64,000 nt of DNA from positions 396,010-460,009 of the forward strand of contig NZ_JAQTWL010000001.1 of assembly GCF_028689295.1 (NCBI RefSeq). The letters run 5' to 3'. Source of the DNA: Rhodoferax sp. (GTDB lineage: Bacteria > Pseudomonadota > Gammaproteobacteria > Burkholderiales > Burkholderiaceae_C). A program made the position numbers and the translations under genes. Of this stretch, positions 1 to 64,000 are shown in pieces; the first letter of the stretch is position 1, and each line of letters starts with the position of its first letter. The notes under the pieces are model-generated. The model was not told where the DNA came from. It saw nothing but the letters and a program-made list of their open reading frames with translations, and ran no database searches.

Positions 1-956
1 TGCTGATGCTGATCGCCCTGATCTACCTCTACATCACATCGGGTGGCAGCTTCGATTTGCTGACGTGGCACAAGCTTCCGCTGGGCCAGACGGCGCAAAC
101 GCTGCTGTTCTTCGCCTTCCTGGCTGCTTTTGCGGTCAAGGTGCCGATGTGGCCGGTGCACACCTGGTTGCCCGATGTGCACGTTGAGGCCCCCACGGGT
201 GGCTCAGCCGTGCTGGCGGCCATCATGCTGAAACTCGGCGCCTACGGTTTCCTGCGTTTCTCGCTGCCGATCACGCCAGACGCTGCCCATGAGTGGGCCG
301 GTTTGATGATCGGTTTGTCGCTGGCGGCGGTGATTTACGTGGGCTTCGTCACCATGGTGCAGAAAGACATGAAAAAGCTGGTGGCTTATTCGTCTGTGGC
401 GCATATGGGTTTTGTCACTTTGGGATTTTTTCTGTTCAACGACCTGAGCGTTGCCGGTGGCATCGTCCAGATGATTTCCCATGGCTTTGTCTCGGCGGCC
501 ATGTTCCTCGGCATTGGTGTGCTCTATGACCGCGTCCATTCGCGCGAGATCGCGGCCTATGGCGGGGTGGTCAACACCATGCCCAAATTCACGGCCTTTG
601 CCATGTTGTTTGCCATGGCCAATTGCGGTCTGCCGGGCACGGCTGGCTTCGTCGGCGAGTGGATGGTGATTCTGGGCGCCTTGAGAGTCAATTTCTGGGT
701 CGGCATGGCGGCCGCCAGTGCCCTGATTTTTGGTGCAGCCTATACCCTCTGGATGGTCAAGCGTGTCTATCTGGGGCCGGTGACCAACGACCACGTCAAA
801 CATTTGAAAGACATCAATGGCCGGGAATTTTTCTACCTGTCTTTGCTGGGTATTGCGATTCTCTACATGGGCCTGTACCCCAAGCCGTTTACCGATGTAA
901 TGGATGTCTCAGTGGCGGGGCTGCTGAAACATGTGGCCATGACAAAACTGAACTGA
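1..956 (+). CDS. nuoM: NADH-quinone oxidoreductase subunit M (5' partial)
   Basis: This is the C-terminal two thirds of NuoM, one of the three antiporter-like membrane subunits of respiratory complex I, which helps pump protons across the inner membrane. The reading frame is open to the left edge, so the true start lies outside the window; about 318 of an expected 490-500 residues are present. It shows the Proton_antipo_M pattern: a lysine-bearing broken helix near the visible start (KVPMWPVHTWLPDVHVEAP), the segment VQKDMKKLVAYSSVAHMGFV, and repeated hydrophobic helices. NuoN follows 37 bases downstream on the same strand, the usual end of a nuo operon. Identity is secure. Confidence 0.97.
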   Translation, partial: LMLIALIYLYITSGGSFDLLTWHKLPLGQTAQTLLFFAFLAAFAVKVPMWPVHTWLPDVHVEAPTGGSAVLAAIMLKLGAYGFLRFSLPITPDAAHEWAGLMIGLSLAAVIYVGFVTMVQKDMKKLVAYSSVAHMGFVTLGFFLFNDLSVAGGIVQMISHGFVSAAMFLGIGVLYDRVHSREIAAYGGVVNTMPKFTAFAMLFAMANCGLPGTAGFVGEWMVILGALRVNFWVGMAAASALIFGAAYTLWMVKRVYLGPVTNDHVKHLKDINGREFFYLSLLGIAILYMGLYPKPFTDVMDVSVAGLLKHVAMTKLN

Positions 957-993
957 TCTGTCTGTACTGACAACTTTGAGATAAGAGATACCT

Positions 994-2481
994 ATGATTG
1001 ACAAATTCAGTTTGATCGCGGTCTATCCGGAAATAGTTTTGCTGGTCATGGCCTGTGTGATTGCCCTGTTTGACTTGAGCGTCAAAAGCCGCACCCGCAC
1101 CGCCACCTACGTGGTCACGATGCTGACACTGGCCATCGTGGCCGCCCTGCAGGCCAGCTACGCATCTTCGGGCCAGACCATTTATGCCTTCGGCAACATG
1201 GTGGTCAGCGACGTCATGGGCAACTGGCTCAAGTGTTTTGCCACGCTTGCTGTCATGGTGTCTTTGGTCTATGGTCGTCAGTATGCGGCTGACCGTGACA
1301 TGCTGCGCGGTGGTGAACTTTTTGTCTTGAGCCTGTTTTCGCTGCTCGGCATGTTTGCCATGATTTCCGGCAACAACTTCCTGGTGATCTACATGGGGGT
1401 TGAGTTGTTGACGCTGTCGAGCTACGCGCTGGTGGCCTTGCGTCGCGACTACGTCCTGTCGGTCGAGGCTGCCATGAAGTACTTCGTGCTCGGCGCACTG
1501 GCTTCTGGGTTCCTCCTTTACGGCATGTCGATGCTTTATGGTGCCACTGGCTCGCTCGATCTGCAGGAGGCGTTCAAAGCCATTCATTCGGGTCAGATCA
1601 AGCACCAGGTGCTGGTGTTCGGCTTGGTCTTTATTGTGGCGGGCCTGGCCTTCAAGCTTGGCGTGGTGCCTTTCCACATGTGGATCCCAGATGTGTACCA
1701 GGGCGCGCCCACGGCCGTCACGCTCATGATCGGCGGCGCTCCCAAGCTGGCGGCTTTTGCCGTGACGATTCGCCTGCTGGTGGAAGGCATGATGCCGCTG
1801 GCGATTGACTGGCAACCGATGCTGATGTTGTTGGCCATTGGATCACTGGCCATTGGCAACCTGGCGGCCATCGCACAGACCAACCTCAAGCGCATGCTGG
1901 CTTTTTCAACCATATCCCACATGGGTTTTGTGCTGATCGGCATGATCTCCGGGGCCGTGGTTGGCCACCCGGAAGCCGCAGCCAATGCCTACAGTTCCTC
2001 CATGTTCTATGTGATCTCCTATGTGCTGACCACACTGGCCAGTTTCGGCGTGATCCTGTTATTGTCGCGCAGTGGATTCGAAAGCGAAGAGATTGCCGAC
2101 ATGGCCGGCTTGAACCAGCGTAATCCGCTGTATGCCGGCATCATGGCCGTTTGCCTCTTCTCGCTGGCTGGCATCCCGCCCATGATCGGCTTCTATGCCA
2201 AATTGGCGGTGCTGCAGGCCCTGGTGGCTTCGGGTGGCACCCTGCAACTCGTGCTCGCCGTGTTTGCCGTCATGATGTCGCTGATCGGCGCTTTTTACTA
2301 CCTGCGGGTGGTCAAGGTTATGTATTTTGATGCGCCAGCGGGTTCTTCCGTGCTCGCTGCCCCGTTCGAGGTGCGTGCCGTGCTGTCGCTCAATGGCGCT
2401 CTGCTGCTGATTCTGGGTTTGGTGCCCGGCGGTCTGATGGCGCTCTGCGCCAACGCTGTGGTCCAGATGCTGGCCACGTGA
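994..2481 (+). CDS. nuoN: NADH-quinone oxidoreductase subunit N
   Basis: NuoN is the last antiporter-like proton-pumping subunit of complex I in the inner membrane. The 495-residue length is normal for the family and the whole protein is built of hydrophobic helices (about 14 expected). Conserved features include the [17 protein letters not shown] segment near residues 160-176, the lysine helix [20 protein letters not shown] around residues 220-240 and [16 protein letters not shown] near 300. The ATG is preceded by GATAAGAG. It lies directly after nuoM, as in other betaproteobacteria, and precedes a Nudix hydrolase gene by 43 bases, which is also a frequent arrangement in this group. Nothing appears truncated. 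Confidence 0.98.
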
Positions 2482-2524
2482 TGGTGCGGTTGCTCAGTTC
2501 AATTTGACTGGTCATTGAAAGGTC

Positions 2525-3121
2525 ATGGGCAAGCCGCAGTTTGACCATTTGATCGAGAAAAAGATAAGCAGCACCGAACTTTTCAAGGGCCGACTGCTGC
2601 ACGCTTTCCGCGATCAGGTCAGTCTGTCCAATGGCCTTGAGGCCACTCGCGAGTATGTGGTGCACCCGGGTGCCGTCATGATCATCCCCCTGCTCGAAGA
2701 TGCAACAGGCGCCATGCAGGTGGTGCTGGAGCGCCAGTTTCGCTATCCGGTGGGCCGGGTCATGATTGAGTTCCCCGCTGGCAAGCTCGATGCCGGTGAA
2801 GACTGCTTTCACTGTGCGCAGCGCGAGTTGCTCGAAGAAACAGGCTACAGCGCCAACCATTGGGCGCATGCGGGTGTGCTGCACCCGGTTATTGCCTATT
2901 CGACGGAGTTCATCGACATCTGGTTTGCGCGTGGCTTGCGGGCGGGGCAACGGCAACTCGATGAAGGCGAGTTTCTGGATGTGTTTACGGCCACGCCCGC
3001 GCACTTGCTCGACTGGTGCCGCCAGGGATTGGTCACCGATGGCAAGACGCTCACCGCCGCTTTGTGGCTGCAAAACGTGATCTCTGGCGCCTGGTCGCTC
3101 GATTGGCAAAATGCCCCATGA
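2525..3121 (+). CDS. Nudix hydrolase, ADP-ribose pyrophosphatase type
   Basis: A 198-residue Nudix enzyme, predicted to hydrolyse ADP-ribose to AMP and ribose-5-phosphate in the cytoplasm. The Nudix box is complete: a glycine followed by E five residues on, then REL-EETGY (GKLDAGED...RELLEETGY, residues about 86-108), which binds the catalytic divalent metal. The N-terminal beta strands and the segment EFPAGKLDAGE match the NudF/ADPRase subgroup rather than MutT. It follows nuoN closely and probably shares its transcript; in related bacteria a small DUF2818 gene often sits between the two, and I do not see it here. Substrate is inferred from subgroup only. Confidence 0.9.
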   Translation: MGKPQFDHLIEKKISSTELFKGRLLHAFRDQVSLSNGLEATREYVVHPGAVMIIPLLEDATGAMQVVLERQFRYPVGRVMIEFPAGKLDAGEDCFHCAQRELLEETGYSANHWAHAGVLHPVIAYSTEFIDIWFARGLRAGQRQLDEGEFLDVFTATPAHLLDWCRQGLVTDGKTLTAALWLQNVISGAWSLDWQNAP

Positions 3122-3232
3122 TTTCCTTATGTGTTTTTTGCATACCTGGATGATTTGACAGGCTGCTTGGCGCTTCAAGTTGGCTGCGGTTCCTAAAATC
3201 CTTGGTGTTCAAAGCATTATTTGGAGAACTGC

Positions 3233-6200
3233 ATGACCCATGCGAACCTTGCTGACCTGCGCGCCTATACCCTGGAAAATGCTGGTGCAGCCGCCCCCCT
3301 GCTGGCAGACTTTGTCCCAGCCTATTTTGACAACACCGACCCCGACGAACTGCGGCAACGCGGCTCAGCCACGCTGCTGGCACTGGCCAGCGCCCACTGG
3401 CGTTTGCTGAACGCCACCCCTGACACCGCAGGCCAGCGCATTCGCGTCTTCAACCCCACGCTGGCTGAAGACGGTTTCGACAGCGAACACACCGTCATTC
3501 AACTGGTGCACGAAGACATGCCGTTCCTGGTGGACTCGGTCACCATGGCCATCAACCGCAGCGGCCGCATGGTGCACTGGATCGTGCACCCGCTGCTGGC
3601 GGTCGAGCGCGATGCCGGTGGCAAGGTCAAAAGCGCCAGCCTGGCGCGCCAGGATGCGGACCACAAACGTCAGATTTCTTCGCTGATTCTGCTCGAATGC
3701 GACCGGATCGTGATCGAGTCCGACCGCGGGCAACTCGCCGCCGAACTGGCGCAGGTGTTGCATGACGTGCGTGCCGCTGTGAGCGACTGGCAGCCCATGC
3801 TCAAGCACCTGCAAGCTGTCAGGGAGGAATCTGCGCGCTCACCGCTGTCGGCAAAGGGACAGCAGGAAGGTGTTGAGTTCCTGCACTGGCTGGAAGCGCA
3901 GCATTTCACCTTCTTGGGCGCGCGCGACTACCGCTTGGTGCGTGACGAGGAGGGCGTCAAGCTGGTGGCCGTGGCTGAATCGGGGCTGGGCATTCTGCGC
4001 GGTGAGCCCAAAACGCCGGTGAGCCGCTTGCCTGCTGATGCCCTTGAGTTTCTGGATTCAGACCAACTGGTGCTGGTCACCAAAGCCATGACGCGGGCCA
4101 CCGTGCATCGCCCGGCCTGGCTCGATTGCCTGACCGTCAAGCGCTTTGATGCCGCTGGCAAGGTCATTGGAGAAGCCCGCTTTTTGGGGCTTTACACCTC
4201 CAAGGCCTACGCTGCCGCGGTTTCGGAAATTCCACAAATCCGGCGCCGCGCCGCCGATGTCATGGCGGCTGCGGGCGTGCTGCCCGAGAGCCATGCCGCC
4301 AAGTCCTTGCAGACGATTCTGGATGATTACCCGCGCGACGAGCTGTTCCAGGTCGATACCGCCACACTGACCGAGCATGCCGTGGGTATTTTGCGACTGC
4401 AGGAGCGCCAGCGCGTGCGCGTGTTCCTGCGCCGCGACCCGTTTGGCCGCTTCACCTCGGCCCAGGTGTTCGTGCAGCGTGACCGTTACAACACCGAACT
4501 GCGCTCCAGAATTGGTGAGGAACTCTGCCGCTCGCTGAACGGCCAGTCCATCGAGTACACCCCGACGCTGACCAACAATCCGCTGGCACGCATCCACTAC
4601 TTCATTCGTGCGGACCAGCAGGTGCCCGAGGCTGTCGATGTGTCGGCGCTCGAGGCACGCATTACCCGGCTTTGCCAGCGCTGGGAAGACGATTGCAGGC
4701 AGGCCTTGCTGAACATTCATGGTGAAAGCCACGGCCTGGCTTTGGCCGCTCGTTTTGCCGACAGCTTTCCCACCGCTTACCAGGAGGATTTTTCTGGCCG
4801 CAGGGCCGCCGATGATGTGCAGGTGCTCGCCGGCCTGTCGCCTCTGCAGTCGATGGCAGTGCGCCTGTACCGGCCGCTCGACAGCGCTCCCGGCATGGTG
4901 CGCTTCAAGATTTTCAGCCTGAGCAAGGTGGCGCTGTCGGATTCTCTGCCGGTGCTCGAGCGCATGGGCGCGCGCGTGCTCGACGAGCACCCCTACCGGT
5001 TGGACGGCGCGAAGCCCCACGCCGACGGCGCCCAATACTGGATTCACGACCTCGGTTTGCAACTGCCGCCAGAGGCAGAGTTTGCAGTGATACGGGAGCG
5101 GTTCGAAGCCCTGTTTGTGCGGGTCTGGTGCAAGGTGCTCGACAGCGATGACCTTAACAAGCTGGTGCTGGCCACCACGCTCGATGCGCGTGCCATTGCG
5201 GTGTTGCGCGCTTACACCCGCTACTTCAAGCAGCTGGATTTTCCGTACAGCCAGAGTTACCTGGAGGCCACGCTGTACAAAAACGCCGCCCTGGCGCAAA
5301 CCCTGTACCAGCTTTTCGACGCGCGCTTCGACCCCGCTCAAGAGTCGGACCGGGCCACGCTGCAAACCAGTATCAACGAGGACATCGAAGCGCAACTCAG
5401 CGCGGTGGCCAGCCTGGACGAAGACCGCATCCTGCGCCAGTACCACCGGACCATCCTGGCCACCCTGCGCACCAACGTGTGGCAGACGACTGCCACGCGG
5501 GCTCACAAGCCCTACATGAGCTTCAAGCTCCAGTCGCATGAAGTGCCGGGCATGCCCGAACCCAAGCCGATGTTCGAGATCTGGGTCTATTCGCCGCGTG
5601 TCGAAGCCATCCATCTGCGCATGAACAAGGTGGCGCGCGGCGGTCTGCGCTGGTCGGACCGGCCCGAAGATTTCCGCACCGAGATTCTGGGGCTGGTGAA
5701 GGCCCAGCAGGTCAAAAACACGGTGATCGTGCCGGTCGGCTCCAAAGGCGGCTTTGTCCTGAAAAACCCGCCGCCTGCAAGTGAGCGCGAGGCGTTCCGG
5801 GCCGAAGGCATTGCCTGCTACAAGCTGTTGCTCGCGGGCATGCTCGACGTCACCGACAACCTGGTCAAGGGCCGGGTCGTGGCGCCCGTGAACGTGGTGC
5901 GCCACGACGCGGATGACCCCTACCTGGTGGTGGCAGCTGACAAGGGCACGGCCAGCTTTTCCGACATCGCCAACAGCGTCTCGGCAGACTATGGCTTCTG
6001 GCTCGGCGATGCGTTTGCCTCTGGCGGCTCGGTGGGCTACGACCATAAAGAGATGGGCATCACCGCGCGCGGCGCCTGGGAGTCGGCCAAGCGTCATTTC
6101 AGGGCCTTGTCGCACGACATCCAGACGACGCCATTCACCGTGGTCGGCATTGGCGACATGTCGGGCGACGTGTTCGGCAACGGCATGCTGCTGTCCACCC

Positions 6201-8002
6201 AAATCAAATTGGTGGCGGCGTTTGATCATCGGCACATCTTCATCGACCCCGCACCGGACGTGGCGCGCAGTTTTGCCGAGCGCCAGCGCCTGTTCAACTT
6301 GCCCCGCTCCAGTTGGGATGACTTTGAGCGCAGTGTGCTCTCAGAAGGCGGTGGCATTTACCCGCGCTCCGCCAAGTCGATCCATTTGTCGGCCTTGGCG
6401 CAAGAGGCACTGGGTATCGAGAACGCAGACCTGGCGCCCAACGAGCTGATCCATGCGCTGTTGCAGGCCCCGGTGGACATGCTCTACAACGGCGGCATCG
6501 GCACCTACGTCAAGTCGTCGCAAGAAAGCCATGCGCAGGTCGGCGACAAGTCCAGCGACGCGTTCCGGGTCAACGGCCGGCAACTGCGCAGCAAGGTGCT
6601 GGTGGAAGGCGGCAATCTCGGTTGCACCCAGCTTGGGCGCATCGAGTTTGCCCAGGCTGGCGGCCTGATCTACACCGACGCCATTGACAATTCGGCCGGT
6701 GTCGATTGCTCCGACCACGAGGTCAACATCAAGATTCTGTTGGACCGCGTGGTGGAGGCGGGCGACCTCACGCTCAAGCAACGTAACGACCTGCTGGCGT
6801 CCATGACCGACGAAGTCGCCCGCCTGGTGCTCGCCGACAACTATTACCAGACCCAGGCGCTCGACGTGGCCTGCCACCGGCCCCTGTATGTGCTGGGCGG
6901 CCAGCAGCGCTTGATCCAGTGGCTGGAAGGGGCAGGGCGGCTGAACCGGGCCATCGAGTTTTTGCCCACCGACGAAGAGTTTGTGCGTCGGCGTTCGCTC
7001 AAGCAGGGACTGACGGCGCCTGAGGGCGCGGTGCTGCTGGCCTACGCCAAGATGTCGGTGTTTGACGACCTGCTGGCCAGCAATTTGCCTGACGACCCGT
7101 ATTTCAGCCGGGTCCTGAAGGCTTATTTCCCCAAGGCACTGAGCGAGAAGTTTTCTGCCGCCATCGACTTGCATCCGCTCAAGCGTGAAATCGTCGCCAC
7201 CTATGTGGCCAACACCGTGGTCAACCGCAGCGGCGCCACCTTTGTCAACTTTTTGGCGGCTGAAGCCGCGGCCAGCACCGCCGATGTGGTGCGGGCCTAC
7301 ACGCTGGCGCGCGAAATCTTTGAGCTGGAGCCGCTGTGGGATCAGATCGACGCGCTCGACGGCGTGGTGGCCAGCAGCCTGCAGCTTGATCTGCTGAGCA
7401 AACTCATCGCCATCACGCAGCGCGCGTCGCGCTGGATGCTGCGCGCGCGCTCCAAATCCTCTGATTTGCCCACGTTGATCGCGCGTTATCAGCCCGGCGC
7501 GCGTGAACTGCATGCCAATCTGGAAAACTGGTTGCCCGCCAGCGCCTTGGCCAGTTGGGAGCAGGCCACGCAAAAGTTGGCACAGGCGGGGGTGGCCGCA
7601 GAGTTGGCGCGCAAGCTCAGCGCACTGGAATTCATTTTCCCGGCGCTCGATCTGGTGGATCTGACCGAGCAGGCCAAGACCACGCTGGCGCAGGCGGCGC
7701 AAACCTACTTTGGTGTCGATAGCGTGCTGGGCCTGAGCGCCTGGCGTGCCCAGATCAACCGCCTGCCCACCGACAGCCTGTGGCAAACCCAGGCCCGGGG
7801 CAGCGCGCGCGAAGACGTGTATGCCATTGCCAACCAGATCAGCCTGAGCGTGCAGTTGCACTTTGACAGCGTCCAGAGCTGGGCGGACGCCAACGCTGCC
7901 AGCATCGAGCGCCTGTGCAAGCTGCTGCAAACCATCAGCACCCAGGGCGCTGATCTGGCGCCGGTGTCAGTGGCATTGCGTGAGTTGCGTCACCTGGCTT
8001 GA
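3233..8002 (+). CDS. gdhB: NAD-specific glutamate dehydrogenase, large type
   Basis: This is the very large (1,589-residue) class of NAD-dependent glutamate dehydrogenase, which oxidatively deaminates glutamate to 2-oxoglutarate and ammonia and mainly serves catabolism. I chose the ATG at 3233 because GGAG stands seven bases upstream; an in-frame TTG at 3221 overlaps that site. A long N-terminal regulatory region (about 1-750, ACT-like folds in the family) precedes the catalytic domain, where MNKVARGGLRWSDRPEDFR, VKAQQVKNTVIVPVGSKGG and the dinucleotide-binding segment VVGIGDMSGDVFGNG are visible. Its length matches characterised members (about 1,600). In context it would take glutamate nitrogen produced by the neighbouring amino-acid catabolic genes. 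Two palindromic repeats follow its stop codon. Confidence 0.96.
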   Translation: MTHANLADLRAYTLENAGAAAPLLADFVPAYFDNTDPDELRQRGSATLLALASAHWRLLNATPDTAGQRIRVFNPTLAEDGFDSEHTVIQLVHEDMPFLVDSVTMAINRSGRMVHWIVHPLLAVERDAGGKVKSASLARQDADHKRQISSLILLECDRIVIESDRGQLAAELAQVLHDVRAAVSDWQPMLKHLQAVREESARSPLSAKGQQEGVEFLHWLEAQHFTFLGARDYRLVRDEEGVKLVAVAESGLGILRGEPKTPVSRLPADALEFLDSDQLVLVTKAMTRATVHRPAWLDCLTVKRFDAAGKVIGEARFLGLYTSKAYAAAVSEIPQIRRRAADVMAAAGVLPESHAAKSLQTILDDYPRDELFQVDTATLTEHAVGILRLQERQRVRVFLRRDPFGRFTSAQVFVQRDRYNTELRSRIGEELCRSLNGQSIEYTPTLTNNPLARIHYFIRADQQVPEAVDVSALEARITRLCQRWEDDCRQALLNIHGESHGLALAARFADSFPTAYQEDFSGRRAADDVQVLAGLSPLQSMAVRLYRPLDSAPGMVRFKIFSLSKVALSDSLPVLERMGARVLDEHPYRLDGAKPHADGAQYWIHDLGLQLPPEAEFAVIRERFEALFVRVWCKVLDSDDLNKLVLATTLDARAIAVLRAYTRYFKQLDFPYSQSYLEATLYKNAALAQTLYQLFDARFDPAQESDRATLQTSINEDIEAQLSAVASLDEDRILRQYHRTILATLRTNVWQTTATRAHKPYMSFKLQSHEVPGMPEPKPMFEIWVYSPRVEAIHLRMNKVARGGLRWSDRPEDFRTEILGLVKAQQVKNTVIVPVGSKGGFVLKNPPPASEREAFRAEGIACYKLLLAGMLDVTDNLVKGRVVAPVNVVRHDADDPYLVVAADKGTASFSDIANSVSADYGFWLGDAFASGGSVGYDHKEMGITARGAWESAKRHFRALSHDIQTTPFTVVGIGDMSGDVFGNGMLLSTQIKLVAAFDHRHIFIDPAPDVARSFAERQRLFNLPRSSWDDFERSVLSEGGGIYPRSAKSIHLSALAQEALGIENADLAPNELIHALLQAPVDMLYNGGIGTYVKSSQESHAQVGDKSSDAFRVNGRQLRSKVLVEGGNLGCTQLGRIEFAQAGGLIYTDAIDNSAGVDCSDHEVNIKILLDRVVEAGDLTLKQRNDLLASMTDEVARLVLADNYYQTQALDVACHRPLYVLGGQQRLIQWLEGAGRLNRAIEFLPTDEEFVRRRSLKQGLTAPEGAVLLAYAKMSVFDDLLASNLPDDPYFSRVLKAYFPKALSEKFSAAIDLHPLKREIVATYVANTVVNRSGATFVNFLAAEAAASTADVVRAYTLAREIFELEPLWDQIDALDGVVASSLQLDLLSKLIAITQRASRWMLRARSKSSDLPTLIARYQPGARELHANLENWLPASALASWEQATQKLAQAGVAAELARKLSALEFIFPALDLVDLTEQAKTTLAQAAQTYFGVDSVLGLSAWRAQINRLPTDSLWQTQARGSAREDVYAIANQISLSVQLHFDSVQSWADANAASIERLCKLLQTISTQGADLAPVSVALRELRHLA

Positions 8003-8013
8003 CCCCCAATCAG

Positions 8014-8113
8014 TTGGGGTCAGAGCACGTCGCTTCGCGAGTGGTCTGACCCGCAAGGGTTCAAGTTAGTTGGGGTCAGAGCACGTCGCTTCGCGAGTGG
8101 TCTGACCCGCAAG
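8014..8113 (+). repeat. Two tandem REP-type palindromes (TTGGGGTCAGA family)
   Basis: Two nearly identical 44-bp units lie at 8014-8057 and 8070-8113, repeating every 56 bases. Each starts TTGGGGTCAGAGCACG, has a CGCTTCGCGA centre and ends GGTCTGACCCGCAAG, so the outer GGGTCAGA and TCTGACCC pair as a stem. They fill the gap between two convergent genes and end three bases before the stop codon of the ABC exporter. A further TGACCCCCAAT at 8000-8010 overlaps the gdhB stop and looks like a degenerate end. They may act as a bidirectional transcription stop. Other copies are at 16046-16091 and 19832-19921. Confidence 0.88.
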
Positions 8114-8115
8114 GT

Positions 8116-9897
8116 TTAGTTATTGCTGTTGAACTGCAGCGCCGCCAGCCCGGCATAAAGTCCGCCGGCGGCCAGCAGCTCGGCATGGGTGCCCTGTTCG
8201 ACCACCCGGCCCTGGTCCAGCACCACAATGCGGTCGGCCTTGATGACGGTGGCCAGCCGGTGTGCAATCACCAACGTGGTGCGCCCGCGCATGGCGGATT
8301 CGAGGGCGGCTTGCACCATGCGTTCACTCTCGGCGTCGAGCGCGCTGGTGGCCTCATCCAGCAGCAACAGCGGCGGGTTTTTCAGCATGGCGCGGGCAAT
8401 GGCAATGCGCTGGCGCTGGCCACCACTCAGGCGCACACCACGCTCGCCCAAAAAAGTGTCATAGCCTTGGGGCAGGGCGCTGATGAACTCGTCGGCAAAA
8501 GCCGCTTGTGCCGCGGCCTTCACCTCGGCGTCGCTGGCCCCGGGTTTGCCGTAGCGAATGTTCTCCAGCGCGCTGCTGGAGAAAATCACCGCATCCTGCG
8601 GCACGATGCCAATGCCATGACGCAGGTCGGCCAGGGCCAGGTCACGCGTCGGCACGCCATCCTTGAGGATGCGCCCGGTGGCGGGGTCATAAAAGCGCAG
8701 CAGCAGTTGAAACACCGTGCTTTTGCCAGCCCCGCTGGGCCCGACCAGCGCCACCGTCTGGCCGGGGGCGATGTCCAGCGAGAAGTCAGTCAGCGCCGCC
8801 TGGCCGGGTCGCGACGGGTAGTGAAACGTGACGTGCTCGAACATCACTTCGCTACCGGCTACAGGTACCGGTGCCGCAGTTGGATGCGGCGGCGAAGCAA
8901 TCGACGACCGGCTGGCCAGCAATTCCATCAGCCGCTCGGTGGCACCGGCAGCGCGTAACAGGTCGCCATAGACCTCGCCCAAAATGGCAAAGGCGCTGGC
9001 CAGAATGATCACATACAACACGGTTTGCCCCAAATGCCCGGCGCTGATGCGCCCGGCCATCACGGCCTGCGTGCCCTGGTACAGGCCCCATAGCAGCGCG
9101 GCTGATGTGGCAATGATGATGAAAGCCACCAACATTGAGCGCGCCCGCGAGCGGCGCACCGCCACCACGAACGCGCTGTCTGTTGCCAGGTTAAAGCGTG
9201 CCGCCTCGCGCTCCTCGGCGGTGTAGCTTTGCACCACGGGAATGGCGTTGAGCACCTCGGCGGCAATGGCACTGGCGTCGGCCGCGCGGTCCTGGCTGGC
9301 GCGCGACAGCTTGCGCACCCGCCGGCCAAACCAGGCAGCGGGTAGCACAATCAGCACCAGCACACCGAGCACCTGCACCATCACCATCGGGTTGGTCCAG
9401 ACCAGCACGGCCAGGGCGCCGATACCCATCACCAGATTGCGAAGCCCCATGCTCAGCGACGAGCCCACCACGGTCTGCACCAGCGTTGTGTCGGCAGACA
9501 GCCGCGACAGCACCTCGCCGGTCTGCGTGGTCTCGAAAAACGCCGGGCTCTGTTGCAGCACATGGCCATAAACGGCATTGCGCACATCGGCGGTGATGCG
9601 CTCGCCAAGCCAGCTCACCATGTAAAAGCGCGCCGCCGAAAACAGCCCGAGCGCCACCGCCACCCCAAACAGCGCCACAAAATGCTCGCGCAAGGCCATC
9701 ACCTGCGCACCCCGGTCGGTTTGCACCAGACCGCCGTCGATCAGGCTGCGCAAGGCCAGGGGAAAAACCAGCGTGGCCATGGCGGCCAGCACCAAAAACA
9801 GCAGCGCCAGGCCGATGCGGCCGCGGTAGGGTTTCAGGAAAGGCAACAGCCCGGAGAGCGATTTGGGGTTGCCGGGTTTTGGCGTTGGGGTAGTCAT
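8116..9897 (-). CDS. ABC exporter, fused membrane and ATPase domains (MsbA/ABCB type)
   Basis: A 593-residue half-transporter that would act as a homodimer in the inner membrane, exporting an unknown lipid, peptide or drug. Residues about 15-310 form the six-helix ABC membrane domain; the ATPase domain follows with Walker A GPSGAGKST, the signature LSGGQRQRIAIARAM, Walker B LLLLDEATSALD and the H-loop VIAHRL. All catalytic elements are intact. The start lies three bases after the stop of the attH-like gene, so the two are almost certainly co-transcribed, and through it with arginase and ornithine cyclodeaminase. Its stop codon is three bases from a REP palindrome. Substrate cannot be read from the sequence. 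Confidence 0.93.
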   Translation of the reverse strand: MTTPTPKPGNPKSLSGLLPFLKPYRGRIGLALLFLVLAAMATLVFPLALRSLIDGGLVQTDRGAQVMALREHFVALFGVAVALGLFSAARFYMVSWLGERITADVRNAVYGHVLQQSPAFFETTQTGEVLSRLSADTTLVQTVVGSSLSMGLRNLVMGIGALAVLVWTNPMVMVQVLGVLVLIVLPAAWFGRRVRKLSRASQDRAADASAIAAEVLNAIPVVQSYTAEEREAARFNLATDSAFVVAVRRSRARSMLVAFIIIATSAALLWGLYQGTQAVMAGRISAGHLGQTVLYVIILASAFAILGEVYGDLLRAAGATERLMELLASRSSIASPPHPTAAPVPVAGSEVMFEHVTFHYPSRPGQAALTDFSLDIAPGQTVALVGPSGAGKSTVFQLLLRFYDPATGRILKDGVPTRDLALADLRHGIGIVPQDAVIFSSSALENIRYGKPGASDAEVKAAAQAAFADEFISALPQGYDTFLGERGVRLSGGQRQRIAIARAMLKNPPLLLLDEATSALDAESERMVQAALESAMRGRTTLVIAHRLATVIKADRIVVLDQGRVVEQGTHAELLAAGGLYAGLAALQFNSNN

Positions 9898-9900
9898 GAT

Positions 9901-10998
9901 TTACAGCGCCAACGGACTCGCGTATCCCGTCATCTCCAGATAGCCCCGGCCGACCACTGCGCCGCGGCTGTCCAGCAGTTCGCTCAAACCTTCCCAATAG
10001 ATGGCACCGGTGGACTGGCGGCTGTCAAGCTCCTGGTTGTCGATGACGGCGTTGACGGTGTAGCGCGCAAGCACGGGAGCCGACTGGCTTGTACCGGCGC
10101 GTCTGATCTGCACCGACCACTGGACCGGGTAGCTGGCGCCGCTGGCCGGGCTTTTCCAGCTGCGCTGCGGCGTGAAGATGACATCTTCAGGACCAAAAAT
10201 CACGGCTTGTGCGGAGCCTGGGGCGCGCAGCGAGCCGCCCGCCCAATGCGCGGCGCCGTCTTTGGTGCGCAGCCTGAAGGCCGTCAGCGCGCTGCCATCG
10301 AGCAGATTCATGCCAATCCAGTCCCATCCCACGGCATCCGGGTGCATCAGCGTCTGGCTCCATTCGTGGTCGAGCCATGCCTGTCCCTGCACCGGCAGGG
10401 TTTCTTCGCCCAGGCTGAGTTGGCCGCTCACCTGCATTTGCGGCAGGCTGTAGTAATAGCTGGCTTGCTTGGCCTCGGGTCCCTTGCGCGACCAGCCCTG
10501 GTCGCCTTGCAGCAACAGGGGTTGGTTTTCAGTCAAGCTCAGTTGAAAAGAGAAGTCGGCCGCATTGGCTTGTGCTTGGTAGCGTTTGCCATCGCGCTTG
10601 AGCGACCAGTTGCCCAGGCTGAGGTCGGTATCTGACTCGCTGGCCTGGGCCAGATCGATCAGCGTGTTGCCCGACGCGCGGGCGATGCGCTGGTCGTGCA
10701 GCAGGCGCTTCGCTGCAACGTCGGTCACGGCGGCGTGGGCAAAGATCAGTTGTTTGGCCGCAAAGGTCGAGCGCATGCCTTGCGTGACCGGCACGCGCGA
10801 CCTGAAAAAGGTGATCTGGAAACCAAACTCGCGCTGCGCCGCCAGCAGCCGCCCGGTGATGTACCACCACTCGATGGCAAAGTCGGGGTGGCTGCCGAGG
10901 TCGCGCGGAAATTGCAGGGCTTGCCTGGCCTGAGCGTGCGCCGCCCAAGGCCACAGCAGCAGGCTTGAGGCCGCGGTCAGGCACTGCCGTCGGTTCAT
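9901..10998 (-). CDS. AttH-like secreted protein (carotenoid 1,2-hydratase/lipocalin-like family)
   Basis: A 365-residue exported protein with an N-terminal signal peptide ([22 protein letters not shown], cleavage about residue 22). The [13 protein letters not shown] segment near residue 40 and the DHEWS motif around 210 mark the AttH/CrtC-like beta-barrel family. In many proteobacteria this gene accompanies an ABC ATPase and an FtsX-like permease (the AttEFGH set); here those partners lie far away at 33358-34050 and 27950-30517. Its ATG overlaps the stop of the preceding cysteine-synthase-like gene (ATGA), indicating coupled translation. The family's biochemical role is unknown; a lipid-handling function is often suggested. 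A true carotenoid hydratase role is unlikely because no carotenoid genes are present. Confidence 0.8.
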
Positions 10999-12110
10999 GC
11001 CGTGCAGTTGATGTGCGCCTGAAGCCTGGCCCGCGCCGGGGCGCAGTCGCCGAAGCGCTGCGCCGCCCAGGCGTCATCAAAATAAGTGCCCAGGTAACGT
11101 TCACCGGCGTCGCACAGCAGCGACAAGATCGATCCCTGCTCGCCGCGCTGATGCATCTCGCAGGCCAGTGCCAGCATGCCGACAAAATTGGTGCCGGTCG
11201 AGGGCCCCACCTTGCGGCCCAGAATGTCGGACAACACCTGCATCGCGGCCAACGAATCCGCATTGCGCACCGTGATCATGCGGTCCACCAGCGTGCGGAT
11301 AAAGCTGGCCTCCACGCGCGGACGGCCGATGCCTTCGATTTGCGAGCCGGGCCCGGTCAGGCTGGCGTCACCGCTGCGGTGGTAGTCGCCAAAAACCGAG
11401 CCTTCTGGGTCGGCCACGCAGACCTGGGTGTCGTGGCGCTGGTAGCGCACAAAGCGGCCAATGGTGGCACTGGTGCCACCGGTGCCGGCGCCCACCACGA
11501 CCCAGCGCGGCACCGGAAAACGTTCGCGCGCCATCTGCTGGAACATGCTTTGGGCAATGTTGTTGTTGCCGCGCCAGTCGGTGGCGCGCTCGGCATAGGT
11601 GAACTGGTCCATGTAGTGGCCACCGGTTTGTGCTGCCAACGCACGCGCCTCGTCATAGACCGCATTGGCGCTGTCCACCAGATGACATTGGCCACCGTAA
11701 AACTCAATCTGGGCAATTTTTTCAGGCGAGGTATTGCGCGGCATGACGGCAATGAACGGCAGGCCCAGCAGCCGGGCAAAGTAGGCCTCGCTCACCGCCG
11801 TGGAACCGCTGCTGGATTCGACCACGGTCGAGCCTTCATGCAGCCAGCCGTTGCACAGGCCGTAGAGAAACAGCGAGCGCGCCAGCCGGTGCTTGAGGCT
11901 GCCGGTGGGGTGGGTGGACTCGTCTTTCAGGTACAGGTCGACGCCGTGGCTGGCAAAGGCGGGCAGCGGCAGGGCGATCAGATGCGTGTCGGCGCTGCGC
12001 TGGTAATCGGCCTCGATGCGGGCGATGGCAGTGTGTAGCCAGTTCTTCAAAATGGATTGGTTTTCGGGTTTAAGTACGCATGAGTGTACTTTTACCGAAC
12101 AGGCTTTCAA
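10995..12110 (-). CDS. PLP-dependent cysteine-synthase-family enzyme
   Basis: A fold-type II pyridoxal-phosphate enzyme of 371 residues. The Schiff-base lysine is in PTGSLKHR (about residue 73), followed by the substrate loop [12 protein letters not shown] and the phosphate-binding glycine loop [13 protein letters not shown], all typical of cysteine synthase and cystathionine beta-synthase relatives. The ATG used here overlaps the arginase gene by 41 bases; an in-frame TTG at 12050 is an alternative start. Its stop overlaps the attH start. It sits in an operon with arginase and ornithine cyclodeaminase, so it may act on an amino acid related to ornithine or serine rather than make cysteine. 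The substrate is not known. Confidence 0.85.
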
Positions 12111-13005
12111 TCAGGTCAACGGCCAGTTCGGCCGTCTGGTTGCACTGGTCCAGGGCCGGGTTGAGCTCCACCACATCGAGCGAGGCGAGCCGCCCGGTGT
12201 CGGCAATCATTTCCATGCACAGTTGCGCCTCGCGGTAGGTCGGGCCGCCACGCACGGTGGTGCCCACGCCCGGGGCGATGCCGGGGTCCAGAAAGTCCAC
12301 ATCCAGACTCACATGCAAATGGGTGTTGGCATCGACCAGCGCCAGCGCCAGTTCCATGGTGTGGCGCATGCCCATCTCGTCGATGTAGCGCATGTCGAAC
12401 ACCTCGATCCCCATGTCGTGCACCAGGCGCTTTTCGCCGGCGTCAACGCTGCGGATGCCAATCTGGCGAATCTCCTTGGCGTGCAGCGCGGGCACATGAC
12501 CGCCAATCCGGATCAGTTCCTGCGGCCCCTGACCACACAGGCAAGCCACCGGCATGCCGTGGATGTTGCCGCTGGGGGTCATGGTGGCGGTGTTGAAGTC
12601 GGCGTGGGCATCAAACCACAGCACGCGCAGTTTCTTGCTCTGAGCGCGGCAGTGGCGCGCCACCGCGCTGATAGAGCCAATCGCCAGGGAATGGTCGCCG
12701 CCCAGCATGATGGGCAGACGGTTGGCAGTCAGTTCGGCATAGGTGGCGTCATGCAGCTGTTGGTTCCACTGCACCACCTCGGGCAAGTGCCGAAAACCGT
12801 TCACGGCCGCCAGCCATGGGTTGGCGGGGCCGCTGAGGTTGCCGCAGTCCTTCACATCCAGGCCGAATTGCGCGATGGCCTGCCCAATGCCGGCAACACG
12901 CAGCGCTTCCGGCCCCATGCGCGAGCCCAGCGTGCCGGCGCCGATGTCGGTGGGGACGCCGATCAGGCTGACACCCTTGACACCCGTCGCAGGCAGGCTG
13001 CTCAC
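12070..13005 (-). CDS. rocF: Arginase
   Basis: Arginase hydrolyses L-arginine to ornithine and urea with a binuclear manganese centre. The 311-residue protein has the three metal-binding blocks of the ureohydrolase family: [10 protein letters not shown] (about residue 102), WFDAHADFN (about 132) and SLDVDFLDP (about 233), as well as SGNIHGMP for substrate binding. The GTG start at 13005 overlaps the ornithine cyclodeaminase stop (GTGA), so the two are translationally coupled and together would convert arginine to proline. Arginase is preferred over agmatinase because of the length and the [15 protein letters not shown] segment typical of arginases. Confidence 0.94.
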
Positions 13006-14126
13006 GCCGGGACGCTCAAGGCGTTGGCTAGCGCTGACGCGACGGCGTGTTGGCCCGCTTTATCCCATTGAGGTTCCTGGGTGGCATGCGTGTCCGGATG
13101 AATCAGCACGAACAGGTCTTTCGGGTTGACCAGTTCGGGTATCAGCGACACCGGTTGGCCCATGCCGAGCTCCCGAGCGGCATCACGCATGAAGCGCAGC
13201 GCCGAGTAATCCTGCAGCGCAAAACCGACCGAATCAAACAGCGTGATCTGGTCAGCCGCGCGGCGGCCGGGCGCCTGGCGTGCCAGCACTTGCCAAAGCT
13301 CGGTCACGGCAAAATCAGCGGGCAGGTGCTGCAGGTCGCCCTCGATGCGGGTTTGCGGTTCGTACTCGACAAACACTGCGCTGCGCCGCAACACGTCGGG
13401 GTGCAGCTCGGTCTTGCCCGGGCAGTCGCCACCCACGCCGTTGATGTGCATGCCGGGTTCGATCAAATCGGCGGTCAGGATGGCGGCATTGGTCTTGTCT
13501 GCGGTCACGGTGGTCACGATGTCGGCGCCGCGCACGGCTTGCGCAATGCTGCTGCAAACCGTCAGGCGCAGATTGGTCGAGCGCAGGTTGGCGATCAGCT
13601 TTTCAGTGGCCTTGGGGTCGGTGTCGAACAGGCGGATTTCCTCGATGCCGAGCAGGTAGTGGAACGCCAGCGCCTGGAATTCGCTTTGGGCGCCATTTCC
13701 GATCAGGGCCATCGACTTGCTGTCGGGGCGCGCCAGTTCCTGTGCTGCCACCGCCGACATGGCGGCCGTGCGCAAGGCGGTGCTGAGGGTCAGTTCACTG
13801 AGGAACTCCGGAATGCCGGTAGCGACATCGGCCAGAACGCCAAATGCCATCACACAGGGCAGGCCGCTGAGGGTGTTTTTGGGGTGGCCGTTGACGTACT
13901 TGAAGGCGTAACTTTTGGCATCGGAGATCGGCATCAACTCGATCACGCCATCTTCGGAGTGGTTGGCCACGCGGGCGCATTTTTCAAAATCGTGCCAGCG
14001 CAGATAGTCGGCGCGAATGTACTCGGCCATACGCTTGAAGACGGTTTCGAGGCCGATTTTGTGAATCACGGTGGCCGCGTCGTGGACGCTGAGAAATTGG
14101 GTTTGGACGAGTTGAGGCAGTTTCAT
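13002..14126 (-). CDS. Ornithine cyclodeaminase
   Basis: A 374-residue member of the ornithine cyclodeaminase/mu-crystallin family, predicted to convert ornithine to proline and ammonia using bound NAD. I chose the ATG at 14126 because AGGAAAC lies about ten bases upstream; an upstream ATG at 14201 would add 25 poor residues. The NAD-binding loop ALIGNGAQSEFQ (about residue 140), the substrate segment FKYVNGHPKNT, and the motif INGVGGDCPGKTELHPD match the true ornithine enzyme of pseudomonads rather than the SbnB or alanine dehydrogenase branches. It leads the operon with arginase. The 154-base gap upstream is A/T-rich and may carry Lrp-type sites. Confidence 0.93.
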   Translation of the reverse strand: MKLPQLVQTQFLSVHDAATVIHKIGLETVFKRMAEYIRADYLRWHDFEKCARVANHSEDGVIELMPISDAKSYAFKYVNGHPKNTLSGLPCVMAFGVLADVATGIPEFLSELTLSTALRTAAMSAVAAQELARPDSKSMALIGNGAQSEFQALAFHYLLGIEEIRLFDTDPKATEKLIANLRSTNLRLTVCSSIAQAVRGADIVTTVTADKTNAAILTADLIEPGMHINGVGGDCPGKTELHPDVLRRSAVFVEYEPQTRIEGDLQHLPADFAVTELWQVLARQAPGRRAADQITLFDSVGFALQDYSALRFMRDAARELGMGQPVSLIPELVNPKDLFVLIHPDTHATQEPQWDKAGQHAVASALANALSVPA

Positions 14127-14280
14127 GATGGCTTGTTTCCTGATGTGAAAGAAGTATCTCAAGTCGTCATGCCAATGTAAATCGGCAGTTTCAATTAACA
14201 ATAGTCAAAAAGTTGGCAAATAGGTAGTTCTTGATGTCACTTTGACAGAATCCATCTTGATGCTGAAGAGGCTTGCTTGG

Positions 14281-14739
14281 TTACTCGGGCCGATCGAGCT
14301 TGGTGGACAGCATGATGGTCGAAAACGTGTCCACCACGCCCTTGATCACGCGGATCTTGTCCAGTACGGCATCGAGCTCCTGCGTGGATTCAGTGATCAG
14401 CATGGCGCACAAGTCGTAGCGACCACTGACCGAATACAACTTGGTGATCTCATGGCGCCGGGACAGGGCACGCACCACGTCAGGCTCGTTTTGGGATTCC
14501 ATCGAAATCAGCACCATGGCCCGAATGCCTTGGGACGCGCGCGGGCTGCTCACGCCCACGGTGTAGCCGGTGATGACGCCGGCATCCTCCAGCGCCTTGA
14601 GCCGCATTTGGGCGGTGCTGCGCGCGCAGCCCAGCGCTTTGGCGAGATTGACCATGGGCAGCCGGGCATTGACCTTGAGCAGCTCGATCAGTTGGTAGTC
14701 CAGCGCGTCAAGATTGGGTTTTTGAGGTGAATTCGCCAT
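14281..14739 (-). CDS. Lrp/AsnC family transcriptional regulator
   Basis: A 152-residue regulator with an N-terminal helix-turn-helix (NLDALDYQLIELLKVNARLPMVNLAKALGCARSTAQMRLKALEDAGVI) and a C-terminal RAM/ACT-like ligand domain, the standard Lrp layout. I use the ATG at 14739 (MANSPQKPNL); an ATG at 14778 would add 13 residues. It is transcribed away from the lysine pathway genes and toward the ornithine/arginine operon, sitting between both. By analogy with Lrp regulators encoded beside amino-acid catabolic operons, it probably senses lysine, ornithine or a related amino acid and controls the two flanking operons. The ligand cannot be told from the sequence. Confidence 0.9.
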   Translation of the reverse strand: MANSPQKPNLDALDYQLIELLKVNARLPMVNLAKALGCARSTAQMRLKALEDAGVITGYTVGVSSPRASQGIRAMVLISMESQNEPDVVRALSRRHEITKLYSVSGRYDLCAMLITESTQELDAVLDKIRVIKGVVDTFSTIMLSTKLDRPE

Positions 14740-14852
14740 AGTGTTTAAAAAGCAATCAATTTGACTGAATTTTGACATTAATTTCAGGCAACTTGCTTGT
14801 TTTCAGCGGCGGCGTCAGTCCATAAACTTGAAGAACCACTCAGGAGACCCTC

Positions 14853-16034
14853 ATGCTGCAAGCCGTCGAATTCGCCACCCCCAAAGTTTTCATGACCTAT
14901 GAAGAGTTGCAGGCCTACGACCCGGAATCCGAATCCTGGCAAAAGCAGTTTGCCCGGCGTTACACCCACCACGCGCAGCTGCAAGGCGTTTTGAACCATG
15001 TGGAAGATGTCAACGACACTGTTTACAACAAGTTCGCCATTGCCGTCACACCTTACATGGCCAGGCTGATGGACCGCAACGACCCCAATTGCCCGATTCG
15101 TATGCAGTACCTGCCGTCGTTTCACGAAGAAACCAAGCCCGGTTTTGCCACCATGCTCGACCAGTTGGGTGAAGAAGGTGACACCGTTCCCGGCACCAGC
15201 ATCGTGCACCGCTACCCGCGCCGCGTGCTGTTTCTGGTGAGCAACACCTGCGCCACGCTGTGCCGTTTTTGCACTCGCAAGCGCATGGTCAGCCAGCCCA
15301 ACGGCTCGGTGCACAAGGACGAGATCGAGGCGTCGATCGACTACATTGCCAATAACAAGAACATCGAAGACGTGTTGCTCTCCGGCGGCGACCCGCTGAC
15401 CTTTACCGACGAACGCCTTGATGAAATTCTGGGCATGATCCGCACCCGAGCGCCGCATGTGCGCTTCTTGCGCATCGGCTCGCGCATGGTGGTGCAAATG
15501 CCCACCCGCGTCACGCCCGAACTGTGCTCAGTGCTCGAAAAACACCGCGTGCAGATGATCAACATTCACATCAACCACCCCAAGGAAATTACACCGCTGC
15601 TGCGCAAGCGCGTCAAGATGCTGCAAAAGTCCGGCATCATGATGGGCTTGCAAACCGTGTGCCTCAGGGGGGTGAACGACAGCGTCGAAGTGATGCGCGA
15701 ACTGTTCATGCAATCGGTCGAGATGGGGGTGCGTCCGTACTACGTGTACTCGACCGACATGGTCGAGGGTGCGCACCATTTCATCGTACCGCACCGTCGC
15801 ATGCTCGAACTCTATGAAGGCCTGCGCGGCTGGATCAGCGGCCCAGCCGTGCCCACCTTCATTGTGGACGGCCTGGGTGGCCTGGGCAAGTTGCCCATCA
15901 TCCCGAGTTATGTGCGCGAAGAGGCTTTGCCCGACGGCAGTGGCACCACCGTCAAGTGCAGAAACTACGCCGGCAAAACGGTCGAAATGCCCGGTCTGGG
16001 GCAAGACTTCAGCCTGCCCACCGCCAGCAATTAA
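14853..16034 (+). CDS. kamA: L-lysine 2,3-aminomutase (radical SAM)
   Basis: KamA converts L-lysine to L-beta-lysine using a [4Fe-4S] cluster, S-adenosylmethionine and pyridoxal phosphate. The 393-residue protein has the CX3CX2C cluster motif with C133, C137 and C140 (CATLCRFC), followed by TRKR, and the PLP lysine K346 in GLGGLGKLPI. LLSGGDPLTFTD is the conserved SAM-binding glycine segment. AGGAGA stands nine bases before the ATG. It heads the plus-strand lysine pathway (kdd, kamB, kamDE, kal, kce), which argues for lysine rather than the EpmB-type protein-modifying or glutamate branches. The 113-base upstream region shared with the Lrp gene contains TTGACA at 14772 but no clear -10 box. 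Confidence 0.95.
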   Translation: MLQAVEFATPKVFMTYEELQAYDPESESWQKQFARRYTHHAQLQGVLNHVEDVNDTVYNKFAIAVTPYMARLMDRNDPNCPIRMQYLPSFHEETKPGFATMLDQLGEEGDTVPGTSIVHRYPRRVLFLVSNTCATLCRFCTRKRMVSQPNGSVHKDEIEASIDYIANNKNIEDVLLSGGDPLTFTDERLDEILGMIRTRAPHVRFLRIGSRMVVQMPTRVTPELCSVLEKHRVQMINIHINHPKEITPLLRKRVKMLQKSGIMMGLQTVCLRGVNDSVEVMRELFMQSVEMGVRPYYVYSTDMVEGAHHFIVPHRRMLELYEGLRGWISGPAVPTFIVDGLGGLGKLPIIPSYVREEALPDGSGTTVKCRNYAGKTVEMPGLGQDFSLPTASN

Positions 16035-16045
16035 AAACTAAGAAC

Positions 16046-16091
16046 CTTGTGGGTCAGACCACTTCGCGAAGCGAACGTGCTCTGACCCCAA
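16046..16091 (-). repeat. REP-type palindrome between kamA and kdd
   Basis: Read on the minus strand this is TTGGGGTCAGAGCACG, a TTCGCTTCGCGAAG centre, then GGTCTGACCC. It is the same element as the tandem pair at 8014-8113, in the opposite direction and with a two-base longer stem. It fills almost the whole gap between the kamA stop (16034) and the kdd ATG (16097), leaving only five bases before the start codon, so it includes the position where a ribosome binding site would be expected. Confidence 0.87.
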
Positions 16092-16096
16092 CTGGA

Positions 16097-17140
16097 ATGA
16101 ATATGAAACACGGCTCCCCCTACGGCACACACCGTGTGCTTGAACCTCTTGGCGTGTTGCCCCAGCCCGCCTGGAAGCTCGACAACACGATGGAAATTTA
16201 TGACAACGAAATCCTGATCGACGTGTCGGCGCTCAACATCGACTCGGCCAGTTTTACCCAGATCAAAAGCGCCACCGGTGGCGATGAAGCCAAGGTTGCC
16301 GAGAGGGTGATGGACATCGTGGCCCGGCGCGGCAAACACCACAACCCGGTGACCGGGTCGGGCGGCATGCTGATTGGCACGGTGGCCGAGATCGGCCCGG
16401 CGTTGCTCGGCAAGATCGACCTCAAGGTGGGTGACAAGATCGCCACGCTGGTGTCGCTGTCGCTGACGCCCTTGCGCATTGACGAGATCATAAAAATCCA
16501 CATGAGCAAGGACCAGATCGAAATCAGGGGCCGCGCCATTTTGTTCGAAACCGGCCTGTATGCCAGATTGCCCGCTGACATTGACGAAAAGCTGGCGCTG
16601 GCCATTCTCGACGTGGCCGGGGCCCCGGCCCAGACGGCCCGCCTGGTCAAGGAGGGCGACACCGTGGTGGTGATTGGCGGCGGTGGCAAGTCGGGCACGC
16701 TGTGTGTCTATGAAGCCAAAAAGCGCGCCGGTTTGAGCGGTTGCGTCATTGGTGTGTCGCCGTTTGCCAATGACTGCCAGCGCATGCTTGATCTGGGTTG
16801 GGCAGACCACGCGCTGCAGGTGGATGCCACCGACGCGCTGGCCTTGATGGACGCTGTGGCTGGAGTGACCAACGGCAAGATGGCCGACGTGGTGATCAAC
16901 TGCGTCAACATTCAGAACACCGAGATGGGCAGCATTCTGGCCACCAAACAGCACGGCAAGATTTACTTCTTTTCCATGGCCACCAGCTTCACCGCGGCCG
17001 CGCTGGGGGCCGAGGGTGTGGGCAAGGATGTGGAAATGATCGTCGGCAACGGTTATGCCACCGGGCACGCCGAGTTTGCGCTGTCGCTGCTGCGCGAGAG
17101 CGCCAAGCTGCGTGCCTTGTTTGAAAAGCTCTACGTTTAG
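16097..17140 (+). CDS. kdd: L-erythro-3,5-diaminohexanoate dehydrogenase
   Basis: Kdd catalyses NAD-dependent oxidative deamination of 3,5-diaminohexanoate to 5-amino-3-oxohexanoate, the third step of lysine fermentation. The 347-residue protein starts MNMKHGSPYGTHRVLEPLGVLPQPAWKLDN, close to known Kdd starts, and has the dinucleotide loop VVIGGGGKSGTL around residue 193. The ATG at 16097 (or the ATG at 16103) follows directly on a REP palindrome and has no recognisable Shine-Dalgarno; the frame is also open upstream through the repeat. Position between kamA and the aminomutase genes supports the assignment. Confidence 0.93.
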   Translation: MNMKHGSPYGTHRVLEPLGVLPQPAWKLDNTMEIYDNEILIDVSALNIDSASFTQIKSATGGDEAKVAERVMDIVARRGKHHNPVTGSGGMLIGTVAEIGPALLGKIDLKVGDKIATLVSLSLTPLRIDEIIKIHMSKDQIEIRGRAILFETGLYARLPADIDEKLALAILDVAGAPAQTARLVKEGDTVVVIGGGGKSGTLCVYEAKKRAGLSGCVIGVSPFANDCQRMLDLGWADHALQVDATDALALMDAVAGVTNGKMADVVINCVNIQNTEMGSILATKQHGKIYFFSMATSFTAAALGAEGVGKDVEMIVGNGYATGHAEFALSLLRESAKLRALFEKLYV

Positions 17141-17148
17141 GCAAAACA

Positions 17149-18225
17149 GTGACGACTTCATCCAGCCCACTTTGGGAACGCATCCAGGCCAGGGGCATGA
17201 CCACTCTCGCCGTGATGGGCATGACCAAAAACACCGGGAAAACCGTGGCGCTGAACCATTTGCTGGCGCAGGCGGCGGCGTCCGGCGTGGCGCTGGGGGT
17301 CACGTCGATCGGGCGTGACGGGGAAGACCGCGACGCGGTGTTTTTTGTGCCCAAGCCGGCCATTGTGGTCTGGCCCGGCAACCTGGTGGCCACCGCACGT
17401 TTCACCCTGGAGCGTGCCAAGGTGCGCTACAAGCCCATTGACGCCACCGGCATTGACAGTCCGATGGGCGAAATTCTGGTGGTCAAGGTTCTGGAGCACG
17501 GCGAGATGGAAATTGCCGGGGCCTCGCGCAGTTCGGACCAGCTCACCGTGATTGCCCGGCTCAAGCAGTGTGGCGCCGCACTGGTGATTCTCGATGGCGC
17601 CCTGGGGCGCAGCCACCATGCCTCGCCGGCCATTGCCAACGGCGTGATTCTGGCGACCGGCGCCGCCATCGGCGGGGGCATCGGCGACGTGATCCGCAAG
17701 ACGCGCGACCGGCTGGCCATTCTGGGCATTGCGCAGGTTGACGCGGCGACCCGCCGGCGGTGCGAGCCGGTATTTGCCCAAGGTGGTGTCGGTCTGTGGA
17801 ACAGCCAGGACGAGACCGTGTTTCAGGCCGACATTGCCACGCTGAACGCCGCCGAAACCCTGCTGCAGTACGCCGAGTCGGATGTGGCCACGGTGGCACT
17901 CAGTGGCGCCGTGGGGCGCGCGCTGTGGCGGACGTTAAGCACATTGGCCACGCGCCGCCCTGGCCTGACCGTGGTGGTGAACGACGGCACCAAGCTGTTT
18001 GTCGAGGCCACCGATCTGGCGCTGTTGCAGAAGCTGGGCGCGCAAGTGGTGGCCTACCGCGGCATTCACCTGATCGGCATCACGCTCAACCCCTTCTCGC
18101 CGCTGGGCGGCAGTTTTGACGCACAAGCGTTCCTGGCCGCCGCCCGCGAAGCCTTTCCCGGCTATGGCGTCAGCGACGTGATGCTGGAAGAAGAGGGGAA
18201 TTTGTCGTTGCGCTCCTCGCCATGA
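17149..18225 (+). CDS. kamB: KamB-like P-loop protein, probable aminomutase reactivase subunit
   Basis: A 358-residue protein with an N-terminal P-loop (GMTKNTGKT, about residues 24-32) and the following segment TSIGRDGEDRD, KPAIVVWPGN. This pattern matches my recollection of KamB, described as a subunit of the factor that reactivates the B12-dependent lysine 5,6-aminomutase after its cofactor is damaged. In clostridial clusters KamB is followed by KamC, a MutS-like ATPase; no such gene exists in this window. The start is a GTG eight bases after the kdd stop. It precedes the aminomutase gene by 37 bases, consistent with that role. The function is inferred from family and position, not proven. 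Confidence 0.75.
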   Translation: MTTSSSPLWERIQARGMTTLAVMGMTKNTGKTVALNHLLAQAAASGVALGVTSIGRDGEDRDAVFFVPKPAIVVWPGNLVATARFTLERAKVRYKPIDATGIDSPMGEILVVKVLEHGEMEIAGASRSSDQLTVIARLKQCGAALVILDGALGRSHHASPAIANGVILATGAAIGGGIGDVIRKTRDRLAILGIAQVDAATRRRCEPVFAQGGVGLWNSQDETVFQADIATLNAAETLLQYAESDVATVALSGAVGRALWRTLSTLATRRPGLTVVVNDGTKLFVEATDLALLQKLGAQVVAYRGIHLIGITLNPFSPLGGSFDAQAFLAAAREAFPGYGVSDVMLEEEGNLSLRSSP

Positions 18226-18262
18226 CGGTAACCCGAACAACAGATTGAACAGAGAGAAAAAC

Positions 18263-20656
18263 ATGTCCCATTTACAACTCGACCAGGCGCAAATCGACCG
18301 CGCCCGCGACTCGGCGCGGCGCATTGCGCGGCAGGTCTTCGACGACATGTCGGGCTTCACCACCACCACCGTGGAGCGCGCCACGCTGCGCCTCATGGGG
18401 GTCGATGGGGTCGATGAGGTGGGTGTCCCGCTGCCAAACCGGGTGGTGAGCCATTTGCAGGCGCAAAACCTGCTACAACACGGTGCCGCCACGGTGCTGG
18501 CCGGGGCAATGGAAAAGCTTGGTCTGACGGCGCAGCAGGTTGCCGAGGCCGTGGCAAGCGGCAGCCTGACGCTGACGCGCCCGGCAGATGAAGCGGCCGC
18601 ACGCGTTTGCGCGCAGGCGCAGGCCCGCACCATGTGCGACCACATTGCTGCGCAGCGCACCCAACGGACCGAGAAAATCGCCGCCAGCGGCGAAAACCCA
18701 ACCCCCTGGCTCTACCTGATCGTGGCCACCGGTAACATCCACGAGGACGTGGTGCAGGCCCGTGCCGCCGCCGAGCAGGGGGCAGACATCATCGCGGTGA
18801 TCCGGTCCACCGGCCAGAGCCTGCTGGACTATGTGCCTTATGGCGCCACCACCGAGGGCTTTGGCGGCACCTACGCCACGCAGGAAAACTTCAAGCTGAT
18901 GCGCGCCGCGCTCGATGAAGTGGGGCAAAAAGTGGGGCGCTACATTCGCCTCACCAACTACTGCTCGGGCCTGTGCATGCCCGAGATTGCCGCCATGGGG
19001 GCCATTGAGCGTCTCGACATGATGCTCAACGACTCGATGTACGGCATCATCTTTCGCGACATCAACATGAAGCGCACCTTTATCGACCAGTTTTTCTCGC
19101 GCATGGTCAATGCCTATGCCGGCATCATCATCAACACCGGCGAAGACAATTACCTCACCACGGCCGACGCGTTTGATGCGGCGCACACCGTGCTGGCGTC
19201 CCAGCTCATCAACGAACAGTTTGCCGAGTTGTCGGGTTTGAAGCCCGAGCAGATGGGCCTGGGCCACGCCTTCGAGATTCATCCCGAGCTGGAAAATGGC
19301 TTCCTGTGGGAACTGGCCCACGCGCAGCTGGTGCGCCAGGTTTTTCCTGATGCCTGCCTGAAATACATGCCGCCCACCAAACACATGACTGGCAATATTT
19401 TCAAGGGCCATGTGCAGGACGCGCTGTTCAACATCGTGAGCACCGTCACCCAGCAAAATATCCACCTGCTGGGCATGATGACCGAGGCCATTCACACGCC
19501 ATTCATCCAGGACCGCTTTCTGGCCATTCAAAACGCCAGGTACGTGTTTGGCACCATGAAGGATCTGCACTCGGAGATGGAATTCAAGCGTGGTGGCAAG
19601 ATCGAGCAACGTGCCCAGGAGGTGCTGGCGCAGACCGAAGCCATGCTGGCCGAAATTGAGGCCATCAGCCTGCCAGGCGCCATTGGCAAGGGCATGTTTG
19701 CCGAAATTTCGCGCACACCGACCGGGGGCAAGGGGCTGGATGGTGTGATCGCGAAGGCACCTGACTACTACAACCCGTTCCCTGATCTCATGCTGCCAGC
19801 CACCCAAGGAGCCGACCATGTTTGTGGGTTTTTGGGGTCAGAGCCCAAATTCGCGCTGCCTCCGGCAGCCCCTTCGGGTGCGGTGCAAAGCCCCGCAGCG
19901 AAATTGGTGTCTGACCCCAATAACCCAGTCAAGCCCTACGGCGACACGCTCGGAGACGGGCGCGTGCAGCTCTCGTTTACCCTGCCGGTCGCGCTGGATG
20001 AGCGCGCCAAGGAAGGCGCCAAGCGCCTGGCGGCCCAGATGGGTCTGGATGAACCTGCTGTGGTGCACTGCGAAGATATGGGCCAGGGCTTCAGCTTTTA
20101 CGTGGTCTATGGCCAGTGCAAACACCAGGTGGACCTGAGCAGTTTTTCAGTGGTCAAGCCCGAGTACGAGGTGCTGGACAAGGAAGGCATCAACGCGCTC
20201 ATCGCCGCAAAAATGGGGCGCCGCATGGTGGTGGTGGGGGCCTGCATCGAGACCGACGCCCACACTGTCGGCATTGACGCCATCATGAACATGAAGGGCT
20301 ACAACGGCCACAAGGGGCTGGAGAGTTATCACGAAATCCGCGCCATCAACCTGGGCGCCCAGGTGGACTCCGAGGACCTGGTGACCCGGGCGATTGAAGA
20401 GCAGGCCGATGTGATTCTCGTGTCACAGGTGGTGACACAAAAGAACATCCACCTCGACAACCTGACCAAGCTGTCGGACCTGCTGGAAGCCGAAGGGCTG
20501 CGCGACAAGGTGATCCTGGTGGTGGGCGGCCCGCGCATCAGCCATGAGCTGGCCAAGGAGCTCGGCTACGATGCCGGCTTCGGTGTCAAGAGTTATGCCG
20601 AGGATGTGGCATCCTTTGCCATCCACGAGTGGATCAACAGAAGAAAGGCGGCTTGA
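18263..20656 (+). CDS. kamDE: Beta-lysine 5,6-aminomutase, alpha and beta subunits fused
   Basis: This 797-residue protein joins the two subunits of the adenosylcobalamin- and PLP-dependent enzyme that moves the 6-amino group of beta-lysine to carbon 5. Residues 1 to about 520 correspond to KamD (PLP-binding barrel), and from about 557 (VKPYGDTLGDGRVQLSFTLP) to the end to KamE. The B12-binding DAHTVG motif has the axial histidine at H667, and K678 in NMKGY corresponds to the PLP lysine (K144 of the clostridial beta subunit). Both are intact, so the enzyme should work. The linker, residues 524-553, is encoded by a REP palindrome (see 19832-19921). The ATG at 18263 follows GAGAG; a TTG at 18245 is in frame. 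The stop directly abuts the kal ATG. Confidence 0.92.
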   Translation: MSHLQLDQAQIDRARDSARRIARQVFDDMSGFTTTTVERATLRLMGVDGVDEVGVPLPNRVVSHLQAQNLLQHGAATVLAGAMEKLGLTAQQVAEAVASGSLTLTRPADEAAARVCAQAQARTMCDHIAAQRTQRTEKIAASGENPTPWLYLIVATGNIHEDVVQARAAAEQGADIIAVIRSTGQSLLDYVPYGATTEGFGGTYATQENFKLMRAALDEVGQKVGRYIRLTNYCSGLCMPEIAAMGAIERLDMMLNDSMYGIIFRDINMKRTFIDQFFSRMVNAYAGIIINTGEDNYLTTADAFDAAHTVLASQLINEQFAELSGLKPEQMGLGHAFEIHPELENGFLWELAHAQLVRQVFPDACLKYMPPTKHMTGNIFKGHVQDALFNIVSTVTQQNIHLLGMMTEAIHTPFIQDRFLAIQNARYVFGTMKDLHSEMEFKRGGKIEQRAQEVLAQTEAMLAEIEAISLPGAIGKGMFAEISRTPTGGKGLDGVIAKAPDYYNPFPDLMLPATQGADHVCGFLGSEPKFALPPAAPSGAVQSPAAKLVSDPNNPVKPYGDTLGDGRVQLSFTLPVALDERAKEGAKRLAAQMGLDEPAVVHCEDMGQGFSFYVVYGQCKHQVDLSSFSVVKPEYEVLDKEGINALIAAKMGRRMVVVGACIETDAHTVGIDAIMNMKGYNGHKGLESYHEIRAINLGAQVDSEDLVTRAIEEQADVILVSQVVTQKNIHLDNLTKLSDLLEAEGLRDKVILVVGGPRISHELAKELGYDAGFGVKSYAEDVASFAIHEWINRRKAA
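19832..19921 (+). repeat. REP-like palindrome inside kamDE
   Basis: The element begins TTGGGGTCAGA (19832-19842) and ends TCTGACCCCAA (19910-19920), an exact 11-base inverted repeat. Inside these ends CAAATTCGCG faces GCGAAATTGG, and the middle is about 45 bases. It is the same terminal motif as at 8014-8113 and 16046-16091 but with a longer core. The element is read in frame as about 30 residues rich in proline, alanine and serine, exactly between the KamD-like and KamE-like parts. Confidence 0.88.
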
Positions 20657-21085
20657 ATGAGCGCTAACCCGATGGAAAATTTCACCAGCCTGATCCGCCT
20701 GCGCATGGGTGCCCACGATGCCCATTACGCGGGCGACCTGGTCGATGGCGCCAAGATGCTGCATTTGTTTGGCGACGTGGCGACCGAGTTGCTGATTCGC
20801 AGCGACGGTGACGAAGGCCTGTTCGTGGCCTATGACAACGTGCAGTTTCTGGCGCCGGTTCATGCAGGCGACTACATCGAGGCCACGGGTCGCATCGTGG
20901 CCATGGGCAAGACCTCGCGCACGATGGTGTTCGAGGCGCGCAAAGTCATCGCCCCGGCCGGTGTGGCCGGCCAGGCTTCCGCGGCCGATGTGCTGGCCGA
21001 GCCGGTTGTGGTGTGCAAGGCCTCCGGCACCTGCGTGGTGCCCGTAGCGTGTCAGCGCATCACCCACGCCACTGTGACCTGCTGA
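20657..21085 (+). CDS. kal: 3-aminobutyryl-CoA ammonia-lyase
   Basis: A 142-residue hotdog-fold protein. In the lysine pathway Kal removes ammonia from L-3-aminobutyryl-CoA to give crotonyl-CoA. The segment [35 protein letters not shown] and the later [22 protein letters not shown] are typical of the single-hotdog Kal family, and length agrees. Its ATG directly follows the kamDE stop (TGAATG) and its own stop is one base from the kce ATG, so it is translated as part of the same operon. A generic thioesterase would look similar, but the neighbours make Kal by far the better reading. Confidence 0.9.
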
Positions 21086-21086
21086 C

Positions 21087-21899
21087 ATGGACAAACTCAT
21101 CATCACCGCCGCGCTGACCGGTGCCGAGGTGACCCGCGCACAGCAGCCGGCATTGCCCATCACGCCAGAAGAAATTGCAGACGCGGCCTATGAATGCGCC
21201 CGGGCCGGTGCGTCCATCGTGCATGTGCATGCCCGTTGGCCCGACGGCACACCGACGCAGGACAAGGAAACTTATGGCCAGATCATTGCGGCGGTGCGCG
21301 CACGCTGCGATGTGATCGTGCAGGTATCCACCGGCGGTGCAGTCGGCATGACACCGCAGGAGCGCCTGGCCCCGGTCACACTCAAACCCGAGATGGCGAC
21401 GCTGTCCATGGGCACGGTGAATTTTGGCGGCGATGTGTTCATGAACCACCCCGCCGAGATGGAGATTTTTGCCGCTGCCATGCGTGACCACGGCGTGAAA
21501 CCCGAGCTTGAAATTTTTGACAGCGGCATGCTGACCACAGCGCAACGCTGGCTCAAAAAGGGCCTGATCCAGGGTCCGCAGCACTTCGACTTTGTGCTGG
21601 GCATTCCCGGTGGCATGGCCGGCACCCCCGAGGCGCTGATGTACCTGCGATCTCAATTGCCAGCGCAGTCCACCTGGACCGTCGCGGGAATCGGTCCGGC
21701 ACAGCTGCCGCTGGGCACGTTGGCCATCGTGCTGGGTGGCCATGTACGCGTGGGCTTTGAGGACAACGTGTACTACCGCAAGGGTGAACTGGCCACCAGC
21801 AACGCGCAATTGGTGGCGCGTATCGCCCGCATCAGCCGGGAGCTCGACCGGCCGGTCGCCACGCCCGACGAAGCACGCGCGATGCTCGGCCTGATCTGA
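21087..21899 (+). CDS. kce: 3-keto-5-aminohexanoate cleavage enzyme
   Basis: Kce is a zinc-dependent beta-keto acid cleavage enzyme (BKACE family) that takes 3-keto-5-aminohexanoate and acetyl-CoA to acetoacetate and 3-aminobutyryl-CoA. The 270-residue TIM-barrel protein carries the zinc ligands H46 and H48 (IVHVHAR) and E225 (VGFEDNVYY), with the substrate residues in STGG (81-84). All are present. It ends the kam operon and converges with the ABC importer ATPase gene only three bases away, with no obvious terminator between. BKACE enzymes vary in substrate; the operon decides the call. Confidence 0.94.
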   Translation: MDKLIITAALTGAEVTRAQQPALPITPEEIADAAYECARAGASIVHVHARWPDGTPTQDKETYGQIIAAVRARCDVIVQVSTGGAVGMTPQERLAPVTLKPEMATLSMGTVNFGGDVFMNHPAEMEIFAAAMRDHGVKPELEIFDSGMLTTAQRWLKKGLIQGPQHFDFVLGIPGGMAGTPEALMYLRSQLPAQSTWTVAGIGPAQLPLGTLAIVLGGHVRVGFEDNVYYRKGELATSNAQLVARIARISRELDRPVATPDEARAMLGLI

Positions 21900-21902
21900 G
21901 CC

Positions 21903-22676
21903 TTATTTCAAACTGCCCGATAAAAACTGCGCCAGCCGCACGCTCTTGGGGCTGGCCAGCACCTGGGCCGGCACACCTTCTTCCTCGATCTGGCCCTTGT
22001 GCAAAAAGATCAGGTGGTTGGCCACTTCGCGGGCAAAGCCCATCTCGTGAGTGACGACCACCATGGTGCGGCCCTCGTGCGCCAGGTCTTTCATGACCTT
22101 GAGCACCTCGGACACCAGTTCGGGGTCGAGCGCGCTGGTGGGCTCGTCGAACAGCATCACCTCGGGCTCCATGGCCAGCGCGCGGGCAATTGCCACGCGC
22201 TGCTGCTGGCCGCCGCTCAGGTGCGCCGGATAGGCGTCTTCCTTGCCGTCGAGCCCCACTTTGGCCAGGTACTTGCGGGCAATGTCAATGGCCTGGTCGC
22301 GCGGCACCTTCATCACATGCACTGGCGCTTCGATGATGTTTTGCAGCACCGTCATGTGCGCCCACAGGTTGAAATGCTGGAACACCATGGCCAGCCGGGT
22401 GCGCATCATGGCCAGCTGTTTGGGATTGGCAGCGTGCAGCTCGCCATGCTTGTCGGGGTTCAGGTGCAGCTCTTCGCCGGCCACGATGATGCGACCCTGG
22501 TTCGGTTTTTCCAGCAGGTTGATGCAGCGCAGGAAAGTGCTTTTGCCAGAGCCAGAGCTGCCAATGATGCTGATCACGTCGCCCGCGTGAGCGGTCAGCG
22601 ACACGCCCTTGAGCACCTCGTTGGCACCAAAGCGCTTGTGGATGTTTTCTACCTGGAGTTTGATCGTGGTGGTCAT
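21903..22676 (-). CDS. Polar amino-acid ABC importer, ATP-binding protein (HisP/GlnQ type)
   Basis: A 257-residue ABC ATPase of the polar amino-acid uptake family, powering import through the two permeases encoded upstream. It has Walker [10 protein letters not shown] (about 36-44), signature [16 protein letters not shown], Walker [15 protein letters not shown] and the switch histidine VVTHEMG. The insertion [19 protein letters not shown] after the first helix region is typical of HisP. It is the last gene of the minus-strand transport operon and is separated from the deacylase gene by a palindromic repeat. Proximity to the lysine and arginine pathways suggests a basic amino acid or derivative as substrate. 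Confidence 0.94.
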
Positions 22677-22693
22677 GGCAATATTTCCCGATT

Positions 22694-22749
22694 GTCATCG
22701 CGAGCGTAGCGTGGCGATCCATGGATTGCTTCACTTCGTTCGCAATGAC
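22694..22749 (-). repeat. Palindromic repeat, GTCATTGCGA family
   Basis: This 56-bp element starts GTCATCGCGAGCGTAGCG and ends TCGTTCGCAATGAC, with the terminal ten bases forming an inverted repeat and a central CCATGG. It belongs to a widespread class of intergenic palindromes. It lies between the deacylase and importer ATPase genes, 18 bases upstream of the ATPase start. A second copy is in pabBC at 32015-32092. Confidence 0.85.
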
Positions 22750-22781
22750 GGCATTGATTCATGGGTGGTCCAGTGTGCCAG

Positions 22782-23912
22782 TCATGCGCCCAGCAGATCG
22801 CCGCTACGAAACGCCAGGGTGCCGGCAATCTTGCCGACCTCGCCACCGGCGGTGATGTAGCGGTCGCGGATGCGGGCATAAAACACACCGGCAACGCCCG
22901 CCGCGATGCGCTGGCGGGTGTTGGCAATCGGGTCGATGATTTCGGCCACCAGATCGCCGATGGCCAGCATTTGCCCCACTTCTGCCGCAAACACCACAAC
23001 GCCCGGGCTGGTCGCGCAAAGGGTTTCGGAGCCCGCCAGCGGTGTCGCCGGGCACAGGGCTGCGGGCACTTGGGGTGGCTGCTGGCAGGCCAAAACTCCG
23101 ATGAACTGTAGCCAGCCCACAATGGCCTGCGCATCCGCTGCAGCCCAGGCGTGACTCACGTCGAGCTCGCCGCGCAGCTCGATGGTGGTGCTGCAGCAGC
23201 CTTGCGTCAGCGGCGCGCTGCAGCCCTTGGCTTGGAGGCGCTCGGCCAGTTGCCACCAGGCGCCCGACAGGCATTCGTCGATGGGCCGGTTGCCCGAGCT
23301 TTTGGCCAGCAAAATCGCCCGGGCGCCCAAAAAGTGCGCCAGTTCCTGCATCTGCGGCCAGCAGGCTTCTTCGGTGTAAAAGTGCAGCACGCCTTCGCAG
23401 TCGCAATGTAGGTCGAGCATGAAATCGGCATCATGCGCCAGCAGCAGCAGTGTGCGGCGCATGCTTTGCAGCTCGGTTGCAGGGGTCCAGCGCCTGATGT
23501 AGTCGCCCATGGCACGGCGCACCAGGCCCACATTGGCCAACGCGTCATCGCCCAGCTGCTTGATCACAACAGACTCAACCGCCGCCGCCAAATCGGGGTA
23601 ATGCCGGTTGAAGTTTTCCGAGGTGTCCAGCTCAAAGCGACCCATGGGCTTGTGGTCCAACCGCTGCGCCAGGCCAATCGGGTTGGCCACTGGCACCAGC
23701 ACCACCTCACCCAGGATTTGCCCGGTTGCCTCAGATGCTTCGAACAGCGCGCGCAAATGGTGCGCCACCAGCATGCCGGGCAGTTCCTCGGCGTGCAGGC
23801 TGGCCTGGATGTAAATTTTGCGGCCGCTGCCGGGCTTGCCAAAATGAAAGCTGGTGAGCGTCTTGTGGCTGCCAAGGCTGGGCGAGAGCAGCGGGTGGTC
23901 AATGCGTTGCAT
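22782..23912 (-). CDS. Succinylglutamate desuccinylase/aspartoacylase family deacylase
   Basis: A 376-residue zinc hydrolase of the M14-related AstE/AspA family, which removes acyl groups from N-acylated amino acids. The zinc site is visible as HAEELPG (H and E near residue 41) and the later histidine in LDLHCDCEG (about 168); a beta-rich C-terminal domain (SPGVVVFAAEVGQMLAIGDLVAEIIDP) is typical. It sits inside the amino-acid importer operon between the HisM-type permease and the ATPase, so its substrate is probably imported by that transporter, for example an N-acylated basic amino acid. Exact substrate is unknown. Confidence 0.86.
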   Translation of the reverse strand: MQRIDHPLLSPSLGSHKTLTSFHFGKPGSGRKIYIQASLHAEELPGMLVAHHLRALFEASEATGQILGEVVLVPVANPIGLAQRLDHKPMGRFELDTSENFNRHYPDLAAAVESVVIKQLGDDALANVGLVRRAMGDYIRRWTPATELQSMRRTLLLLAHDADFMLDLHCDCEGVLHFYTEEACWPQMQELAHFLGARAILLAKSSGNRPIDECLSGAWWQLAERLQAKGCSAPLTQGCCSTTIELRGELDVSHAWAAADAQAIVGWLQFIGVLACQQPPQVPAALCPATPLAGSETLCATSPGVVVFAAEVGQMLAIGDLVAEIIDPIANTRQRIAAGVAGVFYARIRDRYITAGGEVGKIAGTLAFRSGDLLGA

Positions 23913-23930
23913 GGGTCGGTTTCAAAGGTA

Positions 23931-24644
23931 TCAGCCCCTGCGCGTTGACAGGTAGGCCAGCAAGCGGCCTTCCGAGAAACGGAAGAAGCCGATCAGGCAA
24001 AACGAGGCGGCGAGGTAAATGGCCGCAGCCGCCAGATAGGCTTCGAACGGCAGGTAGTAGGTGGCGTAAATGCGGCTCGCCGCCGAGGTGATGTCGAGCA
24101 TGTTGGGCACCGCGCTGGCCAGACTGGTGGCGTGCAGCATCATCACCACCTCGTTGCTGTAGGCGGGCAGGGTGCGGCGCATGGCGCTGGGCAGCACCAC
24201 CCGGAGCATGGTCTGAAAGCGGCTCATGCCGTAGGCGTGGGCGGCCTCGATCTCGCCGGCGCTGGTCTCGCGAATGGCCCCGGCCAGCATCTCGGCGGTG
24301 TAGCCGGCGGTGTTCAGGCTGAAGGCCAGCAGGGCACAAAAGAAGGGTTCCTTGAAGTAAGTCCAGGGCCAGACGGCGTCCCAGCGCTCCTGGATCCACT
24401 CCAACTGGCCCAGACCGTAATAGATCAGATAGACCTGGATCAGCAGCGGCGTGCCGCGAATCACAAAGGTGTAGGCACTGACCAGCCAGCGCAGCGGCGC
24501 CCAGGGGCCGGTCAGGATCAGCGCAAAAATGAGCGCCAGCACAGCCCCCACGGCCAGCGACGAAAACAGCAGCCACAGCGTGATGACGATCCCGTTGCCA
24601 AACAGCGCCAGGTTCTCGGGCTCGAAAATGACAGCCCATTCCAT
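23931..24644 (-). CDS. Polar amino-acid ABC importer permease (HisM type)
   Basis: A 237-residue inner-membrane permease with about five transmembrane helices and the BPD_transp_1 coupling motif, here in the EIEAAHAYGMSRFQTMLRVVLPSAMR segment (EAA loop, about residues 133-160). The partner permease gene overlaps its ATG by one base. RGTPLLIQVYLIYYGLGQL near residue 60 is typical of the HisM subfamily. It should pair with the HisQ-type protein to form the channel energised by the ATPase at 21903-22676. Confidence 0.93.
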   Translation of the reverse strand: MEWAVIFEPENLALFGNGIVITLWLLFSSLAVGAVLALIFALILTGPWAPLRWLVSAYTFVIRGTPLLIQVYLIYYGLGQLEWIQERWDAVWPWTYFKEPFFCALLAFSLNTAGYTAEMLAGAIRETSAGEIEAAHAYGMSRFQTMLRVVLPSAMRRTLPAYSNEVVMMLHATSLASAVPNMLDITSAASRIYATYYLPFEAYLAAAAIYLAASFCLIGFFRFSEGRLLAYLSTRRG

Positions 24645-25342
24645 TAAAGTTGCACCCTTTTTGTGCCCAGGCTGTAGCGGGCATTGAGCTTTTTCAGGGC
24701 CATCAGGCTGATCGAGGTGTAAACCAGAAACAAGGCGCCGGTGAACAAAAAGAAGACAAAGGGCGAGCGCGTGGCGGCGCTGGCCTGCTTGGCCAGATAG
24801 GTCATTTCCTGCAAACCAATCAGGCTCACCAGCGCAGTGGCCTTGATCAGCACCAGCCAGTTGTTGGTGAAGCCGGGCAACGCGTAGCGCACCATTTGCG
24901 GCAGCGTGATGCGCAGGAAGGTTTGCGAGCGGCTCATGCCAAACGCCCAGGCGGCTTCCATCTGTCCCTTGGGAATGCTCAGAATGGCGCCGCGAAAGGT
25001 TTCGGTCATGTAGGCGCCGTAAATGAAACCGATGGTGATGACACCGGCGGCAAAAGGCTCGATGTCGATGGTGGCCTCGCTGCCCATCTTTTCAAGCAGG
25101 GTGTTGATGCCAATCGTGCCGCCGTAAAACACCAGCAGCATCAGCACCAGGTCAGGGATGCCACGGATGATGGTGGTGTAAAAAGTGCCCAGCGCCACCA
25201 GCACCGGGCGACCCGAGAGCTTGGCTGCGGCACCTGCCAGGCCCAGGATGACAGCCACCAGCAGCGCGCCCAAAGACACCCCCGCCGTGAGCAGGGAGCC
25301 CTGCAAAATAACCAGAAGGTAAGACTGCGTGGTGGAAGTCAT
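24644..25342 (-). CDS. Polar amino-acid ABC importer permease (HisQ type)
   Basis: The second permease of the importer, 232 residues when started at the ATG at 25342 (MTSTTQSYLLVILQGSLLTAG), which aligns with the known HisQ start; a TTG at 25405 would add 21 residues. Features include IRGIPDLVLMLLVFYGG near residue 60 and the EAA loop QMEAAWAFGMSRSQTFLRITLPQM. GFIYGAYMTETFRGA closely resembles HisQ of enterobacteria, which carries histidine, lysine, arginine and ornithine. It supports a basic amino-acid substrate for this system. Confidence 0.92.
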   Translation of the reverse strand: MTSTTQSYLLVILQGSLLTAGVSLGALLVAVILGLAGAAAKLSGRPVLVALGTFYTTIIRGIPDLVLMLLVFYGGTIGINTLLEKMGSEATIDIEPFAAGVITIGFIYGAYMTETFRGAILSIPKGQMEAAWAFGMSRSQTFLRITLPQMVRYALPGFTNNWLVLIKATALVSLIGLQEMTYLAKQASAATRSPFVFFLFTGALFLVYTSISLMALKKLNARYSLGTKRVQL

Positions 25343-25413
25343 GGGCAAATGGTCAGGAAACCAGAGGGGCGGCCCTTGCAACAGCGCATCGAGCCGACCT
25401 TTCAAACGGGCAA

Positions 25414-26181
25414 TTACTTGCCGTAAACGTCAAACTTGAAGTACTTGTCGTTGATGGCCTTGTACTTGCCGTTGCCGCGGATCGCCTTGATGCCAGCGTT
25501 GAGTTCTTTCTTCAGGTCGGCCTGGCCCTTGCGCAAGGCAATGCCGGCGCCAGTGCCAAAGTACTTGGGGATGTAGAGTTCGGGGCCGACAAACTGGTAG
25601 TTTTCACCGCCCGGCTTGCTCAGGAAGCCGCCGCCCACTTCGAGCGTGTCAGCCACCGTGCCGTCCAGACGGCCTGCCTTGATGTCCAGATAGACCTGGT
25701 CCTGGGCGTCGTAAGAAACGATTTCGACGCCCTTGGTCTTGAGTTCGCCCTGAGCGTATTTTTCTTGCGTTGATGCCTTCAACACGCCAATTTTCTTGCC
25801 CTTGATGGAGGCCGGGCCGTCAAACTTGATGTCTTTCTTCAGCACGATCTTGCTGGGGGTGTTGTAGTACTTGTCGGTGAAGTCCACCTGTTTCAGGCGC
25901 TCTTCGGTGATCGACATCGAGCTGATGATCACGTCGTATTTTTTGGCCAACAGGCCGGGGATCATGCCGTCCCAGGCTTGCTCGACAAACACGCATTTGC
26001 GCTTGATCTGCTCGCACAGGGCGCTGGCAATGTCCACGTCAAAACCGGTGGGCTTGCCGTCAGCGGTCTTGAAGGTAAAGGGTTCGTAGGTGGGATCGAT
26101 GGCAACCTTGAGGTCTTTGCCCTGGGCAAAAGCCGAAGCGCACAGGGCGCTGATGGCAGCAGCTAGCAAGAGTTTTTTCAT
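25414..26181 (-). CDS. Periplasmic basic amino-acid-binding protein (ArgT/HisJ type)
   Basis: A 255-residue solute-binding protein with a clean signal peptide (MKKLLLAAAISALCASAFA, cleavage after AFA). It has the SBP_bac_3 fold with DPTYEPFTFKTADGKPTGFDVDIA near the start and the IISSMSITEERLKQVDFTDKYY block, which in ArgT/HisJ lines the ligand site. A cysteine pair (EQIKRKCVFVE with the nearby LCE) resembles the LAO-binding protein disulphide. It leads the transport operon; about 120 A/T-rich bases upstream should hold the promoter. Lysine, arginine and ornithine are the expected ligands from family resemblance. Confidence 0.93.
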   Translation of the reverse strand: MKKLLLAAAISALCASAFAQGKDLKVAIDPTYEPFTFKTADGKPTGFDVDIASALCEQIKRKCVFVEQAWDGMIPGLLAKKYDVIISSMSITEERLKQVDFTDKYYNTPSKIVLKKDIKFDGPASIKGKKIGVLKASTQEKYAQGELKTKGVEIVSYDAQDQVYLDIKAGRLDGTVADTLEVGGGFLSKPGGENYQFVGPELYIPKYFGTGAGIALRKGQADLKKELNAGIKAIRGNGKYKAINDKYFKFDVYGK

Positions 26182-26339
26182 ACAGCAACTTTCTCAGTGA
26201 ATGCCAGAGTCTCCCCCGGCGGGTTAATAAAAAATTAAAAACTGATTCTACGGTCTGGCCAAAGCCGGGCAGGGGTTGGTTTCTACTAGGTCATGCAAAC
26301 ATCGTGCCCAAAGTGCAAGCTTATGACACCAAATCTGGC

Positions 26340-27860
26340 ATGATGACAACCATGGATGCCGATTTGCCACGTGTAATTGACGCTTTGCTCGATCCCGCGC
26401 GTTATCCAGGCGATGTCCGGCGCGTTGAATTGGTGCAAACCCACATCTCGTGGGTGCTGCTGGCGGGCGATTTTGCCTACAAGATCAAAAAACCGGTCAA
26501 GCTGTCGTTTCTGGATTTCAGCACGCTGGCGCTGCGCCACCGCTACTGCCTGGACGAACTGCGCCTGAACCGCCGTTTTGCGCCTGATCTGTACCTGGAC
26601 GTGGTCGGCATTTTCAATACACCGCAAGACCCGCAGTGGCAAGGTTCTGGTGCGCCGATCGAATACGCCGTGAAGATGCACCGTTTTGAGGAGTCAAGCA
26701 GGTTGGACCATGTGTGCGCGCGTGGTGAGCTGCAGGCCGCACACCTGTCGGCGCTGGCAGATGCCGTGGTGGCTTTTCATCAAGCGGCAGCGGTGGCACC
26801 AAACGGTTCGTACTTTGGCTCTGGCCAGCACATCCTGCAGCCTGCCCTGGACAACTTCACCGATCTGCTGCGCTTTTTGCCTGAAGCTGGGTTGCAAAAC
26901 CGGCTGGTCGCCCTGCGCCACTGGACGCAAGCGCAATTTGATCAATTGGCGCCCCTGATGCAGGCGCGCCAGCAAGCGGGTCGGGTGCGCGAGTGCCATG
27001 GCGACCTGCACTTGGCCAACATGGTGCTGATCGACGGTCGAGTGCAGTTGTTCGACTGCATCGAGTTCAACGAAGACCTGCGCTGGATCGATGTGGCCAG
27101 CGAAATTGCCTTTGTCTATATCGACCTGCTTGAACATCAGCAACCGGGGCTGGCCGACTGGCTGCTCGACGAGGTCTTGAGCCGTAGCGGCGACTACGAG
27201 GCGGCGCGCGTGTTGCGTTTTTACGCGGTCTATCGCGCCATGGTGCGGGCCAAGGTGGCGGCGCTGCGCCGGGTGCAAATCCAGGGTGATACTGATGAGG
27301 TCGAGGCCTATGTGGCGCTGGCCGAGCGCCTGCTGGCACCCCCGCCTGCCCGCTTGGTGATCACCCACGGCTTGTCGGGGTGCGGCAAAACGGTGGCCTC
27401 TGATGCGCTTTTGCAGACCGACCCGCATGCGTCAACGCTGCGCCTGCGCTCGGACGTGCAGCGCAAGCGCCTGTTCGGGCTGGCGCCCGGCGCCGCCAGT
27501 GGCTCCGGGGTGGGCGCTGGCATTTATGCGTTTGAGGCGCACGAGCGCACCTACGCGCACCTGCGCGAGCAGGCCGCCCTGCTGCTGCAAGCCGGCTGGT
27601 CGGTGGTGGTGGATGCGGCTTTTTTGAAGCGTGCCGACCGCGATGCTTTTCGTTTGCTGGCCCAGCAAATGGGTGCAGATTTCAGCATCCTGGCACCGCA
27701 GGCCAGCCCTGAGCAGTTGCGCCAGCGCATCTTGGCGCGCAGTGCCGCCGGGCACGACGCCTCAGAGGCCACGATGGCCGTGCTGGCGCAGCAAATGCAG
27801 GTCATCGAGCCTTTGGGGCCGGATGAAATTGGTTCTACCAGTGACTCCGACGCGTTGTAG
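26340..27860 (+). CDS. Fused aminoglycoside-phosphotransferase-like and AAA P-loop kinase
   Basis: About 506 residues in two parts. The first part (to about 320) resembles a protein-kinase-fold phosphotransferase, with the catalytic block CHGDLHLANMVLID and metal-binding FDCIEFNEDLRWIDVASE. The second carries a P-loop (GLSGCGKT) and resembles small-molecule kinases such as gluconate or chloramphenicol kinases. This fusion is a known but uncharacterised family, often annotated as bifunctional aminoglycoside phosphotransferase/ATP-binding protein. I choose an ATG at 26340; a GTG at 26304 and an ATG at 26352 are also in frame. It stands alone and faces the attFG gene across a palindrome. The substrates are unknown. 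Confidence 0.85.
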   Translation: MMTTMDADLPRVIDALLDPARYPGDVRRVELVQTHISWVLLAGDFAYKIKKPVKLSFLDFSTLALRHRYCLDELRLNRRFAPDLYLDVVGIFNTPQDPQWQGSGAPIEYAVKMHRFEESSRLDHVCARGELQAAHLSALADAVVAFHQAAAVAPNGSYFGSGQHILQPALDNFTDLLRFLPEAGLQNRLVALRHWTQAQFDQLAPLMQARQQAGRVRECHGDLHLANMVLIDGRVQLFDCIEFNEDLRWIDVASEIAFVYIDLLEHQQPGLADWLLDEVLSRSGDYEAARVLRFYAVYRAMVRAKVAALRRVQIQGDTDEVEAYVALAERLLAPPPARLVITHGLSGCGKTVASDALLQTDPHASTLRLRSDVQRKRLFGLAPGAASGSGVGAGIYAFEAHERTYAHLREQAALLLQAGWSVVVDAAFLKRADRDAFRLLAQQMGADFSILAPQASPEQLRQRILARSAAGHDASEATMAVLAQQMQVIEPLGPDEIGSTSDSDAL

Positions 27861-27917
27861 GAGCGGCGCCCTCGCCGCGAAGGCTGTTTGAATTCATTCG
27901 CGGCGAGGGCGCCGCTC
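27861..27917. repeat. Perfect 21-bp inverted repeat between convergent genes
   Basis: GAGCGGCGCCCTCGCC (arm 27861-27881) is matched exactly by the reverse complement at 27897-27917, with a 15-base loop. It overlaps the end of the kinase gene stop by nothing and lies 33 bases from the attFG stop. It resembles GC-rich REP elements described from Pseudomonas and relatives (flanked by GTAG and CAC), and would also fold as a bidirectional transcription stop, although there is no long T run. No other copy is seen in the window. Confidence 0.85.
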
Positions 27918-27949
27918 ACACAAATACCTTCCCTCTGGCATGGTTGTGG

Positions 27950-30517
27950 CTACCAATCTTCCTTGACCGCCAGCACCGCATCCTGTCCCGCCGCCGCCTG
28001 CGCTGCCAGCCAGGCGGTCAGCGTGCCGGCGGCCACCACCGCCAGGCACAGGCCCAGCAGCTTGAGCCAGGGAAGCATCAAGTCCATGGTCCAGTGAAAG
28101 CTTTGGGGGTTCACCACATGCACCAGCACGCTGGAGACCACCAGTCCCAGGACCAGTCCCGCCAGCGCACCCAGCAGCGTCCAGGCGGCGCCCTCGAAAG
28201 CGACCACGGTCAGGATTTGCCGCCGTGTCAGCCCCAGGTGCGCCAGCAGGCCAAACTCCTTGCGCCGGGCCAGCACCTGGGCGCTGAAACTGGCGGCCAC
28301 GCCAAACAGGCCAATCGCAATCGCCACCGCCTGCAGCCAGTAAGTCACGGCAAAACTGCGGTCGAAAATGCGCAGCGAGGTGGACCGGATCTGGCTCGGT
28401 GTGCCGAATTCCATCAGATCGCCAGCGCCAGAGCCCAACTGTTCCGCAAGTGCACGCAGCGCCTGCTGAAGCTGGGGTGCATCGTCAGGGTTGCTCAACC
28501 ACAGTGCCAGGTCGTTGGCGCGTTGGTCGCCCGTGAGGCGCTCAAAGATGGAGCGGTCAATGGCAATGGCGCCGCTCTGACGCGCATAGTCGCGCCAGAC
28601 ACCCGCCACAAAATAGCTTGCCTTTGCTGCCTCTCCCGCTTGTGCCAGCGCATTGAAGGTTCTTCCCAGCAAGGCAAAGGGCTGGCCCGGCACGGCGCCA
28701 TGCAGGTCCACCACCGCTTCGCTCACGTAAATGCCGATCTGCCCGGCGGGCACTGGCAGCGGCTCACCCACCAATGGCAGGTTTTTCGCAGGGTCCGACA
28801 ACTCGCGGGCGATCAGCGCCACCGGAGGCAGACTCGGCTTGAGCAGCAGCGACACCACGCGCTGCGCCTGCAACTGCTTGACGCCGTTCAGGGCCGCAGC
28901 CGCTTGCACATATTCCGGGCTGAAATACACCGTGTCGCTGGAACCCAGGTTGGGGCTGCTGCGCACATACAAATCGGCGGGCAGCACCTGGTCCAGCCAT
29001 TGCGTCACTGATTCCCGAAAGCTTGCCACCATTACCGTCAGCGCCACCGCCAGACTCAGCGATGCCACCACGCCGCTGACCGCCACCGCAGCCGTTTCGC
29101 GCTGGTGCCGGGCGCGCGCTACCGCCAGCAGTGGCAGGGTCTGGCGTGCCACCAGCGGCGCGATGCGATCCAGCAGCAGGCCAATCAGCCAGGGCAGGGC
29201 AGTGATGCCGCCCACCAGCAGCAGGGCCACCGATAAATAGGCAGCCACCGGAATGCCCCAAACGGCCGGGGCCTGGCTGAGCGCGGCACCGAGCAGGATC
29301 AACATCAGGCTGAGCCAGTGGTTGTGCGGGTTGACCGGCGCGCCGCCCAGCCCTTTGAGGGTTTGTGCCGGTGGCAGAGCTTGCGCCGCGCGGGCCGGCC
29401 ACCAGCCGCCCGCCAGCGCGGCCGCCACGCCCATGGCGCCGTAGAGCAGCGCGGCCCAACCACTGAACTGCAGCTTGGGCGCGCTGCCGGCAAAAAAGCC
29501 GCCACCCAGGTCACCGCCGAGCACGTTCAGCGCCAGCGCCGCCAGCGCCGTGCCCAGGGCAATGCCGGCGGCGCTGCCCAGCAGGCCCAGGAAAAGCGAT
29601 TCCCACAACACCAGGCTCAGCCGCTTGCGGCCACTCAGGCCCAGCACCCCCAGCAGGGCAAATTGCTGTGCCCGTTTGGCCACGCTCAAAGACAACACCG
29701 AGAACACCAGAAACGCCCCGGTGAACAGGGCAATAAAAGCCAGCACGGTCAGGTTCACGCGGTAGGCGCGCGACAGGTTGTTGATCTGCGACTGCGCATC
29801 ACCGGGCACCGTCAGGGTGAGGTTGGCGGGCCAGTCGGGCGCGTCTTGCAGGCTGCGGACAAAGTCGTCGCGATTCACCCCCGTTTTTAGCGCCAGGTCG
29901 ATGCGGCTGAGCTGGCCCTGCTTGCCAAACAACTCCTGCGCTGCGCCGATGTCCATCACCGCCAGCGCCCGGCCGCTGGCGCGCACGGTGCCGGCGACGG
30001 TGACCGGCAGCAGTTCGAGACCGCTTTGCAGTTGCAGTCCCGACCCTGCCAACGCTTGCGCGGCAGGGTTCAAAAAAACCTGTCCCGGTGCAAACAACAC
30101 GAAGCGGTCGTTTGCGCCCTGGGCGCTGCGGCGGGTGGGCAGCGGCATCAGATCGGGCGCCACAAAGGCCACCACCAGCGCATCGACACCGACCACTTTC
30201 AGGCTGCGCTTGCCCTCGGGCGTGACGGCGTAAGTGCCCACTTCGAGCACGGGTGACGCCCGCGCCACCTGCGGCAATTTGGCCACGCGCGCAAACAGCG
30301 CCTCGTCGAACTGGCCCTGCACGCCGCGCAATTCCAGGTCGGGCTGGCCGCCCACCGAGCGTGCCGCTTGCGAGAACTCGTCGAGCGCGCTGGCGTTGAT
30401 CAAATGTACCGAGAACGCCAGCGCCACACCCAGCATTACCGCCACCACCGCGGCCGCGTTGCGCCACGGGTGGTGTTTGAGCTCTTGCCAGGAGAAGGTT
30501 TTGAGCAGGTCAAGCAT
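27950..30517 (-). CDS. FtsX-like ABC transporter permease (AttFG component)
   Basis: An 855-residue inner-membrane protein with two FtsX permease halves, each a large periplasmic domain followed by three helices, plus the initial helix at residues 20-40. Such double-length permeases pair with a LolD-like ATPase and an AttH-like exported protein (the AttEFGH set) and are thought to extract or move lipids or lipid-linked molecules. The candidate ATPase is at 33358-34050 and AttH at 9901-10998, both on the same strand but no longer adjacent. Start ATG at 30517 (MLDLLKTFSWQELKHHPWRN) is typical. Substrate unknown. Confidence 0.88.
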   Translation of the reverse strand: MLDLLKTFSWQELKHHPWRNAAAVVAVMLGVALAFSVHLINASALDEFSQAARSVGGQPDLELRGVQGQFDEALFARVAKLPQVARASPVLEVGTYAVTPEGKRSLKVVGVDALVVAFVAPDLMPLPTRRSAQGANDRFVLFAPGQVFLNPAAQALAGSGLQLQSGLELLPVTVAGTVRASGRALAVMDIGAAQELFGKQGQLSRIDLALKTGVNRDDFVRSLQDAPDWPANLTLTVPGDAQSQINNLSRAYRVNLTVLAFIALFTGAFLVFSVLSLSVAKRAQQFALLGVLGLSGRKRLSLVLWESLFLGLLGSAAGIALGTALAALALNVLGGDLGGGFFAGSAPKLQFSGWAALLYGAMGVAAALAGGWWPARAAQALPPAQTLKGLGGAPVNPHNHWLSLMLILLGAALSQAPAVWGIPVAAYLSVALLLVGGITALPWLIGLLLDRIAPLVARQTLPLLAVARARHQRETAAVAVSGVVASLSLAVALTVMVASFRESVTQWLDQVLPADLYVRSSPNLGSSDTVYFSPEYVQAAAALNGVKQLQAQRVVSLLLKPSLPPVALIARELSDPAKNLPLVGEPLPVPAGQIGIYVSEAVVDLHGAVPGQPFALLGRTFNALAQAGEAAKASYFVAGVWRDYARQSGAIAIDRSIFERLTGDQRANDLALWLSNPDDAPQLQQALRALAEQLGSGAGDLMEFGTPSQIRSTSLRIFDRSFAVTYWLQAVAIAIGLFGVAASFSAQVLARRKEFGLLAHLGLTRRQILTVVAFEGAAWTLLGALAGLVLGLVVSSVLVHVVNPQSFHWTMDLMLPWLKLLGLCLAVVAAGTLTAWLAAQAAAGQDAVLAVKEDW

Positions 30518-30574
30518 GGGGTGGGGCGTCAGTCACAAAAGCAGCAGGGTTGACAGCTGACCAGAATGCCATGT

Positions 30575-30871
30575 TCAGTCCTTGTAACCCACTTCTCTTT
30601 GGTGTCGAACCGCCAGAATGGTGACAACATCGCCGTCATGGTGGTACATGGCGACATAACCACTGTGGCCAAAGTCAATCATCCATTCCCGGAATTCGGG
30701 TGGCATTTCGTCGATGGGACGTCCAATGCCGGGTTGCAGTGCAAGCACCTTGACCTCTTGCCGGATGGCCTTGACCGCACTTTTGGCGGCGTCGCCATTT
30801 TTGCTTGCCAAAAACCGATAAAGGCGCTGAACGTCAAGCAGGGCCGGCGGTGACCAGATCAAACGTGGCAT
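30575..30871 (-). CDS. ParE/RelE-family toxin
   Basis: A 98-residue member of the RelE/ParE superfamily. The sequence LIWSPPALLDVQRLYRFLASKN at the start and FGHSGYVAMYHHDGDVVTILAVRHQRE at the end match ParE-type toxins. These act on DNA gyrase or, in RelE, on ribosome-bound mRNA; this one looks closer to ParE. The gene begins inside the 3' end of the upstream antitoxin gene (13-base overlap), the usual coupled order antitoxin-toxin. It is likely autoregulated by the antitoxin-toxin complex. Confidence 0.88.
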   Translation of the reverse strand: MPRLIWSPPALLDVQRLYRFLASKNGDAAKSAVKAIRQEVKVLALQPGIGRPIDEMPPEFREWMIDFGHSGYVAMYHHDGDVVTILAVRHQREVGYKD

Positions 30872-31149
30872 GCGGGCGGCACTTCATCTTGTCCGTCTTC
30901 CAGCTTGCCCAGCCAGAGATCAGCCTCTGTGGCTGTGACGTGCAGGCCGTTGGCCTGGTAGTCGTGCCATGCTCGCAGGCCGTCTTGTCGGAAAATTTCG
31001 CGCTTTTCTTCGCGTTCAACATACTGGCTGATCGCCTCGCGCATCAACCAGTGCGATGTCCTTTGGCGCGCTTCTGCCAGGCGTTGCACACGCGCTTTGG
31101 TTTCCATGTCAATTTTGATGGTCATGGGGTGGGTGGCGGTTGCTGTCAT
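30859..31149 (-). CDS. Ribbon-helix-helix antitoxin (CopG/ParD-like)
   Basis: A 96-residue protein whose first 50 residues (MTIKIDMETKARVQRLAEARQRTSHWLMREAISQYVEREE) form a ribbon-helix-helix DNA-binding domain; the remaining part is the toxin-neutralising tail. The ATG at 31149 could be replaced by the ATG of MTIKID at 31125. It precedes and overlaps the ParE-like toxin gene and should repress the pair's promoter in the 77-base gap upstream. Confidence 0.86.
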   Translation of the reverse strand: MTATATHPMTIKIDMETKARVQRLAEARQRTSHWLMREAISQYVEREEKREIFRQDGLRAWHDYQANGLHVTATEADLWLGKLEDGQDEVPPACHV

Positions 31150-31226
31150 GGTGACTTCCAGTCTGGAATGATGAAGTAATACCTTATCACAACTTGGGGA
31201 GAATGCGTGCTTATTCGGGATTCAAA

Positions 31227-31520
31227 TCAAAGCATCACCCGGTATTCGCGCGAAATCTCGGCCACTTGCACCACGTAGGATTCATACCAGCGTTCTCGGC
31301 CAAGCTGCTGGGCCAGTACATGCTCTGAATGCGACTTCCAGGCCCGGATGTGTTCCTCGGAAGGCCAATAAGACAGGGCAATTTCGTCTTGGCCTTCGGT
31401 CACTGCGGTGAACTCAAGGCAGCCGAACTGACCCAGTGCCAACTCGCGCATGCGCGCCGCGACCTGGGTGTATTCGCTGTCAGCGTTGCGAACCTTGGCG
31501 CGAAATATGACGACGAACAT
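31227..31520 (-). CDS. Antibiotic biosynthesis monooxygenase (ABM) domain protein
   Basis: A 97-residue single-domain protein of the dimeric alpha/beta barrel ABM family (MFVVIFRAKV, then RELALGQFGCLEF and IALSYWPSEEHIRAWKSHSEH). Members range from heme-degrading and quinone-oxidising enzymes to stress proteins of unknown function. The IRAWKSHSEH segment is typical of the YgiN-like subgroup. It lies 38 bases upstream... downstream of pabBC on the same strand, so may be co-transcribed with it. Specific reaction unknown. Confidence 0.82.
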   Translation of the reverse strand: MFVVIFRAKVRNADSEYTQVAARMRELALGQFGCLEFTAVTEGQDEIALSYWPSEEHIRAWKSHSEHVLAQQLGRERWYESYVVQVAEISREYRVML

Positions 31521-31558
31521 GTGTGTTTCCTTTGGTTTTTCAGGGGACGGCGCTGAAA

Positions 31559-33346
31559 TTATCCGAGCAGTTGGGCAACCAGCCAGCCGCGCAGGCTGTT
31601 CACGAAAGCCAGCGCCTGCACCCGCGGCAGGTCGTCAAGCCGCACCACGGCTTCAAGCAGACGGCCTTCCTTTAAATACTGATCCCGCCCGATGCCGTCG
31701 AGCAAGCCGCAGCGCAGCGGCGGTGTCACCCAGCGGCCATCGAGCAGCAGGGCGATGTTGCCGCGCGTGCATTCGGTCAGCTCGCGGGCGTCGTTGTAGA
31801 GCAGCGTGTCGAACACGGCAGGGTCGGTGGGGGCAAAGGCCTCGTAATGGGCGCGATGCGTGGTTTTGAAGCGGGTGAACTCGCTGTGCGCTTCACCGAA
31901 CGGCCGACTTGCCAGCTGCAGCGTCACCAGCGATGGTGAAGGCGGCAGTGCAAAGGCCTGCGCCTGTGGGTGGCCCTTGTCATCCAGCAGCAGGCGCACG
32001 CGCCATGCATAGTCGTCATTGCGAGTCGCGTCAGCGACGTGGCAATCCATGAATTCAGGGGCCATGGATTGCTTCACTGCATTCGCAATGACAGCCTCAT
32101 CAAATGGAAACCCGAAATGTGCTGCCGCCCGCTTCAACCGGGCCAGGTGGGCATCCAGATGATGAAAAACGCCGCCTTCCAGGCGCAGTGTTTCCAGCAG
32201 CTTGAACGACTCGCTGGCGCGCTCCAGAAAGCCGCGCTTGATGCGCCATTCCTGCCATTCGGCCTCTGCCGTGGCGTCCGCAGTGATGCCGCTGCCGATG
32301 CCGCAGGTGGCTTGTTTGCCGCGCAATGTGACGGTGCGAATCGCCACGTTGAAGGTGGCGTGGCCGCCGGGGCGCACCACGCCGATGGCACCGCAGTAGA
32401 TGCCGCGCGGTTCCGGCTCCAGCGCCCCGATCATGCGCATTGCCTGAACCTTGGGCGCGCCGGTGACCGAGCCGCACGGAAACAGCGCGCTGAAGACCGC
32501 GCACAGGCTGGTGCCGGGCCGGGTGGTGGCGGTCACGTCGGACACCATTTGCAGCACCGTGGGCAGCGTTTGCACGGTAAAAAGATGCGGTACCTTGACC
32601 GTATGCGGCTGCGCGATGCGCGACACGTCGTTGCGCAGCAAATCGACAATCATCACGTTCTCGGCGCGCTCCTTGGGCGAGGCCACCAGCGCGGCGGCCA
32701 GCGTGGCGTCTTCCCCGGCGCTGCTGCCACGCGGCGCGGTGCCTTTCATGGGGCGCGTCAGCAACTGCCCGCCTTGCAGGCCTTGCCCGTTTTTCCAGTC
32801 AAAAAACAGCTCGGGCGAAACCGACAGCACCTGCTCGAAGCCGCTGTCGATGAAGGCCGCGTAGCCCTGGGGCTGGGCGCGGTGCAGGCGCCTGAAGAGC
32901 GTTTGCGGGTCGCCTGAAAAAGCGCCATGCAGCGGCGCGGTGTAGTTGACCTGGTACAAATCACCCGCCGCAATGGCCTGGTGCATGCGGTCCATGGCCA
33001 CGTCGAAGTCCGCCCGGCTCAATCCGCTTTGCCACTGCACGCGGGTGGCGTCATCTTCATCCGATGTTTCGGCGGGCCACGGCAGAGCCTGGGCATAGAC
33101 GCCGAACCAGGCGAGCGGGCCGTCGGCTTCATGCACTTTGAGCGCGGCATCAAACGCGGGCGCGGCTTCGTAACGCAGATAACCCACGCACCAGAAGCCT
33201 TGTTTTGCCAAGGCATCGACGGCTTCCAGCAGCGGCTTGACCTGCTCGGGCGTGTGCGCCACCAGCGATTGCTCCGGCTGGTCAAAAGCGCAGCGCAAGG
33301 CAGCCTGCTGGCCATGCGGATCACAAAAATCAAGCAGCACCTGCAT
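31559..33346 (-). CDS. pabBC: Aminodeoxychorismate synthase component I fused to aminodeoxychorismate lyase
   Basis: This 595-residue protein makes 4-aminobenzoate for folate. Residues 1 to about 360 are the chorismate-binding PabB part, with [31 protein letters not shown] and [20 protein letters not shown]; the rest is the PLP-dependent PabC lyase, with FKTTHR bearing the PLP lysine and [18 protein letters not shown]. The fusion is common in betaproteobacteria. The unusual point is a 78-bp palindromic repeat inserted in frame at 32015-32092 (about residues 419-444), between FGFPFDE and WRVRLLL, where other PabC proteins have a shorter surface segment. Frame is kept and downstream motifs are intact, so it is probably active. 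Confidence 0.93.
32015..32092 (-). repeat. Palindromic repeat, GTCATTGCGA family, inside pabBC
   Basis: The 78-bp element begins GTCATTGCGAGTCGCG and ends CATTCGCAATGAC, an inverted repeat of ten terminal bases, and contains CAATCCATG facing CATGGATTG. It is related to the intergenic copy at 22694-22749. Its length is a multiple of three, and the reading frame of pabBC passes through it without a stop, yielding the translated pattern NAVKQSM and ATRNDD that is familiar from other genomes where such repeats are read as protein. Confidence 0.88.
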
Positions 33347-33357
33347 ACGGCCCGGTT

Positions 33358-34050
33358 TCAGGCGTTGGTGTTTGTGGCCACGGGCGCGTCGGTGCTGCTG
33401 GCGTAGCTGACCAGCCCGGTGGCGGTCAGCGTCAACACCCGGTCGGCGCGTTTGGCCGCGGCCACCGAATGCGTCACCAGCACCATGGCGGCGCCGTGCT
33501 GGCGGGTTTGCTCGACCAGCGCGTCCATCACGCGCGCGGCCGTGCTTGGGTCGAGGTTGCCGGTGGGCTCGTCGGCCAGCAGCACCATCGGCCGGTGCAC
33601 CAGGGCGCGGGCAATGGCCACGCGCTGCAACTGGCCGCCGCTGAGCTGCTGCGGCAGGCGAGAGCCCAAACCGGTCAACCCTACGGCATCGAGCATGGCC
33701 TGGACACGTGCGTCGTCATGCTGGCCCAGCAACATCAGCGGCAAGGCCACGTTTTGCGCCACGCTCAGATGCGGCAGCACGTGAAAGGCCTGAAACACAA
33801 AACCGGTTTTCTCCCGGCGCAGCCGTGCCAGTTGCTCGTCGCTGAGCGTGCCCAGATCCTGCCCATCGAGCAGCACCGTCCCGCTGTCCCAGCTGTCCAG
33901 GCCCGCCATGCAGTTGAGCAGGGTGGATTTGCCCACGCCCGACTCGCCCACGATGGCGACAAATTCGCCCGGCGCCACGCGCAGCGACACCTGGCTGAAG
34001 ACTGGCGTCTGGCCATAGCTTTTGCTTAAGTTGTTGATGATCAGGGTCAT
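33358..34050 (-). CDS. ABC transporter ATP-binding protein (LolD-like, AttE component)
   Basis: A 230-residue ATPase of the MacB/LolD class: Walker [10 protein letters not shown] (about 35-43), Q-loop [24 protein letters not shown], signature [16 protein letters not shown], Walker [14 protein letters not shown] and the switch histidine LVTHS. Such ATPases work with FtsX-like permeases; the only one in the window is at 27950-30517. The gene starts within the miaA stop (ATGA overlap at 34047-34050) and ends 11 bases before pabBC, so it is in one operon with both. Pairing with AttFG and AttH is inference from known AttEFGH sets. Confidence 0.88.
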
Positions 34051-35048
34051 GGCGGGCCTTCAACAAAACGCCGTACTAGCGCCAGCACCTGCTCCAGCGC
34101 ATTCGGCGCATCACAGGCCACCACTTGGCGTTCGGGCATGGAGCGCAGCCAAGTGATCTGGCGCTTGGCGAGCTGGCGCGTGGCGGCAATGCCCTTGTCG
34201 CGCAGCTCGGTCAGGAGCGGCAGGCCAGCCAGACCGCGCATTTCATGCGCGTCCAAATACTCCCAGGCCTGGCGGTAGCCGACGCAGCGCATGGAAGGCA
34301 AATCAGGGTGCAGGTCGCCGCGCACCCGTAACGCCCGCACCTCGTCCAGAAAACCAGCCGCCAGCATGGCATCGAAGCGCTGGGCGATGCGCTGGTGCAG
34401 CCAGGCGCGGTCGTTCGGTTCCATTGAAATCAGCAGGCAGTCCGGGTCATGAAGGGGTGCCTCTGGTGCGTCAGAATTTCTGGTCTGAAACGACGACAGC
34501 GGGCGCCCGCTGATGCGAAACACCTCCAACGCCCGTGAGATGCGTTGCGAGTCGGCCGGGGCCAGCCGTGCGGCGGTGTCCGGGTCCAGTTGCGCCAGCT
34601 TGGCGTGTAACGCGGGCCAGCCTTTTTGCGCCGCTTCCAGCGCAATCGCTTCCCGAATGGCCGGGTCGGCGCGCGGCATGTCGTCGAGCCCGTCGCGCAG
34701 CGCCTTGAAATACAGCATGGTGCCACCCACCAGCAGCGGCAGCTTGCCGCGCGCCGTGATGTCTGTCATCAACTGCCTGGCGTCGGCCACGAACTCGGCG
34801 GCGCTGTAGGCCTGCAGCGGGTCGCGGATGTCGATCAGGTGGTGCGGCACCGCGGCCAGTTCGGCGGCGCTGGGTTTGGCCGTGCCGATGTCCATGCCGC
34901 GGTACACCAGCGCCGAATCGACACTGATGATCTCCACCGGCCAAGCCTGTGCAATCGCCAGCGCCGCCACCGTTTTGCCCGACGCGGTGGGGCCGGCCAA
35001 TGCCAGATAGCGAGGCAGTGCAGCATTTAATTGGAATCTGACCCCCAT
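34047..35048 (-). CDS. miaA: tRNA dimethylallyltransferase
   Basis: MiaA attaches the dimethylallyl group to A37 of tRNAs that read codons beginning with U. The 333-residue protein has the P-loop [10 protein letters not shown] near residue 20, followed by [22 protein letters not shown] and [14 protein letters not shown]. The ATG at 35048 overlaps the stop of the MFS gene upstream (TAATG). The first codons come from a sequence that matches a half-copy of the TTGGGGTCAGA repeat, so the first ten residues ([10 protein letters not shown]) are probably not ancestral. The 3' end overlaps the ABC ATPase start. Confidence 0.95.
35033..35047 (-). repeat. Half-copy of TTGGGGTCAGA repeat at miaA start
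   Basis: Read on the minus strand the sequence is TGGGGGTCAGATTCCA, matching the end of the REP family (GGGGTCAGA) for nine bases, but no facing copy is present nearby. The start codon ATG of miaA uses its first bases. I regard it as a decayed or partial element; nine matching bases alone could arise by chance. Confidence 0.45.
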
Positions 35049-36259
35049 TATTTTGGCTCCCCGTACTTTTGCACCAGCGTCCAGGCCGTCAGCGCAATCA
35101 GCGCGCTCCAGAACCACATGCCCAGCGTGAGCGGCAGCACGGTGCCGTCCATGTGGCCACCGAGCCAACTGCCCATGGCAAACGCGGCCAGCATCATTAA
35201 AAAGCCGTTCAAGGCCGAGGCCGCGCCGGCAGCGTGCGGGAACGGCCCCACCGCGCCACTTTGACCGCAGGGCTGGTGGATGCCGTGGCCGATGACAAAC
35301 AGCAACTGCGGCAGCATGATGGCCCACACGTTTTGTACGCCAGCCAGGCTGAGCCCGGCCATCAGCGTGCCGCCAGCAAGGGACAGCACGCCGGCCCATT
35401 TGAGGGTGCGGCGCACGCCAAGGCGCGCCAACCAGAAACGGCACAAAAAGGTACCGCCGATGTAGCCCAGCGAGTTCAGTGCCATCAATGCGCCGTACTG
35501 TGTTTTGCTCAGACCCAGCACATTCATGAAGACAAATGACGATGCTGCCAAAAAGGTGAACAGGCCACCGTAGGAAGCCGCTGACAGCGCTGAAAAAGCC
35601 ATGAAAGTGGGGTGACGAAAAATGCTTTGCCAGGTTTTGAACAGTGTGGCGGCTTGCAGGGCTCGGGGGTTTTTGCGTTGCAGGGTTTCTTCAAAACGCC
35701 AGGCGATCATGCCCAGACTGGCAGCGCCGAAGATAGCCAGCGCCAACAGGGCAAAACGCCAGTTGAACGCCTCTGTCAGCAGCCCGCCGACAGGAGCACT
35801 TAAGAAGGCAATCACGCCCAGACCGCTCAAGCCCTTGCTCATGACCCTCGCGCCTTGCACTGGTGCATACAAGTCGCGCACGATGGCGCGTGCGCACATC
35901 ACCGCCGCGCCCATGGCGGCACCTTGCACCGTGCGCCACACAATCAGGGCGGTCATGCCGGGAGCCAGCGTGCTGCCAATGGCCGCAAGCACGTAAGCAC
36001 TCAGGCCGATCAGCAAGACGGGTCGTCGGCCAAAGCGGTCGGACAGCGGCCCCCACACCAGTTGAGACACCCCAAACGCCAGCAGCAGCGCCGTCAGCGT
36101 CAACTGCGCCTGGTGCATGGGCGCGCCAAAACCGGTGGTGAGCACCGGCAACGCGGGCAAATACAGGTCGGTGGTGACGGGCTGCAGGCCAAGCAAAAGC
36201 GACAGCAGCAGCACGATCACGGCAGGCGGCATGGCTGTGGCAGTGGCTTGATTTGGCAT
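35048..36259 (-). CDS. MFS drug transporter, Bcr/CflA family
   Basis: A 403-residue major facilitator with 12 expected helices. TDLYLPALP near residue 30 and [17 protein letters not shown] near 75 are hallmarks of the Bcr/CflA proton antiporters, which export bicyclomycin, chloramphenicol and other compounds. I use the ATG at 36259 ([12 protein letters not shown]); the frame is open upstream to 36355 but adds an unlikely tail. The gene is first in the operon with miaA and attE. Its promoter region is shared with the divergently read diguanylate cyclase gene. Confidence 0.9.
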
Positions 36260-36322
36260 GGCGGGGAGCGTAGCAGATGCGCCAGGCGGGGTGGGCGTAA
36301 ACTCAACATAAAAAATAAGGTG

Positions 36323-38203
36323 ATGCTTGATAAAAAGGAGACGCTGTTGAGTCAACGCTGGCGAAATCGGTTACCCCACTTGGTCGCCTGGGGCCTGGCA
36401 CTGGCTGCCGTTTTGGCATTGCTGTTGCTCACGCGTCAGGTGACCCAGTCCGAGTTGCACGAGAACGAGCGCAGCGCCCGGCGTGAGCTCTCCAATCTGT
36501 CACGTCTGAGCCAGGAGCACGTCACCCGCACCTTGCACGCCGCAGACCAGACGTTGCAATATATTCGCACGCTCTACCAGCGCGATGGCATGGCGCTTGA
36601 TTTGGCTGCGCTGGTGCGTCAGGATGTGCTGGACATCGACCTGTTTCACCAAGTGGGCATCATTGACGCGCACGGCATTTACCGCATGAGCAACTTGCCC
36701 GATACGCCGCCTGTCAACCTGGCCGACCGGGAACACTTCAAGGTGCATGTGGCGCGCCAAACCGACGAGTTGTTTGTTTCGCAGCCGGTGTTGGGGCGGG
36801 TCTCCAACAAATGGACGATTCAGCTCACACGGCGTCTCAGCCTGCCTGACGGCAGCTTTGCCGGCGTGGCGGTGGCGTCGCTGGATGCGGATTACTTTGC
36901 CAGGTTTTACGCCAGTCTCGACTTGGGGCGCCAGGGCAATGCGATGTTGCTCGCGCGTGACGGTAGGGTGTTGGCACAGCGTGACAAGATGCCAACGGAT
37001 GCGGGACTGGTTTTGCGACAAGCCCAGACCGAAGGTTTTTTTGATCTGGATGCACCCCTTGACAACACGCCGCGCTTGTACCACTTCAGGCCGGTGCCGG
37101 ATTTTCCGCTGTCTGTGGCAGTGGCTTTCGGCAAGCCGGAGTACCGTGAGTTTGTTCGGCAGAGAACTCAACGGAATTGGCTGCTGGCGACCCTTGGCAG
37201 CCTGTTGCTGCTGGGTTTTGCCGCCCTTTTTTCGTGGAATCAGCACCGTGCCCAGCGGCAACACCAACAATTGGCGCTCAGCCATGAGCACATGAAACTG
37301 GCGCTGGACAGTGGTGGCTTGGGCTTGTGGTCCTGGAATCTGGTCACCGGCGATTTTGAGGTGGATCAGCGTTTGCTGGAGATGCTGGGTTTTGCACCAG
37401 GTGAAGTGCAGCCAGACAACCATCTTTTTGCCAAGCTGCTGCACCCTGACGACAGGGAAAACCTGCGCGAGTTGTTGCCGCCGGTGCTGACAGGCGAGGT
37501 GCCACGCTTGCTTCTGGACCATCGCCTGCGGCACAAGGAGGGACATTGGGTTTATTTGATGGCCCGTGGCCAGGTGGTCGAGCGCGACACGGCGGGCCGG
37601 GCACTGCGCATGGCGGGCACCGATGTGGATCGCAGCGAACAAAAGCGGTTGGAGGAAGAGATTCGTCGAATGGCGTTTTTCGACCCGCTGACGCAGTTGC
37701 CCAATCGACGCTTGTTGATGGACCGTTTGCAACAAATGAGTGCAGCGCAGGTGCGTACCAGCCAGATGGCGGCGGTGCTTTTTATGGATCTGGACCGGTT
37801 CAAGCTGCTCAACGACAGCCATGGCCATGACCAGGGTGATGAGCTGTTGATTCAGGTGGCGCAGCGCCTGCGGGCCTGTGTGCGCCAGGCTGATACCGTG
37901 GCGCGTCTGGGTGGCGATGAGTTTGTGGTGGCCCTGGCACAGTTGGGTAATGATGCAGATATGGCGCATGCAGGTGCCCGAGCCGTGGCTGACAAGATTT
38001 TGCGAGCCATGGCTCAGCCGTTTGTCTTGACCGAAGTCACCTGGAGCTTGTCGGCCAGCATTGGTGTGGCGCTGTTGCTTGATGCCAGGGCTTTGCCTGA
38101 AGATATTTTGAAACAAGCCGATGTTGCCATGTACCAGGCAAAGGCTGCAGGCCGCAATGGAGTGCAGTTTTTTAATGACCGATCAGGCCCGGCCGCTGGC
38201 TAG
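36323..38203 (+). CDS. Membrane sensor diguanylate cyclase (dCache-PAS-GGDEF)
   Basis: A 626-residue inner-membrane protein that should make cyclic di-GMP. It has a first helix at about residues 20-40, a large periplasmic dCache-type sensor (to about 285), a second helix (LLATLGSLLLLGFAALF), a PAS domain with PAC segment (about 315-430) and a C-terminal GGDEF domain. The active-site motif is the intact GGDEF (RLGGDEFVVA), and RQAD five residues before it is an inhibitory I-site, so product feedback is expected. ATG at 36323 is used; AGGAG at 36336 fits better an in-frame TTG at 36347. No EAL domain. Sensor ligand unknown. Confidence 0.93.
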   Translation: MLDKKETLLSQRWRNRLPHLVAWGLALAAVLALLLLTRQVTQSELHENERSARRELSNLSRLSQEHVTRTLHAADQTLQYIRTLYQRDGMALDLAALVRQDVLDIDLFHQVGIIDAHGIYRMSNLPDTPPVNLADREHFKVHVARQTDELFVSQPVLGRVSNKWTIQLTRRLSLPDGSFAGVAVASLDADYFARFYASLDLGRQGNAMLLARDGRVLAQRDKMPTDAGLVLRQAQTEGFFDLDAPLDNTPRLYHFRPVPDFPLSVAVAFGKPEYREFVRQRTQRNWLLATLGSLLLLGFAALFSWNQHRAQRQHQQLALSHEHMKLALDSGGLGLWSWNLVTGDFEVDQRLLEMLGFAPGEVQPDNHLFAKLLHPDDRENLRELLPPVLTGEVPRLLLDHRLRHKEGHWVYLMARGQVVERDTAGRALRMAGTDVDRSEQKRLEEEIRRMAFFDPLTQLPNRRLLMDRLQQMSAAQVRTSQMAAVLFMDLDRFKLLNDSHGHDQGDELLIQVAQRLRACVRQADTVARLGGDEFVVALAQLGNDADMAHAGARAVADKILRAMAQPFVLTEVTWSLSASIGVALLLDARALPEDILKQADVAMYQAKAAGRNGVQFFNDRSGPAAG

Positions 38204-38374
38204 CGCTGTCCGGAAAGTGGCGCAGTTCTGCGCAAGGCGCTCTTCGTATGCTGGCGCACAGACGCCCGTCCAATGCCCCGGCATAGTCGGGTTGGTGTCG
38301 ATTGGATCCCGATGGGACCAGGACACGCAAGGTGCGCATTGGCACCTGGTTACAACTATCTGGAGAAACCATCG

Positions 38375-39451
38375 ATGAAAACCTACTTGAAAAATGCATT
38401 GGCGCTCGCGGCGATCGCGGCTGCCACCCAGGCCATGGCACAGGTCACCTTTTTTGAACAGAACGGTTTTCGGGGCCGCTCCTTCACCACCGAGAGCCAG
38501 GTCAACAACTTCGAGCGCTACGGGTTCAATGACCGCGCCTCGTCGGTCGTGGTGGCGCGTGAGAGCTGGGAGGTTTGCGAAAACGTCCAGTTCGGCGGTC
38601 GTTGTGTCGTGTTGCAGCCCGGCCAGTATCCTTCGCTGGCCGCGATGGGCCTGAACGACCGCGTTTCGTCGGTGCGGGCGGCGCGCAACATGGCACCTGC
38701 TCCGGCAGCGCCGCAGGTCACCTTTTACGAGAACGAAGGGTTTACCGGCCGTTCTTTCACCACCGACAGACAGGTCAACAACTTCGCCCGCAACCAGTTC
38801 AACGACCGCGCCTCTTCGGTGGTGGTGGCTGGCGGCCCTTGGGAGCTTTGCGAAAACAATCGGTTCAGGGGGCGCTGTGTCGTCCTGCGACCGGGCCAGT
38901 ACCCTTCGATGAAGGCGATGGGCCTGAACGACCGTGTGTCGTCGGTGCGCGCCGTGAGCCGGGACGCGCGCAATGACAGTGATCGTTATGACCCCCAGCC
39001 GATTGCGTCGCCTGACTACCGTCGGCGCAGCAACGAGCGCCTCTACGAGGCCAACGTCACCTCGGTACGTGCCGTGGTTGGAACGCCTGAGCAACGCTGC
39101 TGGGTCGAGCCCGGGCAGGTCGCCCAGACGCGAGGCAGCGCCAACATTCCCGGCGCGATTGCAGGCGCGCTGCTTGGCGGCATTCTCGGTCACCAGGTCG
39201 GTGGCGGAACCGGCAAGGACCTGGCCACCGCTGGCGGCGCGATTGCCGGGGCCGCGCTGGGCGCCAACGTTGGCCGGAACGGGCAAGCGGCTACGCAGGA
39301 TGTGCAACGTTGCGAAAACGTTGTCAACCAGCCGCGAGCCCAGTATTGGGATGTCAGCTACAACTTTCGGGGCCAGGAACATCGCACGCAGATGACCACG
39401 CCGCCCGGACCCACCGTGACCGTCAACGAGCAGGGCGAGCCCCGCAATTAG
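38375..39451 (+). CDS. Exported beta/gamma-crystallin protein with glycine-zipper
   Basis: A 358-residue exported protein. After the signal peptide (MKTYLKNALALAAIAAATQAMA) come two beta/gamma-crystallin domains, residues about 24-105 and 112-195, each with FFEQNGFRGRSFTT or FYENEGFTGRSFTT and the NDRVSSVR end; they probably bind calcium. A C-terminal stretch, GAIAGALLGGILGHQVGGGTG and GGAIAGAALGANVGR, is a Rick_17kDa/glycine-zipper that inserts in membrane. The two crystallin units are close repeats of each other and are likely a duplication. GGAGA precedes the ATG. A strong terminator follows. Cell-envelope or stress protection is the likely role, not shown by sequence. Confidence 0.88.
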   Translation: MKTYLKNALALAAIAAATQAMAQVTFFEQNGFRGRSFTTESQVNNFERYGFNDRASSVVVARESWEVCENVQFGGRCVVLQPGQYPSLAAMGLNDRVSSVRAARNMAPAPAAPQVTFYENEGFTGRSFTTDRQVNNFARNQFNDRASSVVVAGGPWELCENNRFRGRCVVLRPGQYPSMKAMGLNDRVSSVRAVSRDARNDSDRYDPQPIASPDYRRRSNERLYEANVTSVRAVVGTPEQRCWVEPGQVAQTRGSANIPGAIAGALLGGILGHQVGGGTGKDLATAGGAIAGAALGANVGRNGQAATQDVQRCENVVNQPRAQYWDVSYNFRGQEHRTQMTTPPGPTVTVNEQGEPRN

Positions 39452-39476
39452 CACCTGCTCTACATTCGATCAAGTA

Positions 39477-39503
39477 AAACGGCCCTTCGGGGCCGTTTTT
39501 TTG
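39477..39503 (+). terminator. Rho-independent terminator after crystallin gene
   Basis: AAAACGGCCCTTCGGGGCCGTTTT is a perfect hairpin with a UUCG loop, followed by more T residues, 26 bases after the stop codon. It clearly ends the plus-strand transcript. Confidence 0.95.
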
Positions 39504-39613
39504 TGCCGCAGCGCTGCGATTGATCTGGGCGGTGATGGCCAACCTTCGCCGCGCAAACCTCGGCTAAACTGTTCACGCTGATTCATGCCACTTTCCTATA
39601 GGGGTACTTTCGT

Positions 39614-40213
39614 ATGTTTGAATTTCTTTTTGGCAGATCCAGGAAAAATCTCAATGCAACGGTTGTTGTTGAACCCGTTGGCGTTCAGCCGAAGAAAAAC
39701 GACATTCGACTTGAAATGATCCGGCTGGCCCTGAAAAGCGTGCTGCGTCGCTATGGCATTCCCATCCACTGGATCGGCTGCGAGATCGAGCCGATGGCCC
39801 CGTCGGGTGATTCGGAGGTGTTGTTGATTCAGTTGGTGCTCCTCAAATGGCACGATGCCTTGATGCGCTACGCACCCGAGCTGCAAAAGCAGTTCCTGAC
39901 GGAAATTCAATTTTTTGACAACAGTGAACAAGCCGCCACGTTCCTCATTGTCTGGAAATTTGCCCCCGATTGCGGCTGTCCTCATGACAAGCTGCCCGAG
40001 GCTGGCTTCTGGGCTGCATCGGCAGAAGAGCCAATGACGCTGGCGCAGCCCGTGCCTGTCACGCCGCTTGTCACTGCAGCAGCACCTGCAGTCACGCTGG
40101 TTGCCCCGGCAGCGGTTTTACCCGCCGCAAAATTCGATTTGCCCAAGTCAAAACTCGACGAAGACGAGGGTGATGACGGCTTCCCCGCGACGCAAATTTT
40201 CGAGCAAAAGTGA
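39614..40213 (+). CDS. Conserved protein of unknown function
   Basis: A 199-residue soluble protein that I do not recognise. The first two thirds (MFEFLFGRSRKNLN to about residue 120) look folded, with alternating helices and hydrophobic strands (IPIHWIGCEIEPM, EVLLIQLVLLKWHDALMRY). The last third is rich in alanine, proline and valine and ends in an acidic cluster KSKLDEDEGDDGFPATQIFEQ, which resembles a disordered tail. DCGCPHDK contains two close cysteines and a histidine. Typical coding bias and a following opposite-strand gene suggest it is real. It shows no signal peptide. Confidence 0.75.
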   Translation: MFEFLFGRSRKNLNATVVVEPVGVQPKKNDIRLEMIRLALKSVLRRYGIPIHWIGCEIEPMAPSGDSEVLLIQLVLLKWHDALMRYAPELQKQFLTEIQFFDNSEQAATFLIVWKFAPDCGCPHDKLPEAGFWAASAEEPMTLAQPVPVTPLVTAAAPAVTLVAPAAVLPAAKFDLPKSKLDEDEGDDGFPATQIFEQK

Positions 40214-40250
40214 GCTGGCCAGCGCCGCGTGGCGCGCGGGCCTGGCAAGG

Positions 40251-41171
40251 CTAATTGCGCTCGCCAAACTTTGCCAGCTTGTCCTTGAGCCGCTGCATTT
40301 CAAGGCCGGCAGCCTTTTCCCCTTGCATGATGGCCAAGTGGCGGTTTTCAAAATCGACCGAGCCGAGCTTTGAAATATCCGGTCGGATCAGGATGTCGGC
40401 AACCGGCTTTTCGTAACGGCGAATCATCTCGCCCATGATGGCCAGGGTTTGCAGCGCCACGTCCATCGTGGTGTCGATGCTGCCATTTGCCGGTTTGTCG
40501 GAAATATCAACCGCGATCACAAAGGTGGCACCCATCTCGAAGGCCAGCCTGACCGGCACAGGGCTGACCAGGCCACCATCGACGTACTGGCGCCCGCGGA
40601 TGCTGATGGGCTGAAACGCCAGCGGAATACTGCTTGAGGCCAGCACCGCGGTGCCGGCATCGCCCGAGCGAAACACGATCGGCTCGCCCGACTGGAGATC
40701 GGTGGCAACGGCGCCAAATTTTTTCGGAAATTTTTCGATGGTTTGTCCAGCCACTGTCGTGTTGATGAACTTGGCCAGCGCATCGCCTTTCATGAGCCCG
40801 CGATTGGGCATGCCCCAATCGACGAACTGCCACTTGTCGAACGGAATCGCCAACTCCTGCAATTCGAATCCGCTTTTGCCCGACGCATACAGCGCGCCAA
40901 CCACCGAGCCCGCGCTGGTGCCGATCACGATGTCCGGCACAATGCCCTGTGCTTCCAGCGCCTTGATGACGCCGATATGCGCAAATCCCTTGGCCGAGCC
41001 ACCGCCCAGCGCCAGGCCGATGACCGGCTTTGCCTTGGGTGCCGTCACGACCGGGGCAGCGGGCGGGGCAGGCGGCGTGCTGCTGCAACCAGTCAAGGTA
41101 AAAACTGTGGCAAACAATGCCCCAAGTGCGGCCCAACGGGTCTTTGTAAAGTTCATCTGGAATTGATTCAT
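40251..41171 (-). CDS. Patatin-like phospholipase lipoprotein
   Basis: A 306-residue lipoprotein (lipobox LTGC, cysteine 29) with a patatin domain. The oxyanion glycine loop GLALGGGSAKGFAHIG (about 51-66), the nucleophile motif GTSAG (about 84-88) and the DGG of the catalytic dyad (VDGGL, about 195) are present, so it should be an acyl hydrolase on the periplasmic side of a membrane. It is close to RssA-like bacterial patatins. The gene is monocistronic and shares a divergent promoter region with the MFS gene at 41306. Confidence 0.9.
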   Translation of the reverse strand: MNQFQMNFTKTRWAALGALFATVFTLTGCSSTPPAPPAAPVVTAPKAKPVIGLALGGGSAKGFAHIGVIKALEAQGIVPDIVIGTSAGSVVGALYASGKSGFELQELAIPFDKWQFVDWGMPNRGLMKGDALAKFINTTVAGQTIEKFPKKFGAVATDLQSGEPIVFRSGDAGTAVLASSSIPLAFQPISIRGRQYVDGGLVSPVPVRLAFEMGATFVIAVDISDKPANGSIDTTMDVALQTLAIMGEMIRRYEKPVADILIRPDISKLGSVDFENRHLAIMQGEKAAGLEMQRLKDKLAKFGERN

Positions 41172-41305
41172 GGCTGAGTCTTCATCCCCAGGCGGGATGA
41201 AGTGAAGTGTGCGTGCCTGCGGCGCTCATTTTAAGGTTGAAGGGCGTCAAAACAATCCGTGAACCCGGCGCACGGCCAGAGCACCGCACGCCATAGAATT
41301 CCGCC

Positions 41306-42505
41306 ATGTCCGCCACCAACCTGCGTCTTTTTTTCTTGGGCGACGGCGTGCGGGCCTCCCAACCCATTGTTTGGGTCATTGGATTTTTTGCTTTTCTGAA
41401 CGTCTATTCCATCCAGGCCGTGTTGCCCATGGTGATGGCGGACTTTCATGCCTCCGCGCTGCAAGCCGGCATGACGGTCGGTGCCACGGTGCTGGCCGTG
41501 GGGCTGGTCTCGCCCGTCATGGGCATGCTGTCCGACGCGCTCGGGCGCAGGGGCATCCTGTGCCTGTCCATGTTTACCATGACGGTGCCCACGGCCCTGA
41601 TACCGATTGCGAACAACCTTGACACCTTGATTGCCCTGCGTTTCTTGCAGGGCCTGGCCGTGCCCGGCATCGTGGTGGTGCTGATCGCCTACATCGCCGA
41701 GGAGTTCCGCGATGGCGGCGGGGTGGCCCGCATGACCGCCACCTACGTGGGTGGCACGGTCATGGGCGGCTTTAGCGGCCGCTTCATCACCGGGCATTTG
41801 GGCGACCTGTTTGGCTGGCGCGGCGCCTTTGTGACCCTGGCCATCATGAATTTTCTGGGCGCCCTGCTGGTGTTGTGGCTGCTGCCGGCTTCGCGTCACT
41901 TCGTTCCCAACCGAAACGTCAGCGGGGCACTCTCCACCTTGTGGCGTCATTTGCATCACAAGCGGCTGATGGCATCCTGCGCCGTGGGTTTTTGCGTGCT
42001 GTTTTCCCTGGTGGGCACCTTCACCTACGTCAACCTGTACCTGGCGGCTTCGCCTTTCAATCTTTCAGCCGCCGGTTTGGCCAATGTGTTTGCCGTTTAC
42101 CTGGTGGGTGCGCTGGTGACTCCGCTGGCCGGGCGCCATATCGACCGCCTGGGTTACATGCGGTCGCTGCTTTGGGGATTGGCCATTTCGGCCGCGGGTT
42201 TGCTGTTGACCCTGGTGGCCTCTTTGCCCGTGGTGGTGGTCGGTCTGACCGTGTGCTCGAGCGGCGTCTTTCTGTGCCAGTCCGCCACCATCAGCGCCAT
42301 TTCAAAAAATGTCAGCGAGGGCCGTTCGTTGGCCACCGGGCTTTACTACATGAGTTATTACGCGGGTGGCGCAGCAGGCTCCTGGGGCGCGGGCTTGGCG
42401 TTTGAAGGCTCGGGCTGGATTGGTTCGGTGATGACGATCGCTCTGGTGCAGGCACTGGCAGCGGCCATTGTCATGGCTGTTTGGCGCCAGAAGCAGCCGA
42501 ACTGA
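41306..42505 (+). CDS. MFS transporter, YnfM-like
   Basis: A 399-residue major facilitator with 12 expected transmembrane segments. GMLSDALGRRGILCLSMF (about residue 72) is the loop 2-3 motif and GRHIDRLGYMRSL the equivalent in the second half. The YSIQAVLPMVMADFHAS opening and overall layout match the YnfM/inner-membrane transport protein group, usually linked to export of arabinose-like or drug compounds, but substrate is unknown. Single gene, with a 134-base intergenic region shared with the patatin gene. Confidence 0.86.
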   Translation: MSATNLRLFFLGDGVRASQPIVWVIGFFAFLNVYSIQAVLPMVMADFHASALQAGMTVGATVLAVGLVSPVMGMLSDALGRRGILCLSMFTMTVPTALIPIANNLDTLIALRFLQGLAVPGIVVVLIAYIAEEFRDGGGVARMTATYVGGTVMGGFSGRFITGHLGDLFGWRGAFVTLAIMNFLGALLVLWLLPASRHFVPNRNVSGALSTLWRHLHHKRLMASCAVGFCVLFSLVGTFTYVNLYLAASPFNLSAAGLANVFAVYLVGALVTPLAGRHIDRLGYMRSLLWGLAISAAGLLLTLVASLPVVVVGLTVCSSGVFLCQSATISAISKNVSEGRSLATGLYYMSYYAGGAAGSWGAGLAFEGSGWIGSVMTIALVQALAAAIVMAVWRQKQPN

Positions 42506-42692
42506 AGTTGACGGCCAAGAATCGGCGACGGCTATGTCAGTGAAACCCACCATAGTCGCAGTGTTATGCCGATCGCATCGCCACGGTCAGCGCGGGCCAG
42601 TCTGGCTTCAGGCGTGTGATGCGGTTTTATTCGGTGCGGCAAGCGCCACCGTGACCAGGTGGCTTTTCCAGTCTGCAAAAAAGCCTGGAGCT

Positions 42693-43007
42693 TCACGCCT
42701 TCTTCTTGGCCTTGGCAGGCGCAACGGCTGCGACTTCTTTCAGTGCTTCTTCAAACTCAGCCAACTCATCCGCAATGGAAGCGTATTTTTTGGACTTGGC
42801 TCTGTTGTCGATCCAGTTGAGCACGGCCGCGTCCAGGTCTTCCTTGAAATGAGCGAGGGCTGCTGCCTTGACGGTTTTGGTCGCCGTCTTCGAGGTGCTG
42901 GACCAAAGGTCAATCAGCTCTGACAGGCCGTTGTCAAAATCGTCAAACGTTTCAAGGTGTTTCCATTGGCCGCTTTGGGCGAACATTTTCTCTTTCGTAA
43001 ATTGCAT
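42693..43007 (-). CDS. Small alpha-helical, lysine-rich hypothetical protein
   Basis: A 104-residue acidic and helical protein (MQFTKEKMFAQSGQWKHLETFDDFDNGLSELIDLW...) with an alanine-lysine tail (APAKAKKKA). I do not recognise a family; the tail and helical content resemble phasin or DNA-bending small proteins. A Shine-Dalgarno-like AAGAGAAA precedes... lies near the ATG. No partner genes are adjacent; 187 bases toward 42506 hold no other gene. It is probably real because the frame has a normal codon pattern. Confidence 0.62.
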   Translation of the reverse strand: MQFTKEKMFAQSGQWKHLETFDDFDNGLSELIDLWSSTSKTATKTVKAAALAHFKEDLDAAVLNWIDNRAKSKKYASIADELAEFEEALKEVAAVAPAKAKKKA

Positions 43008-43162
43008 GTGTTTAGTTTAAGGGGCGATTCACCGAGGCGCATCTGCGCCGTGTTGGCGCCTTGTCTTTGAGTTCCAGCCGGACACCGGCAAGGTGATCTA
43101 CGCGACCAGGATTTCACAAGCCCGGATCAATAGGCGGCACCTCGCCCAACCTCCGGCCGCGC

Positions 43163-44065
43163 TCACTCTGCCGGTGGCACGGTGCGCAGCCAGGCAACAA
43201 TCGCGTCCAGGTCAGCCTCTTTCAGCCCGCTGTACCAGTAAAAGCCCATGGGTGGCTGCAGTTGTTGGCCATCGCGTGCGACACCCTGCGTGATGGCGCG
43301 CTTGATCTCCGCGTCAGTCCAGCGGCCAATACCGGCCTCGGGGTGCGAGGTGATGTTGCGTGAGATGCTGCCGGGCCAGTCGGCCGGGTAGCCCTTGACC
43401 AGGTCCGGGCCATAGGGCTTGCCGCCCTTGCCAAGCGCCTGTTCATACAGGGTCTTGCCGTCCTTGAACGGCGTGTGACATTCCATGCAATGACCAATCG
43501 TCGCCAGGTAAGCGCCACGCCGCACCGGATTCAGCATGTCGGCCTCGGTGAAGCCTTTTTCAGCATCGGGATACGGCTGGCGCGGGATCTGGCGTTTGTA
43601 CTCCGGCAGCGGCACCACGTTGCGAACCGGCTGAACAGCTCGCAAGTAAGCAACCACCGCATCCAGATCGCCAGGCGTCATCGCCTTGTAAAAGGCAACC
43701 CACATCACGGGTGCCAGCGGCATGTTGGCGAGCCGACCGTGGTCAGGGCGCGCGCCTTGCGTGATCGCGCGCTTGATCTCGTCGTTGCTCCAGTTGCCGA
43801 TGCCGGTTTCCTTGTCAGGTGTGATGTTGGAAGCCGTGCCTGCAAAAAATGGCGCGTTGAACGACAGTCCGCCTCCGGATAATTCCTTGCCTGCGATCGG
43901 ACGTCCGTCAGCCGCTTTGGGCGTGTGACAGTTGCCGCAGGCGAGAATGGTGTTGACCAAATAGCTGCCGTGCTCGACGGCACCCGGGCTGGCGGCGCTG
44001 GCTGAGCTGGCATGCAATAACGTGCCGACCACCAGTGCGCTACTCAGTTTTAAAAAGACGTTCAC
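43163..44065 (-). CDS. Diheme cytochrome c
   Basis: A 300-residue periplasmic protein with signal peptide MNVFLKLSSALVVGTLLHASSASA and two heme c sites, CGNCH (about residue 43) and CMECH (about 193). Each domain has a distal methionine candidate (NMPLAPVMW, PPMGFYW) and the INI-like motif NITPDKETGIGNWSNDEI / NITSHPEAGIGRWTDAEI, as in the cytochrome subunits of alcohol and aldehyde dehydrogenases. The start is a GTG with AAGGAG eight bases upstream. No dehydrogenase gene is adjacent, so the electron donor is unknown. Confidence 0.92.
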   Translation of the reverse strand: MNVFLKLSSALVVGTLLHASSASAASPGAVEHGSYLVNTILACGNCHTPKAADGRPIAGKELSGGGLSFNAPFFAGTASNITPDKETGIGNWSNDEIKRAITQGARPDHGRLANMPLAPVMWVAFYKAMTPGDLDAVVAYLRAVQPVRNVVPLPEYKRQIPRQPYPDAEKGFTEADMLNPVRRGAYLATIGHCMECHTPFKDGKTLYEQALGKGGKPYGPDLVKGYPADWPGSISRNITSHPEAGIGRWTDAEIKRAITQGVARDGQQLQPPMGFYWYSGLKEADLDAIVAWLRTVPPAE

Positions 44066-44339
44066 AACAACTCCTTCATGTGACTGGGGTCACCGTCTCA
44101 GCCACGGGATGTGACATTTTCATTGTGCGCCTCGATAAAGCCCCTCCCCGCGACATGGACACTTTCAGCGCCGCATGGTGTTTGGTCAGAAGCTCTGCAG
44201 TGATGTCCTTGGAACTCGCGCGAAAGCCATCCTGGCATTCTCTACCGCTGAGCCCGACCGCGATATTTCTTGAAACGGTTCAGCTTGCGTTCAGGCACCG
44301 ACGCGCAAGATGTGATCCACACCAACCAAAGGAGTTTTC

Positions 44340-44792
44340 ATGAAACATCTTATTTCCACCAAATCGCTCGCAGCCGTTGCTGTCGCAGTGGGGGCTTTTG
44401 CGGCGGCTTCGTCGGCGCACGCCGGCAGCGATGTGTTCTTCTCCATCGGTGTGCAGGTACCAGGCTTCTACGTTCAGCCGGCGCCTGTGTACGTGCAACC
44501 CCGGCAGTTCTACACGCCCGCACCCGGCTACTACCAGCGCCATGACAATGGTCGTCGCTATGAAGGGCAGCAATGGCAACGCCGCGGCCCTTACGGCGAC
44601 CGCGATCGCGATGGCATCGCCAACATCCACGATTCCGACAACCAGCGCAATCAGTGGCGCCAGGCACGCCTTCAAGGGCCTTACGGTGATCTCGACCGCG
44701 ACGGCATCAGGAACCAGCGCGACATTGATCGTGATGGAGATGGTGTACGCAACCGCTACGACCGCCTTCCGGACAATCCGTACCGCAGGTAA
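44340..44792 (+). CDS. Exported aspartate-rich (thrombospondin-3-like) protein
   Basis: A 150-residue exported protein with signal peptide MKHLISTKSLAAVAVAVGAFAAASSAHA. The mid part is rich in tyrosine, proline and glutamine (PGFYVQPAPVYVQPRQFYTP), and the C-terminal half has repeats of the calcium-binding type, DRDRDGIANIHD, DLDRDGIRNQRD and DRDGDGVRNRYD. AAAGGAG stands near the ATG. The last 86 bases overlap the 3' end of the methyltransferase gene read in the opposite direction. Function unknown. Confidence 0.8.
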   Translation: MKHLISTKSLAAVAVAVGAFAAASSAHAGSDVFFSIGVQVPGFYVQPAPVYVQPRQFYTPAPGYYQRHDNGRRYEGQQWQRRGPYGDRDRDGIANIHDSDNQRNQWRQARLQGPYGDLDRDGIRNQRDIDRDGDGVRNRYDRLPDNPYRR

Positions 44793-45414
44793 CTTTGCGC
44801 CACACACTTGCCAGCCACGGCTGCTGCTCGCGCGGCAGGCCCGGCGGCCGATAGTAGTGTTCGAGCTCCACGAACCCGGCCGATGTGACGTAATTGCGCC
44901 AGGACGGCCAATCGTGAAAGGCGCCATAGCGGTCACCGTTCCAGCCTTCATGCCCGTCGCCGTGCGGGTTTGAACAAAACAACACGCCGCCGGGCTTTAA
45001 GGACAAATGTAGCTCGCTGAGAACGCGCGGGAGCGCCTGACTGGGGATGTGGAACAGCACTGCGTTGGCGAACACACCATCAAAACGGGCGCTCGGCAGG
45101 TCCAGTTCGAGGAAGTTCTGCTCCAGCACCTGGCACCCGCTGTGAGCTCGTGCCAATGCGGCCAATGGCGCCGAGCCTTCAAGGCCCGTCACGCGGTGAC
45201 CAAGCGCGGTCAAGCACATGAGGTCTCGCCCCGGGCCACATCCGAAATCGAGCAGGTCAAGCGGGCAAGGTGCCTCAATGTACTTCAGCATCGCATTGAT
45301 GTTCTGGCTTACGTCGTGATTGCGGGTGCTCTCCCAGAACCCCTGGGCATTCTGGTTGTAGTACGCCAACGTTTGCGCGGCGAGGCGTTTCAGGTCTTCT
45401 GGTGTCGGTTGCAT
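44707..45414 (-). CDS. Class I SAM-dependent methyltransferase
   Basis: A 235-residue methyltransferase with motif I LLDFGCGPGRDL (about residue 55) and the following LEGS acidic loop, then NFLELDLPSARFDGVFANAVLFHI. The usual C-terminus of this family ends near WLASVWRK; the last 28 residues (from VTCGTDC) run into the opposite-strand exported protein gene, suggesting the original stop was lost and the frame extended by readthrough into the neighbour. Substrate unknown. The gene is downstream of vanZ and probably in the same transcript (6-base gap). Confidence 0.87.
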   Translation of the reverse strand: MQPTPEDLKRLAAQTLAYYNQNAQGFWESTRNHDVSQNINAMLKYIEAPCPLDLLDFGCGPGRDLMCLTALGHRVTGLEGSAPLAALARAHSGCQVLEQNFLELDLPSARFDGVFANAVLFHIPSQALPRVLSELHLSLKPGGVLFCSNPHGDGHEGWNGDRYGAFHDWPSWRNYVTSAGFVELEHYYRPPGLPREQQPWLASVWRKVTCGTDCPEGGRSGCVHHLHHDQCRAGS

Positions 45415-45420
45415 GACAGG

Positions 45421-45765
45421 TTATCTCATGTGATTTGCAGTGACAGCGCGCAATGCCGCGTACCCAATCAACAAACCTGCGCAATCTGCCACCCAGTCCA
45501 GCCAGTCGCCATGCCGCCAGCCGCTGAGGTGTTGCATCACTTCGATGGCGATGCCGAACATCACCAGACCCAGCACCACCCGGCGCGTCTGTCGCGCATA
45601 GCCAGCCAGCCCGAACCAGGCCAACGCTGCAAACCCCAGTGCGTGCTGGGCCTTGTCCCAAAAGTGGAACGCCGGTGGAAGACGCTCGGCAGGCATGAGC
45701 GAAAGCCACAGTGTGGCCAACACCAGCGCCCAGAACGCCGCTCGCCAGGGCCTGTTGTCAGTCAT
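45421..45765 (-). CDS. VanZ-like membrane protein
   Basis: A 114-residue protein with three or four hydrophobic helices and the VanZ motif DKAQHALGFAALAWFG, with the later HGDWLDWVADCAGLLIGYAAL. VanZ relatives are often of unknown role in the membrane; the namesake gives low-level teicoplanin resistance. The start at 45765 (MTDNRP) overlaps the stop of a small lipoprotein gene by eight bases, so the two are translationally linked. Confidence 0.85.
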   Translation of the reverse strand: MTDNRPWRAAFWALVLATLWLSLMPAERLPPAFHFWDKAQHALGFAALAWFGLAGYARQTRRVVLGLVMFGIAIEVMQHLSGWRHGDWLDWVADCAGLLIGYAALRAVTANHMR

Positions 45766-45937
45766 CGTTACCATCGGGCAACACCACATCGGCCACAGCG
45801 CCAACGGTCTTTGCGGCAACTGTGACACCCGTGGCAACCACCGTGACAGCGGCATCGGCCACAGCCACCACGGCGCAGGCCTGAAGGGAAATAACGATGC
45901 AGGCCGTGGTGACCCATTTGAAACTGAGGCTGAACAT
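45758..45937 (-). CDS. Small lipoprotein, NF038104-like
   Basis: A 59-residue lipoprotein that starts MFSLSFKWVTTACIVISLQAC, with a lipobox LQAC (cysteine 21). The mature part, of alternating alanine and valine (VADAAVTVVATGVTVAAKTVGAVADVV) and an acidic end PDGNDD, closely resembles my memory of a family of tiny lipoproteins named NF038104. It overlaps the vanZ start and thus begins the operon lipoprotein-vanZ-methyltransferase. Function unknown. Confidence 0.8.
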   Translation of the reverse strand: MFSLSFKWVTTACIVISLQACAVVAVADAAVTVVATGVTVAAKTVGAVADVVLPDGNDD

Positions 45938-46057
45938 GGGTAGTCGGGTTGGTTTCTAAAAAGCTGTGTTTACAGTACGGTGGCGCACAGACCTGACCTG
46001 GGATCTGCTCACATCATGCACACTCACGTACCTATTGATTGACTGGATTGGAATTTT

Positions 46058-46210
46058 ATGAACTTACACCTTGGTCTGACACCTTTGATCTCGCTCGTCG
46101 CCGGGATTCTCATTTTGGTCATGCCGAAACTCTTGAACTATATCGTGGCGATCTACCTGATCGCGATCGGTCTGATCGGTCTGTTTGGTACTGGATCGAT
46201 GCGAATTTAA
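46058..46210 (+). CDS. Small membrane protein, DUF3096 family
   Basis: A 50-residue protein, MNLHLGLTPLISLVAGILIL followed by VMPKLLNYIVAIYLIAIGLIGLFG, with two hydrophobic helices. This is the DUF3096 pattern, a tiny membrane protein seen in many proteobacteria. There is no strong Shine-Dalgarno in front. An overlapping 88-residue frame at 46039-46305 has no such resemblance and is rejected. Confidence 0.85.
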   Translation: MNLHLGLTPLISLVAGILILVMPKLLNYIVAIYLIAIGLIGLFGTGSMRI

Positions 46211-46408
46211 CGAGAGGCGCCGACGCGCCGATTTTGAACGATTTCAGGCTGCTCCCGGTAGCAGCTGTTTTTGATATGCCCTCCATTAACCCGAAGTTCG
46301 GTTGAGGGTTACGGTTTATTTCTTGATACTGAAGTTGCGCCTAAACTGTCAAGCCGTGCAGACCCCACTGGATTGCCCCGCATCAGCCCAACTCAACTCA
46401 ATGAAATC

Positions 46409-47227
46409 ATGACAGCAGTTCCCAGCGTTTCCATGATCGTCCCGATCCGCGCGCCCAGTGAGGCCAGACTTCGCAATCTGGCCTATGTTCTGGACTGGTA
46501 CCAGCAGATGTCCGACTGGGAACTGCTGGTGGTAGAGCAGGACAGCACCCCCAGACTTGACAGCACCGACTGGCCGTACACCTGCAAAAGAATCTATGTT
46601 GTGAACGATGGCCCGTTCAACAAGGGTTGGGGTTTGAACGTCGGGGCCAGGGCTGCGGGCAGCGATGTTCTTTTCTTCTGCGATGCAGATGTGTTGCTGG
46701 AACACAGCGCGTTGAAGACGGCAGCCAGCCTGTGCAGTCGCCGCGCCTTGGCCGTCAAGCCTTTTGACAGTTTGATTGACCTGAATTTGGCAGATACCCA
46801 GGTGATTTTGTCGCATGAAAAGAGCCCGGATTTTGGACGCACTGATGCGAGCCCCATGCGGGGCAACCGTGAAAAATTGTGTTTCTGTGGCGGCGCTTTC
46901 TTTATGCGCCGAAATTTGTACCGCGCGTTGGGCGGTTTTGATGAACGTTTTGTGGGCTGGGGCGCCGAAGACGATGCCATGACACTCAAGATGCAACGCA
47001 TGACGACCGAGTTGGCAGTGCTCGAAGGCCGTGCGGCCATTCACCTCTGGCATGAGCGTAGCGATGCCAGCACGTTTGCCAGTCCGAATTACCCCAACAA
47101 TCTGCGCATGCTCAAGGATTTGGCGGTTGCACCGGATGAATCCCTGCGTTTTCAATGCGATTTACAGCGCCAGATGATGGGTAGCCCGGGAAAATACGAG
47201 GTCGGAATGGGGCTAAACCCGTTATGA
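46409..47227 (+). CDS. GT-A glycosyltransferase with galactosyltransferase-like C-terminus
   Basis: A 272-residue predicted glycosyltransferase. The start at 46409 (MTAVPSVSMIVPIRAPSEARLRN) is used; the frame is open to 46271 but upstream residues look non-coding. Motifs: SMIVPIR strand, the metal-binding FFCDADVLL (about 100) and GGFDERFVGWGAEDDAMTLK (about 218), the C-terminal Glyco_transf_7C pattern that also occurs in chondroitin and capsule polymerases. It precedes the Tat-type leader protein by 45 bases and is probably co-transcribed. Sugar and acceptor are unknown. Confidence 0.86.
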   Translation: MTAVPSVSMIVPIRAPSEARLRNLAYVLDWYQQMSDWELLVVEQDSTPRLDSTDWPYTCKRIYVVNDGPFNKGWGLNVGARAAGSDVLFFCDADVLLEHSALKTAASLCSRRALAVKPFDSLIDLNLADTQVILSHEKSPDFGRTDASPMRGNREKLCFCGGAFFMRRNLYRALGGFDERFVGWGAEDDAMTLKMQRMTTELAVLEGRAAIHLWHERSDASTFASPNYPNNLRMLKDLAVAPDESLRFQCDLQRQMMGSPGKYEVGMGLNPL

Positions 47228-47272
47228 TATTCATGCGAACTCGCCAAAACCCCTTATGCAAAGGAACCCACC

Positions 47273-47836
47273 ATGAATACCCAGGATTCTGAAAAGTCGC
47301 AAAAAACAGTGTCTGCCCGTCGGCGCTTGTTTCAGATTTTGGCCGTTGGGGGTACTGCTGCGGTTGTTCTGCCCGAAAAATGGGTCAAGCCGGTGGTCGA
47401 TGCCGTGATTGTGCCGGCGCATGCTGCAGGCAGCGTGGTGCGTGTGCAAGGTATCTTTGGCAATCAAAGCGTGCAGCGTGTAGGTGCCCTTCATCTGTCC
47501 AGTCCGTTGGAACGGTTTGCGGGCATGCTGATAGGTTCAGCGCACGCGATCACTCTTCCGACTTGTGGATTAGCCAGCCCCAACAACACTTGCATTTCAT
47601 TTGTTATCCCGGCACCAGCGGATTCAACGGTTCAGGTGTTCGCCGATGGGACTCAAAATTCCACCGTTATTTATCCTAACAATGTGATCAGTGACGTGAC
47701 GGTTGGTAGCCTGAGTTTTTCCAGTCTGACCGCCAACTCGACGTATGTCAGCGGACTGATCGGCTCTCCCAACTGCGTCAGCGAAGCATTTTCCTTTCCA
47801 CGGCAGGCGAATAATGCCTGTATCGTGCCGTTCTAA
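47273..47836 (+). CDS. Small exported protein with twin-arginine-like leader
   Basis: A 187-residue protein of unknown function. The N-terminus has a twin-arginine-like motif (SARRRLFQILAVGGTAAVVLP) followed by the striking motif KWVKPVVDAVIVPAHA and then a beta-rich, serine/threonine- and asparagine-rich exported part with four to five cysteines (TCGLASPNNTCIS, NCVSEAF, NNACIVPF). The motif with W, KP and PAHA recurs in small leader-bearing proteins of many bacteria. AAGGAACCC stands near the start. It lies between glycosyltransferase genes and is a likely substrate of that group, but this is inference. It could instead be a stand-alone surface protein. Confidence 0.72.
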   Translation: MNTQDSEKSQKTVSARRRLFQILAVGGTAAVVLPEKWVKPVVDAVIVPAHAAGSVVRVQGIFGNQSVQRVGALHLSSPLERFAGMLIGSAHAITLPTCGLASPNNTCISFVIPAPADSTVQVFADGTQNSTVIYPNNVISDVTVGSLSFSSLTANSTYVSGLIGSPNCVSEAFSFPRQANNACIVPF

Positions 47837-48477
47837 AACTGGGAAACACCTTGGTGCCTTGTCGGAATTGCCGGATCCACAAAGATTCGGTAACCCATAT
47901 GACGCAGACGGTGGCAGACCCAGAAGTCCTCTGATAAATAGTCGCCATTCACCACGCCTACCTTGAAAACGTCGTAGTGCACCCGTGCCAAGGGGGTGCC
48001 TCTTGACAGCAGGCGCTGGTAGGTGTCGCCGGCCTGCCTGGCCTCTTCCACCAAATCATTGACAGCTTTTCTCGACAGCATAAGGGCAGCTGTGCCGATG
48101 CGATCCACCTCATGCAGAGCCCCGTGCTCACCCAAACACAAACCGACATTGAAGATACGTTCACCTCGCTCGTTAAACCCTTTTAGCGGCACTGCGGCAC
48201 CAATAACATCCACGTCATGTGCCAGCAAACGCTGCACGCCAGTGGCGGGCAGGTAAACATCACCATCAAGAAAAAGCAGGTGCGTGAACTCGGGTTCTTC
48301 ATGGAACTTGGACAAGATGGCGTTTCGGGCGCGTGTGATCAGGCTCTCGTTGCCAATGGCCGAGATCGTGAAATTGAGTTGCGAGCGGTAATACTCGGAA
48401 ATCGAATTGAGGTAGTCCAGGTGCACCATGCCGGCATAGGCTGGTGTGCCGATAAGAAGGTTGTACTTGGAGGACAT
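47833..48477 (-). CDS. Anp1-like glycosyltransferase
   Basis: A 214-residue protein similar to the Anp1/Mnn9 mannosyltransferase fold seen in bacterial glycan clusters. LLIGTPAYAGMVHLDYLNSI begins a Rossmann-like strand, ITRARNAILSKFHE and LLFLDGDVYLP are the donor-binding block with DGD as metal site, and SEDFWVCHRLRHMGYRIFVDP is the C-terminal acid block. It overlaps the stop of the Tat-leader gene by four bases in a convergent orientation and lies downstream of the large glycosyltransferase gene (63-base gap). Confidence 0.84.
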   Translation of the reverse strand: MSSKYNLLIGTPAYAGMVHLDYLNSISEYYRSQLNFTISAIGNESLITRARNAILSKFHEEPEFTHLLFLDGDVYLPATGVQRLLAHDVDVIGAAVPLKGFNERGERIFNVGLCLGEHGALHEVDRIGTAALMLSRKAVNDLVEEARQAGDTYQRLLSRGTPLARVHYDVFKVGVVNGDYLSEDFWVCHRLRHMGYRIFVDPAIPTRHQGVSQF

Positions 48478-48540
48478 GGTTACTTTTTCACTCGGGTTGA
48501 TTCAGCGGATTTTCCCATCGACAGGAAACCTGGCATTTTT

Positions 48541-50964
48541 CTATTGCGATGCATGGATGATTTCCAGGTTCGGCAGCCCCCATGATGCAATGCCCCGGTC
48601 TCTCGCGTGCATGGCGAAGCCCTCGGTGTCCAGATAGCCGCGGTAGCTGTAGTCCGGAAACAAAATGCTTTGGCGGTGCAAGCCTGCATCGACCAGCAAC
48701 ATGGTGCCCCCGACACTATCCAGCTCAACACAGTTCTGGCCCCGAAGCTCATCCAGGTACAACCTGCCAGTGCCGCGCGGCGGTTGAATGATGCCATCCA
48801 GCAGGTAACGCCATCCCATACCCCTGGCGCCGGGCTTGAACTTGAAGGTGTTGAGATCAAAGGTTTGACCGCCAGGCGTTTGCACGCAGTTGGGTACGAC
48901 GATGGGTTTTTGCGCCTCAAGTAATTGCGACAGACTGTCCGCGGGATAGTCAATGACATCCGCATCGATCCATAGAACCCATTCCTGCCCGCGGTCTGCC
49001 AGCTTGAACAGCCTGTTGCGGCACTTGGAGATCACGCTTCGGCGCGCAAACTGCTTCTCCGCTGCCCAGCGCTCACCCTCTATCCGCAAATTGAAGTGAT
49101 GACGATACAGGTCAAGGTTTGCAAAATCGCCGCGATGCCGGTGGGCGAGTTCCTGCAAGTGCTCATAAGTACCATCGTCGCTGTCACCTTCCAGGAAGGC
49201 CAGGCTCAGCTTGTCACGTGGGTAGTCAAGTCGGGTGGCCAAGTCAAAATAGCCAGGCAAAAAACGGGCGGCATTTTTGATCGGGGTCAGGATCAAAACA
49301 TGCGGTGTTGGCGCCAATTGGGCGGGTGCCCGCACCGCAGGAGCTGTCTTTTGTGTTGCCAGGCCTGGTTCTGCAGGGCTGCTCTCCCGGCTATCTGGGG
49401 GCGCTGCATGCCTCCGGGCTTCGGGAGGCTGCCTTGACTCGCTGTCTGCGGCTGGTTTGGCCGCATGCGCGTCAAGCGCCAACAGGTAACCGTTCAGGTC
49501 CAGTCCCTTGCCAAGTTCCTGCATCAGGCGCATGTATTCAAGGCCCGCAAACTGGCGGCTGGCAGATTGCCAGTGAGATTCGAAATGCTCCGACTCGAAG
49601 GTGTTGCCTTCATGCACCACATACACATAAAGACGGGACTGATCCAGCAGAACGACTCGCCCGGACTGCACGATTGCTTCGACTACGGGAGTATCTTCAC
49701 CACGGCGAAGCGCTGGATACAGCCCCATTTTGGATTTAAGGCACAGCATGGAGCCCTCCCACACCCGTTGGTTGGACTCTGCCAGGCGTTGTTGTTTGGG
49801 CCACCAGATCACCCAGCGGTTCAAAAAGCAGGCATCGGCCCGCGTGGCCAGCAGGGCGGTCATTTGCATGGCCAGACGTGCGGGGTCATACAGATCATCA
49901 TCGTCCCATTGGCAAACGTAGCTGCCACGCGACATCGCCACGGCCTGGTTGCGCAAGGCCCCCAGTGAGGAATCCCCATCGGGCAAATGCAGGTAACGGA
50001 TTCGCGGGTCAGCCAGGGCCTGGAGAAATAGCTCAAGCTCCCGATCACTGCCGTCATCAAGGATCACCAACTCGCACACTGGATAGCTTTGCGCCAGAAA
50101 GCCCTTGACGGCGCATACAGCCAGGGCAGACCGGTTGCGGGTGACCATCAGGCACGATACCAGGGGCGATGATTTGCTCAGGGGCGGGCAGTGCCGCGCA
50201 TGCAGCGTTGACTCCGCAATAACTCTGCCGCCTTCAACAACCGCCATGCCGGCCACGGCGCTGGGAAGCGGTGGCACCTCGAGCGAATCCCGCCACCAAG
50301 TGCCAGCCCAGTGGTGCATGGCAAGCGCACCATGGGTCACCTGGCGCCAGTTCTCCAGAGGAAACAACCGCCCCTCGGAGCAATCGTGCACATCGGCCGG
50401 ATAAAACATCTCGGGTGCTGTCACTTCTACCCGGGCTGCTCCCTGGTAGCTGTCCACCGCCCGGGTCAGCATAAAAGGCCCGGTGGCATCCAGTGGGCCG
50501 GACTGGTCGCGCGCCTCCACCATGCACTCGATCACATGATCCCAAAACGGGTGCTGGGGCGGTGAGGCCATCAACGCATTGCAGACCACTCTTTGCATGC
50601 CCTTGTGCAACACCTGATGCTCGCGAACATGCGATGCCGGCTCGAGACCTAATACAACGCTCTGCGTCTTCAGGATATCGTCAAAGGGTGCAAAGCACTC
50701 AAAGTCCAGATCGACATACAGCCCGCCAAAGTGCTTCAGCAAAAAATAACGTATCGCGTCGGCGCGGCAGATGGGGTTACGGTAAGCATCGAAGACGGAC
50801 AGAAACGCCGGGTAATGTTCTGCCAGGAAAGTACGGTTATCGGCATCGCTCCAGAGCCGATATTCCCAGCCGGGATGGTGCTTTAACCAGGTGTCGCGCA
50901 GATACACAAAGCGTCGCGGGATTTCTTTGGTTTTCCAGGTCTGGTGAATAATGTGGGGGATCAT
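48541..50964 (-). CDS. Three-domain glycosyltransferase
   Basis: An 807-residue protein with three transferase-like domains. Residues about 1-230 are a GT32-like (Och1/Gly_transf_sug) domain with HQTWKT at 7-12 and the DXD motif GLYVDLDFE at 81-89. Residues about 265-500 are a GT2 domain with LMVTRNRSAL at 272, ILDDGSD at 301 and QWDDDDLYD at 352-360. After a proline/alanine-rich linker (about 510-545), the third domain (LILTPIKNAARFL ... LWIDADVIDYPADSLS) is Anp1-like, as in the neighbouring small transferase. The ATG at 50964 (MIPHIIHQ) is chosen; the frame continues upstream without a good start. It could build a short glycan in one polypeptide; the acceptor is unknown. Confidence 0.88.
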   Translation of the reverse strand: MIPHIIHQTWKTKEIPRRFVYLRDTWLKHHPGWEYRLWSDADNRTFLAEHYPAFLSVFDAYRNPICRADAIRYFLLKHFGGLYVDLDFECFAPFDDILKTQSVVLGLEPASHVREHQVLHKGMQRVVCNALMASPPQHPFWDHVIECMVEARDQSGPLDATGPFMLTRAVDSYQGAARVEVTAPEMFYPADVHDCSEGRLFPLENWRQVTHGALAMHHWAGTWWRDSLEVPPLPSAVAGMAVVEGGRVIAESTLHARHCPPLSKSSPLVSCLMVTRNRSALAVCAVKGFLAQSYPVCELVILDDGSDRELELFLQALADPRIRYLHLPDGDSSLGALRNQAVAMSRGSYVCQWDDDDLYDPARLAMQMTALLATRADACFLNRWVIWWPKQQRLAESNQRVWEGSMLCLKSKMGLYPALRRGEDTPVVEAIVQSGRVVLLDQSRLYVYVVHEGNTFESEHFESHWQSASRQFAGLEYMRLMQELGKGLDLNGYLLALDAHAAKPAADSESRQPPEARRHAAPPDSRESSPAEPGLATQKTAPAVRAPAQLAPTPHVLILTPIKNAARFLPGYFDLATRLDYPRDKLSLAFLEGDSDDGTYEHLQELAHRHRGDFANLDLYRHHFNLRIEGERWAAEKQFARRSVISKCRNRLFKLADRGQEWVLWIDADVIDYPADSLSQLLEAQKPIVVPNCVQTPGGQTFDLNTFKFKPGARGMGWRYLLDGIIQPPRGTGRLYLDELRGQNCVELDSVGGTMLLVDAGLHRQSILFPDYSYRGYLDTEGFAMHARDRGIASWGLPNLEIIHASQ

Positions 50965-50974
50965 GGTGCAGGTT

Positions 50975-51020
50975 CCAGAGCGTGGGTGTCGAGCAGGATT
51001 TTGACACGCCCACACTCTGG
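50975..51020. promoter_or_regulatory. Imperfect inverted repeat in divergent promoter region
   Basis: CCAGAGCGTGGGTGTC (50975-50990) faces GACACGCCCACACTCTGG (51003-51020) across a 12-base gap, with two bases unmatched. It lies between the start of the large glycosyltransferase (50964, minus) and the nucleotidyltransferase (51124, plus), so it could be an operator or a leader hairpin for either. No regulator gene is adjacent. The repeat may have other meaning. Confidence 0.45.
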
Positions 51021-51123
51021 GCTGTGCAACGGTGCAAGCCATGCCAATCATCATGTATTCCTGAAGAGGCCAGCGGTTTTCGACTATTCTTCCCGCATCA
51101 AGACTACACCACTGAACGCCAGC

Positions 51124-52272
51124 ATGTCCGCCCATCACTACAGCCTGTTCGGCCTGATTTGTTCCCCCCAACTCAGCGAGCAACGGGCCCATCTTTTGTC
51201 CGACAAGATGGCGCAAGTGAGCGAATGGGCCATGGTGCCCAGGATGGCCGCCAGGCAACAGGTGGGCCCGCTGTTTTACTGGCATCTGAAGGCGTACGGC
51301 CTTGCCTACCCGCAACCGATTCGCCGGGCCATGGCCGCCATGTATGCGCGTCAAAAATCTGTCGCTGCCGTGCAGGCCGAGACCTTGGCTGAAATCATCA
51401 AAACCTTCGCGGATGCCGGTGTGGAGGCCGTGGTGATCAAGGGTGGCGCGGTGGCGCACATCGTCTATGCCGAGCCTGGGCTCAGACCCATGGAAGACCT
51501 CGATATTCTGGTCAACCCGCTGCAGGCAAACATCGCGCACGCCCTGTTGCTGGAACTGGGTTTTCATGCCCCGCTGCCGACCAGCCGCTACGACTTGCTG
51601 CAACATCACTTGCCGCTGGCCCAGCGCACCCGGGAGGACATCACTGTCAATGTTGAATTGCACACGACGGCTTTCAACTTGCTGATGCAAGACAAGCTGG
51701 CAATGGCCAATCTGCTGCGCCCGTTGCACGCCTATACCGTGTTGGGGCAAACCGTGCAGTCCCTCAATCCGGTGCAAATGCTGTGGATGCAGTATCTTGG
51801 CCTGCGCAAGCTGGCCGAGCCATTGCGATATATCCACCTGGCGGATCTGGTTGGCATGGCCGAGCGTCTGGTGAACGACATCGATTGGCCGCGTTTGCAT
51901 CACGACTACCCTGATATTTGGAATGCCTATGAGGCAATCCATGCGTTCTCACCCCTGAACAGCACCGTGTGTGAACGGCTTGGCCTGCAGCCTGATGCCC
52001 CGTCCAAACTTGCCTGCATCGGGGACGACTACCAGGGCTGGCCCCGGCAGGGGTTCAGTCACCTGCAAAGTGGCCGCGACAAGCGCCGCCTGATGCGCCA
52101 GTCCTTGTGTCCGCCGGAGTGGTGGGCCAGGCTGGTGTACGGGGTGCGCACACCCCGCAGCATGATGCGTATTTTGTTTTACCATCACCCGGCCAACTTC
52201 TTTCAGCAAGGGGTGCGCCGCCTGTACCTCGGCCCCGTAAATTCGCTGGGCTTTTTCAAAGGCCCGACTTGA
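51124..52272 (+). CDS. Nucleotidyltransferase family protein (NTP_transf_5)
   Basis: A 382-residue predicted nucleotidyltransferase of the polymerase-beta fold. The active-site region is GVEAVVIKGGAVAHIVYAE with the KGG at 106-108, and RPMEDLDILV with D125 and D127 as metal ligands; the third acid may be in NVELHT near 180. The C-terminal part is helical. It begins the plus-strand trio with the PqqD-like and HPr-kinase-like genes (24 bases to the next). Family members are found in such trios and in lasso-peptide-like clusters, but no target is known. The ATG is preceded by ACGCCAGC, with no strong Shine-Dalgarno. Confidence 0.87.
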   Translation: MSAHHYSLFGLICSPQLSEQRAHLLSDKMAQVSEWAMVPRMAARQQVGPLFYWHLKAYGLAYPQPIRRAMAAMYARQKSVAAVQAETLAEIIKTFADAGVEAVVIKGGAVAHIVYAEPGLRPMEDLDILVNPLQANIAHALLLELGFHAPLPTSRYDLLQHHLPLAQRTREDITVNVELHTTAFNLLMQDKLAMANLLRPLHAYTVLGQTVQSLNPVQMLWMQYLGLRKLAEPLRYIHLADLVGMAERLVNDIDWPRLHHDYPDIWNAYEAIHAFSPLNSTVCERLGLQPDAPSKLACIGDDYQGWPRQGFSHLQSGRDKRRLMRQSLCPPEWWARLVYGVRTPRSMMRILFYHHPANFFQQGVRRLYLGPVNSLGFFKGPT

Positions 52273-52296
52273 CCAACTCAACCGCAGGAACGCACG

Positions 52297-52575
52297 ATGA
52301 ACCTACTCGATAACAGCTGGCGCCCCAAAGATGGACTGGAGGTAGAAGATATCGGCGACGAAGTTCTCATCTATCTCACGGGTGACGACAAAACTCTTTA
52401 TTTGAACGACACCGCGGCCCTCGTCTGGCGGCTATGTGACGGTACGCGAACCGGCACCGAGATTGTCAAACTGCTGATCGAAGCCTACCCGGACGCTGAG
52501 CCAGAGATTCAATCTCAAGTTCTGGAGGCGCTCTCGGATTTCATGACGCGGGGCATTGTTGAAAGTGGCCCTTGA
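52297..52575 (+). CDS. PqqD-like peptide chaperone (HPr-rel-A system)
   Basis: A 92-residue protein with the PqqD winged-helix fold: an initial beta hairpin (DIGDEVLIYLTGDDKTLYLNDTAALVWRLCDG) then helices. PqqD-type domains bind the leader of a precursor peptide and present it to a modifying enzyme. The combination with the HPr-kinase-like gene (overlapping by 20 bases) and nucleotidyltransferase corresponds to my recollection of the HPr-rel-A family PqqD. No short precursor peptide is obvious beside it. The role is inferred from family and context. Confidence 0.82.
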   Translation: MNLLDNSWRPKDGLEVEDIGDEVLIYLTGDDKTLYLNDTAALVWRLCDGTRTGTEIVKLLIEAYPDAEPEIQSQVLEALSDFMTRGIVESGP

Positions 52576-53404
52576 TTTGAAGTACCGCGTGGGGGTCGCG
52601 TTCGCTGGCAATGAACTTCTGATTCGTACTGACAGCCATTTGGTTGAAAAAATGGCAGCATCTGTGTTCCAACATCATGTGTCCCCTTCAGTCGATCAAA
52701 ACTGCGCAGCGATCGATGTTGTGCAGCAAGAAGGTGCCGGCGACTTTCTTCTGATGGTCGAAGGGCAACTTGCCGGGATTGCCAGTAGTGTTGCCGAGTT
52801 GCCGGTCATGCTGATGCAACTTGGACAACGCCTGCTTGTATTCAAGGAAGCCCGTCAAGCCATGTTGCATGCAGCCGTGCTGGCCAAAAATGGGCGCGGT
52901 TTCTTGTTTCCGGCTGTCGCCGGTTCGGGCAAAACCACCTTGACAGCCTGGCTGCTAGGCCAAGGCTACGGTCTTTTGTCTGATGAATTGACATCGATTG
53001 GAGAGGGCGATGACCTGGATGGCTTTACCCGTCCGCTCAACATAAAACCAGGCAGTCGGGCGCTGGTGGCTGGCTTTGACTGGATGGGTGCGGCACTGGC
53101 GCGGTCCGTCCTTTCGAGTGACGTCACGCTTGTTTCATGGGATCGGTCCCCGGTGAAAAACCTGTCCGCCTCCATCATCGTTTTCCCCTCCTATGCGGCT
53201 GGGAGCCCTTGCGAAGTTGAAAGCTTGAGCCAAGGGCCTTGCGCCAGAAATCTGATGGGTAGTTTGTTGAACGCCCGCAACCTGCCCAAGCATGGCCTTT
53301 CTTTTGCCATGCATCTTGCCGGCACATGCCCCAGCTACCGGGTAAGGTATTCCCGTCTTCAGGATGTCTCCACTTGGTTGGATCAAATTTTGGCCGACAC
53401 CTGA
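52556..53404 (+). CDS. HprK-related kinase A
   Basis: A 282-residue protein with a P-loop in the middle (FLFPAVAGSGKTTLTAWLLG, near residue 120) and the following SDELTSIGEGDDLDGFTRPLNIKPG, as in the HPr kinase/phosphorylase core. The N-terminal region differs from true HprK, and the HPr-binding signature is not evident, so this is a paralogous kinase, not the catabolite regulator. The first codon is a TTG within the pqqD frame; a GTG at 52565 is an alternative. It overlaps the pqqD-like gene by 20 bases, which suggests tightly coupled expression. Natural substrate unknown. Confidence 0.82.
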   Translation: MLKVALDLKYRVGVAFAGNELLIRTDSHLVEKMAASVFQHHVSPSVDQNCAAIDVVQQEGAGDFLLMVEGQLAGIASSVAELPVMLMQLGQRLLVFKEARQAMLHAAVLAKNGRGFLFPAVAGSGKTTLTAWLLGQGYGLLSDELTSIGEGDDLDGFTRPLNIKPGSRALVAGFDWMGAALARSVLSSDVTLVSWDRSPVKNLSASIIVFPSYAAGSPCEVESLSQGPCARNLMGSLLNARNLPKHGLSFAMHLAGTCPSYRVRYSRLQDVSTWLDQILADT

Positions 53405-53443
53405 AAGGATAAACTCAAGCCGGAATCACAACCCGAACGCTTG

Positions 53444-54190
53444 ATGCCCACGCCGCCCGCTCCCCCTACGCCGCAGCCTCAGGGCCTGACCAAAGACGCC
53501 GCTGTGGCAAAGGCCGGGCGCTGGGGCTCGGCAACCGAGATTTCGCGGCGCGTTGGAATCTTGATCGCCGTCCTGCTCCTCACCGGGCTGCTGGCCTTGT
53601 CCGACACCGTTCACCGCCAGATCGTCGCCGGCCTTGCGCTGGCCGAACCGGTCATCGCCCAGCACCCTGTTCTGGGCGCCCTGATTTTCATGGGGCTGGC
53701 CGCTCTCTCGGCCATGCTGGTGTTCTTCTCCGGCGTGCTGCTCGTCCCCATTGGCGTGCAAGCCTGGGGCGAGACGGGTTGTTTCCTCATGTTATGGAGC
53801 GGCTGGTGTCTGGGTGGACTCGTCACCTACGCCATTGGTCGCCGCCTGAAACGCCCCGCCGTGCAGCGCATGTTGTCCGGTGGAATGATCGACCGCTACG
53901 AAAACCGAATTCCCGAAGGAGGCTCCTTCGTCACCGCCGTGCTGGTGCAACTGGCGGTTCCGTCAGACGTTTCGGGCTACTTCTTCGGGCTTCTCGGCTA
54001 CCCGTTTCGCGTCTATTTGGGGGCGCTGATGCTCACTGAAATTCCGTACGCGCTGGGTACGGTTTTTCTCGGTAGCGCCTTTATCCAAAAACAATATGTG
54101 CTGCTGCTCACGGCTTCCGGTGTGGCGCTTGTCGCACTGGGCCTGGCCTGGCTGCATCGATGGCGGCACAAGCGGGCATCCTCCTCATAA
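53444..54190 (+). CDS. VTT-domain (TVP38/DedA-like) membrane protein
   Basis: A 248-residue membrane protein with the VTT fold (TVP38/TMEM64-like). After a proline-rich cytoplasmic N-terminus (MPTPPAPPTPQPQGLTK), several helices and two re-entrant loops follow, including GVLLVPIGVQAWGETG and the glycine-rich VLVQLAVPSDVSGYFFGLLGYPFRVYL. The normal proline motif of the family is F-R-x-x-P-G; here it is replaced by LAVPSDVSGY, a small deviation. The ATG at 53444 follows a TTG. It lies 39 bases after the HprK-related gene and may be in the same transcript. Many VTT proteins move phospholipids or carrier lipids. Confidence 0.85.
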   Translation: MPTPPAPPTPQPQGLTKDAAVAKAGRWGSATEISRRVGILIAVLLLTGLLALSDTVHRQIVAGLALAEPVIAQHPVLGALIFMGLAALSAMLVFFSGVLLVPIGVQAWGETGCFLMLWSGWCLGGLVTYAIGRRLKRPAVQRMLSGGMIDRYENRIPEGGSFVTAVLVQLAVPSDVSGYFFGLLGYPFRVYLGALMLTEIPYALGTVFLGSAFIQKQYVLLLTASGVALVALGLAWLHRWRHKRASSS

Positions 54191-54284
54191 CCGACCGCCG
54201 CCACGGACTGTTATGGCCTATGGCAAATCAGTGGCAAGGTGATGATTCGGTTGCCGCTTTTTTATTTCAGAAAGGAACTGGGCA

Positions 54285-55091
54285 ATGAAATACTTCCGAA
54301 CGATGCTGCGCTTCATCATGGCAGTCTTGATGACGTGCGCAGTTCCTGCTTGTGCAGCAGTCTGGGAGGATGCGACCGGACCTTATGCAACAATAGTTAT
54401 CGGTGATACGGGACCCGAAAACACGTACTACATCTATCGTCCCCAGACGCTGAGATCTAACGCGCATCCCGTCGCTGTATTTTGTGTTGGGTCAGGCTCA
54501 CATCCCAGGAATTACGAAGCCTTGCTCACGTCCCTGGCGTCACATGGAGTCATAGTAATTGCCAGCACAGATCCGTATCAGTGGGATGGCGTCAAAGCCA
54601 GTGCTGGTGTCAATTGGCTTATGGCGCAAAACCAGACAGGTAAAAGTGACTACTATCAAAAACTCATTCCATCCAAGGTGCTTGCCATCGGGCATTCTGT
54701 GGGTGGAAATGGAGCCGTGTTGGCCTCCATCAAGAATTCAAAAATAACGAGCCTTCTTCTCTACGCACCTTCCTTGGAACTTGCAAATTCACCTGACCTA
54801 TTGGTGCCCACTTTCTACATCGCAGGTTCTCTCGACACCACGATACCGCCTCATCTTGTAAAGGCCAGATATCAGGACGAAAAAAAAGCGCCTGGTTGGT
54901 ATGGAGAAAATACCAATCAAGGTCACATCGGATTCGCAAGAAACCCATCGGTTCAATACTACACGAGGGCATGGGTATACACCCAGCTCTTTGGCGATTC
55001 GGGGACCGCAAGAGGATCCTTCTACGGACCCGATTGGACGTTCAAGAACGCAGCAACTTGGCGCGACCAGTTGAAGAACAACAGTGAATAG
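54285..55091 (+). CDS. Exported alpha/beta hydrolase
   Basis: A 268-residue hydrolase with signal peptide (MKYFRTMLRFIMAVLMTCAVPACA). The nucleophile elbow GHSVGGNG (about residue 133) and the segment SLDTTIPPHL with the acid residue, and the late NQGHIGF histidine form a complete catalytic triad. The family is near the chlorophyllase/PET-hydrolase-like and dienelactone hydrolase groups. The gene is A/T-richer than its neighbours and has ATA and AGA codons, which hints at recent transfer. Substrate unknown. Confidence 0.84.
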   Translation: MKYFRTMLRFIMAVLMTCAVPACAAVWEDATGPYATIVIGDTGPENTYYIYRPQTLRSNAHPVAVFCVGSGSHPRNYEALLTSLASHGVIVIASTDPYQWDGVKASAGVNWLMAQNQTGKSDYYQKLIPSKVLAIGHSVGGNGAVLASIKNSKITSLLLYAPSLELANSPDLLVPTFYIAGSLDTTIPPHLVKARYQDEKKAPGWYGENTNQGHIGFARNPSVQYYTRAWVYTQLFGDSGTARGSFYGPDWTFKNAATWRDQLKNNSE

Positions 55092-55154
55092 TGATTTTTG
55101 CAGTCGAATGGCTGTCACTCTTACGGCAACTCAAGCCGAGGTTTGAGTTACCGG

Positions 55155-55472
55155 CTATGCAAAACGATTTGGACTTTTGCTTTCCTGCACGCACCAATAA
55201 ATGAGCAGTATCCAGCCAATAACGGGAATGATGGCCCAAAGTTGAAACCAACCGCTTCTATCTGTGTCGTGGAGCCGTCTTGTGACGACTGCGAAGTAGG
55301 GTAAGAGCGTGGCTACTGAAAAGACCGCTGACAGCTTGTCACTGATGATGCCTAGCGCGATTGTCGTAATGAAAACAAATAACACCCACCACCATAGTTC
55401 GGACTTTGTCGCGCAGCCCTTGAAGTCAGCATATTTTGAGAAGCATGTGCGAATTGATTCGGTAAAGGTCAT
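55155..55472 (-). CDS. DUF805 membrane protein
   Basis: A 105-residue protein starting MTFTESIRTCFSKYADFKGCA with the DUF805 hallmark: SELWWWVLFVFITTIALGI then TRRLHDTDRSGWFQLWAIIPVIGWILLIYW. It has three or four transmembrane helices. The ATG at 55472 is chosen; the frame is open to 55532. DUF805 proteins are found widely with unknown role. It is convergent with the hydrolase gene. Confidence 0.9.
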   Translation of the reverse strand: MTFTESIRTCFSKYADFKGCATKSELWWWVLFVFITTIALGIISDKLSAVFSVATLLPYFAVVTRRLHDTDRSGWFQLWAIIPVIGWILLIYWCVQESKSPNRFA

Positions 55473-55802
55473 AGCACCCTCGATATTTGAGATGGTGCCC
55501 GATGTTAGCGCGTAAGGTTTGACTTTGCTCACGCACGCAATGGTGGACCCGTTGGTTGGGCCACTGCTGGGGCATGCCAGCTGGCAGGCTTACAGAAGCT
55601 CGGTGCGCTAGCCGTTAATTGACTACTGTCCGCAATGCCCAGGTGCTTGGCTTGACCGGGGGGGAACTCGACAAGCTGATCTAAGTGAAATGTTTGACTG
55701 ATCGAGTTGGGTTCGCTCGTCGCCGGTTGTAGTGAACAGCTCGCCGGTGAGGCACAAAAGGCCATCGACCATCTGCAGTGAATCGTTGTTGTGTCAAATT
55801 GG
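55473..55802. other. Non-coding stretch, no gene seen
   Basis: About 330 bases between the DUF805 gene and the VapC-like gene. The only open frame (55529-55765 minus, 78 codons) has no family resemblance and no good start. I see no convincing repeat or terminator. Confidence 0.6.
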
Positions 55803-56216
55803 CTAAGCCAAGAACGGATCGATCAGCTTCGTGCCCGTACCTGCAAAGTCCGCTACGTTGCGTGTTACCACCGTCATACCATGCTCCAAAGCCGTGGCAG
55901 CAATCATGGCATCACGTTTAGACTTCGGATCTGGCACATGCATCGCCGCGCATAACGTGGCTGTGGCTCCTGAGAATGGCAATATACGATCTGCAAAGTT
56001 TGCCTTTACCCCATTCAGCCAGACGCGCAATGCACTGCCTTGTGGTGGTATGCGGCGCTCCAGCGCCAAAACCCCCTTTTCCAGTTCCAGTATGCTGATG
56101 GCGGAAATAAACAAATGGCTGACCGGCTTGTCCGAAGCCCATGCACGCACTTCCAGAGACTGATTCGGTTTTCCGTGACGCAACTCCGAGATGACGTTCG
56201 TATCCAAAACATACAT
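55803..56216 (-). CDS. VapC-like PIN-domain toxin
   Basis: A 137-residue PIN-domain protein, predicted to be an RNA-cleaving toxin. The acidic active site is complete: LDTNVISELR (D near residue 4), SILELEKG (E near 44), and KSKRDAMIAATALEHGM, with VVTRNVADF at the end. The ATG at 56216 is used; a TTG at 56231 would add five residues. The antitoxin gene ends 11 bases upstream. The pair is a VapBC-type module whose antitoxin is of the Phd/YefM class. Confidence 0.9.
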   Translation of the reverse strand: MYVLDTNVISELRHGKPNQSLEVRAWASDKPVSHLFISAISILELEKGVLALERRIPPQGSALRVWLNGVKANFADRILPFSGATATLCAAMHVPDPKSKRDAMIAATALEHGMTVVTRNVADFAGTGTKLIDPFLA

Positions 56217-56227
56217 ATATTCTGGCC

Positions 56228-56488
56228 TCAAAGCAGATCAGCGACACTTATTTCTACCCGTACTTTCTTTGGTTCGAACTCTATGCCTTCGCCACCCGGA
56301 ATCGAATCCATCAAGTCCAAAAGTGATACGTCCTGCTTTCCCGTGAGCTCGTAATAGTCTTGAATTTTGAGCAAAGCAAACGCCGGTCGCCCCCTGTCGG
56401 TGATGAACACAGGACCTTGCGCTGCTGCCCGTTTGGCTGCGCCAACATCTCGGGTGAACTCACGACTTGAACAGGTGTGCACGCTCAT
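56228..56488 (-). CDS. Phd/YefM-family antitoxin
   Basis: An 86-residue antitoxin, with the Phd/YefM DNA-binding domain visible as SSREFTRDVGAAKRAAAQGPVFITDRGRPAFALLKIQDYYEL. The C-terminal acidic tail ending VRVEISVADLL binds the toxin. It lies just before the PIN-toxin gene. It is expected to repress the pair's promoter in the upstream region (AT-rich, with tgtttgtatgttatgaca at about 56511). Confidence 0.89.
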   Translation of the reverse strand: MSVHTCSSREFTRDVGAAKRAAAQGPVFITDRGRPAFALLKIQDYYELTGKQDVSLLDLMDSIPGGEGIEFEPKKVRVEISVADLL

Positions 56489-56833
56489 CTTAATTCTCCT
56501 GATCGGTTAATGTTTGTATGTTATGACATTCTCAGAAAAAATCAAGGAAAAGCCCTACAGTCATCCAATTGTCGGCTGCTTTCCTGCCCGGAGTTGCACC
56601 GGGCATCCGGAAAGCTGGCTGTACTGAACGGCTCTCATTGAAACCCAAAGGGCGAAGACTGAGGCTGAGCTATTCAGGCGGTAAAAAGCTGATGTAGCGT
56701 GAGCGGCACCCAATCTTAAGGTTTGCTTCAGTCAAACCCTTGACTTTGCAGTTTCGTCGCCACAAACGGTTGCTTTTTTTTGCGCTTTCTGGACAATGCT
56801 CCAAGCGCTCCACCTGCAACGGATGACACTCAG
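56489..56833. other. Intergenic region with likely divergent promoters
   Basis: About 345 bases without a supportable gene, between the divergent antitoxin and bacteriohemerythrin genes. It includes an AT-rich segment near 56510-56550 next to the antitoxin. Frames that overlap it run opposite to the hemerythrin gene and show no family resemblance. Confidence 0.55.
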
Positions 56834-57478
56834 ATGATGAACACGCACCGGGTTTATCCCGCTTGGCTCTACAACTCCTTGGCTTATGTTTACTGCTTTG
56901 CCGGGATACTTACTTTTGTTATGCTTCCGGGCGCCATGGGGGCCGTCAGCGGTGGCATGCTGATACTGGCCGGTGCGGCGGTATGGGTACTTCGCTACAA
57001 GTACCGCAAAGAGTTCACTCAATACGAGAAACACCTTGCCAATGAATCTGTACTGCATTCACAAAACCTACCACCAGGAGGTCTGATCCAGATGTCCTGG
57101 AGCAAAAGGTACGAATGCGGTCACGATTTGATTGATGGGCAACACCGCCGCTTGTTTGGCCTTGCCAATGAGACCATAGAGGCCATTCTTGAAAACCAAC
57201 CCAATCCATCTGCTGGCACCCTTCTAAGGAAAACGATTGAGCACATGAGCCAACATTTTTCCACCGAGGAGTTCATTCTGGCAGAGGTGAAAGACCCCCA
57301 CCTGGTTGAGCATCAAGCGCAACATCAAACGCTCATGGACAAGGCAACGACACTCTTTCAGCAACACCAAAGGGGCGAACTGGACCATCGCACACTCGTG
57401 TCATTCCTGGCAGTCGACGTCATCGCCGGGCATATTTTGAAGGAAGAATTTCCATGGCCTCGGGTTCAACCAAGCTGA
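56834..57478 (+). CDS. Membrane-anchored bacteriohemerythrin
   Basis: A 214-residue protein with two N-terminal hydrophobic helices (SLAYVYCFAGILTFVMLPGAM and GGMLILAGAAVWVLRY) and a hemerythrin domain. The di-iron ligands are visible as HDLIDGQHRRLFGL, HMSQHFSTEEFIL, HLVEHQAQHQ and HILKEEFPWP. In the last motif the usual HxxxxD ligand is a glutamate, so the iron site may be altered. The ATG at 56834 is used, another is at 56837; a TTG at 56780 is in frame. Such proteins bind oxygen or sense it at the membrane. A second soluble hemerythrin is at 63148. Confidence 0.86.
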   Translation: MMNTHRVYPAWLYNSLAYVYCFAGILTFVMLPGAMGAVSGGMLILAGAAVWVLRYKYRKEFTQYEKHLANESVLHSQNLPPGGLIQMSWSKRYECGHDLIDGQHRRLFGLANETIEAILENQPNPSAGTLLRKTIEHMSQHFSTEEFILAEVKDPHLVEHQAQHQTLMDKATTLFQQHQRGELDHRTLVSFLAVDVIAGHILKEEFPWPRVQPS

Positions 57479-57678
57479 CCTGAAGCGTCCCGGTCAAGCG
57501 AAATTTCCTCGCTTTAATTCGCGGCTTCGATCAGTGGCCCAAAGCCACCCACCAATGCCAGCTTCCGGGAAGTTCAATGGTCACCTCCACTTTCTCAAAG
57601 ACCCGATCAACCCTGAACGTGTGGAAGCGGCTATGCGGGTTCAGGCTGGGCTTGGCGGCGACTGGCCGTCTGAGCCCG
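57479..57678. other. Stretch without a supported gene
   Basis: Two hundred bases between the hemerythrin gene and the first 165-bp repeat. AAGCGA and TCGCTTT near 57498-57520 could form a weak terminator for the hemerythrin gene. A 67-codon frame runs from 57534 into the repeat and has no family resemblance. Confidence 0.5.
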
Positions 57679-57843
57679 CCTGTTGGTACCGACCTCGGAT
57701 TGAGCCAGTTTCACTTGGTATGCCGACGCGGCGGTGAGCCAAGACTTTCCGACGGGAGACAGCGCCAGCGTTGAGGACTTGGGCTCGACGCGCGGCTCAA
57801 CGAAATGTCGGCGCGGTGGCTCAGTCGGCGATCGGCACTAACA
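57679..57843 (+). repeat. 165-bp repeat, copy 1 (left boundary of chromate island)
   Basis: Identical over 165 bases to the copy at 61107-61271, in the same direction. Its ends form an imperfect inverted repeat: TGTTGGTACCGACC at the left and the complement TGTTAGTGCCGATC at the right match in about 20 of 27 bases. The interior also folds (GCCGACGCGGCGG with CCGCGCCGACA). No transposase is encoded. This looks like a non-autonomous mobile unit with the chromate genes between the two copies. Confidence 0.88.
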
Positions 57844-57909
57844 CGGGGGCTTAGAAAGTTCGACCACTCGCTCCAACGCAACGGATTCAGCAGTTAAAAC
57901 TGATTTCTT

Positions 57910-58707
57910 CTAGGCCGCTACATCTTTGGGGGGCCATTTGTGGGTTTCGCTTTGACAGTCCCGGCACCATGCATAGAGAGCGTCATACATGACCTTGCCA
58001 TGTCGAAGCATTTCATGATCATTGGCAAAGATTTGTGACAGGCCGAGTGACAGCGCATACAGCCCCGCTGACTGTGGGGTGAGGTCGAGTCGGGAGGTGT
58101 CTGCGCCGCGCACGATCAAAGCAAGCTGTTGGAGTGCTGGATCATGCAGACCATACTTGTCCAGGAACGCATCGAAACTGCACAGCTCGCCAATGTGGGA
58201 GAGTTCAACATCGGGAATGTCATAGGGAATTGCGCCGGTTTCGTGCGCCACTCGGGGTACATCGATGGCCGGCACATAGAGGAATTCGGCCTGTGGGTCG
58301 ATGAACCGGGCCACCAGCCACGGGCATGCAATGCGATCAATTTTTGGGCGCTCGCGTGTGACCCATTTTGTGCTGCTGACGCTTGCGATTTCTACCATAG
58401 GCAGGCCGACCGTTTGCCATTCAGAAAAACCACCTTCCAAATACCTTGCATCCTTGCCCATGGCACGCAAAGCAGCGGTGAGGCCTTGGCTGATTTCGTG
58501 TCCGTGAACACAAAAAAACACCACCGGCTCTGACAAGGCGGCCACTTCGTCTTTCCAGTTCAGCCATTGTGCGGGGTCGCGCCAAATTGATTTGGCGATG
58601 GTCATGCCAGAGGCTTGGCGTGCACTTTCTCTGCGGACATCGATGAGAACTGGCTGCTTGGGCTCCATCAGGCAGCCGGACAAGGTGGCAACTGAAATAG
58701 CCTTCAT
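57910..58707 (-). CDS. Rhodanese domain fused to ChrB C-terminal domain
   Basis: A 265-residue protein. Residues 1 to about 110 are a rhodanese domain with the active-site cysteine in FFCVHGHEIS, and the rest matches the C-terminal ChrB/chromate-resistance domain (RIACPWLVARFIDPQAEFLYVPA). Such fusions are found in chromate-resistance clusters and probably help protect against chromate or its reduction products. The ATG at 58707 (MKAISVATLSGCLM) is used. It ends the operon chrB-chrA-this gene. Specific reaction unknown. Confidence 0.87.
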   Translation of the reverse strand: MKAISVATLSGCLMEPKQPVLIDVRRESARQASGMTIAKSIWRDPAQWLNWKDEVAALSEPVVFFCVHGHEISQGLTAALRAMGKDARYLEGGFSEWQTVGLPMVEIASVSSTKWVTRERPKIDRIACPWLVARFIDPQAEFLYVPAIDVPRVAHETGAIPYDIPDVELSHIGELCSFDAFLDKYGLHDPALQQLALIVRGADTSRLDLTPQSAGLYALSLGLSQIFANDHEMLRHGKVMYDALYAWCRDCQSETHKWPPKDVAA

Positions 58708-58725
58708 GGTGTTCTCCAGCACAGG

Positions 58726-60090
58726 TTAAAAAAGTCGTGTGAGCAAGCCCGCCACCGCACTGGCGGCGATGACATGGATCACATTGCGCTTGAAGCGAAA
58801 CAAGGCGACGCCGGCACCCAGTGCGATCAGTGCGGAGACCCAATCAAAACTCCCGCCAAACCCCTTGGGCCATAAGACGTGGTAGGCAAAGAAAAGGGCC
58901 AGATTCAGAATCACGCCCCCCACGGCCGCGGTGATGGCTGTCAACGGTGCGGTGAACTTGAGGTCACCGTGGGTGCTTTCCACCAAAGGGCCGCCCGCCA
59001 GGATGAACAAAAACGAGGGTAAAAAGGTGAACCACGTCACCAAACTGGCCGCCACGGCCCCCGCCAGAAACAGGGCATCCGGGCCGAACAAGGCCTTGAC
59101 ATAACCACCCACGAAGCCGACAAAAGCCACCACCATGATGAGTGGCCCCGGTGTTGTTTCCCCCAGGGCAAGGCCATCAATCATTTGTGTCGCTGTGAGC
59201 CATCCATAATGACTCACCGCTCCCTGGTACACATAGGGCAGCACAGCATATGCACCGCCAAACGTCAGCAACGCGGCTTTGGTGAAGAACCAACCCATCT
59301 GTGTCAGCGGGTGGCCCCAGCCGTAGCTTGTGGTCAGCAATCCCATTGGCACGAGCCAAAGCAAGGCACCCATCCCGATCACTTGTGATAGTCGAAGCCA
59401 ATGAAATTTGGCATGTTCCGGCGTGGGTGTGTGATCGTCGATGAGCGCTGGGCCAAAGGACTTGTCGGCCTTGCCATGTCCGCCCCCGGACTTGAACTTG
59501 TCGGGTGCGATCCGACCGCCGACATAACCTACCAAGGCAGCCGCCGCAACGATGGCTGGAAATGGGATGTTGGCGACAAAAATGGCGACGAAAGAGGCCG
59601 CTGCAATTCCCCACAACCAGTTGTTCCTGAGCGCGCGGGAGCCAATGCGGTGTGCCGCCTGAATCACGATGGCCGTCACAGCCGGCTTGATGCCATAGAA
59701 CAAGCCCGCAACCAGCGGCATTTCACCGAAGGCGATGTACACCCACGACAGCACGATCAGTATCAAGAGTGAAGGAAGAACAAACAATGCGCCGGCCACG
59801 ATGCCACCCCAGGTCCGGTGCATCAGCCAGCCGATATAGGTGGCCAACTGCTGTGCTTCCGGGCCGGGGAGCATCATGCAATAGTTCAGTGCATGAAGGA
59901 AACGCTGTTCAGAAATCCAACGCCGGTTTTCCACCAGTTCCTGGTGCATGATCGAAATTTGCCCGGCTGGCCCACCGAAACTGATGAAACCCAGCTTGAG
60001 CCAGAACGCAAATGCCTGCCAGAAGCTCACCGGCTGGGGTGGGGACGCCGATGGCACGGCCTCATGCGTCACGGGTTGGTTCGTCTTCAT
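58726..60090 (-). CDS. chrA: Chromate transporter ChrA (long, two-domain)
   Basis: A 454-residue inner-membrane chromate efflux protein of the long CHR family with two homologous halves of about six helices each. The halves show the motif FISFGGPAGQISIMHQELVENRRW near residue 36 and LTFGGAYAVLPYVYQGAV near 275, and both contain the GPLIMVVAFVGFVGGY and PGPEAQQLATYIGW signatures. It overlaps chrB by four bases, and its stop is 18 bases before the rhodanese gene. It exports chromate driven by the proton gradient, as established for ChrA of Cupriavidus and Pseudomonas. Confidence 0.95.
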   Translation of the reverse strand: MKTNQPVTHEAVPSASPPQPVSFWQAFAFWLKLGFISFGGPAGQISIMHQELVENRRWISEQRFLHALNYCMMLPGPEAQQLATYIGWLMHRTWGGIVAGALFVLPSLLILIVLSWVYIAFGEMPLVAGLFYGIKPAVTAIVIQAAHRIGSRALRNNWLWGIAAASFVAIFVANIPFPAIVAAAALVGYVGGRIAPDKFKSGGGHGKADKSFGPALIDDHTPTPEHAKFHWLRLSQVIGMGALLWLVPMGLLTTSYGWGHPLTQMGWFFTKAALLTFGGAYAVLPYVYQGAVSHYGWLTATQMIDGLALGETTPGPLIMVVAFVGFVGGYVKALFGPDALFLAGAVAASLVTWFTFLPSFLFILAGGPLVESTHGDLKFTAPLTAITAAVGGVILNLALFFAYHVLWPKGFGGSFDWVSALIALGAGVALFRFKRNVIHVIAASAVAGLLTRLF

Positions 60091-61022
60091 TGACTTGCCT
60101 GCCCCAAGCTGATCAACAGTCCGTCGAACACAACTGAGGCGGCCATCAACAGTTGGTCATCGTTCGAGATGCTTTCGCGCATGCCATTCAATACGCTCTC
60201 AATGCCTGCTGCTTCCGGGGGCTGCACGCCACCCACATCGAGGTAGTGCACCAGCAGGCCAAGGCGAGCGATTGCGGGTTGATCAAGTCCGAAGCTCGCC
60301 GCCAGCACTTCAAAGGTGACCCGGCTACCCATGTGGCTGAATGTTGCACCGTCAAAGTCGAATCCGATGGCGTCTGGCGGGCAGTCTGCGGGGCTGGCCA
60401 GCCACAGCAGGCGCGCTTGCGGGTCAATAAACTGCCGAATCAACCACGCACTGGCCAATCGATCAACCCATGGGCGTTGCCGCGTGGCCCAGAGACGGCA
60501 TTGATAGTCTGTCATGTGAAGACGCGCAATGCGCCCGTCCTGGGCATGGGGTTCATCTGGCGACAGGGCGCACGCACAGGTCAACTCCAGTTCACGCAAG
60601 GCGTTATCGACTTGTCGCTGGGCCTCTGCGGGAAAGAAGTCCGTTGGGACAAGATTGGCAAAGGATTTGCGCAGCTTGCGTGTCTTTCGCAATACGTCTT
60701 GCACGGTATCTGTTGTCAGCTGCTGTTTGACCTGATCGACCTCGGACAACAATGCGGCGAAGTCACTGCTGCGATCAAACAGCGCTGCGAAGTTGGCTCC
60801 TTCGGGTTCCTCCACACGCAATACATGAGCGCTGCCGCCGCCATCGCGTACTTCAAAGGCTAGGCCCTCCAGGGTGACACGGCAGCTTTCGCGCTCTGGC
60901 ATTAGGTAAACCCCGTCCCTCAGCACGGCGGCACCGGATGCTTTGAGGGCGCGCCAAGTGCGTTGGCGCAAGGTGGCGTTCTCGGTGGGCAGAGTTGTGA
61001 TGAGCGACAGCCATTTAGTCAT
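60087..61022 (-). CDS. chrB: Chromate resistance regulator ChrB
   Basis: A 311-residue ChrB protein. ChrB in Cupriavidus and Ochrobactrum binds DNA and senses chromate to control chrA. The N-terminal half (TKWLSLITTLPTENATLRQRTWRALKASGAAVLRDGVYLMPE) resembles a winged helix, and the C-terminal half has the ChrB domain (RPWVDRLASAWLIRQFIDPQARLLWL). The gene is the first in the operon and starts 10 bases from the palindrome at 61032-61047, a likely operator. The operon order chrB-chrA is standard. Confidence 0.93.
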   Translation of the reverse strand: MTKWLSLITTLPTENATLRQRTWRALKASGAAVLRDGVYLMPERESCRVTLEGLAFEVRDGGGSAHVLRVEEPEGANFAALFDRSSDFAALLSEVDQVKQQLTTDTVQDVLRKTRKLRKSFANLVPTDFFPAEAQRQVDNALRELELTCACALSPDEPHAQDGRIARLHMTDYQCRLWATRQRPWVDRLASAWLIRQFIDPQARLLWLASPADCPPDAIGFDFDGATFSHMGSRVTFEVLAASFGLDQPAIARLGLLVHYLDVGGVQPPEAAGIESVLNGMRESISNDDQLLMAASVVFDGLLISLGQASQ

Positions 61023-61031
61023 GAACTGAAG

Positions 61032-61047
61032 TCTACATTATTGTAGA
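61032..61047. promoter_or_regulatory. Palindromic operator candidate upstream of chrB
   Basis: TCTACATTATTGTAGA is a perfect six-base inverted repeat with a four-base centre. It lies directly in front of the chrB start, in an AT-rich stretch (61030-61080) where the chr promoter must be. ATTCA and TGAAT just beyond (61048-61070) form another loose pair. A ChrB-binding site is the simplest reading. Confidence 0.6.
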
Positions 61048-61106
61048 ATTCATGTCAATATATTTTGAATGTCTATGTGCGAATCAAAAAACCGTTTTGT
61101 TGGCAC

Positions 61107-61271
61107 CCTGTTGGTACCGACCTCGGATTGAGCCAGTTTCACTTGGTATGCCGACGCGGCGGTGAGCCAAGACTTTCCGACGGGAGACAGCGCCAGCGTT
61201 GAGGACTTGGGCTCGACGCGCGGCTCAACGAAATGTCGGCGCGGTGGCTCAGTCGGCGATCGGCACTAACA
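61107..61271 (+). repeat. 165-bp repeat, copy 2 (right boundary of chromate island)
   Basis: Identical to 57679-57843. It is preceded by GTTGGCACC, which partly repeats the element's own first bases, and is followed at once by the reading frame of a truncated protease. The inner-facing distance to copy 1 is 3.3 kb and holds only the chromate genes. Confidence 0.88.
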
Positions 61272-61611
61272 AACGGGCTCAATTTCAGCACTCGCTGGCC
61301 TTGCCAATGATCCTAGTAAATATCAGGTCTCAGCCCCGGTGCAACCAGGTAATAGTGGAGGCGCTGTCCTTGACGAATCGGGTCTAGTCGTAGGGGTTGT
61401 TCAAAGCAAACTTGACGCTATGCGATCACTGAAGATAACTGGGGACATTCCTCAGAACATCAATTTCGCGATCAAATCCTCTGTCGCACAGAACTTCTTG
61501 GAAGCACAGGGCGTTAAATACAGTGAAAGGCCTCAGACTGCTGCACGGAAAGCCAGTTCAATTGCAGACGATGCCATGCAGTTCACGGTTCTGATTGCCT
61601 GTTTTGAATGA
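61272..61611 (+). pseudogene. 5'-truncated trypsin-like serine protease
   Basis: Starting right after the repeat, the frame reads SISALAGLANDPSKYQVSAPVQPGNSGGAVLDESG, the C-terminal half of a trypsin-2/DegP-like protease with the catalytic serine in GNSGG, and ends NINFAIKSSVAQNFLEAQGVKY and a short tail. The catalytic His and Asp and the N-terminal half are missing; they are not in the window. An internal GTG at 61339 could start a short fragment but without the triad it cannot work as a protease. The cut falls exactly at the 165-bp repeat, so the insertion or deletion that placed the repeat removed the 5' end. Confidence 0.85.
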
Positions 61612-61685
61612 GCTGAGAAGAGCTTTCCATGGTCTGCTGACGCTGTGGTGGGAGATCGATAATTCGGCAACGACTTGGAGTAAAG

Positions 61686-61913
61686 ATGCCAATCTACGAA
61701 TATGTCTGTGGTGACTGTGGAACCGAATTCGAAGCACTGGTGCGTTCCGACACGACCCCGGAATGCCCAAGCTGCCACTCAAATAAGCTGGAAAAATTGT
61801 TATCGGTGTTCGCCACTACCAACTCATCAGAGCGTGCTGCACCGCCTATGCCAAGCCCATGTGGAGGATGTCCAAATGCTGGCGGACCAGGATCCTGTGC
61901 CTTTAACCACTAG
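61686..61913 (+). CDS. FmdB-family zinc-ribbon protein
   Basis: A 75-residue protein: MPIYEYVCGDCGTEFEALV with the CxxC pair, CPSCHSNKLEKLLSVFA with a second CxxC, then a glycine-rich end with CGGCPNAGG and a final GSCAFNH. This is the FmdB putative regulatory family. It has an AT-rich Shine-Dalgarno region (TTGGAGTAAAG). Role unknown; zinc binding likely. Confidence 0.9.
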   Translation: MPIYEYVCGDCGTEFEALVRSDTTPECPSCHSNKLEKLLSVFATTNSSERAAPPMPSPCGGCPNAGGPGSCAFNH

Positions 61914-62214
61914 ATTTGACAAAGCGCACTGATCAAGTTGAAAGTCTGCAATGGATCGCTGCGTAATTCGGCAGTGCAGCGTGACCTGTCGGTCACCAGT
62001 GCCCGCTGCTGGGCAAACCAATTCCTTGGGTTGGGCTGCAAATCAGCACCCGCTCGTCATGGCCCAGCGACCACCGCGATTGGCGGGGTCGTCCATTGTT
62101 CTCATATTTATGCCTTCACTTGCGCTTTATCAATCAGGGGTATCTGCGAGTCACCTATGCTGATACCGCACCCTGCACAGGGCTGGTCAACCAAATGCCA
62201 CGAGGAAAACTGCT
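61914..62214. other. Stretch without a supported gene
   Basis: About 300 bases between the FmdB gene and the exported protein. Short overlapping frames here have no resemblance to known proteins. TGCACAGGGCTGGTCAACC near the end may hold the promoter of the next gene, but no clear -10/-35 is seen. Confidence 0.5.
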
Positions 62215-62619
62215 ATGAACAAGAAACTCGCATTAGCCATTGCCGGAATAGTTCTCACGGCCACGTGTTCTCTATCAGCGAATGCTCAAGACCTGAAGGC
62301 TTTATTGCTTAAGCCTGCCAATGGGTGGGTTATTGAATGGAGCAATCCCGATACACGCAACAGCGGGGCAACCGAAGCCATATTTGTGGATAGCGGGAAA
62401 GACATCGTAGCGAAGCTCAATGTCATCGCGACGGGTATAAACACCAGCGGTCTTATGCGTTGTGAGCGCAACGTAACGATTGCTGCGGACACCGTCAGAT
62501 TCTCCGGTTGTAGAGAGCGCAATATCGTCCTTTCGTTTGATCCTGATGATGCGACCTACCCACTTAAGTCAAAAGATAGATCGGAGACTGGCTATATGTA
62601 TAAGGCCAAGGTCAAGTAG
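62215..62619 (+). CDS. Exported protein of unknown function
   Basis: A 134-residue protein with a clear signal peptide (MNKKLALAIAGIVLTATCSLSANA). The mature part has strands (NGWVIEWSNPDTRNSGATEAIFVD, DIVAKLNVIATGI) and a cysteine pair (MRCERN, FSGCRERN). It ends with a lysine-rich KDRSETGYMYKAKVK. The codon use is more AT-rich than the early part of the window. I do not recognise a family. Confidence 0.75.
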   Translation: MNKKLALAIAGIVLTATCSLSANAQDLKALLLKPANGWVIEWSNPDTRNSGATEAIFVDSGKDIVAKLNVIATGINTSGLMRCERNVTIAADTVRFSGCRERNIVLSFDPDDATYPLKSKDRSETGYMYKAKVK

Positions 62620-62830
62620 TCGGTGACGATAGCGGAGCGCATCCCACTACGCCCCGGTTGGTCAACGGCGAGCGCGCCCTCGCACGAAATCATCGCCAGA
62701 TTGCCGATTGAAGAGTTGCCAACTGGTGTCAATGTCCGATTCGCAGGAGACACTTTCGGAGGTTGACTGACTCGTGTGGGTCTGAAGTTGCCTCACAAAA
62801 TTCAGCCAGATTTGCCCACCTTGTCGTCAT

Positions 62831-63058
62831 TCACCCCATCTCAATGACCCTAGCCACATCACTACGGCAGTCAGAGCACAACCCCTGCAGCGCCAAGTCC
62901 CCTCCCATGACTGTCCCGGTAAAGTCAGTAATGGTCACCTCATGGCTGCAGTGGACGCACCAGACGTTGGACAGCAGTAGCTTCTTGGCGTCGACTGGCA
63001 CTTTGGCCCATAGTTTGGCAGCAGGGCGGGTGAACTTGGGGATTGATTCGACGTTCAT
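62831..63058 (-). CDS. Small zinc-ribbon-like protein
   Basis: A 75-residue protein with two CxxC pairs (VWCVHCSHEV and GLCSDCRSDV), separated by about 26 residues, which is a typical four-cysteine zinc ribbon. The N-terminus is basic and proline-bearing (MNVESIPKFTRPAAKLWAKVP). No family is recognised. The start at 63058 is an ATG. Real-gene status is supported by the motif only. Confidence 0.6.
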   Translation of the reverse strand: MNVESIPKFTRPAAKLWAKVPVDAKKLLLSNVWCVHCSHEVTITDFTGTVMGGDLALQGLCSDCRSDVARVIEMG

Positions 63059-63147
63059 GGTTTAGCTGTGTGGACGCAATCTTCCCAAAGCAGTACATCG
63101 CAGCGGCTACTAAATCGCCGGTACCCCGAGTACGTCCAAGAAAACGC

Positions 63148-63555
63148 CTACATCACATGAGAAAGATAAGAGCCCAATCGCCCATCTGCGGTGAGGATAT
63201 GCACGGTTAACCAACGCTCCAGAAATTGGATATGTTCATCCGCGAAGGGCTTGCCCGACCCAACTATCTCCTGCTGCAGTTCCCTGGTGCTTTGAATCAA
63301 TTCCTGGTGCTCGGCTTTGTGCTCTTCATATTCCTGATAACGATACTTCAGCATCAACCGCTCCTCGTGACTGAAATGCCAGACCGTACAGTTGATCAAC
63401 TCTTCCAATGTCGCCGCAAGATATTCTTTGGATTCCCCATCCGTGAGGGCATGGTTGAGAATGTTGAAGATATGGATCAGCTTGCGATGATCTTCATCGA
63501 TCTCATCGACGCCGACACTCAGTACGTTGTCCCAAACCAGATCTTTCACAATCAT
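63148..63555 (-). CDS. Bacteriohemerythrin
   Basis: A 135-residue soluble hemerythrin. All di-iron ligands are present: EIDEDHRKLIHIF (first His), HFSHEERLM, HKAEHQELI and WLTVHILTADGRLGSYL, with the final aspartate in place. It binds oxygen at a non-heme di-iron site and may store or sense it. It is a canonical relative of the membrane-anchored paralogue at 56834, which lacks the last aspartate. Confidence 0.94.
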   Translation of the reverse strand: MIVKDLVWDNVLSVGVDEIDEDHRKLIHIFNILNHALTDGESKEYLAATLEELINCTVWHFSHEERLMLKYRYQEYEEHKAEHQELIQSTRELQQEIVGSGKPFADEHIQFLERWLTVHILTADGRLGSYLSHVM

Positions 63556-63882
63556 TCTCCTGCGTCAATTACCAAGGCCCGACATGGGGACTGGTTCACA
63601 TAAATCCGCCCCGCTTCGGAAGACACTGCCGGGTCGAGGGCGATGGTCGCCTTGATCGAACCAGGCCGCGACCGTAACTAGCCCGACCTGCCGTTGCGCG
63701 GCCCAAGTAAATACCACATAGGTGAACTTGGATGAAGGCATGGGTTGGCATTGTGACGAATGCAGGAATTATGCAGGCAACGAAACAGTTGGTGACCAAA
63801 GTGCCTCCCGCCATACCCCCCGATGCCCACCAACCGAACCAATGCAGAACCCAAACGGCACGCAATGACCAGACCTGGACGT
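63556..63882. other. Stretch without a supported gene
   Basis: About 327 bases between the hemerythrin gene and the tRNA terminator. A 99-codon frame on the minus strand has tryptophan- and cysteine-rich translation typical of chance frames. The hemerythrin promoter should be near 63560-63600. Confidence 0.5.
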
Positions 63883-63914
63883 AAAAAAGCCCCAACGATT
63901 TCTCGTAAGGGCTT
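63883..63914 (-). terminator. Terminator of tRNA-Asn transcript
   Basis: On the minus strand GAAGCCCTTACGAG... pairs GCCC with GGGC and then runs into six T residues. It is 17 bases after the tRNA 3' end and is a typical intrinsic terminator. Confidence 0.85.
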
Positions 63915-63931
63915 CATTCACTAGCGTATAT

Positions 63932-64000
63932 TGGCTCCTCGACCTGGGCTCGAACCAGGGACCTACGGATTAACAGTCCGGCGCTCTACCAACTGAGCTA
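63932..64000 (-). tRNA. tRNA-Asn (GTT), 5' partial
   Basis: The reverse complement reads TAGCTCAGTTGGTAGAGCG (D arm), GGACTGTTAATCC (anticodon arm with GTT), CTGGTTCGAGCCCAG (T arm) and ends TCGAGGAGCCA with an encoded CCA. The first bases of the acceptor stem lie beyond the right edge. The anticodon GTT identifies asparagine. Confidence 0.96.

Follow-up and report, generated by a model that had tools for sequence, protein, structure and literature searches.

The stretch of DNA analysed here, hereafter the window, comprises 64,000 nucleotides from Rhodoferax sp. and contains seven neighbouring genes that form one cassette, encoding an NTP_transf_5 nucleotidyltransferase, a PqqD-type protein and an HprK-like kinase (together the trio), three glycosyltransferases and an exported protein (Table 1). 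The genes claimed by the initial annotation all lie where it placed them, and the 20-base overlap it reported between the PqqD and HprK-like frames is real (52556-52575). The observation holds up, and it extends further than the annotation stated, to a seven-gene cassette.

Table 1 Features of the cassette and of the exported protein that it encodes.
Feature	Positions	Strand	Basis
GT2-like glycosyltransferase, galactosyltransferase-type C-terminal domain, 272 aa	46409..47227	+	PF10111 44.3 bits, PF02709 37.1 bits, both above cut-off
Exported leader-bearing protein, predicted substrate, 187 aa	47273..47836	+	43 homologues at E <= 0.01
Leader, residues 15-54: ARRRLFQILAVGGTAAVVLPEKWVKPVVDAVIVPAHAAGS	47315..47434	+	Residue conservation
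Internal AHA motif, residues 82-92, FAGMLIGSAHA	47516..47548	+	24/26 A1 sequences
Predicted all-beta mature domain, residues 105-180	47585..47812	+	AlphaFold2
Small Anp1-like glycosyltransferase, 214 aa, DXD-type motif LDGDV	47833..48477	-	PF03452 18.4 bits, weak, below cut-off 28.8
Three-domain glycosyltransferase GT32-GT2-Anp1, 807 aa	48541..50964	-	PF04488, PF00535, PF03452, all above cut-off
NTP_transf_5 nucleotidyltransferase, 382 aa	51124..52272	+	PF14907 105.6 bits, cut-off 31.2
PqqD-type RiPP recognition element, 92 aa	52297..52575	+	PF05402 49.8 bits, cut-off 23.4
HprK-like kinase, 282 aa	52556..53404	+	No Pfam match; TIGR04352 94.2 bits

The linkage of the cassette goes beyond chance, since all seven genes are found together again in two further genomes with different outer flanks, at loci L036 and L037. 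The initial annotation had staked its proposal on conservation of the transferases and the exported protein beside the trio, and a comparison with other genomes found exactly this, with 7/7 genes at both loci. L037, from an Azoarcus MAG, has a rearranged gene order with NTP5-PqqD-HprK-GT-substrate all on one strand, and a third locus, L035, carries four cassette genes on a 5.3-kb contig that ends inside the fourth. Across L035, L036 and L037 the identity to the window proteins is 55-70% for the glycosyltransferase at 46409, 71-86% for the small Anp1-like enzyme and 57-68% for the GT32-GT2-Anp1 protein, and the first two of these also have homologues at locus L101 (35% and 51%, respectively). 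The NTP_transf_5 protein is 71% identical in L036 and 52% in L037. The PqqD and kinase frames overlap in L036 too (15136-15414/15398-16249) and touch in L037, where PqqD runs to 8175 and the uncertain kinase start was taken at 8168.

Read from the sequence, the catalytic motifs of the enzymes are intact: the P-loop GSGKTT, the histidine (MLHAA) and SDE of the HprK-like kinase, KGG...EDLD of the nucleotidyltransferase, and DXD-type motifs in the glycosyltransferase domains. The histidine, P-loop and aspartate of the kinase align with those of the HPr kinases 3tqf and 1ko7 in weak matches (E 0.16-0.26). The PqqD profile matches a solved PqqD (5sxy, E 6e-5) and, weakly, the lasso B1 proteins 6jx3 (0.05) and 5v1u (0.14); the unrelated repeat protein 8prs was matched as well (2e-4). 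A second PqqD, C36, is encoded on another contig of the genome, beside what look by eye like an HprK-like and a radical-SAM-like open reading frame.

The trio had initially been identified with the catalogued HPr-rel-A system. By the cut-offs of the NCBI curators this assignment fails, because the kinase reaches 94.2 bits against TIGR04352, where the cut-off is 200 (the genome search gave 93.6), and the PqqD protein 14.7 bits against TIGR04353 (cut-off 35). Nor was support obtained for PAHA-motif proteins as a general feature of HPr-rel-A neighbourhoods: 20 of the 32 canonical loci above cut-off were taken, with flanks of up to 10 kb that were shorter at contig ends, and the leader was found at none of the 20, one locus (L045) containing the chance string VHLPAHG. 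The kinase and PqqD superfamilies are common to both systems, and with our own profiles an NTP_transf_5-like frame was detected beside 5/20 canonical kinases and a PqqD match beside 1/20. In the literature searched, no role is assigned to the HprK/PqqD/NTP_transf_5 set outside lasso peptides.

The exported protein had no Pfam match at E <= 0.01, and it has the profile of a RiPP precursor, with a strongly conserved N-terminus (ARRRLFQ..LPEKWVKPVVDAVIVPAHA) and a hypervariable remainder. In an alignment of 26 sequences (A1, the window protein and 25 of its 43 homologues) the mean majority identity was 0.92 for the leader vs 0.49 for residues 93-187. Compared with L035, 40/40 leader residues are identical while 63% of the synonymous sites differ (pS 0.63, pN 0), and the mature part is 48% identical with a dN of 0.45. 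The leader of the window protein is 88% identical to that of L036 and 68% to that of the Azoarcus locus. Two of the features of RRE-dependent RiPPs are present, namely a PqqD/RRE protein in the cluster and a precursor with a conserved leader and a variable core.

The leader also stands at the head of 27 further, very different proteins from six additional genomes in a class sample of 369, so that the block W-x-KP-V-x-x-V-x-LPAHA occurs in 7/369; among 397 other genomes drawn from the phylum none outside the window's own genome contains it. Leader genes adjoin NTP5, PqqD and HprK in L097 and L112, and five of the 27 lie near the trio or near PqqD-glycosyltransferase fusions. For the other 22, neither a trio gene nor a PqqD domain lies within about 10 kb; contig ends shorten some of these flanks. 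In the 369 genomes the leader is found in 7, an HprK of at least 94 bits in 8, and both in 6 (Fisher p 6e-11 by genome and 1e-7 by genus; 2e-9 and 5e-6 without the window's own genome or genus), a threshold that was chosen after the scores were seen. A looser criterion (any HprK match at E <= 1e-3, 80/369 genomes) gave a weaker association (p 5e-4; 2e-3 without the own genome). Since proteins of the window are themselves part of the profiles, a match to G000 is built in, and the leaders from which the broad leader profile A6 was made came from the very genomes that it then detected. In the gammaproteobacterial family f192 the leader is present in 17/21 genomes, including 13/13 with an HprK of at least 89 bits (p 0.012). 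One genome of the class sample (G226) and four of f192 (G888, G892, G897 and G899) carry the leader without this HprK, G897 being 98% complete with four leader copies; conversely G446 and G271 have this HprK, and the leader was not found in either. Most f192 leader genes stand apart from the trio, and one trio may there serve several scattered substrates in trans. Collectively, the conservation of the leader, its presence on other proteins and its co-occurrence with the kinase support the initial proposal that the exported protein is a leader-bearing substrate.

We think it fairly probable that the seven genes constitute a RiPP-like, PqqD-guided pathway for phosphorylation and glycosylation of leader-bearing proteins before export. 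In the cytosol, the PqqD protein would recognise and bind the conserved leader at the N-terminus; the HprK-like kinase would place a phosphate on a hydroxyl side chain, to which NTP_transf_5 would attach a sugar (or a nucleotide). The three glycosyltransferases would build the glycan, and the finished protein would leave the cytosol and be cleaved after PAHA. We infer here that PqqD binds the leader, which modifications are made and in what order, which residues accept them, whether export is by Tat or Sec, and where the two cleavages fall. The proposed chemistry has precedent in lasso peptide tailoring, where two reviews describe HprK-like kinases, PadeK (paeninodin) and PsmK (pseudomycoidin), and the nucleotidyltransferase PsmN (PMC9266682, PMC7533575). 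Leader proteins are also rich in hydroxyl residues, which favours the pathway: the median content of Ser+Thr is 22% in the 27 other mature parts vs 13% in 336 open frames of at least 150 aa from the same loci, which are mechanical frames and not all genes. Thr runs occur in leader proteins of L097, L101 and L102. Points that weigh against the pathway are that the predicted substrate in the window is itself not rich in Thr, that 22 leader genes lie away from trio genes and PqqD domains, that leader and HprK subfamily each occur in some genomes without the other, and that the genome encodes a second PqqD.

It is unlikely, in our judgement, that the leader is instead a tag for phosphorylation and not for glycosylation, with the trio phosphorylating or polyphosphorylating the leader protein, NTP_transf_5 nucleotidylating it, and the glycosyltransferases of the island making a surface polysaccharide that the exported protein later binds. 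Such a scheme would agree with the polyphosphorylation of lasso precursors by related kinases and with the status of PsmN, which is not settled as a glycosyl- or a nucleotidyltransferase (PMC9266682, PMC7533575), and by eye no glycosyltransferase adjoins the trio in L112, L140 and L142 of f192. It is harder to reconcile with the fusions encoded near leader genes, which tie glycosyltransferases to leader recognition: L097 has an HprK-GT2-GT25 protein and a GT2-PqqD protein (the PqqD part below cut-off), L098 has PqqD-GT2-GT25 directly after a leader gene, and L101 has GT32-PqqD-GT2-GT25. Moreover, at L101, which belongs to another family, homologues of the 46409 and small Anp1-like glycosyltransferases together with a GT32 surround the leader protein without the trio, and glycosyltransferase genes are part of the cassette in each of its three complete copies.

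We regard it as rather improbable that the N-terminus is an unusual export signal only, with neighbours that modify something else and are linked to it through a shared surface-glycan island. The Tat-like RR, the hydrophobic stretch after it and PAHA with its AxA end do resemble an export signal, one L097 leader protein scores above the cut-off of the Tat model TIGR01409 (21.7 against 16.7 bits), and the f192 leader genes lie mostly away from the trio; the window leader had no match to this model at E <= 0.1 and an L102 leader protein none at E <= 0.01. Ordinary export signals tend to vary more than any other part of a protein. Here, however, W-x-KP-V-x-x-V-x-LPAHA is conserved at the protein level with synonymous sites near saturation, and its rarity in the class and phylum samples and co-occurrence with one HprK subfamily likewise argue against a mere export signal.

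In the AlphaFold2 model of the exported protein the block means are below 50 for residues 1-50, 80 for 101-110 and 86-94 (pLDDT) for 111-180. A strand is modelled at residues 60-63, and aligners treat it with the sheet of 108-178; its place within the predicted beta domain speaks against cleavage at the internal AHA motif. The stretch of residues 55-79 varies (mean identity 0.58) and is flanked by two conserved boxes. The internal AHA motif is a possible second processing or recognition site; its pattern, (L/F)..(L/I/F)(I/V).xAHA, was drawn up after the sequences were seen. It is found in 24/26 A1 sequences and in 6/27 other leader proteins vs 6/336 control frames; for the 27, shuffling gave a mean of 0.018 proteins (maximum 1 in 2000). 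The L112 frame of 537 aa contains it three times. That cuts after PAHA and the internal AHA free a modified product of about 41 residues (52-92), as in a cryptic small-peptide RiPP with the beta domain as carrier or immunity part, appears very doubtful to us, for all that the motif and the variable stretch between its boxes would suit it, given a post hoc pattern absent from 21/27 other leader proteins, a strand that goes with the downstream sheet, and no protease found among the cassette genes.

Returning to the PqqD-guided pathway, a more general form of it is possible and is put forward tentatively: one element would read the dispersed W-x-KP-V-x-x-V-x-LPAHA tag on many unrelated exported proteins, up to 10 in one genome, the kinase would prime them, a nucleotidyltransferase-glycosyltransferase set would build cytosolic glycans, and the tag, together with internal AHA copies in modular proteins, would be cut on export. 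This would be a bacterial counterpart of O-glycosylation in the secretory pathway, addressed by a RiPP-type leader and not by a sequon. If the seven-gene pathway is as proposed, it represents a little-known bacterial route for decorating surface proteins. Should the leader direct the modification of whole proteins, RiPP-type recognition would reach still further beyond small natural products, into the decoration of surface proteins, and the leader would be a candidate portable tag for enzyme-directed glycosylation. Literature searches by the leader string and by system names returned no paper describing them.

Among known systems, lasso peptide clusters come close. They combine a single ribosomal precursor with an HPr-kinase-type gene, a PqqD-type protein and a nucleotidyltransferase (PMC9266682, PMC7533575). 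The initial claim that the locus differs from known RiPP pathways is therefore only partly right, this combination of enzymes having a precedent. Kinase, PqqD-type B1 and nucleotidyltransferase, all present in the window, are optional parts in lasso tailoring and not defining alone. The cassette genes include no B2 transglutaminase-like leader protease (PF13471) and had no Pfam match to the asparagine-synthetase-like lasso cyclase; PF13471 gave a single sub-cut-off match in the genome (22.6 bits, with an internal stop), on the window's contig at a distance of more than 300 kb. Whereas lasso precursors are short, the predicted substrate in the window is an exported protein of 187 aa that includes a predicted beta domain, and the cassette has several dedicated glycosyltransferases.

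Modification of a precursor with an export signal before its export, as proposed here, resembles the MNIO-modified bufferins and oxazolins, which carry Sec signal peptides and include some long, protein-like precursors (PMC12452194). No Pfam match to an MNIO (DUF692) was found among the cassette genes, and the window differs in its predicted kinase, nucleotidyltransferase and glycosyltransferase chemistry with recognition by a PqqD protein. With peptide glycosyltransferases of the MftF and SunS types only the GT2 fold is shared, the matches being weak and far below the family cut-offs (33.2 bits for the 46409 enzyme against the mycofactocin glycosyltransferase MftF, cut-off 280; 27.1 bits for the L097 GT2-PqqD protein against SunS, cut-off 350). 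PqqD/RRE-PF00535 glycosyltransferase fusions are listed as new by RRE-Finder and its 2025 update (PMC7470986, PMC12710340), the same pairing as in L097, L098 and L101. As far as the available parts of these surveys go, probable precursors accompany three of nine example clusters and none is given for the glycosyltransferase fusion. Here, in contrast, such fusions are tied to a family of predicted substrates that share a defined leader, and a concrete substrate family and leader are thereby supplied both for the fusions and for the HprK/PqqD/NTP_transf_5 set.

The seven genes lie together (see the table), and both the gene coordinates in the initial annotation and its 20-base overlap between the PqqD and HprK-like genes were correct. 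Its assignment of the genes to the HPr-rel-A system does not hold by NCBI thresholds, as the kinase scores 94.2 bits against a TIGR04352 cut-off of 200 and the PqqD protein 14.7 bits against a TIGR04353 cut-off of 35, placing both outside their families. The kinase retains the His, the P-loop Lys and one Asp of HPr kinases, and the second Asp is replaced by Glu in what is a weak alignment (E 0.16). Named close relatives of the exported protein come from Rhodoferax sp. and Comamonadaceae.

Cassette, neighbouring features and gene sets at other leader or kinase loci (G, genome; L, locus; C, contig)
Sequence	Position	Feature	Details
G000 (window), C20	46409-53404	Seven-gene cassette	GT2/GT7C-type glycosyltransferase; exported 187-aa protein; small Anp1-like transferase; 807-aa GT32-GT2-Anp1 protein; NTP_transf_5; PqqD; HprK-like kinase
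Window	46001-64000	G+C 51-59%	Across and beyond the cassette; mostly 60-67% further left
Window	54285-55091	Alpha/beta hydrolase	PETase-type match PF12740, 35.0 bits (cut-off 28); just right of the cassette-flanking VTT gene
Window	55803-56488	Pair of small ORFs	PIN-domain toxin and Phd-type antitoxin by look (read by eye)
G000, C36 (L189)	about 24700-25960 (about 9200-10458)	Second PqqD, 45.8 bits	Adjoins HprK-like and radical-SAM-like ORFs, near exopolysaccharide-type ORFs (by eye); another kinase/PqqD system
L097 (G270)		Leader cluster	aKG-HExxH peptide beta-hydroxylase (TIGR04267, 93 bits); GT2 with C-terminal PqqD-like domain; 802-aa HprK-GT2-GT25 fusion; PqqD; NTP_transf_5
L097	148-2015	aKG-HExxH peptide beta-hydroxylase and ATP-grasp-like ORF	Within the leader cluster; ATP-grasp-like ORF read by eye, without a family match
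L098 (G341)		Leader frame, about 115 bases, then PqqD-GT2-GT25 fusion	Fusion runs to contig end
L101 (G403)		Thr-rich leader protein	Surrounded by homologues of the window's first glycosyltransferase (35%), small Anp1 (51%) and GT32, and by a GT32-PqqD-GT2-GT25 fusion
L112 (G403)		537-aa leader frame, then NTP_transf_5, PqqD, HprK	Same strand
L112	11705-13877	GMC oxidoreductase ORF	Adjoins leader gene
L099	7043-9147	GMC oxidoreductase ORF	Adjoins leader gene; locus unrelated to L112
L100	8544-9659	Tubulin-tyrosine-ligase-family gene (PF03133)	Just upstream of leader protein gene

Among 148 relative genomes searched, the exported protein was present in two, G000 (the window's own) and the same-genus genome G001. 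These two also head the HprK matches that fall below the cut-off (93.6 and 80.9 bits; next best 48.4), and canonical, over-cut-off kinases were found in 32 genomes. G001 contains five sub-cut-off HprK-like matches (contigs C50, C13, C160 and C267), of which only the C267 match lies in a cassette. Scanning the exported-protein alignment against GTDB species genomes yielded three loci: L036 (in G001) and L037 (an Azoarcus MAG) with all seven genes, and L035, a 5.3-kb contig that carries four and ends inside the fourth. Identities to the window at these loci are 39-58% for the exported protein, 43-59% for the kinase and 71-86% for the small Anp1 protein. The outer flanks differ: a methyltransferase further left and a VTT protein on the right in the window, what we take from the sequence to be dinB-like and MaoC/phosphotransacetylase-like ORFs at L036, and presumably FkbM-like and TonB-receptor-like ORFs at L037. 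Since the seven genes are kept together while the outer flanks differ and the order is changed in L037 (NTP_transf_5, PqqD, HprK, glycosyltransferase and exported protein on one strand), the data point to a functional unit that moves.

The pattern of selection on the exported protein resembles that of a RiPP precursor. Over 26 aligned sequences the mean majority identity is 0.92 for the leader (residues 15-54) and 0.49 for residues 93-187. Between the window and L035 all 40 leader residues are identical with 63% of synonymous sites differing and zero amino-acid changes, against 48% identity and a dN of 0.45 in the mature part; the corresponding leader and mature identities are 88% and 47% for L036, and 68% and 34% for L037. 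In the predicted structure the leader is disordered, and an all-beta part is modelled with confidence. Some homologues pair up by having longest contigs of equal length (P0026/P0027, P0025/P0029, P0028/P0033 and P0012/P0021), which suggests tandem copies.

The leader turned out to be a wider tag. Against 369 genomes of the class, leader profile A2 strongly matched 25 copies in seven genomes, at E values of about 1e-6 or better; matches in 36 other genomes were weak only (best E 0.0015) and were discarded as chance. The broader profile A6 found 28 copies (E ≤ 1.1e-5) confined to the same seven genomes (G000 1, G226 1, G270 2, G290 5, G341 3, G403 10, G498 6), and two partial matches elsewhere were dropped; as A6 was built on leaders of these genomes, its independent information is that it reaches no others. 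Among 398 genomes drawn from the phylum, the leader was found in G000 only. The 27 other leader proteins vary widely in length and content downstream of the leader, some with Thr-rich stretches (L097, L101, L102). The broad-set consensus reads RR-x-x-L ... W-x-KP-V-x-N/D-x-V-x-LPAHAQTS, with R6, W26, P29, P37, H39 and A40 (first-row numbering) invariant across 22 rows.

Presence of the leader coincides with that of the kinase subfamily. HprK matches of at least 94 bits on the cassette profile, a line placed at a score gap (94.7 to 85.5) after the scores were seen, occur in 8 of the 369 class genomes; six of these eight carry the leader, and six of the seven leader genomes carry such a kinase. 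By Fisher's test the association has a p of 6e-11 across genomes, 1e-7 across genera (4 shared; 5 and 5 of 272 genera) and 5e-4 when all HprK matches at E ≤ 1e-3 (80 genomes) are counted. Because the window's genome matches by construction, p was recalculated without its own genome or genus, giving 2e-9, 5e-6 and 2e-3, respectively; these values rest on few independent positives (the leader occurs in five genera of the class sample), and many of the genomes are fragmented. In the gammaproteobacterial family f192 (21 genomes) 17 carry the leader and 13 an HprK match of at least 89 bits, all 13 within the 17 (p 0.012). In G890 and G898 of this family the HprK matches are weaker and the leader was not found; the clearest exception is G897 (98% complete), with four leaders and no HprK found.

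The tag sometimes adjoins genes for recognition elements and sugar transfer, namely for 5 of the 27 leader genes, at L097, L098, L101 and L112. L097 holds two leader proteins, both with Thr runs, and its GT2-borne PqqD-like domain scores 19.3 bits, below the 23.4 cut-off. Hydroxylation or ligation may join the glycosylation set there. For the other 22 leader genes, the profile search, covering flanks of about 10 kb, found no trio gene (NTP_transf_5, PqqD or HprK) and no PqqD domain. Of these, L096 (G226) has a GT2 gene, an epimerase, a sugar-nucleotidyltransferase-type gene and sugar methyltransferase-type genes adjoining the leader, and at L102 a GT2 protein follows downstream, the Pfam scan having covered these two and a minority of the remaining loci. 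In G290 (L142) and G498 (L140) the trio lies away from the leader genes, which fits either action in trans or no link at all. Locus L112 also holds a gluconate 2-dehydrogenase subunit 3 match. The GMC oxidoreductases perhaps oxidise glycan or protein, and the tubulin-tyrosine-ligase-family gene at L100 might supply an amino-acid ligase for additional tailoring.

An LL(D)xxIPxAHA-like motif, whose pattern was written after examples had been seen, is repeated inside 24 of 26 proteins of the window family and 6 of the 27 others; the 537-aa frame of L112 has three copies. Shuffling those 27 gave a mean of 0.018 proteins with the motif (maximum 1 in 2000 shuffles), and 6 of 336 mechanically chosen control frames contained it. 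The internal motif may mark a second point of processing or recognition; the predicted structure is ambiguous on cutting there.

From the anatomy of the cassette, leader-bearing proteins would undergo PqqD-guided phosphorylation and glycosylation ahead of export. Fusions of recognition elements to glycosyltransferases are already known, their precursors not being named in the available extracts of PMC7470986 and PMC12710340. According to the available portions of PMC9266682 and PMC7533575, a kinase in lasso clusters phosphorylates the C-terminal Ser of the precursor, PsmN is required for hexoses on its phosphate, and B1 is a PqqD-type leader binder. These are genes of the same kinds as the window's kinase, NTP_transf_5 and PqqD, the match of PsmN to NTP_transf_5 (PF14907) being one of gene kind. 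No lasso protease or cyclase match was found in the cassette, which would thus resemble lasso tailoring in its action but not be a lasso cluster. Bufferins, as described in the extracts of PMC12452194, provide a precedent for an export signal retained on RiPP precursors.
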